Assembly: GCF_032854445.1 (NCBI RefSeq)
Contig: NC_088304.1
Coordinates: 9,125,704-9,189,703 of the forward strand
Source: Liolophura sinensis
Lineage: Eukaryota; Mollusca; Polyplacophora; Chitonida; Chitonidae
Reading direction: 5' to 3'
Length of the DNA stretch: 64,000 nt
The position numbers were made by a program, and so were the translations under genes. Of the stretch, positions 1 to 64,000 are shown in pieces (positions within the stretch are counted from its first letter, which is position 1; each line of letters begins with the position of its first letter). The notes beneath the pieces were generated by a model that saw nothing but the letters and a program-made list of their open reading frames with translations, made no database searches and was not told the DNA's origin.

Positions 1-530
1 ACATATTCACATCGTCTATCTGTGCCTAAGAGGTGGATGGCAAAAACTGACAGCCGACAAAAACTTGCCGCTGTGGTTTAAGTCTAGCCTAAATGTTGCC
101 ATAAAGTCACCAGAAGCCAAATCATACGCACGAGTATGTGCCTGTGTAGAACGAGCATGTGCACATTCAACTGCCCAGTCTTGGACAAATCCACTGGCAC
201 CTTAGTATCGGTCCTCGACAAGTTAAAGCTGGAGACGAAAGACAAATAGAACGTCGATGAAGCAGACTGCATAAGAGTGCAGACACATACAGCCATTGTG
301 ACACAGATAAAAAAACAATGAGAGCTATGACATCAGCAGAGAGGAGAAATAGCCATGGTAACATCTAGCAATGTTGTTCCACCAATATTTGTCTTTCCTC
401 GTGCCAACTATCGTGACCACTATTTTATTCTCTTAGTACCTCTTGGTTTCACGAAGTCTGGATTGATGAGTATTGATCTTTTTCATAATTGTGTGGATTA
501 CACAATACGATGTAAACACTTGGCAACAGA
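1..530. other. Left edge, no gene seen
   Basis: AT-rich non-coding sequence with only short chance open frames on both strands. No splice-consistent exon or repeat family recognised. Confidence 0.4.
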
Positions 531-897
531 GTGAGTGAGTGCTTGGGGTTTAACGTCGTACTCAACAATTTTTCAGTCATATGTCGACGAAGGAATCCTT
601 AGGGTGCATGTACGTGTAATGTGCCTCCTTGCTGCAGGACGGATTTCCACCGCTCTTTTATTTAGTGCTGCTTCACCGAGACGACTTACCTAAGGCAAGT
701 AAGGCGCCCCGCCCGAGCCATTATACTGATACGGGTCGACCAGTCGTTGCACTATCCCCTTTATGCTGAACGCCAAGCGAGGAAGTTACAACTTCCTCTT
801 TTAAAGTTTTAGGTGTGACTCGATCAAGGATTGATCCTGGATCTACCGGTCCCGAAACGGACGCTCTACCAACTGTGCTATCCGGGCCGGTCCTTGG
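531..897 (-). mobile_element. tRNA-derived SINE, family with CTTGGGGTTTAACGTCGTA tail, near full length
   Basis: On the minus strand it begins with a tRNA-like head (CCCGGATAGCACAGTTGGTA, then GGATCAATCC as B box). It runs through a conserved body (ATTATACTGATACGGGTCG on the plus strand) to the tail repeat of GTGAGTGAGT on the plus strand. Related copies lie near 8608, 30236, 43085, 45918 and 50520. Confidence 0.75.
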
Positions 898-1304
898 CAA
901 CAGGATACTACTTCTCATGGACAGTCATGATTCAAAACGGGCGATAGGGCTAGACGAAATGGGATAATAATTCTTTCAAATGGTTTTGGGGCCTTTCAAA
1001 TCTGCTTACAACAGAACAGTTGATGGAAAGCTAAAATCACATCAAGGAAAACCTCCTGCCATATACGAAATTTCTACTTTGGTCAACGACGCTCACATTG
1101 CATAATATGCACAAGGAACATTCTCTTTGAATTTCGAAGTACTAGAATATTGCCCTTTCAAAAGAATATTTCTGCAGCCGAGGACTTTGCACGGGACTCA
1201 AAAACTGACAGCTGAGCAACAATACCACACAAAGTAATATCCAGACCTCATCGCAGTCTTTGCTAGACTTCACAGTGCCAACCTTAGATTCACCAGAGCA
1301 GCTA

Positions 1305-1465
1305 AAGCATGATGCCGAAGACACCAGACATGACACCCAGTCAGTCACATTATACTGACAGCGGGCTAACCAGTGATGTTTCCTTGCTGAGCGCCAAGGA
1401 ATGCAGCAGCAAGTGCCATTTGGTATGTGTTTGATATGACCCTACCAGGGTTTGGTAGTGTCATA
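1305..1465 (-). mobile_element. SINE fragment of a related family
   Basis: Shares the ACACCAGACATGACACCC and CATTATACTGACA blocks with the elements at 17690 and 45918. The tRNA-like head is degraded (CAGGGTTTGG near 1447). Confidence 0.55.
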
Positions 1466-2034
1466 CCTTATTTGTTCAAAGTGACAAAGTTTGCAAGTTG
1501 CCTCACCCCAAAATAGGAGGCAGATTTCCATACGCAGACGCCAACTTAGATTTGTTAGCGAACTTCCGCAATGGGCCATGTTTTGAATGGTTGCATCAAG
1601 TAGAATTTTCCTGGACTATTGAAAAAATCTCTCAGCATATTACATTAGGTACGTTATGTCACATTAAAAATTTTAATTACTGGATCACGTGCCACGTGCT
1701 CTAAATGTAAACGTTTCTCTGTTTCTAAAGATGTCATTTGTTCAAGTAAAATAGGTTCGAACTGATATTACTGTCACGAATATGTCGCGTGTTCAAATCC
1801 AGCTCTCGTAGTTTTGCTCCTTCGGCTGTGTCTGTAACTCAGAAGGTGAGTGATTCTGGTGGCGGGTTTCTCTAGTTTTCTCAACTCATACACCTGGCAG
1901 ACCGACAATGAATATCAATCAAATTAATATATACATTTTTGAATTTTTTTTTTAAATCAGAAACCACCATAAATGAGAGAAGCACACCTCGTTAACACCA
2001 TAACTGCAAGACCCTCTTACCATTCGTTCGTGAA

Positions 2035-2165
2035 AAGGTCTGCCAGCAGCCTAAAGTTGGTCGTGGATTTCTTTTAGGCCTACCCGGCTTCCTTCCACCA
2101 CTGTGCTGACCACCATCATATAAATGAAATACTCTAGGATATGACACAAAACACCAGTACCTAAC
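2035..2165 (+). mobile_element. Diverged SINE 3' region
   Basis: Recognisable as a strongly diverged copy of the main SINE: GGTCTGCCAGCAGCC, CGTGGATTTC, TGCTGACCACCATCATATAA, then AAAACACCAG. Confidence 0.5.
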
Positions 2166-2179
2166 AATGAGTAGTTTGA

Positions 2180-2680
2180 ATGTTATTTTCTGTGGATATT
2201 ATTCTCCGTCATAATGATGGCGTCCATAAGTGCTATCATATTCTCCGGATTCCTCGAATGCTGGGTGACAAAAGAAGAGTTTTAAGAATTTTAAATGATC
2301 CAGATGCCCGCATTGGTATGCCGATTTTTTTCAACATACGAGAGCCCCCATGTACTTCCTACTAATATTTCAAGCCAATCGCTTCCAAGATATTTAATTA
2401 CGGGTAAGCATGTTTGGATTTCGAGGTTATACTTCCCGTAGGTTCAGGTGTGACTGTGAATCGTGTGATTTTACTAACCGTCCACGTAAACATGTTATAA
2501 CCGGTAACCTTAATATTGCAAATAATTATTATCTACGAAGTCCGCCTGCCAAAGGTCCGAAGTATAGAGAGTCCAGAAACATAAATACGAGAGCTAATGA
2601 AAAAATGGTCCCTTCGGCGCTTGAAAACTTTGCAAAAATGGTCTCAGCGAAAGACGGTAGAACCTTCAATCCTTGACACT
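2180..2680 (+). pseudogene. Decayed retroelement fragment (reverse-transcriptase-associated)
   Basis: Two reading frames separated by a stop. The first contains PPCTSY and then, past the stop, FKPIASKIFNYG. The second contains FRCDCESCDF followed by KHVITGNLNI and AKGPKYRESRNIN. The C-x-C / H-ITG-L / KGP-YRE order is typical of the C-terminal part of reverse-transcriptase elements abundant in invertebrates (Penelope-like or related). No intact catalytic core is present. Family assignment is from memory of motif patterns and is tentative. Confidence 0.35.
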
Positions 2681-3124
2681 TGAGGTAGTAAAGAAAAAGG
2701 TTGGGTATGCAATGCACCATATCAATACTAATGTTCATGTGACAACCAAACAAGTTTTGAAAGATTCTACTGAAGGATCTCTACTTGAGATTTCTCAACT
2801 GTCTCTTCTACTTTTCGTCACACAGATTTAATAGACAAAATTTCATCACTAATTGTATCAGTGTTTTTAGTAAACTGGTCATCAGATGCAACAAAGCCTC
2901 CTTCATTCCACTACATACAGGGGTTACCATTCATGTGATGTTTTGTTCTTCATCGAGTTGCTTCAATATCTGATTAATAACATCTATGTGAAATTCGGAT
3001 AAACCATATTTCCAAAATCTATTCGCTTTCCCATCGGTACAAATTGTGCCCCCCCCCTTTCTGGGGCAAAAAACATTTGCCTGTTTGAATACAGCTACAT
3101 GCAGAAAATATTAAGAAATAGTCC

Positions 3125-3433
3125 TCACCAGGTCCCATCTTTCTCATTCAATAAACGTATGTTAGCGTCTAAAAGCTTGGAACAATCTCTATATTGCAAA
3201 GGCTGTGAAAGATATTTACCCACCTTCGCTGGATTTAAAGGAAACCACTCTCCAGACGGTACAAAGATCAAAACCGTTTCCTCTCTCTCAGACTTTACGA
3301 CAAGAGGGATAGTTTCAATTTTAACATTGTAAATTATCCCCACTTGGACAGCAGTATGTCGAACGGTCCTACATATAGCGTCTAGCCTTTCAGCATTTGA
3401 TCCTGTGTGCTTGGCGTTTTCAATCAACGTCAC
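3125..3433 (-). CDS. Unrecognised open frame of about 100 codons, possibly an element remnant
   Basis: Reads MTLIENAKHTGSNAERLDAI and later KSEREETVLIFVPSGEW, with plausible amino-acid composition and a terminal stop. I do not recognise the family. It lies between the decayed retroelement and the 32-bp minisatellite. No promoter or splice context is visible. It may be part of the same decayed element in opposite orientation or chance. Confidence 0.2.
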   Translation of the reverse strand: MTLIENAKHTGSNAERLDAICRTVRHTAVQVGIIYNVKIETIPLVVKSEREETVLIFVPSGEWFPLNPAKVGKYLSQPLQYRDCSKLLDANIRLLNEKDGTW

Positions 3434-3926
3434 AAGTTAGTACTGCAAAAACCAGTGTTAAGCTTCTTCCGTCAAAGGAATTTACTCCAAGTTTCTTAAG
3501 ATTTACAATGATTATAATTCTCTTATAAGTAAATGTGGTCAGAGCATCCAGAATATCGGCCGCTCTGCTTATTAATTGTGTCTAATTTTCGCTTAATATG
3601 GGGCTAGGCTTTGTATATTCTCCACACTGGATATTTGAACAAATGCAATATCGTTTTTTATGCAAAACTGGGTCGAGGACAAAGTAATCGCGACTGTAGC
3701 TACTCACGTTTTGTTACACCTACATGTAACCCCATGCGTGGAGCCGCAGGCACATGTACGATATAAAATAAACATTGATTAGATTGTTTTATTCTTTGAA
3801 AAAGAGAAAGCCATTGTTTATTAAACACAAATGAATCAATGATCATTGAGGAACGTCACATCAGTAATTTATTTAGCCATATCAAGGCGATTTAAGAAAA
3901 AAATCATACACAAATTTATATTAGTA

Positions 3927-5196
3927 ACACTCTGTGATAACCAATGTTGTCACCATCAACACGCTAGGATAACCAATGTTGTCACCATCGACACCCTATG
4001 ATAACCTATGCTGTCACCATCAACAATCTATGATAACCAATGTTGTCATCATCAATACTCTATGATAATCAATGTTGTCACCATCGACACTCTATGATAA
4101 CCAATGCTGTCACCATCAACAATCTATGATAACCAATGTTGTCATCATCAATACTCTATGATAATCAATGTTGTCACCATCAACACTCTATGATAACCAA
4201 TGTTGTCACCATCAATACTCTATGATAATCAATGTTGTCACCATCAACAATCTATGATAACCAATGTTGTCATCATCAATACTCTATGATAATCAATGTT
4301 GTCACCATCGACACTCTATGATAACCAATGCTGTCACCATCAACAATCTATGATAACCAATGTTGTCATCATCAATACTCTATGATAATCAATGTTGTCA
4401 CCATCAATACTCTATGATAATCAATGTTGTCACCATCAACACGCTAGGATAACCAATGTTGTCATCATCAACACTCTATGATAACCAATGTTGTCACCAT
4501 CAATACTCTATGATAATCAATGTTGTCACCATCAACACTCTATGATAACCAATGTTGTCACCATTAATACTCTATGATAATCAATGATGTCACCATCAAC
4601 ACTCTATGATAACCAATGTTGTCACCATCAACACTCTATGATAACCAATGCTGTCACCATCAACACGCCAGGATAACCAATGTTGTCACCATCAACACGC
4701 TAGGATAACCAATGTTGTCACCATCAACACGCTAGGATAACCAATGTTGTCACCATCAACACGCTAGGATAACCTATAATGTTGTTACAATCAACACTCT
4801 AAGATAACCTATGTTGTCGCCATTAACTCGCTAGGATAACCAATGTTGTCATCATCAACACTCTATGATAACCTATGTTGTCGCCATTAACTCGCTAGGA
4901 TAACCAATGTTGTCACCATCAACACGCTAGGATAACCAATGTTGTCACCATCAACACTCTGTGATAACCAATGTTGTCACCATCAACACGCTAGGATAAC
5001 CAATGCTGTCACCATTAACACGCTAGGATAACCAATGTTGTCACCATCAACACTCTATGATAACCAATGTTGTCACCATCAACAATCTATGATAACCTAT
5101 GTTGTCGCCATTAACTCGCTAGGATAACCAATGCTGTCACCATCAACACGCTAGGATAACCTATGTTGTCACCATCAACAAGCTAGGATAACCAAC
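3927..5196. repeat. 32-bp minisatellite, about 40 copies
   Basis: Tandem array of a 32-bp unit close to TATGATAACCAATGTTGTCA followed by CCATCAACACTC. Variants (CGCTAGGATAACC, CATCATCAATACTC) occur in runs that reappear as blocks, showing higher-order duplication. Not a coding repeat: 32 is not a multiple of three and stops are frequent. It lies about 800 bp beyond the 3' end of the TIR-death-CARD gene. Confidence 0.95.
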
Positions 5197-5492
5197 ATTT
5201 AACGCTAGTTTATACCCAATAGTAATCCGAGTGAACATTACACGATGTGGATGACACAAGGCTATTGTCTATATCACCGCCTTCTTAAAAATTCTGCATT
5301 TGTGTCTAATGAAATAAAAACCATAATGAGAACAATCCATTTTTCAAAATCATAAAATAACGCCGAAAGATATTTTGCAATCTGAGAATACATATAACAC
5401 ATACTTCAAAATGGACAAAGCTTTATCTCCTCATGAAGCCATAAGGTTAAGTTTAAAGCAACTGACTGCAAGATCATAAACATAATACAACT

Positions 5493-5533
5493 AAACGATT
5501 AACAAAGATTGAGTCGATCTTTGTTAATCGTTT
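5493..5533. repeat. Perfect 17-bp inverted repeat with 7-nt loop
   Basis: AAACGATTAACAAAGAT is followed after seven bases by its exact reverse complement. It could form a cruciform or RNA hairpin. Its function is unknown. Confidence 0.8.
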
Positions 5534-6009
5534 GTCAGCTAACAAATACTCATTCTTCACAGCAAACATTGCACACAGATCTAGTCTAAGAAAACTAATG
5601 AAGCATGTCCTAAAAACTGCAGTAACACTATTATTTTTTCACACAACTATATACGCTGGAGTGGTAATTAAAATGTACCTAGTAGTAAAAGCAATAAAAA
5701 CTAGTTCCATCTTCGTGCTCGAGGCCTGTTCGGCGACTTTCACTGATGGCTCATTTGGTGAACTGCTACATTGCTTTAAAGCGTATTCAGGGACTTCTGT
5801 CAATCCAGCTGGAAGACCTTTGGTGATCGAGGCACTGGAGACCCACATCCACGCCTGGGGTGCACGTTTTATTGCGAATCAGTTCACTGTCTTGCTGGTT
5901 TGTACATATTTACATTTTGCCGAAATTCCTTTCACAGTAAAATTTGAACAATATTTGGTTGCAGAATAAACCGCGACGATTTTTAGAAGATGAGACCGTA
6001 AGTTTTGTA

Positions 6010-6935
6010 TCATTGGTTTTGTGACATGTTTGGTGGACAAATTGCTGAGGTTTCAGTCTGCTGATAAAACATGCATTTTTCATATTTTTCATTGAGCATG
6101 TATATGATTTGTTTAATCTCTGCAGATGCTCGTACACTTGGTTCCAATATTTCATCGATCCTCTCCAAACTTCTACGATCATCACTCTTCTTGGTTTCGA
6201 GAAGTTCAATAAGGAAGCTCTCTTGTACTTTACGATCGTCAATCTTCTTGGTTTCGAGAAGGTCGGTAAGGAAATTCTCTAGTACTTTACGATCGTCAAT
6301 CTTCTTGGTTTCGAGAAGTTCAATAAGGAAGCTCTCTTGTACTTTACGATCGTCAATCTTCTTGGTTTCGAGAAGTTCAATAAGGAAGCTCTCTTGTACT
6401 TTACGATCGTCAATCTTCTTGGTTTCGAGAAGGTCGGTAAGGAAATTCTCTAGTACTTTACGATCGTCAATCTTCTTGGTTTCGAGAAGTTCAGTAAGGA
6501 AGCTCTCTAATACTTTACGATCGTCAATCTTCCTGGTTTCCAGAAGTTCCCCTAGGACCATTCCAAACATTTCACGATCGGCACTCCTCTTGACTTCAAG
6601 ACGTTCATCAAGGATGCTCTCGAATAATTTGCGATCGTCACTCTTCTTGGCTTCAAAACACTGGAGTAGGATCTTCTCTAAAACTTTACGATCCTCACAC
6701 TTCTTGGCTTCAAGACGTTCGTCAATGATGTTCTCGAAAATTTTACCATCATCACTCTTCTCGGCTTGGGGACTTTCTTCAACGATGTTCTCGAAAATTT
6801 TACGATCATCACTCTTCTTGGCTTTGAGACATTCGACAAGGGAACCCTTTGAATTGTTCGGATTGCTGTTCTTGTTCGATGCGAGGCATTCCACAAGGAC
6901 ATCTGAATCGGTCTTTGAAGCAGAGCATTGCTCAC
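6010..6935 (-). CDS. Exon 11 of the TIR-death-CARD gene: 19-residue repeat domain and C terminus
   Basis: Terminal exon, 307 codons plus stop. Twelve consecutive 19-residue units with consensus near LLETKKIDDRKVLESFLTE run over about 6140-6840. The earliest units (higher coordinates, e.g. CLKAKKSDDRKIFENIVEE) are diverged, while the six nearer the C terminus are almost identical at DNA level (57-bp period). Conserved positions are a basic pair, D-D-R, and hydrophobics at helical spacing, suggesting a long charged helix or helical solenoid. The tail (EIKQIIYMLNEKYEKCMFY) is non-repetitive. A minus-strand AATAAA lies at 5868-5873, about 140 nt past the stop. Confidence 0.85.
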
Positions 6936-9900
6936 CTGAAAATGCAATCAAAGACTGAATTAAGCACCTGCAGATCCCACTTGTTAGTGTACATGTAGCA
7001 AAGGTAGAACTTGTACATGTTAAGAAGGAGATGATTGGCCAATGTCTTACACCTGATCTTATATGCATAGAAGATCTATTCAGCCGAGACAAACCTGAAT
7101 GGTACATCTAATAACCCTGTATCTGTGTTTACTGGATTAAACAATAAACAATAAAAAGTATGATGACAATCTGGTTTACCTGCGAGTGCTAAGGTAAGAT
7201 GAGACTGGCCAGTCTCCATCAACGCGTTCTTAAACTCAGACAGCGCCCGGCTCCCACAGAATGGTAAGGTCTTGAGCAGTCTCTTGATTCGCTTGTGACG
7301 TGTATTGGGGTAGAGAACGTAGTCGAGCGCTGAGCCTGACAGAATTTCTGCTCGACGAAGATAACCCTCTATGTGGGTGACGTCCATCATATCATCAACC
7401 AAAAGCTGGTAGTTTTCCCTCAGTCTCTTCTTGTCGGCTTCATCCATGGGCTGCACTGTACGGGCATACATAAAAGACAAAGCACGTAAAAGATAAATAA
7501 AGGTTGCCTCGAAAGACCCCATAAACTTTGGTATAATTAAGCATAATAAACAGATGCTGACTTCCACTCAACACGTTTTTGATATCAAGAGCTTGGACCC
7601 TTCACCTGACGTCAGCTGATAGTGACGAACAGCTATTCAAGGAAAAATGAACATAGGGAACAGGTAATACGAAATAAGTATGCTCAAACAAATATATATC
7701 CTGTATATGAGAGGAAGCTCACCACCTCGTATCAAAGAATCGTCAGAGGTTTGAGATATTGGATCATTTTGAACTAACTTTTCCAAAAAAAAGAAAGTGA
7801 AGGGCGAACACAACCGTTCGTGTAGCTTACTCATGAGTGGATTTATTTCCAGTTTAGCCATAGCATCGTTGAGCACATTCAAGCCGTTCTCTGATTCAGG
7901 GCAGTTCGTGCACCAGCATTCTATCACCCGTTCGGTCAGTTCCCGCATTCCGTACTGTCCCCAGTCCACCCATATCCTCTCCAACTGATCTCCGTCTAGG
8001 CCAAGAATACGGCCTACATCCAGCCAGTTTGGTCCTAAATAACATATATAATAACAGTTAGGAGATATTATATCAAAAGTTTCTCTACGTAATAATATTT
8101 GGTTAATAAAAACAATACACAAACATAAAAACAAGCATACCTTTTTACAACTACATTTTATCACATAACTGCAGTGTTCAGCAGTGCCCTTAATCCATGA
8201 CATATTTTTCGTGTGTCACTAGTTACATCACACTTTCAGTACACTTTCATTGACTGAAAGCGTCATTCACATGACGTAAATATGTGACGAAATTAGTTGA
8301 ACTCTTTTTCTTTACTACCATGGCGACCGGTTTACGAGTTGACTGTTTTGTCAGTATTGATGGTAGAGGAAAGGCAGAGATAACTAATATACATGAAGAA
8401 CGGGGAGAAAGGTAATTCACAGTAGACATTGACGGCATTAATATTCAAGTTGACTTATGTGCACATCGGCTCCAGGTCATACCGGCAACAACAAAGGAGC
8501 CAAACGGCGAAAGTTCACAGACGATAGCTTTCCGCAGACGACAGCTCAGTAACAGTGGCAGTTAAATATTGATCCATTTTTCAACCTGTTCGTCGCGTTG
8601 AATCCCTAAAGTGAGTGAGTGAGTGCTTGGGGTTTAACGTCGTACTTGACAATTTTTCAGCGATATGACCACGAAGGAATCCTTAGTGAACCCGTAGAAG
8701 ATTCGGACATACAGGATTTCATAACAGGCCAGTCAAACAAACGCACATTAAGTAAAACGCACTTTGATTTTCGGAAAATATTTCCTGCAGCCAACTGTCT
8801 GTGAAATTCGGCAAATTCATGAGACACCTCCATTAGAGTTAAACAGGCTCCTATCAACATTCTTCATAAGTGTTCGGAAATCTCACGGCTCTCAATACGA
8901 ACCCACGAACAAGTCTTCGTGGTATGTTGTCAAGTTTTGAACGTCGGCTGAAACGTCAAAACTATGGTCATAGTTTAGTATCAAGCCCATTGATTACATA
9001 GATGCTGGAGAAAAGGAAATCTCCCCAAAAGAGTAGATCCAATATCTGACGCTGAAATCGACAGACTCTGACCAACTGGTGTACTTGGGAAGTCGTCTCC
9101 TAGCATCATGTGGTTTTTTCAGTGCCGTGTATTTTGATCTTCGTGGCACTACCGAACAGATGGCGATGTGTTTGGAGGATGTTTCTCTGTGTTCCGATAC
9201 AGTTGGCCAAGAATATCTTCAATTTTCCGAACGGCAAACGAAGACAGTCTCAATATTCAAAATTTATGCTGTCAAACACTCGTCCGATTATTGTCATGTA
9301 AATAATTCCGTTCTACATTGCCGCCAACACAAAACATCCATCACCAGGGCCCCACCACATCTGGTTTATGCGACATCCCATCGGCGAGAATGAACTTTCC
9401 ACAATGATGAAAAAAGGATATATTCCGCAGGCACCCACACTGACAAAAGCTTTCAAATCACAGCGCCAGAAGACATTTTATTCAGAAACTGAATGACTGC
9501 GAAATCCCAGCCAATCACATTATGCAGATATCCAGTCACAAGAACATTCAATCCATCAACAATTACAGCCATTTAAAGCATAGAAGAATTTCTCCGCTCC
9601 TCAATTCAACTGTTTTTGTAAGCCTTATACCTGGAGGAAACTCCAATTTTTCATCTGAAACAACGCACGCTGCAAAAACATTGCACTGTTCAGACCAGAA
9701 ATTCAGAAATTTCAGAAATTGTTGCAACTTCAACTTCATGGCCGCCAGTTTTCATTAAACCTAGCGCATAATTATGATCACAAAACAACACATTTGTGAG
9801 GAACAATGAACAGTCGTCCGTAATCAAAGTGTATAGTGTTCAAAGACTCTCGTGATAGGCATGAAACTCGGTGCAGACGACCTATTTCATCGTGTGTTGC

Positions 9901-12900
9901 GGACAGAATTAACAATTTTTGACCTTTCTGACTTAACTTTTCGTGTGTTCATATCATTTTTAATTGCCAACTTTATTTCACAACTTCTCTGTTTACATTA
10001 TACATATACGTTTTAAATCAGGCGGTACTGTCATGAAACTACATGTTAACCACGTAGTCATGCTGCTTTCGCCAACAGTGCTTCGTCTGAGCCAGGCTGT
10101 CCTTCGTTTACATGTACTAAATGTGTCCGAGATTAAACTTACAAAGTGTTGCATTTCTTCCTCTTTTAGCAGCTTCATTTATGTGATAAAGAGAATCTAA
10201 TACTCGTGTTTATTTCACATGAAAGTTATGAAATGAATACTCTTGTCAGATCCTCTATTTATTAGACACATTTTTAAGCGGAGAAAAAGAACACATGTCG
10301 TAACAACAACTGAGGCAGTAGAAGTTGCTGAACCCGGGCACTCTGGTTTCCTCCACCCAAAAGCTGGCGGTAATCTTATATGAAAAATTCTCGCGCGTGG
10401 CGTTATTAATAACATATTAATAACATATTAATACATAAACAAATGTAAGGAGATACAGGCAACAGCAATGGATGTATCCAACAAAGTACTCAAAAAAGTA
10501 GACGGAGTACAAACAACATACTACAATTACTGTTTTTATTTAATATGTATAACGGAAACAACATACCCACTGTATCCCTCAGCAGCTGAACACAAGACTT
10601 AAGGTGGGTGGGAATGTTTTCTCCACCAAAACTGTTCGCATCATCCTCGATTTCATTGGAAGTGTCTTGTTCTCGAAATTTGGTCCAGGCGTTTAACAAG
10701 GCGTTCATCTTTTCCAGAACTTTCCCTTCTGTGTCCGTGATCTGAAACCTTAGTGCTTCACAGTGTGATGCAACTATCCCAGGAATGGCTTGAAGTGGTT
10801 CCAAACGTGTGCAGATCTCGTCCGCTTTCTGCAAAGGAAATCAAATTAATGGTAACTGACATACGATGATAATTTAGGCATCCCAAGTGTTTTTATTGTC
10901 TATTTCTTTCAGAGAGTCACCTATTTTCTGCTGCCTGTAAAATCAGTCACTCTCGCTACAAAAATTGCCTGTAGTCAGTGACACGTTACAATATAAGCTC
11001 TACACATGGATATATTTGAAGTTCACATTATTGCATGGAAAATGAAGTTAGACCACTTTTTCTACTTCGTAATGTTAAAGTCCATGTGCCCCGTTTCGAC
11101 GGCAAGAGCCCATTCCCTCGAGTGACCAGTGGCATACTGGATATTGGGCGAAGTTCAACATGTGTTGACAGAGGGCGACACCAGTTTCCTAAACTGCTAT
11201 CGATCTTGCTGTAAACCTTGTTTCTGCCTCTGCCATGTTTGAAATTGTTTACAAGTATTAGTATAATATAACCTTAATAAATGAATGTAATTTTATCTGT
11301 TGTAGTATATTATATCGCGGCAGTGGTTTTAATGCTGGATGTTAGGAAATTTTGTTATAAAAAAAACAATGTAGTCTATTCGCTGAGAATGTAGTTTAGG
11401 AAGTGAAACTGCATGGAGTTTGCTCTTATCGCATGTTCGATAAAACAAATTACTCTCCACGCCCAGCATGCCACTGTTTTTTAATAATTATGACGTCACC
11501 CGAGGCAACGAGGTCTTGGTGTCGAAACTAAGCTTATGCAGTTTAACATTATGAATTAGAAAAAGGGTTCTAATTTGATTTTGAAGAATATGAACTTCCA
11601 TCACATCTGTGTGTAGAGCTTTTACTGTTACGTATCACTGAAGGCAATTTTGGTAGCGAGTATGACCCATTTTATAGACAGCTGAATATAGGCGACTCTC
11701 TAAAAGATGAAGAGCTCGGTTTACATTTATAGGCCCCACACGCTGGCAACGATGAAAGATAAAAAAAAAAACGCGATTCATAAATATACCTGCATGTAGG
11801 AATCAACGGCAACGCACGCTCAAGACTACATGATATTTAACGCGAACCAAGAATATGTTGATTTTCCTGCATTGTGCGTTTGTTCTTGGTGCCTTGTCTG
11901 ACATTAGTATTCTTAATAAAAATGCAAATTGTATATACAGTTATTACAAATAATCGGATTAGAATTGCAATGTATCTTCTCATCTATCCCTCCTCTTTTC
12001 TCGCTCCTTGTTTCTTTATAGTTTGCTTGAGAAATTGTAGTTGAAGTCACATATGGATACTGATTGGTTTAATCTATGTTGCTATTATGAATGTATCTGA
12101 CATACACATAACATCAGTGCAGTTTTTTACCTAAAGCCACGATGCTACTGGATGGGTAATTTGCTACTATTTAAGTATTTACAAAAACCATTAAAATAAA
12201 ACCCCAACTGAAGTAAATTGACAATGGACCGTATTTCATCGGTTGCACGTGACCATTTCCTCGTTTAATTTACCACTGTTAAGGTTTTATTCCATCTGTT
12301 CATAAATATGCTGAAAATACTGCAACATACGCGTCCCCTGGCAGCACGGTATAACCAGTATAATGGGAGGGATGTTAGTTGCAATTTATTAGACATAACT
12401 CGTCAAGATATACTAATGACAAAACGATCAGAGCCTTGTACATGTTCGTATTGGATTACATTGTACGTGTTGTAAGGGCAAAGGTGTATATTCCGTCGAT
12501 ACCACGTATTCCCATAAAAAATCGCTATTGCAGCTATTCCTAAATTAATACGCTAAAGTTACTGAAAAAGCATGTACAATGACAACCGTAATTACTTGCG
12601 GTATACCCCTTTAGTTAGGAGTTTGACCAACACAGGTAAATCATACCTTTGCTGTTTCTCTGACACTTTTTAAACATGTCTCCAGTGTTAGAATACGTTG
12701 TGTCTTTTCCACTAGACAGCTCTCCTGACATCTAATCTTCTCCCACAGAAACGAGATTTCCTCGGCTTTTCCCTGGAATGTTTTTATGAGTGTGGCATGT
12801 TTGTGTTGTAAATCTGACTCGGATTCCGTCAGTTGCTTCAGCTGATGGTCTTGTCTGTTTCTCTGGGATAAATATTCCTCACATTTGGCTTGCAACTCGT

Positions 12901-15900
12901 TGCACTATAGAAAGGATACATAAAATAGATGGCATCAGCATTTAGTGGTACACGAGTGTCAAAACATGACTTAAACCATAGTTAAATGATAAGGATCGAG
13001 ATGCAAAACATGCTAATTGTAAACAAAATTACAATGTATTGAAACCTACTTTGGTCTCGTGTAACGTCACGTCAGATGGCATTACGTCACACATCGTATA
13101 GCCAGAAATAAGACTCTACTTGTAAAAGATATAGTTGTCATACAAGCAAAACCGCCTTACTCCACGTCTGCATGATACATTATTGTGTCACATAAGGTAC
13201 CTTTTCTCAAAATGCCGAAGATTTCGTGTTTGTTCACCGCGTTATTGGGGTCAAATAGAGCTATTCGGTTTCTATCGGCACTTTAAGATTAAATTCCAAG
13301 ACAAGTTTGAGATGACACTTGGATGACAGCCAAAAACGAAACACGAAAATGCGCTGACGACAACCCCTCTGAAAGTAGGCATTATAGTGTTAAAAACGAG
13401 CCAAACTTCGTCATTTGCAGGCGCTCAGAAAGTAGGCCAATGGTAAGTGCCCTGACGACAAACTACAACTTGACTTGACTTACGGGACTTTGTGGTTCTG
13501 TACGCAACGTATTAGTGAAGATATCATGTTTGAAAAGTTAAACAAATAATTGAATGTGAACTGAAACCTGTGGTTTTAAGTAGGTCTACCGTTCGTCACA
13601 CTTAACAAAGTTAGTCACAATCTAGAAGGTCCATCAGCTAGTTTATGTTTGGAATATGTAACCCTGTACTAATGGCCGCAACAGTTATTCAAGCAAAATT
13701 TCAATTCTGGCCCACTAATGTAGGTCAAACGTCGGAAGATCTAACCAATACGTAATCTGCTCACGGAATTTTTATTAGGTCATGTTAAAATGTTTCCTAC
13801 ATTTTGCCGTACATTTTACATAGTTTTGGAAATAATAAAGGGAAATGCAACTTTGTTATCAGTTAAATCTACCAAGTCATTCAAATGAACTTAAATATGT
13901 GTCTTTTTTCTGGTTTTGCTAAGGAACGTAAGGACGATTGTAGAAGCATAAGTCTGGGCCTGAGCCTGGCTTTACTCGACAGTAAAACACTCATCAAATA
14001 AATAAACAAATATATCAATGATTGGCGGGATCAAATATGAATAAACTTAAACTATGAAAATCTAAAATATAGAAATTTTCTTTAGATTATCAGTTGCAAG
14101 TTAAGTAACCGCGCTGTGTTAATATAAATATACATTGTATTATAAAACCAGAGCCCATGGGCTTTGATGAGATCTGGTGAACATTGCAAGGGCATGCAGA
14201 AATGAACACCGATAATACAGCATATACATGTAGTTCCAGCTTGCATTACCCGACATTAAGTGTTATAATGCCGTTCTTTACTGAAAAAGTTTACTATGAA
14301 TTAATTCACCATTACCAGTATTCCATTTACATTATGTACGGACAATAAATAATAAACTTTTTCCGTGGTTGTTGTTTAAGCAAACCCACACACATCAAAG
14401 TCAAACATGCCTGCTTGCTTTCGGGATTCAGTATAAAAGATTTGAAAAATATTACCAGCTTGTAACCTAATACTGAACGGTAAAAGATTGTCGTAATTCT
14501 TCTCCCCAGTTTCGCCTCGATCTCAGAGTTGATCTTTTCAATTCAGAAATACGCCGATTTGCGGAAATGGCTATATCTGGTTGATGTTAATCTCTTATGA
14601 TAAAAAAAATTATTTTCCTTACAATTAAAGATAGACGATCATATCCAGTTTCATTCACTACCAATAAATACAACATAGTACATACATGTTTTCATACCTT
14701 TTAAAAACATTATATTGTAATTTAAGACAACCACGATCTGCCTGTCTTGCGGACGTTACGAGTGAGTTTGCCTGTCTAGCTCAGACAGGCCTCCCAGGCC
14801 AGTACAGCACGTGCGACTGACCTCCCATGCCTCGCCTATCATTTTGCATACAATGTGTCAAGTAGTACATATAATTTTGTGACTTATATGGCAGATGTAG
14901 TGACTTTGGTGTTGATGACTCAGCTATAGAAATGCGCATCAAAAAAATCGCTACCACAAACCACCACGGGTCGCAGACACCAAGTGGGAGATGGCCGTCA
15001 CATTTACTTAGCGGGACAAAGTGAAGAGGAACGGATTAGTCTTCATTAGCCACGGACTTGTCACTAAAGAGACTCTGGTTAATGTCAAATCTCAAAAACA
15101 TAAATGTTGACGTACAGCATAGACAGTGCACCAAAGCAGCAACGACAGTATGATTGTCGGAAAATACGAATTCCTGTTTCGACGCATAGGTTCTTGTCAA
15201 TATACCTCAGTTATGGTTTTATTTTAAATGTTCAATACAAATGCTTACATAGTAAAAAATTACACGCCCACTATCACAGTATATTTACAGACGTACAGCA
15301 TAGAGAGTAGCGACGACAGTGTAATTGCTGGCAAAAGGTCACACGTAACCGGCGAAATATAGTCTCTTGTAAATTAACCTCAGTCAGGGTTTTATTCTAG
15401 CTTCATGTGAATGCATAAATAGTAGCAAATTACAAGCCCCGTAGCGCCATGGCTTAAGCACAATTAGGCTAAAAAAAACGCAGTGATGCTAACTGCAATT
15501 TATTAGACGTCACTGGTCTAGAATTACTCAAAATACTGTGTTGTTGTCACATTTAAAAGGCATAAAAGGCACATTTAAGCCATCTGTCACTTGCCTCAGA
15601 AAGCTCACCCGTTCTCATCTTTCTTTCTAGGCGCGTATCTATCAAACGTCTTAAGACTTCAGTCTCAATTCAAATACAGCTACATTCACAATGTTTTGCT
15701 CTAGAAAATTTAAAATTGATACATTGATTCTTTACTGCAGAACAATGTTTCAACATTAATTTGAGCTCTTTCCTGTTTTGAGTTTGGCTGTTTAAGGACT
15801 TCACTTTTTAAGACTTTTTTAAAAAAATTATTCACTTTAGTCTTAAGTTCCTTGATAAATACGGGTACTGGGCTACACTTTGCGTAAATTTGCTTGGATC

Positions 15901-18900
15901 TGATCATACTGTTGCATTAATGTCGGAAGGAAAAATATTAGATGAAATGTTTTGAGTAATTTTAGATCAGTCACATGGAATAAATTATAATTTCCATCAC
16001 CGTATTTCTTAACAAAATCTGTTTACGCCATGTTGCTCGGGAGAATGTAAAATGATATACTACCTAAGAGTTACATGTACAATTCCAATGAAAACTTAAC
16101 TGAGATAAATTGACAATAGGCCGTATACCACACGTTACGTGCAACCATTTGCCAGCTATCACACTGTCGTCGATACTCTGGTTTTACTCTCTGTGCTGTA
16201 CGTCTTTAATTATACTGTATTCCTGCATAAACCAGGATTCTACTGGTGGGCTAAGCATCCCGAGGGCCTGGTCCCTTCGCATTGTTTTAATGTGAATGCA
16301 TGTTAAATGTGATACACAGGATTTTGAGTAATTCTAGACCAGTGACGTCTGAAAAGTTGCAATTAACATTACTGCAATAAAATCCTGATTGAGGTAAATT
16401 GCCAAGGCGTTGTATTTTACCAGTTAAATGTGGCTATTTGCCAGCTATTACACTGTAGCCGTTGATCGGGTTTTATTGTTTATACAGTAGTGTACATTAA
16501 TATCGTAATTCCTCAACTTTTGCATATGAAACAACAACTTTTTTTGCAATTTATGCTCATTATTAGTTTGCGTTTGAAGACAAAACTACATTGATTGGAT
16601 GGGCCTATATTAGGGCGTCACAAATGGTGTAATTTTATCAGTCTACATAGAATAATGCCTTCAGAATACGCTTGAATAAACACTTGATTGACAAAGGTTG
16701 AAGAAATATAACAGGACAATAGCCGTGGGGTAAAGTTTCAGTTTGAACCAGGTCAGTTTGGAATATTATAAAAATATTTTTTTCTGTTTCAAATGTCCCG
16801 CATATCGCGATCATTTATTTATTTGATTGGTATTTTACGCCGTACACAAGAATATATCACTTATACGATGGCGACCAGCATTATGGAGGGAGAGAACCGC
16901 AGGATATTAACAGGAGGAAGAACCGATGACAAATTCAAACCAGGTCAGTTGGGAACATTATCCTGAAAATGTCTTCATACATCTTGCACGTCGACACAAA
17001 GCTCACTGAACACATTTATAGAAAAAAAAATCATGTTTCCTTTCAGATATATAGTACAAGACAATGAGTTTAAATGTGTACTCACACACGAAAAACTCAC
17101 CCAATGTTCCAGGCGATGTTTCTCGTCTAAAGTTTCACCATATTCGACCTGGAGCTCGTCATACTGTAGAATGTAAAAGTACAGAAAAATAGGTGGTATA
17201 AAGATTTTACCCTTATAGATATAAATATATATTTATAGATATAGAATCGTAAATAATTGGAAATTCCCTGATTCAAGAAATCGGGCAACTCTCCGGTTGC
17301 ATAGTCTGTTGGATCTACATGATATAGATAAATGATAGTTCGAGAAAGCCAAATTAAATCATGTTTCCTTTCAGATATACAGTACAAGACAATGAGCTTA
17401 AATGTGTACTCACACACGAAAAAACTCACCCTTTGTTCCAGGCGATGTTTCTCGTCTAAAGTTTCACCATATTCAACCTGGAGCTCGTCATACTGTAGAA
17501 TTGAAGGGTACAGAAAAATGGGGGGTATAATGATTTTATCTTTAAATATGAAAAAAAATTAAATATAATATCATACGTCTTTTCCATTTCAGACCGTGTC
17601 ACAAGCAGGTTCTAATATGTCAACATTAAGCAAATCAGTTTTCTTTTTGGTTGGATTGCCACTCTCCTTAAACCAGAAGTTTTCCCTTCTGGCTAGAGCT
17701 AGAGCGTCCGTTTCGAAGTCAGAAGACCCGGGATCAAATCCGGGTCGGGTCATAACAAAAACATAAAAAATGGTACTTGTTGCGGCCTCGTTTGGCAATC
17801 AACACTTTGATGTTAGAGAAAAAAGAAAACAGAATTATTTGGCCCGGTGTCAGTACAATGTGATTGGATGGGGTGTCATGTCTGGTGTCTTCGGCATGAT
17901 GCGTTAGTGGCAGCAGCACACAGGCGGTAGGGACTCACCCTACCAAACGAAGACACAGTAAATCTACACACAGCTAATAATTCCTCGTTGTCATATTACT
18001 GAAAAAACTCTAATCATGCATATATATATTCCAGTTTAGTTCAAATACATGTTGTGTGTTTCGACTAAAGAGCGAAGGAGCTGCCTTGACCAATCGGAGT
18101 ATCCGTCTTAAGTTTGTCACATGATCGCACAACATTAATTTCTAGAACATGTGACTAAAGATATGTGATGAGACGTTTCACTTGATGACCTAGTGGATAC
18201 AACATCTAAATGAGTCAAACCATCTGTAGTTTTCAATTCAGTTAAAGGTCGTTGTAGCAGCCAAGCGAAAGAGAACAGTTCATACTCTGACGGTATGTAT
18301 ACCCTGATCCATTAAAAATCACTTAAAACATACTCAAGGTACATTTACGTTGCCAAAGGTAATGAATCAGTAACCGATTGTCACACAAAACATCAGGGTA
18401 TGCCACATCGGTTATACGGAAATCGAACAACCAAGAATAAACTCAAGGGTGTTAAGATTTTCTAAAATCTGTCTTTTCTCATTAAATATGTAACCACATA
18501 AACTTTAGTGCCTCGACATTATAGTAATTAGATTTTGTGATGAGAACTGACCCTGATGGAAGAATCTACAGCTTTAATAATACTGGTTGAGTATCATATT
18601 GCATACCGGCTCAGTTCACTTTATTCTAAACGATTTCTACTGTTCAGGAGCACACTTGCTTGCCTATATATAATACACGCACGCACAAACCTTCATGACC
18701 AGATCTTTGTTTTCCGTGCCCGTCTTTGTGGCAATGACGTGGTCACCTGGAAATAGACATGATAAATCATGAAGTTTTATGTATTACAGAAAGAAATTGT
18801 ATTTACAATAACTTTGATACATTAAAGAGCAGTATAATAATTCACATATGCATAGTTTTTGAAACTGACAACTCTATCAAACCTATGGATTCCAGGATCT

Positions 18901-21900
18901 TTCGTTGCTCGCTGTAGTTGATTACACATCAATTCACACTGCCCTAAAGTACTGACACCGTAAATTTAATAATTTACCGTAATTAATATGCACACAGAGC
19001 AGCGGCCACGGAGCGTTCCCCTTCTGTTATTGCGCTATTATAACTTCAGGTCAATACACGCCGTGCTTTTGAGATACCACCTCTAATATTTTGTTCAAGA
19101 TTGGTTCTAATACGAAATACACTAAGTCGTGAATTTTGAATTTAAGGTAATTAATACGAACACAGCAAATCAATGATGAAACATCAAGTGTGCAAAACCT
19201 TGAGTTCAATACATGATGTACTTCTTAATATACCACCTTGACATTTTGTTTCATACTGATTCTTATACACAATACACTGTCATGAAGTTTGTAATTTACG
19301 ATTTTTATTATGCACACAACCAATCAACGATGGAACATCCCTCTGCCTTGTGGTATTATGCTCTACATGTGTGCAAAACGTAAGCTCAATACATGCAGTC
19401 ATTTTAAAGTACTACCCCAACATTTTGTTTAACATTGCTTTCCCTATCATTAGACACCGATGGTTGAGGTATGACATAAACTATTAATGTAGTTTGTACA
19501 GGCTAGTTAAAATTTTAAAAATATTTGTGAGAGTACCGAAACGTTCAGTCAAAATTCTACATAATTACTCTTTTACCAGTACGAATATATGTAGAAAGCA
19601 GGACGTACATGAAACTGTGCTGAAACAAAATACGTCAGTCAAACGTAAAGAAATGGATTATTCTTTTTTACCCTCTTCGTCATATTCTCTACTTTAAAGG
19701 AGAAGAAAACACAAAAATGATGCCAAAATCAGATGTAAGAGCGTTAAACCTTGTTGGCAATTATAATCTTTAATATTTTTTTAATTTTTTTGTCAGGAGA
19801 AAAGGGTATTTGAAAATATTTTGCATTTGGGACCGCCCTTTGGTATTTGGTTCTAACTAAGGATGTGATGCTTGTCTAATAAACTTATTTGAATGCAAAT
19901 TTGTTGTTTATATCGAAACATATGCATTTAACCTAAATTATGATAATATTCATGAACATATTAAGAATATACATATCATTCAAAGTGAGGTTTAATACAT
20001 TTGTTAGATGAAAAGAACAAATTCTAGTGCAAAATATTTATTAAATAAATTTAAATAAATATTCATTTATGACAATATTTTAAAAAAGACTATAAATACC
20101 AAAAGGTGGTCCCAAATAACCACCATACCAACATTATTTTCAAGTGTCCTTTTCGCCTTAGGGAAAAATCGGAAAAAATATTGAAGACCGCATTTAGAAA
20201 TAACTTTTCGCACTCTTTCATCTGAACTCTATTATTTTTATGTTTTCTCCACCTGTAACACTCCACTCCAAATTCTGTTCCTATATGTGAGACGTCAGTG
20301 GTTTTGATGTTCTAATACTAGTAAGGCCAATCATATCACGACGTAAATCATCCGCCGGAAAAAAAGGTGGGACATATCTGAAGACGAAAACTGTCTTACT
20401 TTTTTGTTGCAAAAGGTTCACTGTTTCCTCAAGTTTGGATTTCTCGTCCGTCAGAGTAGCAACGGACCTTTCCAAGAATGAATTAGCTTCATTCAGCCTG
20501 ATCACCTGTGCAGTTAAACTTTTTCTCTCGCTCGAATCTCTCTGAGGGAGGAATACAAAGCAAATCCACAATCTATTCTGGTCAATTTAACTATATAAAA
20601 ATGTTCTTCTCCTTGTTTTAAAAATTTATCTGGAACGAGTTTAAATACCCTCAATACTTCAATTAGGCTGAGGGGCCTCCGTGGCTCAGTCGGTTAGCGC
20701 GCTAGCGCAGCGTAGTGACCCAGAAGCCTCTCACCAATGCGGTCGCTGTGAGCTCAAGACCAGCTCATGCTGGCTTCCTCTCCGGCCGTACGTGGGAAGG
20801 TCTGCCAGCATCCTGCGGATGGTCGTGGGTTTCCGCCGGGCTCTGCCCGGTTTCCACCCACCATAATGCTGGCCGCCGTCGTATAAGTGAAATATTCTTG
20901 AGTACGGCGTAAAACACCAATCAAAAAAAAAAAAAAAAAAAATCAATTAGGCTGAATATACACATGTACAGATAAATGGAAAATAAAATGATTTAAAACC
21001 ATTCAGTAAAAACTTATGGAATCTGTGGGTCAAAACAGACATTCATATACCAGCCTGTGCGAGGTGCGACAATAGAACTGGGAATTTTGCTGAGCAGTCT
21101 GCTACGAGGAACTTTTTGGTAGGCACAATACTCCCGTGTGCGCCAGGCTTAATACGATTTATTTATTTATTTATTTGATTGGTGTTTCAAGCCGTACTCA
21201 AGAATATTTCACTTATACGACGGCAGCCAGCATTATGGTGGGAGGAAACCGGGCAGAGCCCGGGGGAAACCCACGACCATCCGCAGGTTGCTGTCAGGCC
21301 TTCCCACGTACGGCCGGAGAGGAAGCCAGCATGGGCTGGACTTGAACTCACAGCGACCGCATTGGTGAGAGACTCCTGGGTCATTACTGGCTTAATACGA
21401 TGTTTCTCCTTTATGAAAGCGATATCAGTCTGAGAGTCGAACAAATACTTTGTTACAGAAAGTACATAAATTTTTTAGCGTGGATAACCGTCTATTTCAC
21501 ACCAAAGTTTTATTCTAAAAGATCAAATTGTGTTAAATTATTGGATCAGCAGTGTTTATACCATTCTATACCCTAGGCCTCAACTACAAGTGCAAATAAA
21601 GCATTCTGTCGCCAATTTTGACAAACATCTCCTCAACCGTAGCTATCCATCATACCCTGTTATTTATACGTCCAGTCAACGATGAGTGTTCTCACAAAAG
21701 AGTCTGTCAGTTCAATCAGAGAAGCTCAGGTGGTGTTGGGCGGGTTGGCATTTCCAACCTTTAGTTTTTATAGGGCCTAGGATAGAGTGTGTAACATGGC
21801 ATACGCACGATCTATGTACTAATTTGATATAACGATCTGTGATTAAAACTCTTTATCATCTCATGGACAACAGACCTCAGCAAAACTGGCATTGTAGCGG

Positions 21901-24654
21901 GTGTTTCTTCGTTTTAAACCGGGAAAGTTCTCTGGAATTGATAGAAAAAAACATATAGTTAATCATTAAAATGCACCTATTATAGACAGCGACATTCTAT
22001 TACAGTACTTATGTTACATATATGATCTAGAAACCAGAGCAGCGACGACAGTGTGACAGTTTATAGTTGGTAAGTGGACACACGTGACCCGTGAAATGAG
22101 GCCTTTTGTCAGTTTACCTTTTGTCGGTTAAGGTTTTATTTTGTCCATGTAAATGCTTAGGCCGAACAACTTATCACCTGTCTAACATCATGGCTTATGC
22201 CGAATTAAGGCCTAGGCAATACTAACGCAAAATATATGTCAGATAAAGATCATTTAAAAGCTGTGCAGAGAAATTGTTCGAAATTTTTTCTTCAGAACTT
22301 GTTCAAACTAGTAAAATTTATTTTCTGACTGATAGATTTATTAATTTACTTGATTGGTAGTTTACGCCGTACTCAAGAACATTTCCCTTTACGACGACGG
22401 CCTACACTGTGGTGGGTGAAAACCCACGACTATCCGCAGGTTTACTGGAAGACCTTCTCACGTACATAAACTGCTAGGCTTGATCATTCAAACTGAGCAC
22501 ACATTTTTGCACATGCGTTATAACTAGAATATGTTGGGATAAATCGCCCTCATCTTACACTGTCAATACAAATTTCTGCACATGTTCTAGGACTAGAATA
22601 TGCAGAGATAGATCGCCCTCATATTACAATGTCCACACATTTTGCACACATGTTTTAGAACTAGAATATGCAGAGATAAATCGCCCTCATATTACAGTGC
22701 CAACACACATTTTTGCACATGCGCTAGAGCCAAAATATGCAGAGATAAATCGCCCTCATATTACAGTGTCAACACACATTTTTGCACATGCTTTAGAGCT
22801 AGAATATGCAGAGATAAATCTCCCTCATATTACGTTGTCAACACACATTTTGCAAATGCGTTATAGCTACAACATGTAGAGAAAATCGCCCTCATATTAC
22901 ACTGTCAACTGTACATAAAGCCAGTGTTTGGTTCAACTTTTCCATACTCCCTGTCCACCCATCGTTTATTATGTTAATAACATACTGGTGACAACATTCT
23001 CCGGTTTGACCTTTTCTGAAATACTGAAGGACAGGGTGGTGCATGGAATGATGGTGGTGGTGTTAAGGCACTAGCTTATTGCTCACAGAGCTTTTCTTTA
23101 GTGACAGGTGACAGTTGATATGTACACGTTGATATGCTGCAAGTTTGAATTCTTGCAAAGGAAATGTGTTCGTAAGTCTATAAGCTCGGTTTCGACGACA
23201 AGAACGAATTATTGTCATAATATTGACGTCATAATTATTTTTAAAAAAACAGCGGAATGTTGGCTATTTTTTGCTTTTCCTTGGCTCGGTTCTTCAAAAC
23301 TGGTATAAGACTTCATATCAGATTTAATTTTAAGCAGAGTCTTCAATTTTGTACTTATCCTAAAAAAAATTCTGCACCAGTATATTAAATATGAACTAAA
23401 ACTACTAAAACTGGGCCCTGCAGATTAACGGATTTGTCTACTCTGTGCAGTGCTATACCCATTTATGAAACATTCAAAATTTCTTGTGTTACATTTTAGC
23501 AACCATGGTTCTTGAATAAAACCTACATGAGTACGAAGGGAGGACCGATTGTTGACGTTAATAGAAAAAATTGAGTGATTTACCCCTGGTGCTGCTGTGA
23601 CAAGAAGAAACTTGGCCGATGTAACTAAGTTCTTATAATAGTAAATTGTATTTAGACCATATTATGTGCACACAAATGCTGTTGTTATCTACCCGGTAAT
23701 ATCATCCTTCTGAATTCGTTACGAAAGACATTTAGCACATTGCTTTGAATATTATGCTAACAATGATGGTTATAATATTCTTTTCCGAACTCACCAGGGG
23801 AATGCCAGGATCCTTCTGTAAATGTATGGTCCCGTCAACTTTCATTTCTCTAACTAATACTAGTACTAATATACAGAAGCGTCCTTCATATGACGTATAC
23901 GTATCTCGCTTTGCAGCTTTTGTTAGATTCGCAGTAAAATTTGATAATTTCACCCCTTTGTCATAAGTTATTAATTAAATAAAAATAGTGTGTCAAGGAT
24001 ACTCTCATTAAGACCTATGGACATTGTTTCCAGGATATATATATATAAACACAAACCACCAAAGAACTAAGAATGAAAATAGGACGGAATCATCCAAGGG
24101 CTTAGATGTTGATTCCGAAAAACGGTTAAAATGGTCGGCGTCGGCTTACCTTTATGGAAGACAGCCTCTGCGATTTTGTAGTCAATCATTTCCGCTCTCG
24201 TCTCTTCAATGCAGATCACATTTATCAGGTTTTGCGGTATACTACAAAATTTATTAACTGTGGAAACGACCCGCAGTCCGTTCGTGACGCTCAAAGAAAC
24301 GGCAGAATTTATCTCAAATTTTCCCCATTCATCGGTGATGTAGTCTGGGGATAGAACTATGGCAACAACTAGGCTCTTATCCATGCAGCCAATGATATTT
24401 TCGTGAATAAGCACACCTGGGGTGAAATCGCGGAGGGCTATGCAACATTTCAAGTTATATGGTGAGCTTTCAAGAGCTTCCACTCTGCCTTTAACAAATG
24501 CCAAATCTTCCCTATGGAAGGCGAAATATATATGGTATTCCTTTCCCTCTGGCAGGGTCCTGTCTTCACCACAAAATGGATTATCCAGATCTGGTGCGGG
24601 TCGTAGAGGTGTTCTTGCGAGGAATTTGTTCAGCTTGTTCCGCATTAACTCCAT
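6010..24654 (-). CDS. TIR-coiled coil-death-CARD-repeat protein, 11 exons, complete CDS
   Basis: Spliced minus-strand gene. Exons in transcription order: 24654-24150, 23847-23795, 20541-20400, 18746-18691, 17492-17430, 17163-17101, 12904-12647, 10828-10567, 8034-7723, 7455-7180, 6935-6010. All junctions are GT-AG with compatible phases, and the sum is 2916 nt, giving 971 residues plus stop. Layout: TIR about 38-165, short linker, coiled coil about 187-465, death domain about 468-545, CARD about 575-660, twelve 19-residue repeats about 680-910, and an unrelated C-terminal tail. TIR, death and CARD domains are homotypic adaptors of Toll/MyD88, NF-kB and caspase pathways, so a cytosolic immune or cell-death scaffold is the likely role (inference). 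There is no signal peptide or membrane segment. An in-frame stop lies eight codons before the ATG, which supports this start. The second exon (18 residues) was chosen by phase and is the least certain. I do not recognise a named orthologue; MyD88 has only death and TIR, in the opposite order. Confidence 0.85.
7180..7455 (-). CDS. Exon 10 of the TIR-death-CARD gene: CARD
   Basis: About residues 572-663. It starts VQPMDEADKKRLRENYQ, followed by a six-helix CARD pattern: LLVDDMM, EGYLRRAEILSGS, RIKRLLKTLPFCGSRALSE and FKNALMETGQSHL. The RLLKTL-x-x-x-G-x-x-A-x-x-x-F-x-x-AL signature between helices 4 and 6 is typical of CARDs. The donor is TCGCAG|GTAAAC. Confidence 0.88.
7723..8034 (-). CDS. Exon 9 of the TIR-death-CARD gene: death domain
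   Basis: About residues 468-571. The core reads GPNWLDVGRILGL, then DQLERI, then RELTERVIECWC and LNDAMAKLEIN. This is the death-domain pattern: W-x-x-(V/L)-(A/G)-x-x-L-G-L, an I/L-x-x-I helix 3, and a helix 4 ending in W before the last two helices. Two donors three bases apart are possible (7726 or 7723); both keep frame and differ by one glycine-containing codon. Confidence 0.88.
8608..8700 (-). mobile_element. Truncated SINE (CTTGGGG-tail family)
   Basis: Only the 3' tail part remains: GTGAGTGAGTGCTTGGGGTT followed by AACGTCGTACTTGACAATTT and CGAAGGAATCCTTAG. It lies upstream of the death-domain exon, in intron 8 of the gene. Confidence 0.65.
10567..10828 (-). CDS. Exon 8 of the TIR-death-CARD gene: pre-death-domain helical region
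   Basis: 262 nt, about residues 381-467, beginning KADEICTRLEPLQAIPG and ending QLLRDTV. It is mixed helical with an acidic linker (SNEIEDDANS). The acceptor is TTTGCAG|AAAGCG and the donor GTGG|GTATGT. The phase-1 exit joins the death-domain exon as TVGPNW. Confidence 0.85.
12647..12904 (-). CDS. Exon 7 of the TIR-death-CARD gene: coiled coil
   Basis: 258 nt, 86 residues, phase 0 at both ends, about residues 295-380. It starts CNELQAKCEEYLSQ, resembling the duplicated exons before it (Y/N-DELQ-x-x-x), which suggests the whole coiled coil grew by exon duplication. Rich in Q, E, K and L, with heptad spacing throughout. Confidence 0.85.
15291..15560 (+). mobile_element. Interspersed non-coding element (ACGACAGTGTGAT family)
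   Basis: Block order: GACGTACAGCATAGAGAGTA, CGACGACAGTGT, GTCTCTTGTAAATTAACCTC, GGTTTTATTCTAG, TTTATTAGACGTCACTGGTC, AATTACTCAAAATACTGTG. The same order recurs at 29569 and 41132, and in reverse at 16080 and 45120. No coding capacity. Probably a non-autonomous transposon of about 270-330 bp; termini not resolved. Confidence 0.6.
16080..16490 (-). mobile_element. Interspersed element (ACGACAGTGTGAT family), reverse copies
   Basis: Carries ATCACACTGTCGTCGATACT and GTGCTGTACGTCTTTAATTA, the reverse complements of the family's left end. A second, more diverged copy follows (AGACCAGTGACGTCTGAAAA, ATTACACTGTAGCCG). Confidence 0.55.
16814..16905 (-). mobile_element. SINE 3' fragment
   Basis: Reverse-oriented tail of the main SINE: ATTTATTTATTTGATTGGTA, then CGCCGTACACAAGAATAT and ACTTATACGATGGCGACCAG. 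The head is missing. Confidence 0.75.
17101..17163 (-). CDS. Exon 6 of the TIR-death-CARD gene, downstream copy of the duplicated exon
   Basis: Second 63-nt copy, with the same 19 leading residues as exon 5 but ending HW instead of QR. Its acceptor (CTACAG) and donor (GG|GTGAGT) are preserved. It adds another three heptads to the coiled coil if included. Confidence 0.8.
17430..17492 (-). CDS. Exon 5 of the TIR-death-CARD gene, upstream copy of a duplicated exon
   Basis: Exactly 63 nt, 21 codons (three heptads), phase 0 at both ends, beginning YDELQVEYGETLDEKHRLE and ending QR. It is nearly identical to the exon 329 bp further along the gene, and the intron flanks are duplicated as well. Because both are symmetric in phase, either or both can be spliced in without changing the frame. 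Confidence 0.8.
17690..17910 (+). mobile_element. tRNA-derived SINE, second family
   Basis: The head has tRNA-like boxes (GCTAGAGCGTCCGTTTCGAA, then GGGATCAAATCC). The body contains GTCATGTCTGGTGTCTTCGG, shared with 1305 and 45918. Confidence 0.65.
18691..18746 (-). CDS. Exon 4 of the TIR-death-CARD gene
   Basis: Fifty-six nt encoding SDHVIATKTGTENKDLVMK. The acceptor is TTTCCAG|GTGACC and the donor GAAG|GTTTGT. Its entry phase (1) and exit phase (0) fit only between exons 3 and 5. It continues the linker/coiled-coil section. Confidence 0.7.
19694..20250. mobile_element. Long inverted-repeat MITE-like element
   Basis: Left end TTAAAGGAGAAGAAAACACA; the right end matches in reverse (ATTTTTATGTTTTCTCC). 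The interior is itself partly palindromic (GGGACCGCCCTTTGG against GGTGGTCCCAAATA). A relative lies at 60470-60740, and the end motif recurs at 37953. No coding capacity. Confidence 0.6.
20400..20541 (-). CDS. Exon 3 of the TIR-death-CARD gene: start of coiled coil
   Basis: Encodes RDSSERKSLTAQVIRLNEAN and continues in heptad-like register through SFLERSVATL, DEKSKLEETV and NLLQQK. Hydrophobic residues alternate at 3-4 spacing, as in coiled coils. It ends in phase 1 at AAAAA|GTAAGA, matching the phase of the next exon. Confidence 0.8.
20672..20942 (+). mobile_element. Main SINE family, full-length copy with target-site duplication
   Basis: The tRNA-derived head GGGGCCTCCGTGGCTCAGTC contains the A box; the B box region is GAGCTCAAGACC. 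It ends AACACCAATC plus poly-A. It is flanked by a perfect 13-bp direct repeat, TCAATTAGGCTGA, at 20659-20671 and 20943-20955. This is the best reference copy in the window. Confidence 0.95.
21159..21388 (-). mobile_element. Main SINE family, 5'-truncated copy with target-site duplication
   Basis: Reverse copy lacking the A-box head. Flanked by the 13-bp repeat GGCTTAATACGAT at 21146-21158 and 21389-21401, showing that the truncation occurred at insertion. Confidence 0.93.
22020..22230 (+). mobile_element. Interspersed element (ACGACAGTGTGAT family), partial
   Basis: Contains AGCAGCGACGACAGTGTGAC, GGTTAAGGTTTTATTTTGTC and ATGTAAATGCTTAG in the family order. The right part is diverged. Confidence 0.5.
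22338..22475 (-). mobile_element. Diverged SINE 3' fragment
   Basis: Reverse tail: TTGATTGGTAGTTTACGCCG, TACTCAAGAACATTTCC, AACCCACGACTATCCGCAGG. Head absent. Confidence 0.7.
22490..22905. repeat. 69-bp minisatellite, about 6 copies
   Basis: Unit contains GCAGAGATAAATCGCCCTCA, TATTACAGTGTCAACACAC and TTTTGCACATGC. Its period is a multiple of three and stop-free in one plus frame, but there is no splice or start context; it is intronic to the TIR-death-CARD gene (intron 2). Confidence 0.85.
23795..23847 (-). CDS. Candidate exon 2 of the TIR-death-CARD gene (linker)
   Basis: Fifty-three nt encoding EMKVDGTIHLQKDPGIPL. It was selected because exon 1 ends in phase 1 while the coiled-coil exon must be entered in phase 0, so an exon of this phase pair is required. 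It has an AG acceptor and a good CTG|GTGAGT donor. The alternative AG two bases upstream would create a stop. No domain is recognised. Transcript data would settle it. Confidence 0.55.
24150..24654 (-). CDS. Exon 1 of the TIR-death-CARD gene: TIR domain
   Basis: Encodes residues 1-168. Box 1 is EYHIYFAFHRED (residues 39-50). Box 2 / BB loop is ALRDFTPGVLIHENI (73-87), with the RDxxPG signature of Toll, IL-1R and MyD88-type TIRs. Then come LVVAIVLSPDYITDEW (about 95-110) and FEINSAV, matching the strand D / helix C region with its conserved W and E (Trp110, Glu114). The exon ends ATAAAG|GTAAGC. A strong acceptor (T-tract then ATAG) at 24768 suggests a 112-nt 5' UTR portion (24655-24767) spliced to an upstream non-coding exon. 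Confidence 0.9.
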
Positions 24655-24902
24655 ATTAGTCGAGAGGAATAACTTCTATTAAGTCAATAGCTCCTCAGCT
24701 GACATCAGACAAGCATGTAGTCAAGGGATTTGTTTGATGGAATCTGTTAAACAAACGAAACCGTCACCTATGAAAAAAAGTTAATATGTCATCAGAAATG
24801 TTTTCACGTGTATAAAATCGGTCAGATTACACAAAGCTTATTTTAATCGGTCATGCAGCTGAAATCCCTGTACTAAAGATAGAGAGAAAAAAGTCATACC
24901 AT

Positions 24903-25050
24903 TTATTGGAATACTGGTCTGCCAGTAGCATGAGGATGGTCGTGCGTTGCCTCCGGGCTCTGCTCGGTTTCCTACCACCATAATGCTAGCCACCGTCGTA
25001 TAAGTGAAATGTTCATGAGTAAGGCGTAAAACACCTTTCAAATAACTAAA
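24903..25050 (+). mobile_element. Main SINE family, 5'-truncated copy
   Basis: Begins within GGTCTGCCAGTAGCATGAGG and runs through CACCATAATGCTAGCCACCG to AAAACACC. It lies about 250 bp upstream of the TIR-gene start codon, in the presumed first intron. Confidence 0.8.
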
Positions 25051-26010
25051 TAACTATTGAAATATTCCCAATATGTACCGAGCTACATACAAAAGTACGC
25101 TACCGCGATGAGTTACCAATTACTTTATTTGTGTATGGGAAGATTACCATTTTAAAAAATGGCTTAGACTGACAGTATAAAAAATATGTAAAAACTCAGT
25201 AAGACAAAAACATTCCGTCCTGAAACAGTGTGCTCTGCCCCTGGTATTTTCTCAATAAATGTAGATAGCAAGCATAAAGCATGATCGTCGCCATGTCGTA
25301 CTCCCAAAGCCACGTGAGTCGCTCGTCTAGAAGTATTCATCTATTTGTTTATTTATTTGGTTGGTGTTTGTATGGATTTAAATCATGTATTTCAGTTTAA
25401 AGCCAGTAGTAATGGAGCTGTTTAGGCATCTAGGCTTTATGTTGTATATTCAGTTAGTTTGGGGAGACAACTCTTGACTTTGAATGACTTTGTACATGTA
25501 ATAAGGACAAATTATTTCCCATGACATAGATTGTGATTATCAACCAATCATAATGGACAGCATTTTTGCTGAGTTTGTTGAAAAACCATGTGGTGAACTA
25601 GTCCAACATTTATTTCATCTCCAAACAAAATGTCTCAAAAAGCTACTGATTGGAGACTGTATTCGTGAGGGAAAGTAAGTAGTAACATCCCAAATGAGTC
25701 TAACTGCCTGTTTAATGAGAGGACAATCACAAATTTAAAGTAAGATTAATTAGTATTGCGTTCAGAATTTTCTGGTGGTAATGTTGTTGTTGTGAAATTA
25801 GAACATTACGTTTAACCAGATGTTAAATGAACAGTATTTTAAACTTAATGAGTAACTAAATTTTGTTTTGGTTATGCCTAAGGTTTAACCTAGAAATAAT
25901 CAAAGACAACTGTTATAGAAGAAGAGGAAAGAAGTTCCTGAGATCTGACTTGAGTCATTCCTCTCCTGTAGCCCGGATACAACGGTGTACACCTGGGAAC
26001 AGTGTAATGG
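25051..26010. other. Non-coding, no gene recognised
   Basis: AT-rich sequence with a short SINE tail remnant near 25350. Open frames are short and show no family motif. Confidence 0.4.
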
Positions 26011-28893
26011 ACACAGACCCCCATTACAACTTCCGTTTTTCAGTAGGGACGATTGTAGTTCTGTGTATTTTAGGGTGTAAAGTCTTTTTTTGCTGCCAGC
26101 CTGCCGTTTTTGGTGTACAGGTGCATGCTTGGTATCAAAATGATGGAAATTGTCTAAGCTTTGGGCAGGTATGAGTTTTAATGGTGAAAGTTTGAAATTC
26201 TGGGCGAGAGGACACAAGGAGACAGGTGGTGATGAGGCTGCGAGTGGCGTCCCCTTGGCGTTGCTAGGCACCCCTCCCAGCTGCCGGCATGTAAAGGTCC
26301 AGATTTTGACGGTCAACCTATGTCAAGATTTTTACAGCTTCTTTCTCACAGGCTGGGCCAGGTATGCACCAAAGCTTATTGGCCTCGGAATGTTTGGGAC
26401 TGAGCTACAGCGCTAAACGTTAACATTGTCGCTTATGGAAAACTAATGGGGGTCTGTGGCCTGATCTGTCCACTTGTGCCAAAACATGTAATATGTCACT
26501 GTGTGCTCAGATTTCGCAGCAGCCTGATAATATTTGGTGGGTACATCTGCGATGTGGTTTGCATTGACATGGAACTTGATTGAGCAGTTTTAAAGCTTTT
26601 TAATTCTATATTTTCCCCACATATCCATTTTGTCTAAAAATCGGCTAAAACGCTCTGTGGTCAAGGGTAGTACAGGAGTATAAACAGACTGGAACAAACA
26701 CAGACAATGTTTCATTGTTCCTGGTTTTTAAAATGTCTCTTTTGGGGCTGACATTTGATAAATAATGCAAAATTTGAGTGCTGCGAGTGAAATTGGAGTA
26801 TGTGGCTGAGAGATAGGGTGGTGTGATTAAGGATGGTCAATAAGGCCTTGCATCACATATAAGGGCCCAGCCTCACACAGGTGGATAAAAACCCATCAGC
26901 AGATTAATTTACTTGGCTAGAGTAGTAGAGAGGGCCAGTGTGCATTTAATTTACAAACCAAGTCAGGTTCCTCCCATGTGTGCCACCACACACTAGGTAA
27001 ATGTGCTTCAAATCATCCTGCAGGTCACAAAACATTAAGAACAGGCATCTCTGCTGCAACACTGTCTGCTGTTTTGGGCATAGACTTGAAGTGGACAAGG
27101 TAAATTTTCCTCTTTAAACTTAAAAATAAACCACTGTAGGCATGTAGTTTTCATTGCATGTGTGTATTCATTCCTCTGACAAGTTACATGTGCACTCACA
27201 CAGTATGTGTGGCGTTGGAACAAAAATGATCAATTTCAAGTTTCTAGCGTACATGTAAGTGTGATCTGTTGGAATATTGCCCTTGTGAAAATGAGTCTCT
27301 GCCCCACCAGGTGTCTGTTTCTCCACCAGAACATAGTACGCTGTTCCTGCGACATCTCAAGGAGTTTTTGTTTTAGTATCTGGCCCAGTGTGGCATCCAC
27401 CTCCCTGGGCAACTGGGATTTTTTTTATGTTTCCAATGTCCTCACACACAAGTTAGAAATTAGACAGCTACATATGGCTTTCACATCCTAGTTTAATACC
27501 TATTGAGCTTTTGTCTTGGTTTCCCTCTTTAGATCTTGTCTCCCAAACATGGCGTCAGTGAACTTTGCCTGGTTTATGCATATATTGAACTGGGATCTAC
27601 CTAGGTGAGTGGGGTCTGCTGGCCGTTCAGCTTCCTCAAAGGCCTGACCATTCGGATGCAGTCTTCCACTCCCTTGGCCGACCTAGAATCCCCGTCATTG
27701 GTCCGGTACTACACCATGACACATACCCCTCCAGCCCCCCCCCCCCCCACAACCAGGGAAACGTCACAGGTTTCTCATATATGTACGGACAGTTTGAATG
27801 TCCATTCCTCATGCCCACCCAGGAACACCCAGTGTGGAACCTGATTACGGATGTAATTTCTCACTGATTATTTGAGGATTTCTGTGTTGTTACAGGTTAA
27901 AAAGTATAGCTTTTCCCCTCTTCTTGGGTCCCTTCAACATGTCTTGGGAGGGTTGCCTTGCTGACTGTCTGAATGACCAATGTGCATGTACTGTGTGGCT
28001 GTATTTTTGTAAGTGGCAAATTCATATTTCTCCCCTCTACTTATCTCTTGTAGATGCCAGTGTCACACTTTGGTGTTTGTTATGTGGAAAGTACTAATTT
28101 AGTCTGAGGCAACAACACAGGTGATGGGATTCTTTTGCACTGTGAGTTGAGGTAAGCCAGCCAACCAATGGCAGCCATGGGGGAGACGGGAAAGGGGGGT
28201 AGTGGGGGGGGGGGGATTTTTTAAAGGGTTTTATGATGTGAATCACTATGTAAAAGGGATACTAGTCTTTTCTTTAGCCCTATCCATGGAAACTGTGCCT
28301 ATGAGCATTTCTATATCAATTTGGATGCATATGTTTACTTTGATGGTGATCAAAATGTACTTTTCTGGAATTTTGAAACTCCGCATTGCTACCCACCTGT
28401 ATCACTTTAAGTCAAATTTTGCACAAAGTTGCTAAAAGGTATTCCCTATATTTTGTAAGTAAATTGTCAGATAAATTACCTGTCTTTTGATATATATTTT
28501 GACACTTTTGGCTTTTAATTATTTTCTTAACACTGCTGTAAACAAGAAAATCTACTTGAAAATCCATAATTTTCTAAATGTTTGTCAATGGAAAATGTAA
28601 AATACTTTGTCATAGGAATTTTTTCATTTTTCTTGCAGATATACATACCAGCTTTCCAAAACATTTGACCTGGTTAAGATATTTTGAACGGTATGTGCAC
28701 TACAGAGCTTTGAACTTCGTGCTTGAGGACGGACAAACAGACACATTTCCATGATAGGGGTACCCCAAGTTAAATTCCTCCTACTCAAAAGTTTTTGCAT
28801 GTATCAAGCTGTAACTTTATGTGTGAGGTTTAGAGGTAGTAAGCATTATGTGGTGCAAAAATTATTGATTTTGAAAAAACTTGGCTGGTGTAA
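26011..28893 (+). mobile_element. Unclassified ~2.9-kb repeat, copy 1
   Basis: Begins ACACAGACCCCCATTACAAC and ends near TTGGCTGGTGTAAT. Near-identical blocks occur in the same order in copy 2 (30992-34439), and the first ~410 bp again in copy 3. An 88-codon frame from 26150 is intact here and in copy 3 but interrupted in copy 2. No terminal inverted repeat, target duplication or transposase motif was found; possibly a non-autonomous element or a segmental duplication. Confidence 0.8.
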
Positions 28894-29130
28894 TCCCAAT
28901 ACAGTGTTTTAATGACGTCTGATAATTTGCAGCTATTCTCATTGTAATTTTTTTACGAAATGTTGTTTAAGCCATGGTGCAAGGGACGTGTGGGTTGCAA
29001 CGTTTTAGGCACGAATGTGAACAGTAAAAAATATCACACTGTCGTCATTGTTCTGAATATAATCCTTTAAAACAGCTTTAAAACCAGCAGACAAAAACTG
29101 CGAACCACCCATCTACATAATTACTCATCT

Positions 29131-29376
29131 GGGGGCTTCCGTGACAGAGGTGCTTGGCGTGTCAGCGTGGGCGTCGTGACCCAAGAGCGTGTAATCAAAA
29201 CGGTTGCTCTGCGCTAAAGTCCAGCCCATGCTGGCTACTTTTCCAGTGGGAGGGTCTGTCGTCAGTCTGTGAATGATCGTCTCAGCCTGGTTTCCTCCCA
29301 CCATAATGCTGACCGCGGTCGTGTAAATGAATTATTTTTTCAGTACGGCGTAAAACACCAATCAAATGAATAAATA
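29131..29376 (+). mobile_element. Main SINE family, diverged full-length copy
   Basis: Head GGGGGCTTCCGTGACAGAGG to tail AACACCAATCAAATGAATAA. Flanked by AATTACTCATC and AATAACTCATC (one mismatch), an aged target-site duplication. Confidence 0.85.
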
Positions 29377-29568
29377 AATAACTCATCATTATAACTGGAG
29401 ACATCAACACACAAACCTGACACATCTACATTTATCAGCTCCGATTTATCAGCTGATTCGGCCCATTTCTAAATATACCTACCTGGAAACACACCTGTTT
29501 AGTCCTTTCATTTACATTAATCCATATCACAAATGTTAGTTCAATTTGAAAACACCCCAGTGTAATTA

Positions 29569-29790
29569 AAGACGTACAGCATTGAGAGTACAACCAGAGC
29601 AGTGACGACAGTGTGATTTTATTCTGACTGTTCATGTAAATGCTTAAATAGTAGCCAATTGCACACCCCACTAACGCGATGGCTAAAGCAGATTTAGGTA
29701 AAAAAAAAGCAGTGAAGCGATTTATTAGACGTTACTAGTCAGAAATTACTCAAAATACGATGTTGTCTTCACATTTAACATACAAAATAA
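29569..29790 (+). mobile_element. Interspersed element (ACGACAGTGTGAT family)
   Basis: GACGTACAGCATTGAGAGTA, GCAGTGACGACAGTGTGATT, TTTATTAGACGTTACTAGTC and TTACTCAAAATACGATG in family order. Confidence 0.65.
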
Positions 29791-29999
29791 CATATAAGCG
29801 ACTTTCGTTGCGTACAAGGTACCATATAAACCATGTTCTATCCAGACTCAATCTCAGTCTTCAATATCAAATCTGATATACACATACACCTTTCGAATAC
29901 ATCCAGATAAGCCCCAAAGAAGCATACAGCGTATAAATGAGTACAATTTTCTTTTACTGATTGATTGGTGTTTTCCGTTGTACTCAAGTACATTGAAAG

Positions 30000-30235
30000 A
30001 CTACAATTGCTATGGACAGAGCAGACGACAGTGTCTAAGTGGCGGAAGTTCATATGGTCATAACGATGAAATACGGCCTCTTGTCAACTTAGCTCAGGAT
30101 TTATACTAACTGATCATGTAAATGATCATACAGCTCCAATATATATGTACCACAATGAAATATACAGCAGCATTAAGTAATAAAAAATATGCAGTGGTTT
30201 TAATTGTAATCGTTTGGACGTCACTGGTCTAGATC
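30000..30235 (+). mobile_element. Interspersed element (ACGACAGTGTGAT family), diverged
   Basis: AGAGCAGACGACAGTGTC, TACGGCCTCTTGTCAACTTA and TTGGACGTCACTGGTCTAGA in family order. A SINE begins directly after it. Confidence 0.55.
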
Positions 30236-30525
30236 ACAGGACCGGCCTGGGTATCACAGTTGGGAAAGCATCCTCTTCCAGATACGGTAGATCCAGGCTC
30301 AATCCTGGGTCAGGTCACACCTAACACCTGACAAGAGGAAGTTTCTCGCTTGGCGCTCGGAATGAAGAGGATTGTGCAACGACTGGTTGACCCATACCAG
30401 TATAATGGCTCGGGTGAGGCGACTTGCATCCAGTGAAGCAGCACTAGATAAAAGAGCGATGGAAATTCGTCCTGCAACAAGGACTGAAAAATCGTTAAAC
30501 TCCAAGCACTCACTCAGTCTTGAAC
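30236..30525 (+). mobile_element. tRNA-derived SINE (CTTGGGG-tail family)
   Basis: Head CGGCCTGGGTATCACAGTTG, B-box-like GGCTCAATCC, body CCAGTATAATGGCTCGG and AAGCAGCACTAGATAAAAGA, tail CAAGCACTCACTCAGTC. Confidence 0.75.
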
Positions 30526-32101
30526 ATCGGCCATTATATCAAATCAGTAGATTGTCAGTTTGTGGATATGCTATGCTACACTCTATACCTACTTGCAAGA
30601 AGAACCACCGACCCACCAAACCTCACTTCAACTGAATGCCGGAAGTTGAATGCCTCCCCACCCCCTCCCCGCAATAAACCAGAACGCGTCATACGGCAGA
30701 TAAGTAAATGTGCATGTATGTGGTCCTCCATGTGTATCTATTAACGTTACAAACTTTACTACAGAGCTCAGTTATATTTTTTTCTTATTTTCAGTGTTTT
30801 TGACTGACTTTTCCATTTGAAACAGTCCTAGAGCCCATGTATAGTCTCAAATGTCACACAGACACACAAAATGCACGAACTTTCTGAATTGTGTGACTGC
30901 CCACCTTTACAATGATTTTAACATAGCCACGAGGGATTGTTATCTACCAGAGATGGAATTTCGGTTATATGCAGTAGAAAGAGCTATCTGCACACAGACC
31001 CCCATTACAACTTCGTTTTCCGGGAGGGAATGTAAATCTGTGTATTTTAGGATGTAAAGTCTTTTTTGCTGCAAGCCTGCCGTTTTTGGTGTGCAGGCGC
31101 ATGCTTGGTATCAAAATGATAGAAATTGTCTAAGCTTTGGGCAGGTATGAGTTTTAATGATGAAAGTTTGAAATTCTGGGCAAGAGGACACAAGGAGACA
31201 GGTGGTGATGAGGCTGCAAGTGACGTCCCCTTGGCGTTGCTAGGCTCCCCTCCCTGCTGCTGACATAGAAAGGTCCAGATTTTGACGGTCAACCTGTGTC
31301 AAGATTTTTATGGCTTCTTTCTCACAGGCTGGGCCAGTTATACGCCAAAGCTTACTGGCCATGGATTGTTTGGGACTGAGCTACAGCGCTAAACGTTAAC
31401 ATTGTCGCTTATGGAAAACTAATGGGGGTCTGTGGCCTGATCTGTCCACTTGTGCCAAAATACGTAATATGTCACTGTGTGCTCAGATTTCGCAGCAGCC
31501 TGATAATATTTGGTGGGTACATTTGTGATGGGGTGTGCATTGACATGGAATTTGACTGAACAGTTTTAAAGCTTTTTAGTTCTATATTTCCCCGCATATC
31601 CATTCTGTCTAAAAATTGGCTAAAACGCTCTGTGGTCAAGGGTAGTACAGGTGTGTGAGCAGGCTGGATCAAACACCGACAAGTTTTCATTGTTCCTGAT
31701 TTTTAAAATGTCTCTTTTGGGGATGACAGTGGATAAATAATGCAAAATTTTAGTGCTGTAAGTAAAATTGGAGTATGTGGCTGGTAGATAGGGTGTGTGA
31801 TAAGGGTGGTCAATAAGGTCTTGCATCACATATAAGGGCCAAGCCTCAGACAGGCGAATAAAACACATCAGCAGATTAATTTACCCGGCTAGAGTAGTAG
31901 AGAGGGCCAGTGTATATTTAATTTATAAACCAAGTCAGGTTCTGCCCATGTGTGCCACCAAACACTAGGTAAATGTGCATCAAATCAACCTGCAGGTCAC
32001 AAAACATTAAAAACAGGCATCTCTGCTGCAACACTGGCTGCTGTCTTGGGCATAGACTTGAAGTGGACAAGGTAAATTTTTCTCTTTAAACTTAAAAATA
32101 A

Positions 32102-32849
32102 TGTTATGTGCACGACTGCCGTCAGCTTCTAAATTTAGCTTGCCACTGTTTACATACGCTGAGTTCAGAGCCTGCTGTCTGCCTCTACCTTAGAGTGTTC
32201 CAGAATTCGGTGCCTGTTTGTTTCCATCAAGTGTTCAGGAATTTTCTTATTCTAGAAAATTCCACCAGTCTATATAAGACCTATGAAAGCAGGTCAAAGG
32301 AAGAGAAAGGAGAGTTATTGAGAGTTTTGGATGCTTTCGCTGTGTGTAGGTATTTTGTGCTGAATTTTGGTGTCTTTGTAGCCTCTGGCTTTGTTATATC
32401 ATATCTCCACCGAGCACTTGTTCACAGTTTGAACTTGTATATTTAACTTGTCCTCTTGTGTACACAGTGCTTATTAGTACACGGACCCTGTCTGTGGAAT
32501 TTTGTGTATATTTCGTCATACGCTTAGTTATACTGTGGATTTTCCCTCTTGTGAATTTGCCTCTGAGCATTTATGCCTGTGTGGTATATATTGTGGAATA
32601 TATGCGTCCGTTTGGACTTGACACCGTTGTACATGTAAGTACTTTAGTATTTGTATAGATACTATTATCCTTTCGTGTTAAACTTAAGTACTTTAGTATT
32701 TGTAAAAGTCTTGTTATCTGTTCTTGTTAAACCTAATAAATTGTTGTAAAATAAAAGCTGATGGTTTTGGTTACTTTTTTGTGCGGCTAAACTGTCGTGT
32801 ATTTCGAACAAGCCATCCCTTTATAATACAGACAGTTTGGGTCGTAACA
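32102..32849 (+). mobile_element. Solo LTR, 748 bp
   Basis: Starts TGTTATG and ends CGTAACA, giving TG...CA termini with a 5-bp inverted TGTTA/TAACA. The flanking ATAA is duplicated (32098-32101 and 32850-32853), while copy 1 of the host repeat has a single ATAA at the same site. A TATA-type TATATAAG lies near 32270 and AATAAA/AATAAAAG near 32735. Consistent with recombination between the two LTRs of a retrotransposon. The orientation is inferred from these motifs. Confidence 0.8.
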
Positions 32850-34017
32850 ATAAACAACTGTAGGCATGTAGTTGTCATTGCATGTGTGTATTCATTCCTC
32901 TGACAAGTTACATGTGCACTCACACATTATGTACGGCGATGGAAGAAAAATTATCAATTTCAAGTATCTAGCATAGATGTAAGTGTGATCTGTTGGAATA
33001 TTGCCCTTGTGAAAATGAGCCTCTGCCCCACCAGGTGTCTGTTTCTCCACCAGAACATAGTGTGACACCTTTAGCAGTTTTATTTGTGGTATCTGACCTC
33101 CCTGGGAAGCTGGGATTGTTCTTTATGTTTCCAATGTCCTCACATACAAGTTGAGAGCTACACATGGCTTTCACATCCTAGTTCCATACCTTTTGAGCTT
33201 TCTTCTTGGTTTCCCTCTTTAGACCTTGTCTCTCAAACATGGCTTCAATGAACTTTGCCTAGTTTATGCATATATTGAACTGGGATCTACCTAAATGAGG
33301 GGGGTCGGCTAGCCGTTAAGCTGCCTCAAAGGCCTGACCAATCGGATGCAGTCCTCCACTCCCTTGGCCGACCTAGAATCCCCGCATTGGTCCAGTACTA
33401 CGCCATGACACATACCCCTCCCAGGGAAACTTCACAGGTTTCTCATATATGTATGGGCACCTTAAATGTCCATTCGTCATGCCCACCCAGGAACAGCCAG
33501 TGTACAACCTTATTATAGATGTAATTTCTCACTGATTATTTGAAGATTTCTGTGTTGTTACAGATTAAAAAGTATAACTTTTCCCCCTTTTTGGGTCCCT
33601 TCAGCATGTCTTGGGGAAAGTTGCCTTGCTGACTGTCCGAATGGCCAATGTGCACGTACTGTGTAAGTGGCAAATTCATATTTCTCCCCCCTATTTATCT
33701 CTTGTAGACCTCTTTGTTATGTGGAAAGTACTAATTTAGCCTGACGCAACAATACAGGTGGTTCTTTTGCACTGTGAGTTGAGGTAAGCCAGCCAATCAA
33801 TGGCAGCCATGGGGGTGGTGGGGAAAGGGGGGGGGGAGGGGTATTTTAAAGGGTTTTATCATCTGAATCAGTATGTGAAAGGGATACTAGTCTTTTCTTA
33901 ACCCCTATCCATGGAAACAGTGCCTATGAGCATTTCTATATCAATTTGGACACATATGTTTACTTTTATGTTGATCCAAGTGGACTTTTCTGGAATTTTG
34001 AAAATCCGCTTTGCTAC

Positions 34018-34051
34018 CCCCCCCCCCCCCACCCCACCCCCCCACCCCCCG
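34018..34051. repeat. Poly-C / CCCCA tract
   Basis: A run of C interrupted by single A residues inside copy 2 of the 2.9-kb repeat. It replaces a short C-poor segment at the same position of copy 1. Confidence 0.85.
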
Positions 34052-34442
34052 TATCACTGTAAGTCAAATTTTGCACAAAGTTTCTAAAGGGCATGTCCTA
34101 TATTTTGTAAGTAAACTGTCAGATAAATTACCTATCTTTTGATATATATCTGGACTTTTGGACTTTAACTATTTTCTTAGCACTGCTGTAAACAAGAAAA
34201 TCTACTCGAAAATCCACAATTTTCTAAATGTTTGCTATTGGAAAGTGTAAAATACTTGGTCATTGGATTTTTTTCATTTTTCTTGCAGATATACATGCCA
34301 ACATTCCAAAACATTTAAATTCCTCCTACTCAAAAGTTTTTGCATGTATCAAGCCCTCACTGTGGGTGTGAGGGTGAGAGGTAGTAGGAATTGTGTGGTG
34401 CAAAAATTATTGATTTTGACTAAAGTTGGCTGGTGTGATAGG

Positions 34443-34850
34443 ACACAGACCCCCATTACAACCTCTCGTTTTTTGGAAGGGACGAATGTAATTCTGTGTA
34501 TTTTAGGGTGTAAAGTCTTTTTTTGTTGTCAGCGCGCGTTTTTGGTGTGCAGGTGCATGATTGGTATCAAAATGATGGAAATTGTCTAAGCTTTGGGCAG
34601 GTATGAGTTTTAATGATGAAAGTTTGAATTTCTGGACAAGAGGACACAAGGAGACAGGTGGTGATGAGGTTGCGAGTGACGTCCCCTTGGCTTTGCTAGG
34701 CACTCTTCACAGCCGCTGGCATAGAAAGGTCCAGATTTTGACGGTCGACCTGTGTCAAGATTTTTATGGCTCCTTTCTCACAGGCTGGGCCAGGTATGCA
34801 CCAAAGCTTACTGGCCACGGAATGTTTGGGACTGAGCTACAGCGCTAAAC
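34443..34850 (+). mobile_element. Unclassified ~2.9-kb repeat, copy 3, 3'-truncated
   Basis: Starts ACACAGACCCCCATTACAAC immediately after the end of copy 2 and matches the first ~410 bp, ending at CTACAGCGCTAAAC. It keeps the 88-codon frame (34582-34848). Confidence 0.8.
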
Positions 34851-34889
34851 ATGCGGATTAGACGACCTCAGAGTGATCACTATCCCAGA

Positions 34890-35040
34890 ATGTCTGTCAA
34901 CAACCTGCGGATGGTCGTGGGTGTCCCCCGGGCTGTGCCTGGTTTCCTCCCACCATAATGCTGGCCACCGCCGTATAAGTGAAATAATCTTGAGTGCGGC
35001 GTAAAACGCCAATCAAATAAATAAATAAATAAATAAATAC
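34890..35040 (+). mobile_element. Main SINE family, 5'-truncated copy
   Basis: From CTGTCAACAACCTGCGGATG through CACCATAATGCTGGCCACCG to a run of AAATA repeats. It lies just beyond repeat copy 3. Confidence 0.85.
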
Positions 35041-35113
35041 TTTGCAATTAACGTGTTACATTTTAATAAGGCAGTAGGCTCATAGACAAGAGAAAGAGAA
35101 AAAAACACCATAC

Positions 35114-35470
35114 CTTAAAATGAACAGTGATGTCTGGGTGAAGTCAGTGTTTTGCGTTCGTATTTGTGTTCCGACTCCCCTTGATTTGTTGTGGCGAACG
35201 GCGGACTCGAGAAAGCTCTTTTGACAAGCCCTTGGCAAAGCGGTCAATAGCTAGACCTGCATCTGGGCGTTCTATGTTCTTTCCAGTGGCAACCACACTC
35301 ACATTTGACAACACATAAAATAAAGCGCTGCGACGTTTAAGCAGAAATAGATGTGTATTCACTGCAAATCCCGATAGATACAAAGCCGATTTTGAAGAGA
35401 ACCGAAAATAAAACAAACTGGTCAAAATATTTCCGCGGGGATTTCCAGTGTGAATACCCAGCGTATAAAA
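35114..35470 (-). other. Possible non-coding first exon and promoter of the TIR-death-CARD gene
   Basis: On the minus strand, a non-repetitive segment ends with a good donor, TTTTAAG|GTATGG at 35114. A TATA-like TTTATACG lies near 35465 and CCAAT-type motifs further upstream. The TIR exon has a strong acceptor just upstream of its ATG at 24768, so it needs an upstream non-coding exon; this is the nearest unique candidate, about 10 kb away across the repeat block. It could equally be the first exon of another gene. Confidence 0.25.
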
Positions 35471-35479
35471 CTGGATCAC

Positions 35480-36180
35480 GTTGTTACAGTGTGACTGACA
35501 GTCGTATACTCAATCAGATCATATTTTACAAACAAGCATGGCAGGGCGCCATTCGACCAATCAAATGCCACAATACAAAACCCAAATTCACGGCGAAGTA
35601 GAAAAGGGTGAAATTTGCGGTCAAGCCATGGTGATATACGACATCGTTGCGACCAAACACACCGTCTGAATAATCGTCTTGAGTCATCAAGGGGTTTATT
35701 TGATCTCACAGTATGAAGTGAAAGGTTTGTTTACGCCAGGTTGTAAAGTATTTGGGTAGGGCGAATTATGTTGCGCAGCAATGACCTAGTAATGTGGATG
35801 GCCTAGTTTTTGAGCCTGTCTTATTTACATAGCAAACGCCGCCCCTCTAGCACGTGCAATTTCCCCTGTAGGCGATCAGCAAGCGGTCGGTGGCTCAGTA
35901 GAGAACCCATGTTACCCGATGCTATAATGAGACTAAACGCGGGTGTGGGGTAGTACCATGAAGGTTTATTATGGCTACTAAGATTTTATAAGTAAAATAC
36001 ATATACACATACATACTAATATTTCAATCAAGGTCTGTGTCATGCGATATTATTAATGCATTGATACAGATTAGTTGTTTGGTATTGAAACTTACTGAAA
36101 AAGGTGATTTTCCGAACCATTACTGACTTAACGAAAACGTGAAGAATACATTTCTCTACCAAGAGACCGGATTTTTATAA
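35480..36180. other. Unique non-coding sequence, possible regulatory region
   Basis: Non-repetitive, moderately GC-richer stretch with several short frames and CCAAT-type motifs (GACCAATCAAATG near 35555). No exon can be defended. It may be the promoter side of the candidate first exon at 35114-35470. Confidence 0.25.
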
Positions 36181-36187
36181 TGTTTTC

Positions 36188-36451
36188 GGGGGCCTCCGTG
36201 GCTCAGTCGGTTAAAGCGCTAGCGCAGCGTAATGACCCAGGAGTCTCTCACCAATGCGGTCGCTGTGAGTTCAAGTCCAGCTCATGCTGGCGGCCGTACG
36301 GTACGTGAGAAGGTCTGCCAGCAACTTGCGGATGGTCGTGGGTTTCCCCCGGGCTCTGCCCGGTTTCCACCCACCATAATGCTGGCCGCCGTCGTATAAG
36401 TGAAATATTCTTGAGTACGGCGTAAAACACCAATCAAAAAAAAAAATAATA
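36188..36451 (+). mobile_element. Main SINE family, near full-length copy with target-site duplication
   Basis: Head GGGGGCCTCCGTGGCTCAGT, poly-A tail. Flanked by ATAATGTTTTC at 36177-36187 and 36452-36462. It has a short internal deletion after CTCATGCTGG. Confidence 0.93.
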
Positions 36452-37136
36452 ATAATGTTTTCAATGCAAATACCGACAATCTATACCCATGTATATTCCA
36501 TAGAATTATAAAATAACAATAAGCAAGTCTCGTTACAAACCACTGCCTGAAGTAACATCTTTGTGAACTTCATAAAGTTATTATAACTGACGCTATCGTG
36601 ATATTTTCAAGTTTCTAGAACTTCAACATTTAACTATTCACTTGTAGCTGCCTCAAACTATCAAGGAGATCATCTGTGCGGACTTGTTCATAGACAATAT
36701 ATTCGCTATTTAGCCCTGCTATGATAGCGCTTGGTCGAAGCTAACTATCAGACAGGACATCTGTGCGGATTTGTTCAAAGGACAATATATCTGCTATTTA
36801 TTGCTGCTATGACAACGCTGTGTAAATGTAGAAGCTAACTACTTTGTCAAAGAGAACGATGTAAAAGTCCACAATCAAAGAAGCCTACTGTAGCGCTGCT
36901 ACAGCATCCTATATCTTGTAGCTAGGTATCAAAGAGTGAATTTTTGCATTTTTTTTTTTTTAGCGGGGCAATATATTTGCTATTTAGCGCTGTTGTGATA
37001 TCGTTATCTAGTAAAATAAAAGATGAATAAGCATATAGGTTCTAAATGACAAGTGTTACAAGGCCAACTCTCCTGCTTGTTTAACCGATAGACCTTACAC
37101 AAGATCAAACAAAGAAACACAAGGACGCTTGAATAA

Positions 37137-37285
37137 TTTATTTATTTGATTGGTGTTTTAGGCCGTACTACAGAATATTTCACTTAAACGACGGCGGTCA
37201 GCATTATGGTGGGAGGAAACAGGACAGTGCGGGGGAAACCCACGACCATCCGCAGACTGCTGGCAGACCTTCTCACACACGAGGG
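37137..37285 (-). mobile_element. Main SINE family, 5'-truncated copy
   Basis: Reverse tail and middle: TTGATTGGTGTTTTAGGCCG, CAGCATTATGGTGGGAGGAA, CCACGACCATCCGCAGACTG. A G-rich run follows. Confidence 0.85.
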
Positions 37286-37391
37286 GCGGGGGGGAGGACG
37301 CTTGAGGAATTCGTCTTAACTGTGGATTCTGTATTTACGTAGACTCACTTGGCTTTCGAAGCCGGAATATTCCATCCGGATGTGTGGATGT

Positions 37392-37393
<2 letters not shown>

Positions 37394-37429
<36 letters not shown>
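37394..37429. repeat. (TA)n microsatellite
   Basis: About 18 TA units between two near-palindromic unique flanks (GGAATATTCC nearby at 37364). Confidence 0.9.
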
Positions 37430-37431
<2 letters not shown>

Positions 37432-37952
37432 CGACTTTCAAAGGCAAGTGACTTCTTTTACTCAAGTCTGTATATTTGTATTTATAGACTAACGTAAAGG
37501 AAAATTCGGGATGGTTTGATCGTAAATATGTTCACAACACCATTACGTACCTCCAGAATGTACACCCTGTTTACAAACTAAACTCATGAACACCGAAACC
37601 TCGAGCGCGCTCTATTGAATTAAAGTGCAGGCTATAACGTATACAGAGATAAAAATGTTGGCCAGACACTGACGAAGAAAAAAATATAAAACAATGTTTA
37701 CAAAGATAGGGTTCGTAACGTCTGTTTTGAGCCTTTGCCTGGTCGGCTTGTAGTAAAATATATATCATTTTCATGGCATTAAAATCTGTGTTGGTCAAGA
37801 AACAAAGATTCGTGTATATCGTGTATGAATTATTACTGCCATGCAAACAAATCTTTGAAACAACAAGTCTTTCACCAGTGTGTATTCTTAAAGAGCTGGA
37901 TCCTCCTGTTCCGGGATTACAAAGCTGTCATGAACTTAACTCAGACTTACTC

Positions 37953-38482
37953 TTAAAGGAGAAGAAAATTTAAAAACATGGCACTAGAGGATGAAAACAT
38001 TTTTTTCTACTTGGTGTTGTCTGCTGCATAATTTTGCGATTTTTCCTCGCCATACACGTAAAGCCTGAAAACGGCAAAGCGGACATAAATCTTTGAGTCC
38101 ATCGCGTTCACCATATTTAACAACTCTCGGGCAATGAGAGTCGTTAAAACTGCCTTCTCGTTCGTGTAAACTCGGAACCAACATCCAGGATACCGGTGTC
38201 CCGATCGTCAAGCGGAAATCGTAGCAACGCGAAGTACCGGCTGGCAGGTCACGCACATTTTCTACCGGAACTGCACTTCGGCGGTTTCCGACGGCTTCCT
38301 AACACATAAGACTTAAGGACTAGTTCTTAGGCAAAATGGTGTCGCCCACAGCGGATTTTGAGGCTGAATTTATTTATAATTTATCAACTTGAGGTACACA
38401 TTAGAATTTTTTATGGCATGCGAGGACATGCATTCTATTTTCAATGGTATTTGTTTGATATTTTAATTTTCTTCTCCTTTAA
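37953..38482. mobile_element. 530-bp MITE with TTAA ends
   Basis: TTAA followed by AGGAGAAGAAAATT at the left; AATTTTCTTCTCCT followed by TTAA at the right. This is a perfect 14-bp terminal inverted repeat with a TTAA that could be the target duplication, as in piggyBac-type elements. The interior has no transposase. Confidence 0.65.
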
Positions 38483-39640
38483 CACATGACATTATTCCTG
38501 ACTTAGATTTGAACTTTATCGTTAATTTTCATATTTGTCACGAACGCCTGAGACAAATATATATTTAAATATAAATTCTCATGACTATTCACAATGTTAG
38601 CGCAATAAGATAGTTTGAAGTAAGACTAAGTCTGAATTTAATCTAAAGGCACCTTCGCAATCGTAGATGGGGTGTGAGACGGGCGCTTATCTGTAACCCT
38701 AGATAATCCCACTGCATGCCAAGGCAAAGTAGGGTGTTGAATTTAAAATTTAGGCAACAGTATTCCTCTTCGGATTTATAGTGCGACGTCCAACAATATA
38801 ATACTTGGCGGAATATTACGAGTAGAAAGCAAAAAACGCTTTACTAAAGGCAAAGAAAAAAAGAAAAAATATACATCAGCTGAAAAACGATTAAACTTTG
38901 TCCAGAGAAACAGTTCAATTTATTTTTTTGAATTTTTCGAAACAAGTAAACTGGTTATGAAACATCAGATTCTATATATACATGTATATAACACAAGGAA
39001 AACTTTTTGCGTGATGAGGATAGAGACGAATAAGATTAATGAAAACTCGTGTGAGTAATAAAACACCGTACTTGTATTTAAACATCTGTTGATGCTTCTC
39101 AAAATAGAACAATTTAACAGTCACGAAGATTAAATATGTATCAAAGTGGTTTTGTCTTCACACACACTGAAATGCCACAGAAGGAAAATAAAGTCTTTGC
39201 GTGAGGTGTATCAAGGGGAAAGAGAAGTTAGAGAAGAACAAGATGAATGAAACCTTTGATGACGAATATAACATCACACATGCACGTATACATCAGAGAA
39301 AACTGGCCGAACAAGCCAGTCTAAAAACCACGCTTCGCTGAAGTCCACAATCTGATCATCCCAACAGATCATTCTGTTCTCTGATATGCATGTATTGTAA
39401 TTTCCTGAACCATAGCGTTGCATATGTATGCACCTTCCCATTTTATCTCGCTTCGTGATCTACTCGCCACGGCCGCAGGCCAGTGAAGTGAACTAGCGTG
39501 CGCGGTCACTTTTAAGCGTTTAAGTCCTTATCTTTGATTTAGGCTAATGGTGAGCAGATATACATGTAGATATATCTAGGTCAGAATGTCAAACCGTGGT
39601 GAAATATGTCCTGAGATATCGTGATGGTAGGCCTATATAG
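38483..39640. other. Upstream region of the acyltransferase-like gene
   Basis: AT-rich non-coding sequence. No exon or clear repeat family recognised; the TATA box of the downstream gene follows at 39644. Confidence 0.4.
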
Positions 39641-39643
39641 ATC

Positions 39644-39650
39644 TATATAA
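39644..39650 (+). promoter_or_regulatory. TATA box of the acyltransferase-like gene
   Basis: TATATAA 52 nt before the ATG at 39702, which would put initiation near 39675 with a 5' leader of about 25 nt. Sequence match plus position only. Confidence 0.5.
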
Positions 39651-39701
39651 CCCGTAAACAGCGTGGACCTCTTTACTTCAGACTCGTCTCACTTCTACAC
39701 G

Positions 39702-42700
39702 ATGCAGTCCTCCAGCGAACGTCTGCCTGAAGCTTTGCCTGTCCTCTTCACCAAAGGCACATCGTACGAAGTCGGATTCAACATTGTAAGTAGTACTTCC
39801 TGACAGGGTGGAGCGGGTATCATTATCATTCGTACACACACATGGCGGCATTGTCTACAACAACAACAACTCTATATACACATCGGTTGCGTTTACGCGT
39901 ATTGATTTTTTCCTCATACGATTTTCGCTATAAATTTCAATGCCATACATTGCGCCCACGGGACAAGTCCAGGCTATGTAGTGCTATCGACAGACGTGAT
40001 CTTGTTTGGGCTTAGCCTACCCACGAATGTCTCCAACACACACGCAATTTGCTGTCCGATGGTTAGAGCGTCTGCTTCAAAGTTGGATGACCCAGGATTC
40101 AAACACGGATCGGGTCATAAAGAAGACTTTTAAAATAGTACTTTTTAAAAATGTTTCTCCTATCATGGAGTCTCCTGTAGTTCACACCATCCTGAAACAT
40201 CACTATCTTGAATACATATCTGTTGCCTATGCAACATGTTGTTGCTTCTGTTCGGTCGTCTCTAAAAGCCGTGATAAAGTTTCTTTTGAACGTCAGTATA
40301 TAATATACCCAGTCATTATGCTGGCACTGGGCCAACCAGTCACGTTTCCTTGCTCTACCCTCTCGCTGCTGAGCGCCGAGCGATGCAGCAACGTGTACAA
40401 TTTTTAAAGTCTTTTGTATGACCCACTCCAGTATTCAACGGAAACGGTTCTAATGACTCCTCGTTCTCATATGACACAAATTATTAAGTAATTTAAACAT
40501 GTCTACATACATCTATGCATACAGTGATCAGCCTTCGTCAATAAAACTGCCTTAGGTGTCTGTTGGAAGGTACCAGTATAAACTGTTTTCTAGAATATAC
40601 ATATTAAATGGACAGGACCTTTTAAAGAACATGGAGGGTGTCACGCAACACACCGGCTGGTACGTTTACTTCCCCCCGAATAATACACCGTCTTACTGTT
40701 TATTTGTGCAAATAAACGGTTTGGAGGTTATTCAGATGTTACATTTGTTTTCTGATAATTGGAACATAGGACTATTATCGGCGTTTTCTTCAGTGAGAAA
40801 GCTTTTATTTCACATAGTGTATAGATATTATGTTTGTTATTATAAAACTTTTACATGTCTACAAGTGCGCCACGCACCAATAACACACGACTTATATGGG
40901 TCAACTACTAAGGCTGCTGCTGGATGATCTAAAATTTATGAGGTCTGCGAAAAGGAACGAAAGAGAACAGCACCATATAATATGCCTCCTTTTCAGATTT
41001 TCGTTATTTTGGTTGATATTGAGTAGACCCGAACACCCTTGACTTGATATTTGTCTTTACATACCGTTACGGCGGTGGTTAGATCCTTAAATCACCATAG
41101 AGCCTTCAATATAACAAATGACTTACATCACAGTGAGTAAAACCAAAGCACTGACGACAGTGTGATAACTGGCAAGTGGTGAAACCCATCCGGTGAAAAT
41201 ACGGACTCCTGTCAATTTACCTCACTTAGGATTTTAAAATTGCAAATTGCCTGCCCCCTAAAACCATGGATTCAGTAGACTTAAATTTTAAAAAAAAATA
41301 CAGTAATGTTCATTGCAGTTTATTAGACGTCACTGGTCTGGCGTTACTCAGGATGCTGTGTTGCCTTCACATTTAAATATACAATAACATTTAAACAATG
41401 CAAAGGTACCAGACCTTAGTGATGTGTAATCTTCACCAAGACATTTGTTATTCTTCCGTACGGAATACACGCAAGAATAACATCAATAAATCTATAAAAT
41501 AGATAAATAAATCTTACAAAGTGTTGTATCTTTGGTTAACTTTACAGGGGAAGTGTTTCTCGGAGAGGATTCGGACCTACCATGAACGACAAGGCAAATT
41601 CCTGAGCAGCATGGTCCAATTCTATGATTCCGATGAAGGTCGGAAACACCTTCAAGAGTACATTGACGCTTCCGAAAACCGGTTTCCGAACTACATGGAG
41701 GAGATCAAGGGAACAGCTGATGGATGTGGAATAGCATATGAGCAGGTTTGTATAGCTTATGCATGATTTGTAAATGGGAAGAGTTTAACGTGTGAAAGGA
41801 TAATGAAAATGTTGGCACGTATACGTGCAAAGGGTTTATTATAACGTTTGTGTAGGTGTTAGGAGGATAGTGGCATGGTAATGACATGGTTAATGACACG
41901 GCTAATAGACTTAACATAATTTATATGACGTATTCAGCAGTTTTGTCCAGATCTTGGTCAGTAAGCTGTACCTTGTATTCTGCAGTTTTGTGTTCTTCCT
42001 GATCATTGGTCAGTAAGCTTTAACTTGTACTCTACAGCTTTGTGTTCTTCCTGATCATTGGTCAGTAAGCTTTAACTTGTACTCTACAGCTTTGTGTTCT
42101 TCCTGATCATTGGTCAGTAAGCATTACCTTATAATCTGCAGCTTTGTGCACATCCAGATCTTGGCCAGTAAACTTCACCTTTTAATCCGTAGGTCAGTAA
42201 GCTTCACCTTGTAATCCGCAGGTCAGTAGGCTTCACCTTGTAATCCGCAGATCAGTAAGCTTCACCTTGTAATCCGCAGGCCAGTAAGCTTCACCTTGTA
42301 ATCTGCAGCTTTATGTTCTTCCAGATCTTGGTCAGTTATTTTTGCCTTGTGTTCTACATTTTCATCTTCTTCTAGATCCTGGCGAATAACGTCTTCCGTG
42401 TATTCAACATCTTTATCTACTTCCAGATCTTGGTCAGTAACTTTTGGCGTGAACTCTACGCCCATCCGAGCAATTCCGGCTATGGCAAGGCGGCAATTCT
42501 GGAAGAACCAATGGGGTGCACCGACATTCTGTTAAACAACGACAAGGCGGTAATGTACAGCAATGATTTTGCCGCTGCAAAACGTGATCTATCAAAGATT
42601 CACAAACCATACCCAGTCGAATGTAAACAACCATGAAGTCAAGTATTTGTGTAGACATTATATTGTATTCCCACCGGACTATTTTTTTTTTTAGATTTAT

Positions 42701-45700
42701 TTATGTTCACTAACTTCATAGATTTATTTGTTTTAGGCGCCTAGTTTAGGACTATGATCAAGTGCTGTATTTGCTTCCTTAGTATTTTTCTTATATGTTA
42801 TATCCGGTTTCTCATACGTTATGGCAGGTTTCTTATCCGTTATATCCGGTTTCTTATACGCTATGGCTAATTTCCTTCACAAAATACCCAATTTTCTCTA
42901 CTCTCAACATTATGTTTCCTTCACATATTTCCCAGCTTTCTCCGCTCTGTCCCGGTTTCCCTGAAAATATTTCTGGGTTCCTCTACACTTTCTTCCCTTC
43001 ACATAATACCCAGCTTCCTCCACCCTTCCTTTGGCTTCTCCCAGACTATGACTGGTTTCCTCTACATTATGTTTCTACATTTCCGGGAGCGGTAGATCCT
43101 GGGTCAATCATGGTTCGAGTCACACCTAAGACTTTAAAAGAGGAAGTTGTACCTTCAGCATGAACGGGATAGTGCAACAACTGGTTGACCTGTATCAGTA
43201 TAACGGCTGGGCGGGGCAGCTTACTTACCTTCGGTAAGGCGTTTCATTGAAGCAGCACCAGATAAAAGAGCAGTGGAAATCCGTCCTGCAACAAGGAGGC
43301 ACATTACATGCACTCTAAGGATGCCTTTGTCGTCATATGACTGAAAAATTGTTACGTGAAACGTTAAACCCCAAGCACTCACTCACTCATTCCTTCACAT
43401 AATACCCAGCCTCGCCTGGTTTATCTTTGGTTTCCCGCAGACAATGACTGGTTTCCTCCACATTATGTTTCCTTCACAAAAGGCTCACCTTTCTCCGCTC
43501 TATCTTCGGTTTTCCGCTGACTATGCCTGGTTTCCTTCATGCATAAACCTGACAAACATCATATACTGTGTGAAATATCAGTTAAATTATTTGTGCTTCA
43601 TTCGATCTCGAAATTATCTGGTAAATGAAACCACTACATTTGTTACTCCCGTAAAAAAGCGCGGCGATCAGTTTTCACCTTGTCTCTTCCATAAAGAAAG
43701 TGATCGGACACAACGAGGATGGCGAGCTAACAATGAATGATCAAGACTACATCGTCTGTGCGGAAATAGACGAGTACAAAACGAAAGACGGTCGGGTGTT
43801 TCCCGCGGAAAAGTTTGTGGCTCACACCTATCCGGGTAAAGTATCTAACTTATTGCGCATGTCATGTCCAAATTTAAGCCAGTGGGTGAAATATGAGCGT
43901 CAAATATCGTTAGGTCTACCCAGTCATTTACAACCACAATCATAGCTACAGCGAAAACCACAAGCTAAATGGTCTATTTAGCTGAAGACGATCGACTCTT
44001 GGCCAGTGCGACCTCTGAGTGTTTGGCTCTGGCTTTAAGTCAGGAAATTTGTCAGATACCTGCCGAGGAGCGGTGATGTTTTATCGGGCTCTGTGTGGTT
44101 TCCTTCATCCACAATTTTAACAGCTGTCAGTGAGAGGAAATATTCCTACGTGCGTCAGGTGCAAATCGAAACTGAAGATCGGTCTGGCTTCGGGTTCCTT
44201 TCATTCACCTGATAGCTTTCACACGTAGGCGCAATACATTAAATTCATTTACAAATTTCCAAATCCTTCACCAGCAGAAAAAAGGGCCACGCACGTGCAG
44301 AGAGTACAAGTTTAGCTTATTCATTCATCCCAGTAAAGTCTGGCTGAATACATATTCCAGTGAAGCAATTAATAAGAGCCAGTATAGGCATGTTCAGATA
44401 GATGTATGCTGTAGAGCACTGGTGAAAGGACACGACAGGACTTCTACTCATTTTCTTTTATTTATTTTTTTATTTATTTATTTATTTATTCATATTATCA
44501 GGTGTTTTACCCGGCGGATGTTTCGCCTTCAACAGTCACGGGCTAGGCTATTCGGTCAACACGTGTTGGTCGATCACCATCCCACGTAACAAAATAGGTT
44601 AGTCATCATTAATGTGGAAGGCCATTCGTCTCATTTGCTGAATAATACTGCATTGTAACAATTCTAGGCCAGTGACGTCTAATAACTCGTGGTTAACATC
44701 ACTGCGTTTTGTTACGGTACTTAATTCTACTTAAATCGACGCGCTCAGTCGGTTAGCGCGCTAGCGCAGCATAATGACCCATGAGCCTCTCACCAATGCG
44801 GTCGCTGTGAGTTCAAGTCCAGCTCATGCTGGCTTCCTCTCCGGCCGTAAGTGAGAAGGTCTGTCAGCAACCTGCGGATGTTCGTGGATGTCCCCCGGGC
44901 TGTGCCCGCTTTCCACCCACCATAATGCTGGCCGCCGTCATATAAGTGAAATATTCTTGAGTACGGCGTAAAACACCAATCAAATAAATAAATAAATTAA
45001 TTAAATCGACGCTGATTGGCTGACAGTTTCCTGGGTTAAATCTTGCAGCCTTAGTCACGCTGGAATAAATGTACAACACCTGTAAATTCAGCTCAGGCTA
45101 ATCATGGCCCGGACTTGACTAACTGTCACACCATCAGAGTCGATTGTGTATCCCTTTACGCCATGGTTCCAGGACGCGCGTAAAGTGCTACCATTAAGCA
45201 TTTAACGCTACAGTTAGAGTAAAACCCTAACTTGACACGAGGCCAGAAATTACTGGCTACGTGTTACCCTTTGGCAACGACCACGCTGTCCTTGCTGCTG
45301 TAGTTTTACTCTCTCTTGTACTCTTATATATGTTACACATTACTGTTGCAATTCACGATGGACTTTTCCAGGTTGTGATTTCAAGTTTTCCAGTTTTATT
45401 TGTTGGCTGAATTTTGTTTGTGCAAACCTAATCTTTTTGAATAGTTTCAAATAGGAAGGCCCCAAATCTTTGTGTTGATATTAGATGCATAATTCCACTT
45501 TAAATATTAACCATCAACCTATGACAAGTTACTGACCAACTTTCTCACATGTGACCTACAAATACGCACGCCATATGGGTAACAGACAAGTGACCTTCAA
45601 GGAAAGTCAAACGTTGCAAACGGCCACACAAGCTGCGTCGACCATTTCTTCCTCACCAAATCCCCACAAGGCGTGAGAGAAGAGGAATTGTATTTAAATG

Positions 45701-48700
45701 TGTCTACATACGTATTAGCGTGGTTTGAGTCAAAAACTAATATTAAGCAATCATTGATCTCCAGGAGAGGCGATCCACATGAGACACTTTCTCACAGCGA
45801 GGGACACGGGTGACTTATTGCGAATACTGAGAGATGAAGACGCTGGCTCGACTACAGGGCTCGGGTACGCACGTCTTTGACAGGGTACTAAAAGCATCTA
45901 CAGTATATATGTATACATGCTTGGGGTTTTACATCGTGCTTAACAATTTTTCAGGCAGTCATTAGGTGCGCGTACATATATTGTCTATTCTTGTGGCAGA
46001 GCGAGTCCATACCAAAGTACTGCCGCCACTGAAGTATGATGCCGATGACACCAGACATGACGCGACACCCTTTCACATTATACTGACACCGGGCCAACCA
46101 GTCCTGTTTCCTCGCTCTGACCTCTCAGTGCCGAGCGGCAAACAAGGCTGCAGTATAAGTACCATTTTTAAAGTCTTTGGTATGAGCCGACTTGGGTTTG
46201 ATCCCTGGCCTTCTGTAGATATTTACCTCCGCCAATCAGTTTTTTAATGTTTTGTCCGAATTTATTGTGTCAGAAATTAACATATGCAGAAAGTTATTCA
46301 GGGATTTGGATTAAATTTGATACCCAACCTGTAAGGACCAATCCGGTAAGTTTCGGTGGAGATTCTGATCTGGATACGGACCCAAACACTTGTTTAAAAC
46401 AATTTCTCTCTAATTGACAGGTAGGACAGAAAATGTTACAGTATTCTCCCTTTTTCCGTGGGGCGGGAGTTTCGTGCTGTCTCAGAAGGCGTTCTAGTTC
46501 ACTTTTACAACACCTACATGTATAACAAATCGACATTGTTTATTATTTATTTGTTTGACGTGTTTTACACTTATACGACGGCGGGAAGCATCCGCAGGTT
46601 GCTGTAAGGACCTTTCCCACATAGGGCCGGAAGAGGAAGCCAGCATGAGCAATGCGACCGCATTGGTGAGACGCACCTGGTCAAAATCAGCATTGTGTGA
46701 AAACCTTGCGCTTATATCCAGTGTGTGTTTTGAATTATGTGATTACTTGATTTTGTTGTTTAACATCGCAGTCAATAATATTCTGCTTAATATATCAAGA
46801 TGGCAAGGTTTAGGAGAGAGTAAACAAGATTTACAAGATGGCAAGGTTTAGGAGAGAGTAAACAAGATTTACAAGATGGCAAGGTTTAGGAGAGAGTAAA
46901 CACGATTTACAAGATGGCAAGGTTTAGGAGAGAGTAAACAAGATTTACAAGATGGCAAGGTTTAGGAGAGAGTAAACACGATTTACAAGATGGCAAGGTT
47001 TAGGAGAGAGTAAACAAGATTTACAAGATGGCAAGGTTTAGGAGAGAGCAGACAAGATTTACAAGATGGCAAGGTTTAGGAGAGAGTAAACAAGATTTAC
47101 AAGATAGCAAGGTTTAGGAGAGAGTAAACAAGATTTACAAGATGGCAAGGTTTAGGAGAGAGCAGACAAGATTTACAAGATGGCAAAGTTTAGGAGAGAG
47201 TAAACAAGATTTACAAGATGGCAAGGTTTAGGAGAGAGTAAACAAGATTTACAAGATGGCAAGGTTTAGGAGAGAGTAAACAAGATTTACAAGATGGCAA
47301 GGTTTAGGAGAGAGTAAACAAGATTTACAAGATGGCAAGGTTTAGGAGAGAGTAAACAAGATTTACAAGATGGCAAGGTTTAGGAGAGAGTAAACAAGCT
47401 TTACAAGACGGCAAGGTTTAGGAGAGAGTAAACAAGATTTACAAGACGGCAAGGTTTAGGAGAGAGTAAACAAGATTTACAAGATAGCAAGGTTTAGGAG
47501 AGAGTAAACAAGATTTACAAGACGGCAAGGTTTAGGAGAGAGTAAACAAGATTTACAAGATGGCAAGGTTTAGGAGAGAGTAAACAAGATTTACAAGACG
47601 GCAAGGTTTAGGAGAGAGTAAACAAGATTTACAAGATGGCAAGGTTTAGGAGAGAGTAAACAAGATTTACAAGATGGCAAGGTTTAGGAGAGAGTAAACA
47701 AGATTTACAAGATGGCAAGGTTTAGGAGAGAGTAAACAAGATTTACAAGATGGCAAGGTTTAGGAGAGAGTAAACAAAATTTACAAGATGGCAAGGTTTA
47801 GGAGAGAGTAAACAAGATTTTCAAGATGGCAAGGCCTCGGTCTACATATCTTAATTTAGATCGTTATTACTCATACCAATGCCAAAAGTAACATATTTTC
47901 CAAAAGCTTGTTTATTTTCTGATTGATTTAACGTCATCTTCAAATGAAAAGACAAATACTTGAACAATTTTACGGGAAAAAAGTCGTCAAATGGTTCTAC
48001 CTATATCCATGAGAAACTCGAGAGGCGTGTTTTCTGAGAGACTACCAAGTGAGTTGAATTAACTGTATACTTAAAAAGCAGTGGATGGAACTTTGCTTTA
48101 AATGTTTATGGATTTCGTCCCATGCACAGTTCATCAACCGCTGTATTCCTCGCTCTGTTTACTCATATTGTTCATATGACAAGGTGAAGTGCTTTTCCCA
48201 TCACACTCTTTTTCATAATATGATAACAGTTATGTGGATAACAACTTATTGCCTATAGTTTGGTGTCGTTTTTTCGTGTTTGACGACCTACTAACACTGT
48301 CTTCAAGCATAAAGGGTGTTAGTATCTGGACCGAATTGTCGTTTAAACAATAAACAAGACATTGTCATCCATATAGCTTTGTCGTGTTATCTTCCCATTG
48401 TCTAAATAAGCCAGTACAAGTCCGCTTATTTTTATTTCAATAAATTTGAAAATTAAGTGATTTTATTTCTTTCTTGTTTTTTCAGAATTAACGCGGGATT
48501 TTTACATGAACAAGACCTTCACAGTTTCGAGATTGCTCCGTATTTAGACAAACCTGGAAACAAGGTCTCTATGGTAACCATATCCAATGACAACAGAAGT
48601 ACGTCAATCGACGGACCCTTCTACTGTAGAACGAATCAGTAAGCTTCTTATTTGGAATCACCTCATTATGTCTTGGCTACATTGTAATCAGCTGGTTCTT

Positions 48701-51700
48701 TGTAACATTAAAAAAATCGTTGTTTTTCGAGGTTTGTCTTTCCTCCATTTGGAAACTCGAAGATAACTTATTCTTGGAATTGATGATAACCACCAATTAA
48801 TGAAACAAGGCTATTAATAAAACTAACAGCCATGATGACCGTTACATACGTAGCCTTTTAGCTGGTGCGTGAATGAATGGAAAGAGCACACGAATTGACG
48901 GTAATAATCAAATCCGGCCTTGAACAGGGAATATGTACATTTCCCGCTCTCGCCATTCCTCGTGCCTTGATGGCAACAAGCTGTCGACGATGCTCTTTTG
49001 ACCGTTTGCTCAGCCTAACATTCGCTGAAGGCCACTTCAGTGTTTTCTACAACTATACCGTAAATATTTATACGTCACACGTTGGAAAGTCTGTCGGTAT
49101 CTTAACAAGGCCCTGTACATGGTTTATCACAAACAACCATAAATCTGACATCCATTGTTTAAGTGGAAACAAATTCTTTAGTTGGGAGTTATGTAACGAT
49201 CAAATAAATAATGAAATCGAACATAATGAAATAATGTTTGAAAGTCGTTTTCGCTTTCAGCCCCTTACATTTACCGACAGAGCCAATGTTCAGTTCTAAT
49301 GAAGGAACAGTATTACGCTATGAACGGGTTCGTCAGATATCGACCAGAGAGACGCGTGATGACGTTCTGCGCATTCTCGGTGAGTGGTTTTGAGATACGC
49401 ACCGGTCCCCGTGTTCTTATCTGAATCAACGTTAGTCTCAGAAAATTTTTGCATAATGTACCAACTAAATCAAATGAGTATACACATACTCAAAGCAGAA
49501 AGCAGCCGGATCGAGTATCGTTCGGAAGAACGAAAACTGAGGCTATATGATTGGCCAAAAAAAGACGTCAACTGAGACATGCATTGTCTTCGACGCATGC
49601 TATGTGTACACTTGTGTATTAAAAGAAAATATTTTGATCCCGTTTTCGACACACATCAATTTGCTTTGCACGCCGTTCTTTTGATTGTTTTATTTTATCG
49701 ACGGTGGTCAGTGTTACAGACGGGTGTTACAAACGGAGTCCTCCGGAATAAACTGTAGTTCTTCGACAAGTAATTGACGAACTTGTTGACAACATTTATT
49801 TATTTATTTGACCGGTGTTTTACTCCGTACTCAAGAATATTTCACTTATACGACGGCGGCCAGCATTATGATGGTAGGAAACCGGGCAGAGCCTGGGGGA
49901 AACCCACGACTATCCGCAGGTTACTTGAAGCCCTTACCACGTTCGGCCAGAGAGGAAGCCAGCATGAGCTGGACGTATTTCACAGCGACAGCATTGGTGA
50001 GATGCTCCTAGGTCATTGCGCCGTGCTGGCGTGCTAAACCCCTCGGCCACGGAGGCCCCAACTTCCTGACAATAAACTGTCGACCACGCTCGTTTGACAA
50101 TTGCCAGGCTAACGTTCGTTGAAGATCACTTGTGTTACACGAGTATGGTGTGGATATCTGTACGAAGCCTGTATAGGAAAATACATCAGTAACTTGCCAT
50201 AGATCGGTTTCCTCCGCCCATAAAATCTGGCCCCCATAGTTAATCTTCAATCAAATAAATAAATCATCTCTTTATCTACATAGGTGATCAGCAGCACCCG
50301 CAGTTTCCCGTTTACCGCCGGGGTCAAACTGACAAGGACACCTCTAACGGAACCGCTTGTACATGTGAGTGGAACGTACTGATACCATTTTTGACGTAAA
50401 GTCTGAGCGAGTTTGGCACTTAGCAAATATTACTTTTTGATTTTATTACGATTATTTCTGATTTTATTCTTTATAATCCTTCATTATTATATTATGTTTA
50501 TCATATATTTTTATGTATGTATGCTTGGGTTTTAACGTCGTTTGTAACAATTTTTCAGTCGTATGAGGAGTTATGAGGTGTGTGTACATTGTGGCACGGC
50601 GAGCCCATGCCGCCAAAATGGTGCCGACACTGAAGTATCATGCTGAAGACACTAGACACGACACCCCCATCCAATCGCATTATACTGACACCGGATGGAC
50701 CAGGCCTGTTTTTTTTTTTTTTGGCTCTAATCCCTAGAGTGATTATTGCTTTCCATTGGTCAATATAGGGTCACATGATATTCCGTTAAACATGGTATAC
50801 AATTATCTCCCGCCAAAGCAAAACAACGTCGCACTCGCAAAGTAATATCTCACGTTCACAAGGCAATAGCAGACGATCTCGTGCTAATATCCATTTGTGT
50901 GCCTCCGAGACATCTGCGCGTTTGTAATGTAAACATCGGGACGATGGCTAGCTCCGCTGTCGATGTACACATTCAAAGCGCAATTCAAAGATTTAGAGCA
51001 AATAACCTGATTTTTCGATATAATAAAACATATAGAGCATGCAGAAGATGGGATATCAGGAATTGTCAGCTTTCGACTAGTAACATTCAACTCGTGCTTC
51101 GCTCTAGCTGAATATCACTTTTTGGAGCTGACAGTTCCTGATATCTCACCCTTCAGCATGCTCTATCTGTATATCGTACTGAAGAAAGTTTTTAAAAAAT
51201 AAGTGGGTCGTGGGTTCCCCCTCCCAGGTTCTGATGGGTTTCCTCCCGCCATAATGCTGGCCGCCGTCGTATTAGTGAAATATTCTTGAGTACGCGTAAA
51301 ACACCAATGAAGTAAATGAATAAATAAAAATAAGTGAAGGATTTGTTATACCAGATTAACAAAGTACCGGTACTGGACTATTTTCAGTGGTGCTTCTGAA
51401 GATGACATCTTTCTGTTCTTGTATTTTTCCTTTAAATATTAACTCAGTAGGTTAATAGATTAAATTGTTGAAACCAGTATTAAAATATTCATGAACACAG
51501 AAATCCGCTTTCAGTTCGGGAGGTATATATGTATTTATAAAACGTTTTTGACTTTGTCTCACATTTACCCTTACACATATGGTCATATTCATTTGAATTT
51601 GGCATAAAAGTTATATATCGCTTTTGCTTTTTTGTTTTCTTCTTTTTCAGCCTTAATCGACTTCAATAGAAAGACCCTGAGTGTGTACAAGAACAATCCC

Positions 51701-51751
51701 AGAGATGCTAAGGCCCCAGTTGTTAACCTGGCGATGACAGTATTTGACTAA
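39702..51751 (+). CDS. Acyl-CoA:6-aminopenicillanate acyltransferase / carcinine hydrolase-like Ntn hydrolase, 10 exons, complete
   Basis: Exons: 39702-39785, 41548-41745, 42427-42549, 43697-43835, 44502-44597, 45765-45864, 48486-48638, 49261-49379, 50284-50364, 51651-51751. All junctions are GT-AG with matching phases; the total is 1194 nt, 397 residues plus stop, a usual length for the family. Family signatures: YEQILVSNFWREL; EEPMGCTDI with the presumed nucleophile Cys125; GHNED with Asp143, 18 residues after the Cys, as in isopenicillin N acyltransferase (Cys103/Asp121); GLGYSVN; FEIAPY; TNH near residue 298; and a C-terminal LIDFNRKTLSVYKNNP strand. Members are made as one chain that self-cleaves before the Cys; animal relatives include Drosophila Tan, which hydrolyses beta-alanyl-dopamine and carcinine. 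The substrate here is unknown. No signal peptide is seen. A polyadenylation signal AATAAA lies at 52000-52005. Confidence 0.9.
40055..40440. mobile_element. Two tRNA-derived SINE pieces in inverted orientation
   Basis: The left piece carries a tRNA-like head on the plus strand (GGTTAGAGCGTCTGC, AGGATTCAAACACGGATC, GGGTCATA). The right piece carries the family body and GTATGACCCACTCCAG in reverse (TATGCTGGCACTGGGCCAAC). It lies in intron 1 of the acyltransferase-like gene. Confidence 0.6.
41132..41390 (+). mobile_element. Interspersed element (ACGACAGTGTGAT family)
   Basis: GCACTGACGACAGTGTGATA, TACGGACTCCTGTCAATTTA, TTTATTAGACGTCACTGGTC and GTTACTCAGGATGCTGTG in family order, at the end of intron 1, about 160 bp before exon 2. 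Confidence 0.65.
41942..42426. repeat. 51/52-bp minisatellite abutting the exon 3 splice acceptor
   Basis: Units of 51-52 bp built around TTCCAGATCTTGGTCAGTAA, with a derived 28-bp sub-repeat (GTCAGTAAGCTTCACCTTGT) in the middle. The last unit merges into exon 3 of the acyltransferase-like gene. Read on the minus strand the 51-bp units give acidic 17-residue repeats (TDQDLEEHKA-like), but no gene context supports that. Confidence 0.9.
42427..42549 (+). CDS. Exon 3 of the acyltransferase-like gene: catalytic cysteine exon
   Basis: Forty-one codons, phase 0 at both ends, carrying NFWREL and the G-C-T processing site (Gly124-Cys125). Its 3' splice site and first 12-25 nt resemble the tandem repeat that fills the preceding 480 bp, so many decoy acceptors sit directly upstream. 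The chosen acceptor (ACTTCCAG) is the only one that keeps the conserved YEQILVSN junction. Confidence 0.85.
42790..43540. repeat. Degenerate tandem repeats interrupted by a SINE
   Basis: Imperfect repeats of GGTTTCTTATACGTTATGGC-like and TGGTTTCCTCCACATTATGT-like units occupy 42790-43085 and 43390-43540. A SINE lies between them. Intron 3 of the acyltransferase-like gene. Confidence 0.65.
43085..43388 (+). mobile_element. tRNA-derived SINE (CTTGGGG-tail family), head-truncated
   Basis: GGTAGATCCTGGGTCAATCA with GGTTCGAGTC, body CAGTATAACGGCTGGGCGG, GAAATCCGTCCTGCAACAAG, tail CCCCAAGCACTCACTCACTC. Confidence 0.8.
43697..43835 (+). CDS. Exon 4 of the acyltransferase-like gene
   Basis: Begins KVIGHNEDGELTMND. 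The HNED block contains the presumed catalytic Asp143, and the exon ends AHTYPG in phase 1. It follows exon 3 in phase 0 so that the Cys-to-Asp spacing is 18 residues. Confidence 0.88.
44743..45000 (+). mobile_element. Main SINE family copy with target-site duplication
   Basis: Starts within the A box (GCTCAGTCGGTTAGCGCG) and ends AATCAAATAAATAAATAAA. Flanked by TTAAATCGACGC at 44731-44742 and 45001-45012. Intron 5 of the acyltransferase-like gene. Confidence 0.93.
45120..45330 (-). mobile_element. Interspersed element (ACGACAGTGTGAT family), reverse
   Basis: Reverse-oriented family blocks: AGTTAGAGTAAAACCCTAAC, GGCAACGACCACGCTGTCC, GTAGTTTTACTCTCTCTTGT. Confidence 0.5.
45918..46240 (-). mobile_element. 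SINE, second family, reverse
   Basis: Begins TGCTTGGGGTTTTACATCGT. Contains GACACCAGACATGACGCG, CATTATACTGACACCGGGCC and ends at a degraded B-box region (TTGGGTTTGATCCCTGG). Intron 6 of the acyltransferase-like gene. Confidence 0.7.
46540..46680 (-). mobile_element. Main SINE family, internally deleted copy
   Basis: TTATACGACGGCGGGAAGCA joins directly to TCCGCAGGTTGCTGTAAGG, so the CCACCATAATG to GGGTTTCC middle is missing. It ends near GCGACCGCATTGGTGAGACG. Confidence 0.7.
46796..47835. repeat. 38-bp minisatellite, about 27 copies
   Basis: Unit AGATGGCAAGGTTTAGGAGA followed by GAGTAAACAAGATTTACA, highly homogeneous (most units differ by 0-2 bases). Intron 6 of the acyltransferase-like gene. 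Each unit contains GTAAACAA, a forkhead-type motif, and AAGATGGC, a YY1-like motif. Confidence 0.95.
49793..50059 (-). mobile_element. Main SINE family, full-length reverse copy
   Basis: From ATTTATTTATTTATTTGACC to the complete head (CCTCGGCCACGGAGGCCCC). The flanks AACTTGTTGACAA (49780-49792) and AACTTCCTGACAA (50060-50072) are an aged 13-bp target duplication. Intron 8 of the acyltransferase-like gene. Confidence 0.92.
50073..50270 (+). mobile_element. SINE relative with a different body but the shared tail
   Basis: Body CTAACGTTCGTTGAAGATCA, then GGTTTCCTCCGCCCATAAAA and a tail TTCAATCAAATAAATAAATC. The same body recurs near 48990 (CTAACATTCGCTGAAGGCCA) and 52490 (CTAACGTTTGTTGAAGAACA). 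Confidence 0.6.
50518..50720 (-). mobile_element. SINE fragment, second family
   Basis: TGCTTGGGTTTTAACGTCGT, GAAGACACTAGACACGACAC, CATTATACTGACACCGG; ends in a T-run at 50709. Intron 9 of the acyltransferase-like gene. Confidence 0.6.
51205..51330 (+). mobile_element. Main SINE family, 5'-truncated copy
   Basis: GTCGTGGGTTCCCCCTCC, CGCCATAATGCTGGCCGCCG, TGAAATATTCTTGAGTACGC, tail AATGAATAAATAAA. Intron 9, about 320 bp before the last coding exon. Confidence 0.85.
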
Positions 51752-52135
51752 CCCTCACATCAGTCATGCGCACTAATCTCTATAACCGGAAAACTTATAT
51801 TCCACCATAACAGTGATTTTTTTCTCTGTATGTTCATTAGTATCTAACAAGTCATTAGTATATAACAAGACCACATCTCTATATATTTGTGAACTTTTTC
51901 AAGATTTTAATTTCATTATTATGATGCTTTTAAGAGTTTTATGAAACCCATGTATAGGCCAAGTTCTAGCCCAGACGGACATATACTAATTGAGGAGTAA
52001 ATAAAACTGTATTATTCGTATGATAAGCTGTAAGATAAGAAATTGTGAGACAAGTTGGAAAAACCTCTGTTTTAATGTTGTGGCTGAATTAATCCACATT
52101 TATTAATTGACTGGGTGTGTTATCTAGTACAGCCT

Positions 52136-52440
52136 GGGTGGGGACTCTGTGACTTAGTGATTAGCATGGTAGCGCAGCACAATGACAGAAGAGACTCTCA
52201 TCAATGCTGTTGCTGTGAGTTTCTCTCCGACCGTATGTAGGCCTACCTGTGAAGGTGGTGCCGAGCTACCTGCTCTTGGTCGTTTTTCTCCCCCAAGCTC
52301 TACCCGGTTTCTTCCCACCACAGTGATAATCGTGTAGCATTAATTCAGATTTGAAGTTAGGAGTTAGAAGTTACAACTTGTATCTTCTAACTAAACATCT
52401 CTAATATTGAATACGATGTGAAACACCAATCAAAGAAATC
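52136..52440 (+). mobile_element. Diverged main-family SINE with internal insertion
   Basis: Head GGGGACTCTGTGACTTAGTG, TAGCGCAGCACAATGACAGA, CTCATCAATGCTGTTGCTGT; middle CTACCCGGTTTCTTCCCACC; tail ATACGATGTGAAACACCAAT. About 70 bp of unrelated sequence sits between middle and tail. Confidence 0.65.
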
Positions 52441-52875
52441 AGTCAACTAATGACAATAAGTGATAGACGACGGTCCCGTGGCCGTTTGTGTCTTCTAACG
52501 TTTGTTGAAGAACACTTGTCTTCCGCCACTATTGAGAACATATTTGTATATCCCATGTGGGAAAGTTTGTCAATAAAAGGTAGGTGGTTTACACAACTAC
52601 TCCGGTTCCCCCACCTATAAAACTTACCGCCATTGGCTGTATAAGTTGAAGATTCCTGAGTATGACTTTAAAAATAACGATGAGATAAATAAATACTTTT
52701 CGAAACTCATTAAGATCACCTCAGGACTACCACAAGGACAAAAGAGTATGCGCAATCCAACATCTCCAGACAAGTTATTCCACACTCTTATATCTGATAA
52801 CGGTCCAGAGTTTGTGAACATTACCGACTTGGAATATATGTATAGATCCTTGGGCTTTGGCATCACACTAAACAG

Positions 52876-53166
52876 AGGCCTCCATGGTCGATGTGGTTAG
52901 CGTGCCAACGTGGCGCAATGAACCAGGAGCCCCTCGCCAATGCAGTCGCTGTGAGTTCAAGTTCAGCTGCCATGCGCTTCCACTTACCTGTGAATGGGTC
53001 TGGCACACGCTTCACTATCTGTCGTAGATTCTGTGCGGGATTTTTGTCAGCGGATGGTCGTGGATTTGCGCGCTGCTCTGCCTGGTTTCCTCCCACCATA
53101 ATGCTTTCCGCCGTCGTAGTGAAAGTGAAATATTCTATGGCGTAAAACACCAATTAAATAAATAAA
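52876..53166 (+). mobile_element. Main SINE family, diverged full-length copy
   Basis: Head AGGCCTCCATGGTCGATGTG, B-box region GTGAGTTCAAGTTCAGC, tail GGCGTAAAACACCAATTAAA. The middle is rearranged around 52975-53040. Confidence 0.8.
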
Positions 53167-53503
53167 ATCGTAAAACTGACTATTAATTGCACAAGCGGTT
53201 GCGAGGTCAGCTTTGATTTCCTGGAAATTTCCTCTTCCGAAATTTGGTCGAGAGACAGAAGGTTGACAAATGCCAAGAATTTCCAGTAAAAGTGTTTTTT
53301 CGCTGTATACAGTTGGCCGAATAGCAAGTAACCCCGAACAGCAGTGGTAAACAGGTAGACAGTATACACGGCGTAGGCTGTCTACACCAAGCAAATACAC
53401 CACAAGGCGATGGTTCGGCCCACACCTATCCGACACGAAACACAGACACCAACCACAGACACCAACCACAGACACCAACACGATACCGACAGGGCTGCCA
53501 TGC

Positions 53504-53559
53504 TTATTTGATTGGTGTTTTACGCCGTACTCAAGAATATTTCACTTATACGACGGCGG
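53504..53559 (-). mobile_element. Minimal SINE stub (56 bp) with target-site duplication
   Basis: Only the last ~56 bp of the main SINE are present (TTGATTGGTGTTTTACGCCG through TTATACGACGGCG). Flanked by perfect GGGCTGCCATGC at 53492-53503 and 53560-53571, so it inserted as a tail-only product. Confidence 0.88.
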
Positions 53560-53919
53560 GGGCTGCCATGCTATAAAACGGCTTACCGCAGCCTTCTGTG
53601 AACTACACGACGTAACTACTCAGCGCACGCACCTATGAAATAGCCCTGTAATTTAACGCACTACTATTTACAACATAGTTGTAATATTGAGAAAATGAAT
53701 CACACTGAATATATATACCATTGCCATTTATCCCAGCGAATGTATTGCTTAATTTAAAGTAAACAAAAAATAATTATACAATACTCTCACATCGAGTAAA
53801 GCGCAATGTCACTCCCGACACTTAACGCGACATGAATTCAACCCGGCATAGAACCACATTCAAGCGATGAAGCAGCTAGTGTAATAATAATAATAATACC
53901 AATTGAGCTGACCAGCCAC

Positions 53920-54258
53920 ACACAGCCAACTGCAGCCACACACAGCCACGCACGGCCAAACCCAGTCATGTACAGCCACGCACAGCCACGCACAAATATT
54001 ACCATATGATCAGCCACACACAGCCACGCGCAGCCACACACAGCCACGCACAGCCAAACACAGTCATGTACAGCCACGCACAGCCACGCACAAATATTAC
54101 CATATGATCAGCCACACACAGCCACGCGCAGTCAAACACAGTCATGTACAGCCACGCACAGCCACGCACAAATATTACCATATGATCAGCCACACACAGC
54201 CACGCGCAGCCAAACACAGTCATGTACAGCCACGCACAGCTACGCACAAATATTACCA
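53920..54258. repeat. 78-bp minisatellite made of 10-bp CAGCCACACA sub-repeats
   Basis: About four 78-bp units, each with several CAGCCACGCA decamers plus a spacer CAAATATTACCATATGATCA. Open in one minus frame because 78 is divisible by three; no gene context. Confidence 0.9.
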
Positions 54259-54259
54259 T

Positions 54260-56400
54260 ACGAACAAACAGTAGCTTCGTTTACGGTACCCGACCTGATG
54301 CATTGACAAGAATCCATGCATACAATGTACTTTAAGTCTCACAGTTGACTGCTATAAAATAGTAATTTATTTTATCATACTTACAACATAACTTAGCTCA
54401 CCACATTACACATTCTCTACAACCCTATTTAATGTGTGTGGTTACAAAATAAACTGGTTATAGGCCTACGTGTACCAGCATTTACATTTGTAAGGGTCTA
54501 GTTAACTTTTCTCTGAACCAAACAAATACGTTCACATATTCACATAAAATATGACACTTAATGGCATATTTAATAATAAGATCTAACATACTTCATCACA
54601 GAAGTAAACATTACACATGTACACAGAAAATGTGTACAATGATCCTTATCAGGCACAAACTATAGAAATCTCTCATTGCAAGACCTCAGGGTAGCGATGG
54701 TATGTAGGCTATTGCAGTGGGCTAATTGACGAATGACGAATGTATCTTATAATTAACAAAATATTAGTACTAGTGTAAATAAACTTCTTGACTGGCGCAT
54801 GACAATAATAACACAGCTGTGTGATTTACTCTGTCGTTAGATTTGGCCTCGGCGTTGTTCAAGATTTGTGTACAAATTTTGCTAGTGGTGGCAGTGATGT
54901 GCATGTGCTGTAAGGAGTGGGCCTATGCTCTCTACTGCAGGGGCCTAGGAAGCAAAGTCGCCAAGGCCCCGGATGCTCTTGGACCCAATATAGCCGAACG
55001 CGCGTCTGGACGTGTTTTAAGAGATAAAATAAATCCATCCTCAAGGTTGAGATGAAGATGTCCTATGCTGCACATTTTGGCAGAAATTTACTTTTCGGAT
55101 CGCTCTCATACTTTACATATAGGCCCTATATACTTACTTCCCGTTGAAAAAAATACCGATGCGCGCTATGTGAGTTGTGAAATATTTACTCTAACAGCGC
55201 ATGCTAATAAACTGAGCAATGTTTATCATGTATTTACCAGAGTAATCAGGCATGTAGGCAGCGAGATGGAAGCGGGGTGGGGTCGTACATAGGCAAGCGG
55301 AACGATTATGCCACTCTAGGCGATCGAGGGTCCAGACATCCGGAGACATGTTATAAAATGCCTTTTTGATCAATTAACGTAAATACAAACAGGTGGAGCC
55401 TTTAACTTGAAAATATTGAAAATTTGTGTGCTAACATGGAGATCACCAGAACAGGGAGCTAGAAGCATCCACAAAATAGCAAAAGGAAGCATTATCATAA
55501 AAAAGTAGTTAAACTGGATATTTATATTCTTACGTTTTTTTCTGATAGAAAACATGTAGGCATGGCTTCATAAAACATTAGCATCGTTCTTAAGTATTAT
55601 AGCCTTGCTCAAAATGTGCCATAAAATAGGAGAAATACCGCAGTGAGTTTTGCTGGATGCTGGAGGGTAAGAGGCCTTCCTGAGGAATTAATAGACGTGA
55701 GTTTTCACCCTCTTTGAATGCTGAGTAACGTTGCCCAAGTTTGCAAATTATAAAATTTAGATACCATGAGAACATGAACGCTGTTCCCGGAAGTTAAAAC
55801 ATCTGACTAATAAAATTACAGTGGGTTAATCTCCTCGAACAAATTAAAAGAAATGTTTTAATGTGATTGTATGTTAAATGTGATGACAAGACAGCATTTT
55901 GAGTAGTTCTAAACCAGTGGCTTGAGCCTATTACTTCCCATACAGGCAACCTTTTTTTTTTCAAACATATACGGTAACTTCTACATGCGTTTGTCAGTGG
56001 TACATGTTCGTGTATGCATGTAGACATGAAGCATGGTTTGGGTCTACATGATGAATTTAACAAACAAGAAAGTAGGGATTTTCTGCAGAACACGGTGTAT
56101 TACATTTAAAAGCGGAATTATTTTCCTTTCGGAGACAAGCATTGTGGTCATAGACCAATTTTATTGCCATATCTACAGTAGGAAATAACAGAGTCATGAT
56201 TGGCAACAGATACGAACAAACATTTTGGAAAGTCTACTGGCGAATTCAAATGGTAATCTAACGGTCATATCCCCGGAGTTTTAAAGCTATACAAACTATG
56301 AGATAAAACTTTCTATTATGATTTAAATACTTGCATCTTCACTTGTTTTCGTTGAAAGCCTGCTCGTTATTTTGAAGGGTTAGCATTTTACATACATCCC
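54260..56400. other. Intergenic, no gene recognised
   Basis: AT-rich non-coding DNA. One remnant of the ACGACAGTGTGAT family's right end lies near 55855-55930 (reverse). Short frames show no family motif or splice support. Confidence 0.4.
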
Positions 56401-56506
56401 ACGTGGGTTTCGTGAGATTGCTTTTACGTCTAATCGGTGCATATTGTATCGATTTATTTACAAATCGGGGTGCAATCTTCTCTTCCTATTGTTGGATTTT
56501 TGCGAG
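56400..56506 (+). other. eif3c: Candidate non-coding exon 1 and promoter of eIF3c
   Basis: A pyrimidine-rich start (CTTCTCTTCC at 56478-56487) is followed by TTTTTGCGAG|GTAAGC, a strong donor at 56506. Genes for translation factors commonly begin with a 5' terminal oligopyrimidine tract and a short non-coding exon. The coding exon at 57311 has a T-rich acceptor and only 15 nt of leader, so an upstream exon is needed. Confidence 0.45.
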
Positions 56507-57310
56507 GTAAGCTACATTCTTTTCAAAAAGTCTAACCATGTACTGGTGTATGATGAATAGTATAGGAATTTAGTAAAATGAAAATTGCATGCTGTTGTTG
56601 TTGTAATGTGACTGACCGATGTTGTGTCACTATCTAACTGTCGATATGTCTGGCGTAGAAATATGTTGTTGATTTCAGTAATTTGGCGTTTTCTTGATAA
56701 ATAATTCTGGTGGTTTAAAAGTCTGTCTAATGAGTTTATTATCTCATGTGTTTGATGTAACTGAAAAACGTGATAGGGACAAGTACAGTTTAGCTGCCCC
56801 GGCTTGGAAAATTTTGCACTTCTGGTGAGTCATTTCAAAGGATATATGAGAAAGTTCTATGAAAGGAAGAGTAAAGTTTTATGAAAAAAGATGTGCCAAA
56901 ATTTTTTTTTTTTTTCATTTATTAGATCCTTCTGTTTTATTCATATTTTCCGTCAATGGTGGGGAAATAAAGACGTCGTTGATAAACCTACACACATTAT
57001 ATACTACTGTGCATGTTAAGAAATAAATACCAAGCCTTTTATGTATCATTCAGAAATGCTCTCCGTGTTCTCCATTAAAGTACCACTTCTTTGGTATGTG
57101 TGAAAACTAGGTTGCTACCTTTGGTTGTCGCTGAAACCATTCTGAAGGTGGGTGACAAAACCCACTCAAATGCTGGTGAAAATATGCTTTGAAGGAAATT
57201 TTCCACAAACCTAAAAGTATGTGACATACAAGAATCAGATTCAGAATACTATGCAGTGCACTCATCTAATGTGTATGTTTTTCTGTTTTTTTTTTTGTTT
57301 TTTTTTCTAG

Positions 57311-60300
57311 ATCGAAACTTGAAAGATGTCACGGTTTTTCAAGGGATCCGATTCTGAATCGGAAAGCTCTGAGAGCGAACCAGAGAATATTGTACAGCAA
57401 CGTCCAACAGCTGTTAGCAAGTGAGTTGCTGTTGTTCATCATAGCATAGAAATGAATCGTAGTAAGAAATCGCTATGATATCACATTACCACCAGAAGGT
57501 TATTTTCACATGATTGTGTATAAAACTGTAATTGTTTATACTTTTCTTAGGCTTTGATCTTTTTAGATAGCATTTATTGAAGACAGTAACATTTTTGTAA
57601 CATCAGATAATGTGGAGAACACATTATAATTTCAATGAAAAACAGCACTTAATTTAATTTCCTTAATCATTCCAATCTTGGAGACCCTTTCCACATTTAA
57701 TTTTACATAAAGTATGTTGTTTGGTTTTTGACCTTTTGAAAAAAATGTTTTCTTGCATATTTTTCTGCCACATCTAAAAACTGTAAAAATTACCTTTATA
57801 GAGACTTTGAACAACGTGTGCTTTTGGAAACATTTTATCTGTAGGATATTTAACTTTTATGCACAAACAGTATGCACTTAAGTCCTGGAATGCTTCATTC
57901 TTAATGCTGTTTGTCTTGGACCTGTTTGTTTCAGAGCCTTTCAGTTTAGCGATGATGAAGAGGAAACAAAGAGGATCGTTAGAAGTGCCAAGGACAAAAG
58001 GTGGGTGGATTATATTTCAGGCTGTGGGGTGCTTGTGTGTAGAACTGTCAAGATTATGAAATTTGACCGAAACAAGGAAACAAAACCATGTGACAAGAGA
58101 AGGTTTGAATCCTGTGTGGCAAAAGAATGGTTGAAACCTGTGTGGCAAGAGAAAGTTTGAAACCTGTGTGGCAAAAGAATGTTTGAAACCTGTGTGTCAA
58201 AAGAAACTTGCAAACCACTGTAGCAAAAGAAAGTTTGAAACCTGTGTGGCAAAAGAAACGTGCAGACCACTATGGCAAAAGAAAGTTTGAAACCTGTGTG
58301 GCAAAAGAAACTTGCAAACTACTGTGGCAAAAGAAAGTTTGAAACCTGTGTGGCAAAAGAAAGTTGCAAACCACTGTGGCAAAAGAAAGTTTGAAACCTG
58401 TGTGAGGCATCATGTTGGATCTCCATGGTGCAGTGCTGTGGCTTCTCGGGTACCTCTCCATATTCTTCCACACAGGTCAAAGCTCTCTTTGACCAAATAG
58501 TTAGCATGTTAAGACTCAGCAAGCTCATCATTGCTTCCACTCCAGTTGTTTGCGAGAAGGTCGGTGAGCAACCTGCGAATGGTTGCGCGTTCCCCCTGTT
58601 TTCGCTGCCCCATTTCCTCTGAACGCAATGCTAGCTGCCATTACAGGTGAAATATTCTTTAGTATGGTGTAGAACACTATTTAGATACAATAAATAAATC
58701 ATTCAGGCCAGCCATAAAATTTTGTTGGGAATAGCCCTGATCCTGTCAGAATAAAGAAAGCCGATTTCTGGCTAATGAAAATGATAGGTAGTTTAAAGAA
58801 ATTAATATTAAGGGGAAAATTACCTCCAGAAACAACGTTGGAGTAAGACCCTTTTTGGGAGGGTTGGGTGGGTATCACCAAGAAAATATACAAGTTTTAA
58901 TGACGGCCGTATAAACCTGAGCACCATTATAAAACATTCTTGAGCACCAGTACCATACTGCTTTTAAGCACTAATTAATCATTGGGTGAATACTTGGGCT
59001 TTGTCTTGACTTTACCAGATAGCAGCTTTTGAAAAACAATTTCAAAGTAAGTGTTTCTGGGTTAATTAATCAGGACTCTTCCTACCCTCCCGTGTTCTGA
59101 CAAGATAGGGTCTAGTATTGGGTACGTTTATTACTCAGCTTGTCGCTGTTTCATTGGATAAGATATTCTCTAGACAGAGTCGCTGAATTTAGAAGTTGGA
59201 AGAGCACAATCACTTGAGAATTGTTCTGTCAGAAGCATTACTGTGCTATGATACCATGTGCTGCTAATAAGTCTGGCTTACGCAATGAGGGAATCCCTTC
59301 TAAGTTTGACACGTGAAGGATGTGTAGGCCTGTGTGAACACGACGAGCAGGACAACCATAACAACCTCACGAAATGTAATTCATACATTCAGACCTAAGT
59401 CCTCAGGTTTGCTTCTTCAGATAGGAAATAACTTCAAAAATGAGAGATTTCCAGTATCCCGTTGGCCAATACAGCCATGTTATCCATACCTTCATGCACT
59501 TCAAACAATCTGCGTGTTTGGTTAAATGGAAATTCAATTCTACGTACGTACTTCGTTTTTGCATGACAGACTTGTGTTCGATTTAAGGAAAAGTGCTTGG
59601 TCACAAGTGTATTATAACAACGATACTGATACATATTTATCTTGTGATCTAACTTATCTAACCATCCCGGTGATGTATGGCCATGACTGTGACGGATTCC
59701 CCAAAGCATTGATCCATAAATGGCTGACCTATTTGTGGAAAAGAGGCTGTGATTTAAAAAGAGATTTGCCAATAAGAAAGCTAGCTTTGTAGCAGGGGCA
59801 GTGATGTGTACTTGACCCTACATGTCAATCGGGTCAAGCGTCTGGACTGTTGCCTGGTCATAACTGGATTCCCCCGGTCTCTGCTCGGTTTTCTCCCACC
59901 AAAATGCTGACCGCCGCTGTCCTGAGCACGCATAAAACACAAGTCAAATAAATAATAAATCATAACTGGAATATTGCATTCTAATTATCTCCACAAATTT
60001 GGGGTCTTTTGTTTATTTTTACTCTCTTTTTTGCAAGAAAGTGTTAGATTGAGAGGGCTGATATGCTATCACATAGTATTACATGTTTCCTGAAAACATC
60101 AAAGGCAATACCTGGTGTTTTTTAGTAAGTATGGATGATGATGCCTTATTGTGTTTGCTGATGTTGGGTTGTGGCTTCAATTATCAGGTATGAAGAGCTG
60201 AGAGAGACCATCAAACTTCTTAAGAATCACAAAAAGATCAAAGACATGTCTAAGGTGTTAACAGGTAAGTTAATGTGGATGTCATGCTCAACATACTTAC

Positions 60301-63300
60301 CAAGTAGCCCATATATGAAGGAAAAAGAAAGGTAAAGAAAAATAAGAGGAGCTGGTTGCACTCTAGTGGTTATTGTCACTTGCCTTTCAGTGGTGTAAAA
60401 ATGTATATTTCAAATTTTTAACATAAATATGGTGAAAATATCAAATTAAGGAGCATATTTGCTAATATGGTGTTCAATTTTTTTTTTTTTTTAATTTTTT
60501 TCTTCAGGACTTAGGTGTATTTGAAAATATTTTTGTATGGTGGATATGTATGACCAATAAAAACATTATTATGCAAAGATGACATATTCCAAAAGATGAC
60601 CCCAATTACCCACCATACAAATTTTTTTGGGAAATATCTTCTTCTTGTTAATTTAAAGACAAATTCACAAACTATTGAAGAAGCTCATATTTACTACTAA
60701 CTTTTCACACTCTGAGCTTACATAATTTTCATGTTTTGTCTAGCATTAATCATTGCTTACATGTATGTGTCGTGTAACTGCATTCATTCGTTCAATCATT
60801 CTTATGTGTTAAATAAATTCTGTTGAGCAATAGACTTTGATGTATCACATGTACAATGTCTTACAGATTTTGAACAGCTTGGGAAGGCTTATGAGAAGGC
60901 ACGTAAAGTTTGTGGAGAAGGAAGGCGTCCCAAGGTTTTACATCAGATGTTTGGTAGAACTTGATGACTTTGTCAGTGAGGTAAGATTTTTACCTGTTCA
61001 GTTAAACCCACTTGTTATTTGTAAGCAGAACAGCCGAAGGCCATTTGTTACTTGTAAGCAGAACAGCTGCAGACCATTTGTTACTTGTAAGCAGAAGAGC
61101 TGCAGACCATTTGTTACTTGTAAGCAGAACAGCTGCAGGCCATCTGTTACTTGTAAGCAGAACAGCTGCAAGCCATCTGTTACTTGTAAGCAGAACAGCT
61201 GCAGACCATTTGTTACTTGTAAGCAGAACAACTGCAGGCCATTTGTTACTTGTAAGCGGAACAGCTGAAGGCCATTTGTTACTTGTAAGCAGAACAGTCG
61301 CAGGCCATTTGTTACTTGTAAGCAGAACAGCCACAGGCCATCTGTTACTTGTAAACGGAACAGCCGCAGACTATTTGTTACTTGTAAGCAGAACAGCCAC
61401 AGGCCATTTGTTACTTTTAAGCGGAACAGCCGCAGGCCATTTGTGACTTGTAAGCAGAACAGTCGCAGGCCATCTGTTACTTGTAAGCAGAACAGCCACA
61501 GGCCATCTGTTACTTGTAAGCTGAACAGCCACAGGCCATCTGTTACTTGTAAGCGGAACAGCTGCAGACCATTTCTTACTTGTAAGCGGAACAGCTGCAG
61601 ACCATTTGTTACTTGTAAGCGGAACAGCCGCAGGCCATTTGTTACTTGTAAGCTGAACAGCTGCAGGCCATCTGTTGCTTGTAAGCATTACAGCTGCAGA
61701 CCATTTAATCTCTCTGGGTTCGACTGCAGCTTTATGTAGCTGTTTGTCATGTACAGCTGCCTGGCCAGGTGAAGATTAAATTGTCTTCATATGAGTTCTT
61801 AAAAAATATATGATAAAGAATCATTAGAAAATATGTCATACAAAAATACATTGAGACGCAAATCTAATCCAAGATCTTTATTTCGTCATTTTGTTATGAG
61901 AATATAGTTAGATGCCCATAGATTCGTTTTGCAGGAATCCACCCGAATCTGGTTAAAATCTGTTGCCCAAAGAACTGTTGTTCCAAGTGAAGGATTCAGT
62001 GCTTGTAAAAGTAAACAGATGTTGTGACTTTTATGTTCATAATTTTACATGGTGTGAAATTCCTACATCCACTTGTTATGTCTCCATGATATGGCTGAAA
62101 TATGCTGTAAAGCATGGTTCATTCACACCCACTTGTCTGAAGGGGGTACAGTAGTTGAGGTGACATTTGACATTTATTCATTTTCCAAAAAAAAATTCTG
62201 ACTACTTTTTGTGAATCTGCTTTAAATTCCCAAAGTTATTGTTATAGAAGAGTCATGATGTCATTGGATTCTCCGTTAAAGGAATAGCCCTGAGTGTAAA
62301 AATCTACATGAAGATGCTATGATACATCACTAATTTCAAGTTACAAACCTCCCAGTCTTTAAATTCTTCTGTCCATCAATTGTTTTCAGTGTTGGGAGGA
62401 TCGTGAAGGACGTAAAAATATGAGCAAGAGCAACGCTAAAGGGCTGACAACTCTGCGACAGAAACTGCGAAAGTATGTCCGCGACTTTGAGACGGAAATG
62501 ACCGAATATAAAGAGGTAGGAGGAGATTTTGAATCTAACCATTAGAATCTCATTCTTTCAGCAGCATTTGTAAAAAACTGACGGATTTTAGTCATTATCT
62601 ACATATCTTAACAGACCACTTTTTTCTGCAGAAGCAGACACTGTTTATGCTGGCCCCAGTAGTGGATTGGCGCCTGATTACTGTTGGTTTTTATTGTAGA
62701 ATCCTGATGAAGGCGATGAAGAGGCTGAAGATGAGGAAGGTGATGAAGGTATTCATCAGTTTAGCATTTACACCAATCATTTTGTAACTGTACTTTCATT
62801 GCCTAGTTTTCTATCTGACTTGTGTGGCTTCCTCTCCGGCCGTAAGTGGGAAGGTCTGTCAGCAACCTGTGGATGGTCGCATACGAAAGATCAACTTTCA
62901 GTACTATTTTTGCACAGTTTTAATTTTATTTTGGAAACAAAACTACATTGGTAGGATTGACCAGTTTCACAACTTCACAAAAGTACAGTTGTATCAGTCA
63001 ACACAGAATAATGCCTTTAGAATCTGCCTTGAACACCTTGCAAATATGTGAAAAGATTGAAGAATCACAGTATTCTTCTGTGTTTTCTCTCTTCAAGGGG
63101 CCTTGGGGGCAATAAGTGTCTCCTAATAATACAATGAGCTTTATCTACGTATCACATGTTGAACATGTTTTTCTCCACCCTACCACCATCCGCTAAAGAA
63201 AAAATCTTCACAGTGACTTTGATCACCAATCAAATATATCAGATGTCTTCCAGCAAATGTTTTCATATGTGAGGGCCCATAGTTTGACAGTGTCGGCATT

Positions 63301-63379
63301 GTAGGCCAGTAGGATGGGGTAGTCAGATCCATTATTCATATCTACATTCATCATGCTCTTCCATAGAGAGAGAGAGAGA

Positions 63380-63421
<42 letters not shown>

Positions 63422-64000
63422 TGAGAGTGTGAGTGAGTGAGTGAGTGAGTGTACTTGGTGAGGTATAGTGTCTTGGTGAGCTATAGTGTCTTGGTGAGCT
63501 TTTCATCCGACCGTATGAAACAATCTTTAAGTAGGGTGTAAAATCAGTTTCAAATTACAGGGCCACAATGGCCATGTGGTGAGAGCATCTACCTTGTAAG
63601 CAGGAGACCCAGGTTCAGTGCCTACTCTGGTCATGTAAGAGGTTTTAGAATCACCAGTTTTTGGTACATGTGCCCAGTCTGTTCTCGCTCAGTACCATGG
63701 ACAGGCTTGGTAAGAACCAGGACCCAGTTTCGTGAAACACAGAAACACACATTCGATCACCGAATAACGTCAAACTAAAACAGATGCATAAATCTCGCTG
63801 ACAGTTGATCTTTCATTTGTATAAAGGTTATCAAATTAGGGTCAGTGAAATATTCTTGAGTATAGCGTAAACACCAGTCAAATAAATACATGAACTAAGT
63901 TTTTCTAGTAGACTAGTATATTGTCCTGCCTTAATTTCAGAACTTCAAAACACCTTTCTAAGATGAAAATAGAACTCTCAGTATAAGGCAAAATGTTTGC
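57311..64000 (+). CDS. eif3c: Eukaryotic translation initiation factor 3 subunit C, 5' part (continues past the window)
   Basis: Coding exons visible: 57326-57420 (exon starts 57311), 57935-58000, 60188-60264, 60867-60980, 62390-62515, 62700-62748. The protein starts [18 protein letters not shown], the conserved eIF3c N terminus. It continues with [80 protein letters not shown] and an acidic stretch. eIF3c is a core subunit of the eIF3 complex; its N-terminal region contacts eIF1/eIF5 on the 40S subunit. The window holds about 175 of roughly 900 residues; the PCI domain would lie beyond the right edge. Exon 5 has a one-base insertion (see its entry). Identity is firm from the conserved blocks and exon order. 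Confidence 0.95.
58085..58405. repeat. 26-bp minisatellite with 52-bp higher-order period
   Basis: Alternating 26-bp halves: GTTTGAAACCTGTGTGGCAA plus AAGAAA, and CTTGCAAACCACTGTGGCAA plus AAGAAA. About a dozen 26-bp units in intron 3 of eIF3c, starting about 85 bp after the donor. Confidence 0.9.
58560..58695 (+). mobile_element. Diverged SINE 3' region
   Basis: GAGCAACCTGCGAATGGTTG, TTTCCTCTGAACGCAATGCT, GTGAAATATTCTTTAGTATG, tail ACAATAAATAAATC. Intron 3 of eIF3c. Confidence 0.65.
59869..59959 (+). mobile_element. Main SINE family, 91-bp truncated insert with target-site duplication
   Basis: CCCCCGGTCTCTGCTCGG through CACCAAAATGCTGACCGCCG to AAATAAATAATAAA. Flanked by TCATAACTGGA at 59858-59868 and 59960-59970. 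Intron 3 of eIF3c. Confidence 0.87.
60470..60740. mobile_element. MITE-like element related to 19694-20250
   Basis: GTATTTGAAAATATTTTTGT, AAAGATGACCCCAATTACCC and CTTTTCACACTCTGAGCTTA match blocks of the element at 19694 in order. Intron 4 of eIF3c. Confidence 0.55.
60867..60980 (+). CDS. eif3c: eIF3c exon 5 with a one-base frameshift
   Basis: The exon enters in the frame of [15 protein letters not shown] and leaves in the frame of [19 protein letters not shown]. The two blocks adjoin in all eIF3c proteins but here lie in different frames because of one extra T in the TTT run at 60909-60911. Read literally, translation stops at the TGA at 60962-60964. The exon is 114 nt, whereas the neighbouring phases require 113. 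Everything else in the gene looks intact, so an assembly or sequencing error is the simplest explanation. Confidence 0.85.
61010..61705. repeat. 33-bp minisatellite, about 21 copies
   Basis: Unit GTAAGCAGAACAGCTGCAGG followed by CCATTTGTTACTT. It starts about 30 nt after the exon 5 donor of eIF3c. Every unit contains CTTGTAAGC, which resembles a 5' splice site. The period is divisible by three, so long frames appear on both strands, but they are a by-product of the repeat. Confidence 0.95.
62822..62878 (+). mobile_element. Internal fragment of the main SINE
   Basis: TGGCTTCCTCTCCGGCCGTA, GTGGGAAGGTCTGTCAGCAA, CCTGTGGATGGTCG only; both ends missing. Intron 7 of eIF3c, shortly after the exon 7 donor. 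Confidence 0.8.
63365..63450. repeat. GAGAGT / GAGT microsatellite
   Basis: Runs of GA, then GAGAGT hexamers, then GTGAGT and GAGT tetramers. Confidence 0.92.
63560..63720 (+). mobile_element. tRNA-derived SINE head (another family)
   Basis: GGTGAGAGCATCTACCTTGT as an A-box region and CCCAGGTTCAGTGCC as a B-box region, followed by TCTGTTCTCGCTCAGTACC. It is not a tRNA gene: no acceptor stem closes. Confidence 0.5.
63843..63892 (+). mobile_element. Main SINE family tail stub
   Basis: GTCAGTGAAATATTCTTGAG, ATAGCGTAAACACCAGTC and AAATAAATAC only, about 50 bp. No clear flanking duplication seen. Confidence 0.7.

Follow-up and report, generated by a model that had tools for sequence, protein, structure and literature searches.

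TIR, death and CARD domains usually sit on separate animal proteins, and the closest described adaptors join them in other ways. MyD88 is a short protein with a death domain followed by a TIR domain, without coiled coil, CARD or repeats. RAIDD/CRADD has its CARD ahead of the death domain, and CARD9 and CARD11 carry the CARD at the N-terminus. The predicted chiton protein described here resembles each of these in part. Like MyD88 it has TIR and death domains on one adaptor, but instead of an N-terminal death and a C-terminal TIR domain the order is reversed, with the TIR first and a CARD and a coiled coil added. With RAIDD/CRADD it shares the combination of death domain and CARD, although here the death domain comes before the CARD and is accompanied by a TIR and a coiled coil. 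The combination of a CARD and a long coiled coil on a single scaffold recalls CARD9 and CARD11, but in the chiton the coiled coil precedes the CARD, and CARD9 and CARD11 have neither TIR nor death domain.

Among invertebrates these three domains have been shuffled widely. The oyster report describes in its text six Death-TIR MyD88-like genes (PMC4346834), and placozoan MyD88-like proteins are given as TIR plus CARD (PMC6321704), a TIR-CARD fusion that we liken to the chiton one by description only, the text consulted mentioning no death domain there. The sea-anemone protein NG3 is described as kinase, death and TIR (PMC5094078); as far as that text goes, both it and the chiton protein are lineage-specific TIR fusions with a death domain, but NG3 has kinase, Roc/COR and SH3 domains and not a CARD. 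Lophotrochozoan RIG-I-like receptors have grafted N-termini, attributed in the text to exon-intron changes (PMC8998645), and like the chiton family they would keep one core while the signalling domains at the N-terminus are exchanged, although their core is a helicase receptor and not an adaptor. In amphioxus 20 of 28 TIR combinations are reported as lineage-specific, and TIR, death and CARD together are not among the combinations in the text of that paper, figures and tables aside (PMC2575513). Nor was a protein with the three domains described in the text, as distinct from figures and supplements, of the open-access papers examined (PMC2575513, PMC8195603, PMC6321704, PMC4346834, PMC9334734, PMC3308963, PMC5094078, PMC8998645). 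Pairwise fusions have precedents; the triple was found in none of the titles, abstract openings and passages that the literature searches here covered. An initial annotation of this DNA had called the protein apparently undescribed, which agrees with the text of these papers and with the name "uncharacterized" of the NCBI proteins. Its statement that known adaptors combine at most two of the domains has to be read beside the placozoan TIR plus CARD and the anemone kinase, death and TIR proteins.

The gene is read from the minus strand of the window, i.e., the whole stretch of 64,000 nucleotides that was analyzed (C10:9125704-9189703 of Liolophura sinensis; Mollusca, Polyplacophora). Its ATG is at 24654, its stop codon ends at 6010 and an AATAAA is found at 5873, 137 nt past the stop codon. 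The exons are the following:

24150..24654, minus strand: exon 1, with start codon, phase-1 donor and the TIR domain (residues 1-168); Pfam TIR and PDB matches
21876..21931, minus strand: exon 2 (56 nt; NFPGLKRRNTRYNASFAE), phase 1 to 0; required to rebuild the NCBI protein P0001, no match in the tandem copy
20400..20541, minus strand: exon 3, first coiled-coil exon; gene model and coiled-coil test
18691..18746, minus strand: exon 4 (56 nt; DHVIATKTGTENKDLVMK), phase 1 to 0; matched at two places in the tandem copy
17430..17492, minus strand: exon 5, coiled-coil exon of 63 nt, 21 residues or three heptads; not in NCBI isoform X2, in frame if included
17101..17163, minus strand: exon 6, 63-nt coiled-coil exon present in NCBI isoform X2; P0001 reconstruction
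12647..12904, minus strand: exon 7, 86-residue coiled-coil exon, start of the core common to P0003; alignment with P0003
10567..10828, minus strand: exon 8, final part of the helix region plus helix 1 of the death domain; gene model and family alignment
7831..8034, minus strand: exon 9, remainder of the death domain; family profile matching the RIPK1 death domain
7180..7455, minus strand: exon 10, CARD; Pfam CARD
6010..6935, minus strand: exon 11, tail of twelve 19-residue repeats and stop codon; 57-bp tandem array

The single in-frame model of 11 exons proposed in the initial annotation closes at all ten junctions, with AG/GT inner borders, when the sequence is read and the phases checked. 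This agreement is no controlled statistic, the exons having been picked to fit: nine were recognised in the sequence itself, and the remaining two, of 56 nt each, were placed from the NCBI protein. Without 17492-17430 (exon 5), the model is identical in every letter to the NCBI "uncharacterized protein LOC135476400 isoform X2" (P0001, 915 aa). With all 11 exons it has 936 aa; the 971 residues announced at first were not reproduced, although the domain order and the outer borders were correct. Exons 5 and 6 are tandem duplicates (60 of 63 nt identical, 17492-17101), so one of them may be alternative, and the duplication might serve to switch the length of the coiled coil; the tandem gene has a single match to them. 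By a home-made splice score the weakest borders are those of exon 9 (acceptor -0.6, donor 0.2), some others being weak too, and scans for extra exons with this score gave nothing useful. In the remainder of the window ten open frames had no Pfam match above the cut-off, and a tRNA search found none. Intron 1 (2.2 kb) contains six copies of a 69-bp tandem repeat (22498-22909). Interspersed units at 20672-20937 and 21054-21353, SINE-like by eye only and with no tRNA found, have several copies of 83-96% identity in the neighboring 105 kb, and a short-unit tandem array at 60998-61739 is open in several frames on both strands.

The TIR domain is clear in Pfam (PF01582, 1.3e-8; 35.3 bits against a cut-off of 21.3), and its PDB matches include TLR6 (2.5e-10), TIRAP (2.2e-8) and MyD88 (4e-6), together with TLR1 and TLR2. 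The long coiled coil of the initial annotation corresponds to residues 187-357, which are proline-free and have 42 heptad-like windows of 144 against a shuffle mean of 6.9 (0 of 500 shuffles); plain Fourier heptad tests were not significant, either over the whole stretch (433/2000) or for the best 42-residue window (86/1000). For the death domain, neither the exon nor the joined protein nor P0001 has a Pfam match at E<=1, and the domain piece of this gene alone stays under the cut-off (E 0.08, 13.5 bits vs. 22.6). However, Pfam Death appears at E<=1 in all seven domain pieces of the family described below (best 1.2e-4). A profile of the seven loci finds the RIPK1 death domain at 1.9e-6, and all ten matches of this profile at E<=1 are RIPK1, TRADD or TNFR1 chains. 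The CARD matches PF00619 at 5.4e-7 as an exon and with 25.2 bits in the whole protein (cut-off 23.9), and its predicted fold is nearest to Apaf-1 and caspase-9, two of the five models being confident; CARD9 and CARD11 are also among its profile and fold matches. In P0002 to P0005 the CARD is under the Pfam cut-off. Of the three signalling domains initially read from the sequence, TIR and CARD thus exceed the Pfam cut-offs, whereas Death falls below and was detected by the family profile. The 19-residue repeat tail was also recovered, as twelve units in exon 11, of which the first five are degenerate (6-11 of 19 residues equal to the consensus) and the last seven keep 15-19 of 19. Its hydrophobic periodicity of 3.8 residues (0/2000 shuffles; none at four other periods tested) comes partly from the repeat itself because 3.8 is 19/5. 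A RepA1_leader match on the isolated tail (26.4 vs. 25 bits over 12 residues) was judged a repeat artefact, and the other Pfam matches of the tail were weak, all below cut-offs. A full-length AlphaFold2 model of P0001, built from five sequences, had a pLDDT of 40 and was used for the helix pattern only.

This gene belongs to a family. We searched the genome (609 Mb, 632 contigs) with P0001 and P0005, with 50 out of 200 and 56 out of 316 candidates scored, and found at least seven loci of L. sinensis with collinear death-domain and CARD exons, five of them with NCBI proteins:

C10, 24654-6010 of the window, minus strand: window gene (P0001), TIR head
C10:9087538-9106635: tandem copy (P0002), TIR head
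C10:8930487-8936751: P0003, core exons mapped there, without TIR
C8:43597504-43611824: P0005, PARP14-type RRM match instead of the TIR, Pro-Lys repeat tail
C9: locus assigned to P0004 by elimination, without TIR
C11: L033, without TIR
C11: L034, without TIR

Invariant columns among these paralogues number 30 of 90 in the death domain (seven loci) and 41 of 93 in the CARD (six loci). P0003 shares exons from the 86-residue coiled-coil exon (exon 7) on, and no match to its first 92 residues turned up within 3.5 kb upstream of its own coiled-coil exon. Its N-terminus and two frames of L034 had no domain match, and a BRE match in P0003 was disregarded (18.5 vs. 25.8 bits). The RRM of P0005 scores 26 bits against 24 as a cut-out piece and 21.7, below the cut-off, in the whole protein. 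The CARD match of L034 (1048-1347; C11:28209045-28209347) runs through stop codons, so this copy may be broken, a possible pseudogene, and it was omitted for that reason from the family tree of the six other loci. In this tree the only well-supported node is the TIR pair (97/97), so that gain and loss of the TIR are indistinguishable from it. Three protein searches gave Liolophura proteins only (4, 5 and 2) among candidates of 0.55-1.75 times the query length, with the 7999 sharing most words scored in one, from which an absence of relatives in other species does not follow.

The nearest relative of the window gene is the tandem copy, annotated by NCBI as one protein. Its exons for TIR, coiled coil, death domain, CARD and tail follow in identical order, and over 11 kb the two regions share 97.2% identity. 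No stop interrupts the six exon stretches that were compared. The copies differ at 28 of 504 nt in the TIR (20 residues), 1 of 258 in exon 7 and 7 of 273 in the CARD, and the dN/dS pairs are 0.061/0.047 for the TIR, 0.101/0.039 for exon 3, 0.005/0 for exon 7, 0.025/0.018 for exon 8, 0.039/0.024 for exon 9 and 0.019/0.050 for the CARD, the sole stretch of the six with dN below dS. With dN above dS in the other five, constraint since the duplication is indicated, if at all, for the CARD only; these few differences give no sign of strong constraint after duplication. Positive selection is not claimed, as the excess of dN rests on few differences and may equally reflect weak constraint. A 32-bp satellite (3926-5195, ca. 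40 copies, 88% matches) occurs beside the tandem gene copy too.

As to the origin of the TIR head, a genome search with its exon gave 61 matches. The top six (E<=5.3e-35) include both fused genes, T3 at C10:9041066 (54% identity) and T4 at C10:8981171 (52%), the other two lying at C10:21711699 and 21822272 (49 and 48% identity). Among 254 candidate proteins of 503-1601 aa only P0001 and P0002 carry a TIR of this type. Within C10:8.93-9.15 Mb the order is P0003 (core, no TIR), T4, T3 (TIR) and the two fused genes. The presence in a single 220-kb cluster of the nearest relative without TIR and of two related TIR exons suggests that the TIR was grafted onto the coiled coil-death-CARD family. The simplest reading would be that a local TIR exon joined a local core gene and that the fusion product was duplicated later; losses of the TIR may also be compatible with the family tree. 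The TIR exons C10:8981171/9041066 and 21711699/21822272 form near-identical pairs, 60 and 110 kb apart, which are either recent duplications or assembly redundancy.

Whether the TIR exon and the core exons are one gene has to be weighed against two adjacent genes, one for the TIR (exon 1 and possibly 2) and another for coiled coil, death domain and CARD, mischained by eye and by the pipeline. Annotation pipelines commonly err by chaining genes, the NCBI chain may itself be a prediction, and intron 1 is long enough, at the length given above, to count in favor of such a split. The genome-wide search found no related TIR exon near the other five of the seven death-CARD loci. The four non-fused TIR exons are followed, over the 20-24 kb compared, by nothing that matches coiled coil, death domain or CARD at E<=1e-3. 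The tandem copy, being recent and large enough for two genes, could have carried two adjacent ones as easily as one, and we have rejected it as proof of a single gene. However, the ten junctions are all in phase, and NCBI chains the TIR to the core in both copies despite different middle exons. Exon 1 ends in a strong phase-1 donor, AAAG/GTAAG, which also follows T3 and T4, so the TIR exon is unlikely to be terminal. Finally, a search of positions 5000-30000 of the window for a substitute first exon of the P0003-P0005 type gave no clear one, only three short N-terminal matches (E 0.8-0.9). We therefore regard two genes as improbable, and the TIR and core exons very probably form one gene.

On balance we favor, by a small measure, an adaptor in which a TIR, a long coiled coil, a RIPK1-like death domain, an Apaf-1/caspase-9-like CARD and a helical repeat tail act as a single-chain bridge. 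We infer this role, and an immune function, from the domain parts: a TIR of TLR/TIRAP type as input, the coiled coil as oligomeriser, and death domain and CARD as outputs. The TIR would bind to Toll-type receptors, once these are activated, or to TIR adaptors; the protein would be kept oligomeric by its coiled coil, perhaps with help from the tail, and the clustered death domain and CARD could seed assemblies. Such assemblies would recruit death-domain partners on one branch (NF-kB or kinases) and a CARD caspase on the other (cell death), so that a single chain might do the job of MyD88 plus a RAIDD- or Apaf-1-like adaptor in vertebrates. Of the 26 CARD and 32 caspase-domain exon matches above cut-off in the genome, one CARD exon (C9:33394565) sits, by eye, 3-8 kb before same-strand caspase exons (33397948-33402509), a candidate CARD caspase and possible client. 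Alternatively, the TIR might be the effector, with death-CARD clustering triggering NAD+ hydrolysis in a SARM1-like manner. The helix DEWGKFEI retains what we take to be the usual Trp-Glu spacing; the Glu is present in TLRs too and does not discriminate an effector from a docking TIR. The RDFxPG loop, in our view TLR-like, counts against this alternative. TIR domains are described as able to cleave NAD+ in the text of PMC8195603, but the chiton TIR appears nearer to TLR and TIRAP, the nearest solved structures, than to SARM1-type NADases: AbTIR, an NADase, gives E 0.59 only, far weaker than the signalling TIRs, and SARM1 is absent from the 39 PDB matches. We consider an effector TIR quite unlikely. 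A negative regulator or decoy that ties up the partners of TIR, death domain and CARD but assembles nothing productive has a parallel in the oyster TIR-only MyD88-like proteins, suggested in the text of that report as possible competitors of MyD88 (PMC4346834). Here the kept CARD, death domain and predicted coiled coil point instead to assembly, which leaves a decoy with a rather low probability.

For the bridging adaptor, a wider and distinctly more tentative proposal is that of a private chiton family whose coiled coil-death-CARD core would have stayed constant while being re-armed with different heads (a TIR, the PARP14-type RRM of P0005, and no recognised head in P0003 or P0004), the TIR coming from TIR genes of the same 220-kb cluster, to give a Toll-to-apoptosome wire bypassing MyD88 and Apaf-1. 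The chiton protein would unite Toll-type, death-domain and caspase-recruitment signalling in one naturally fused chain, and makes a direct link from TIR signalling to a CARD caspase testable in an animal. With TIR exons, a TIR-less core gene and two fused genes side by side, the cluster offers a concrete site to study the emergence of innate-immune wiring.
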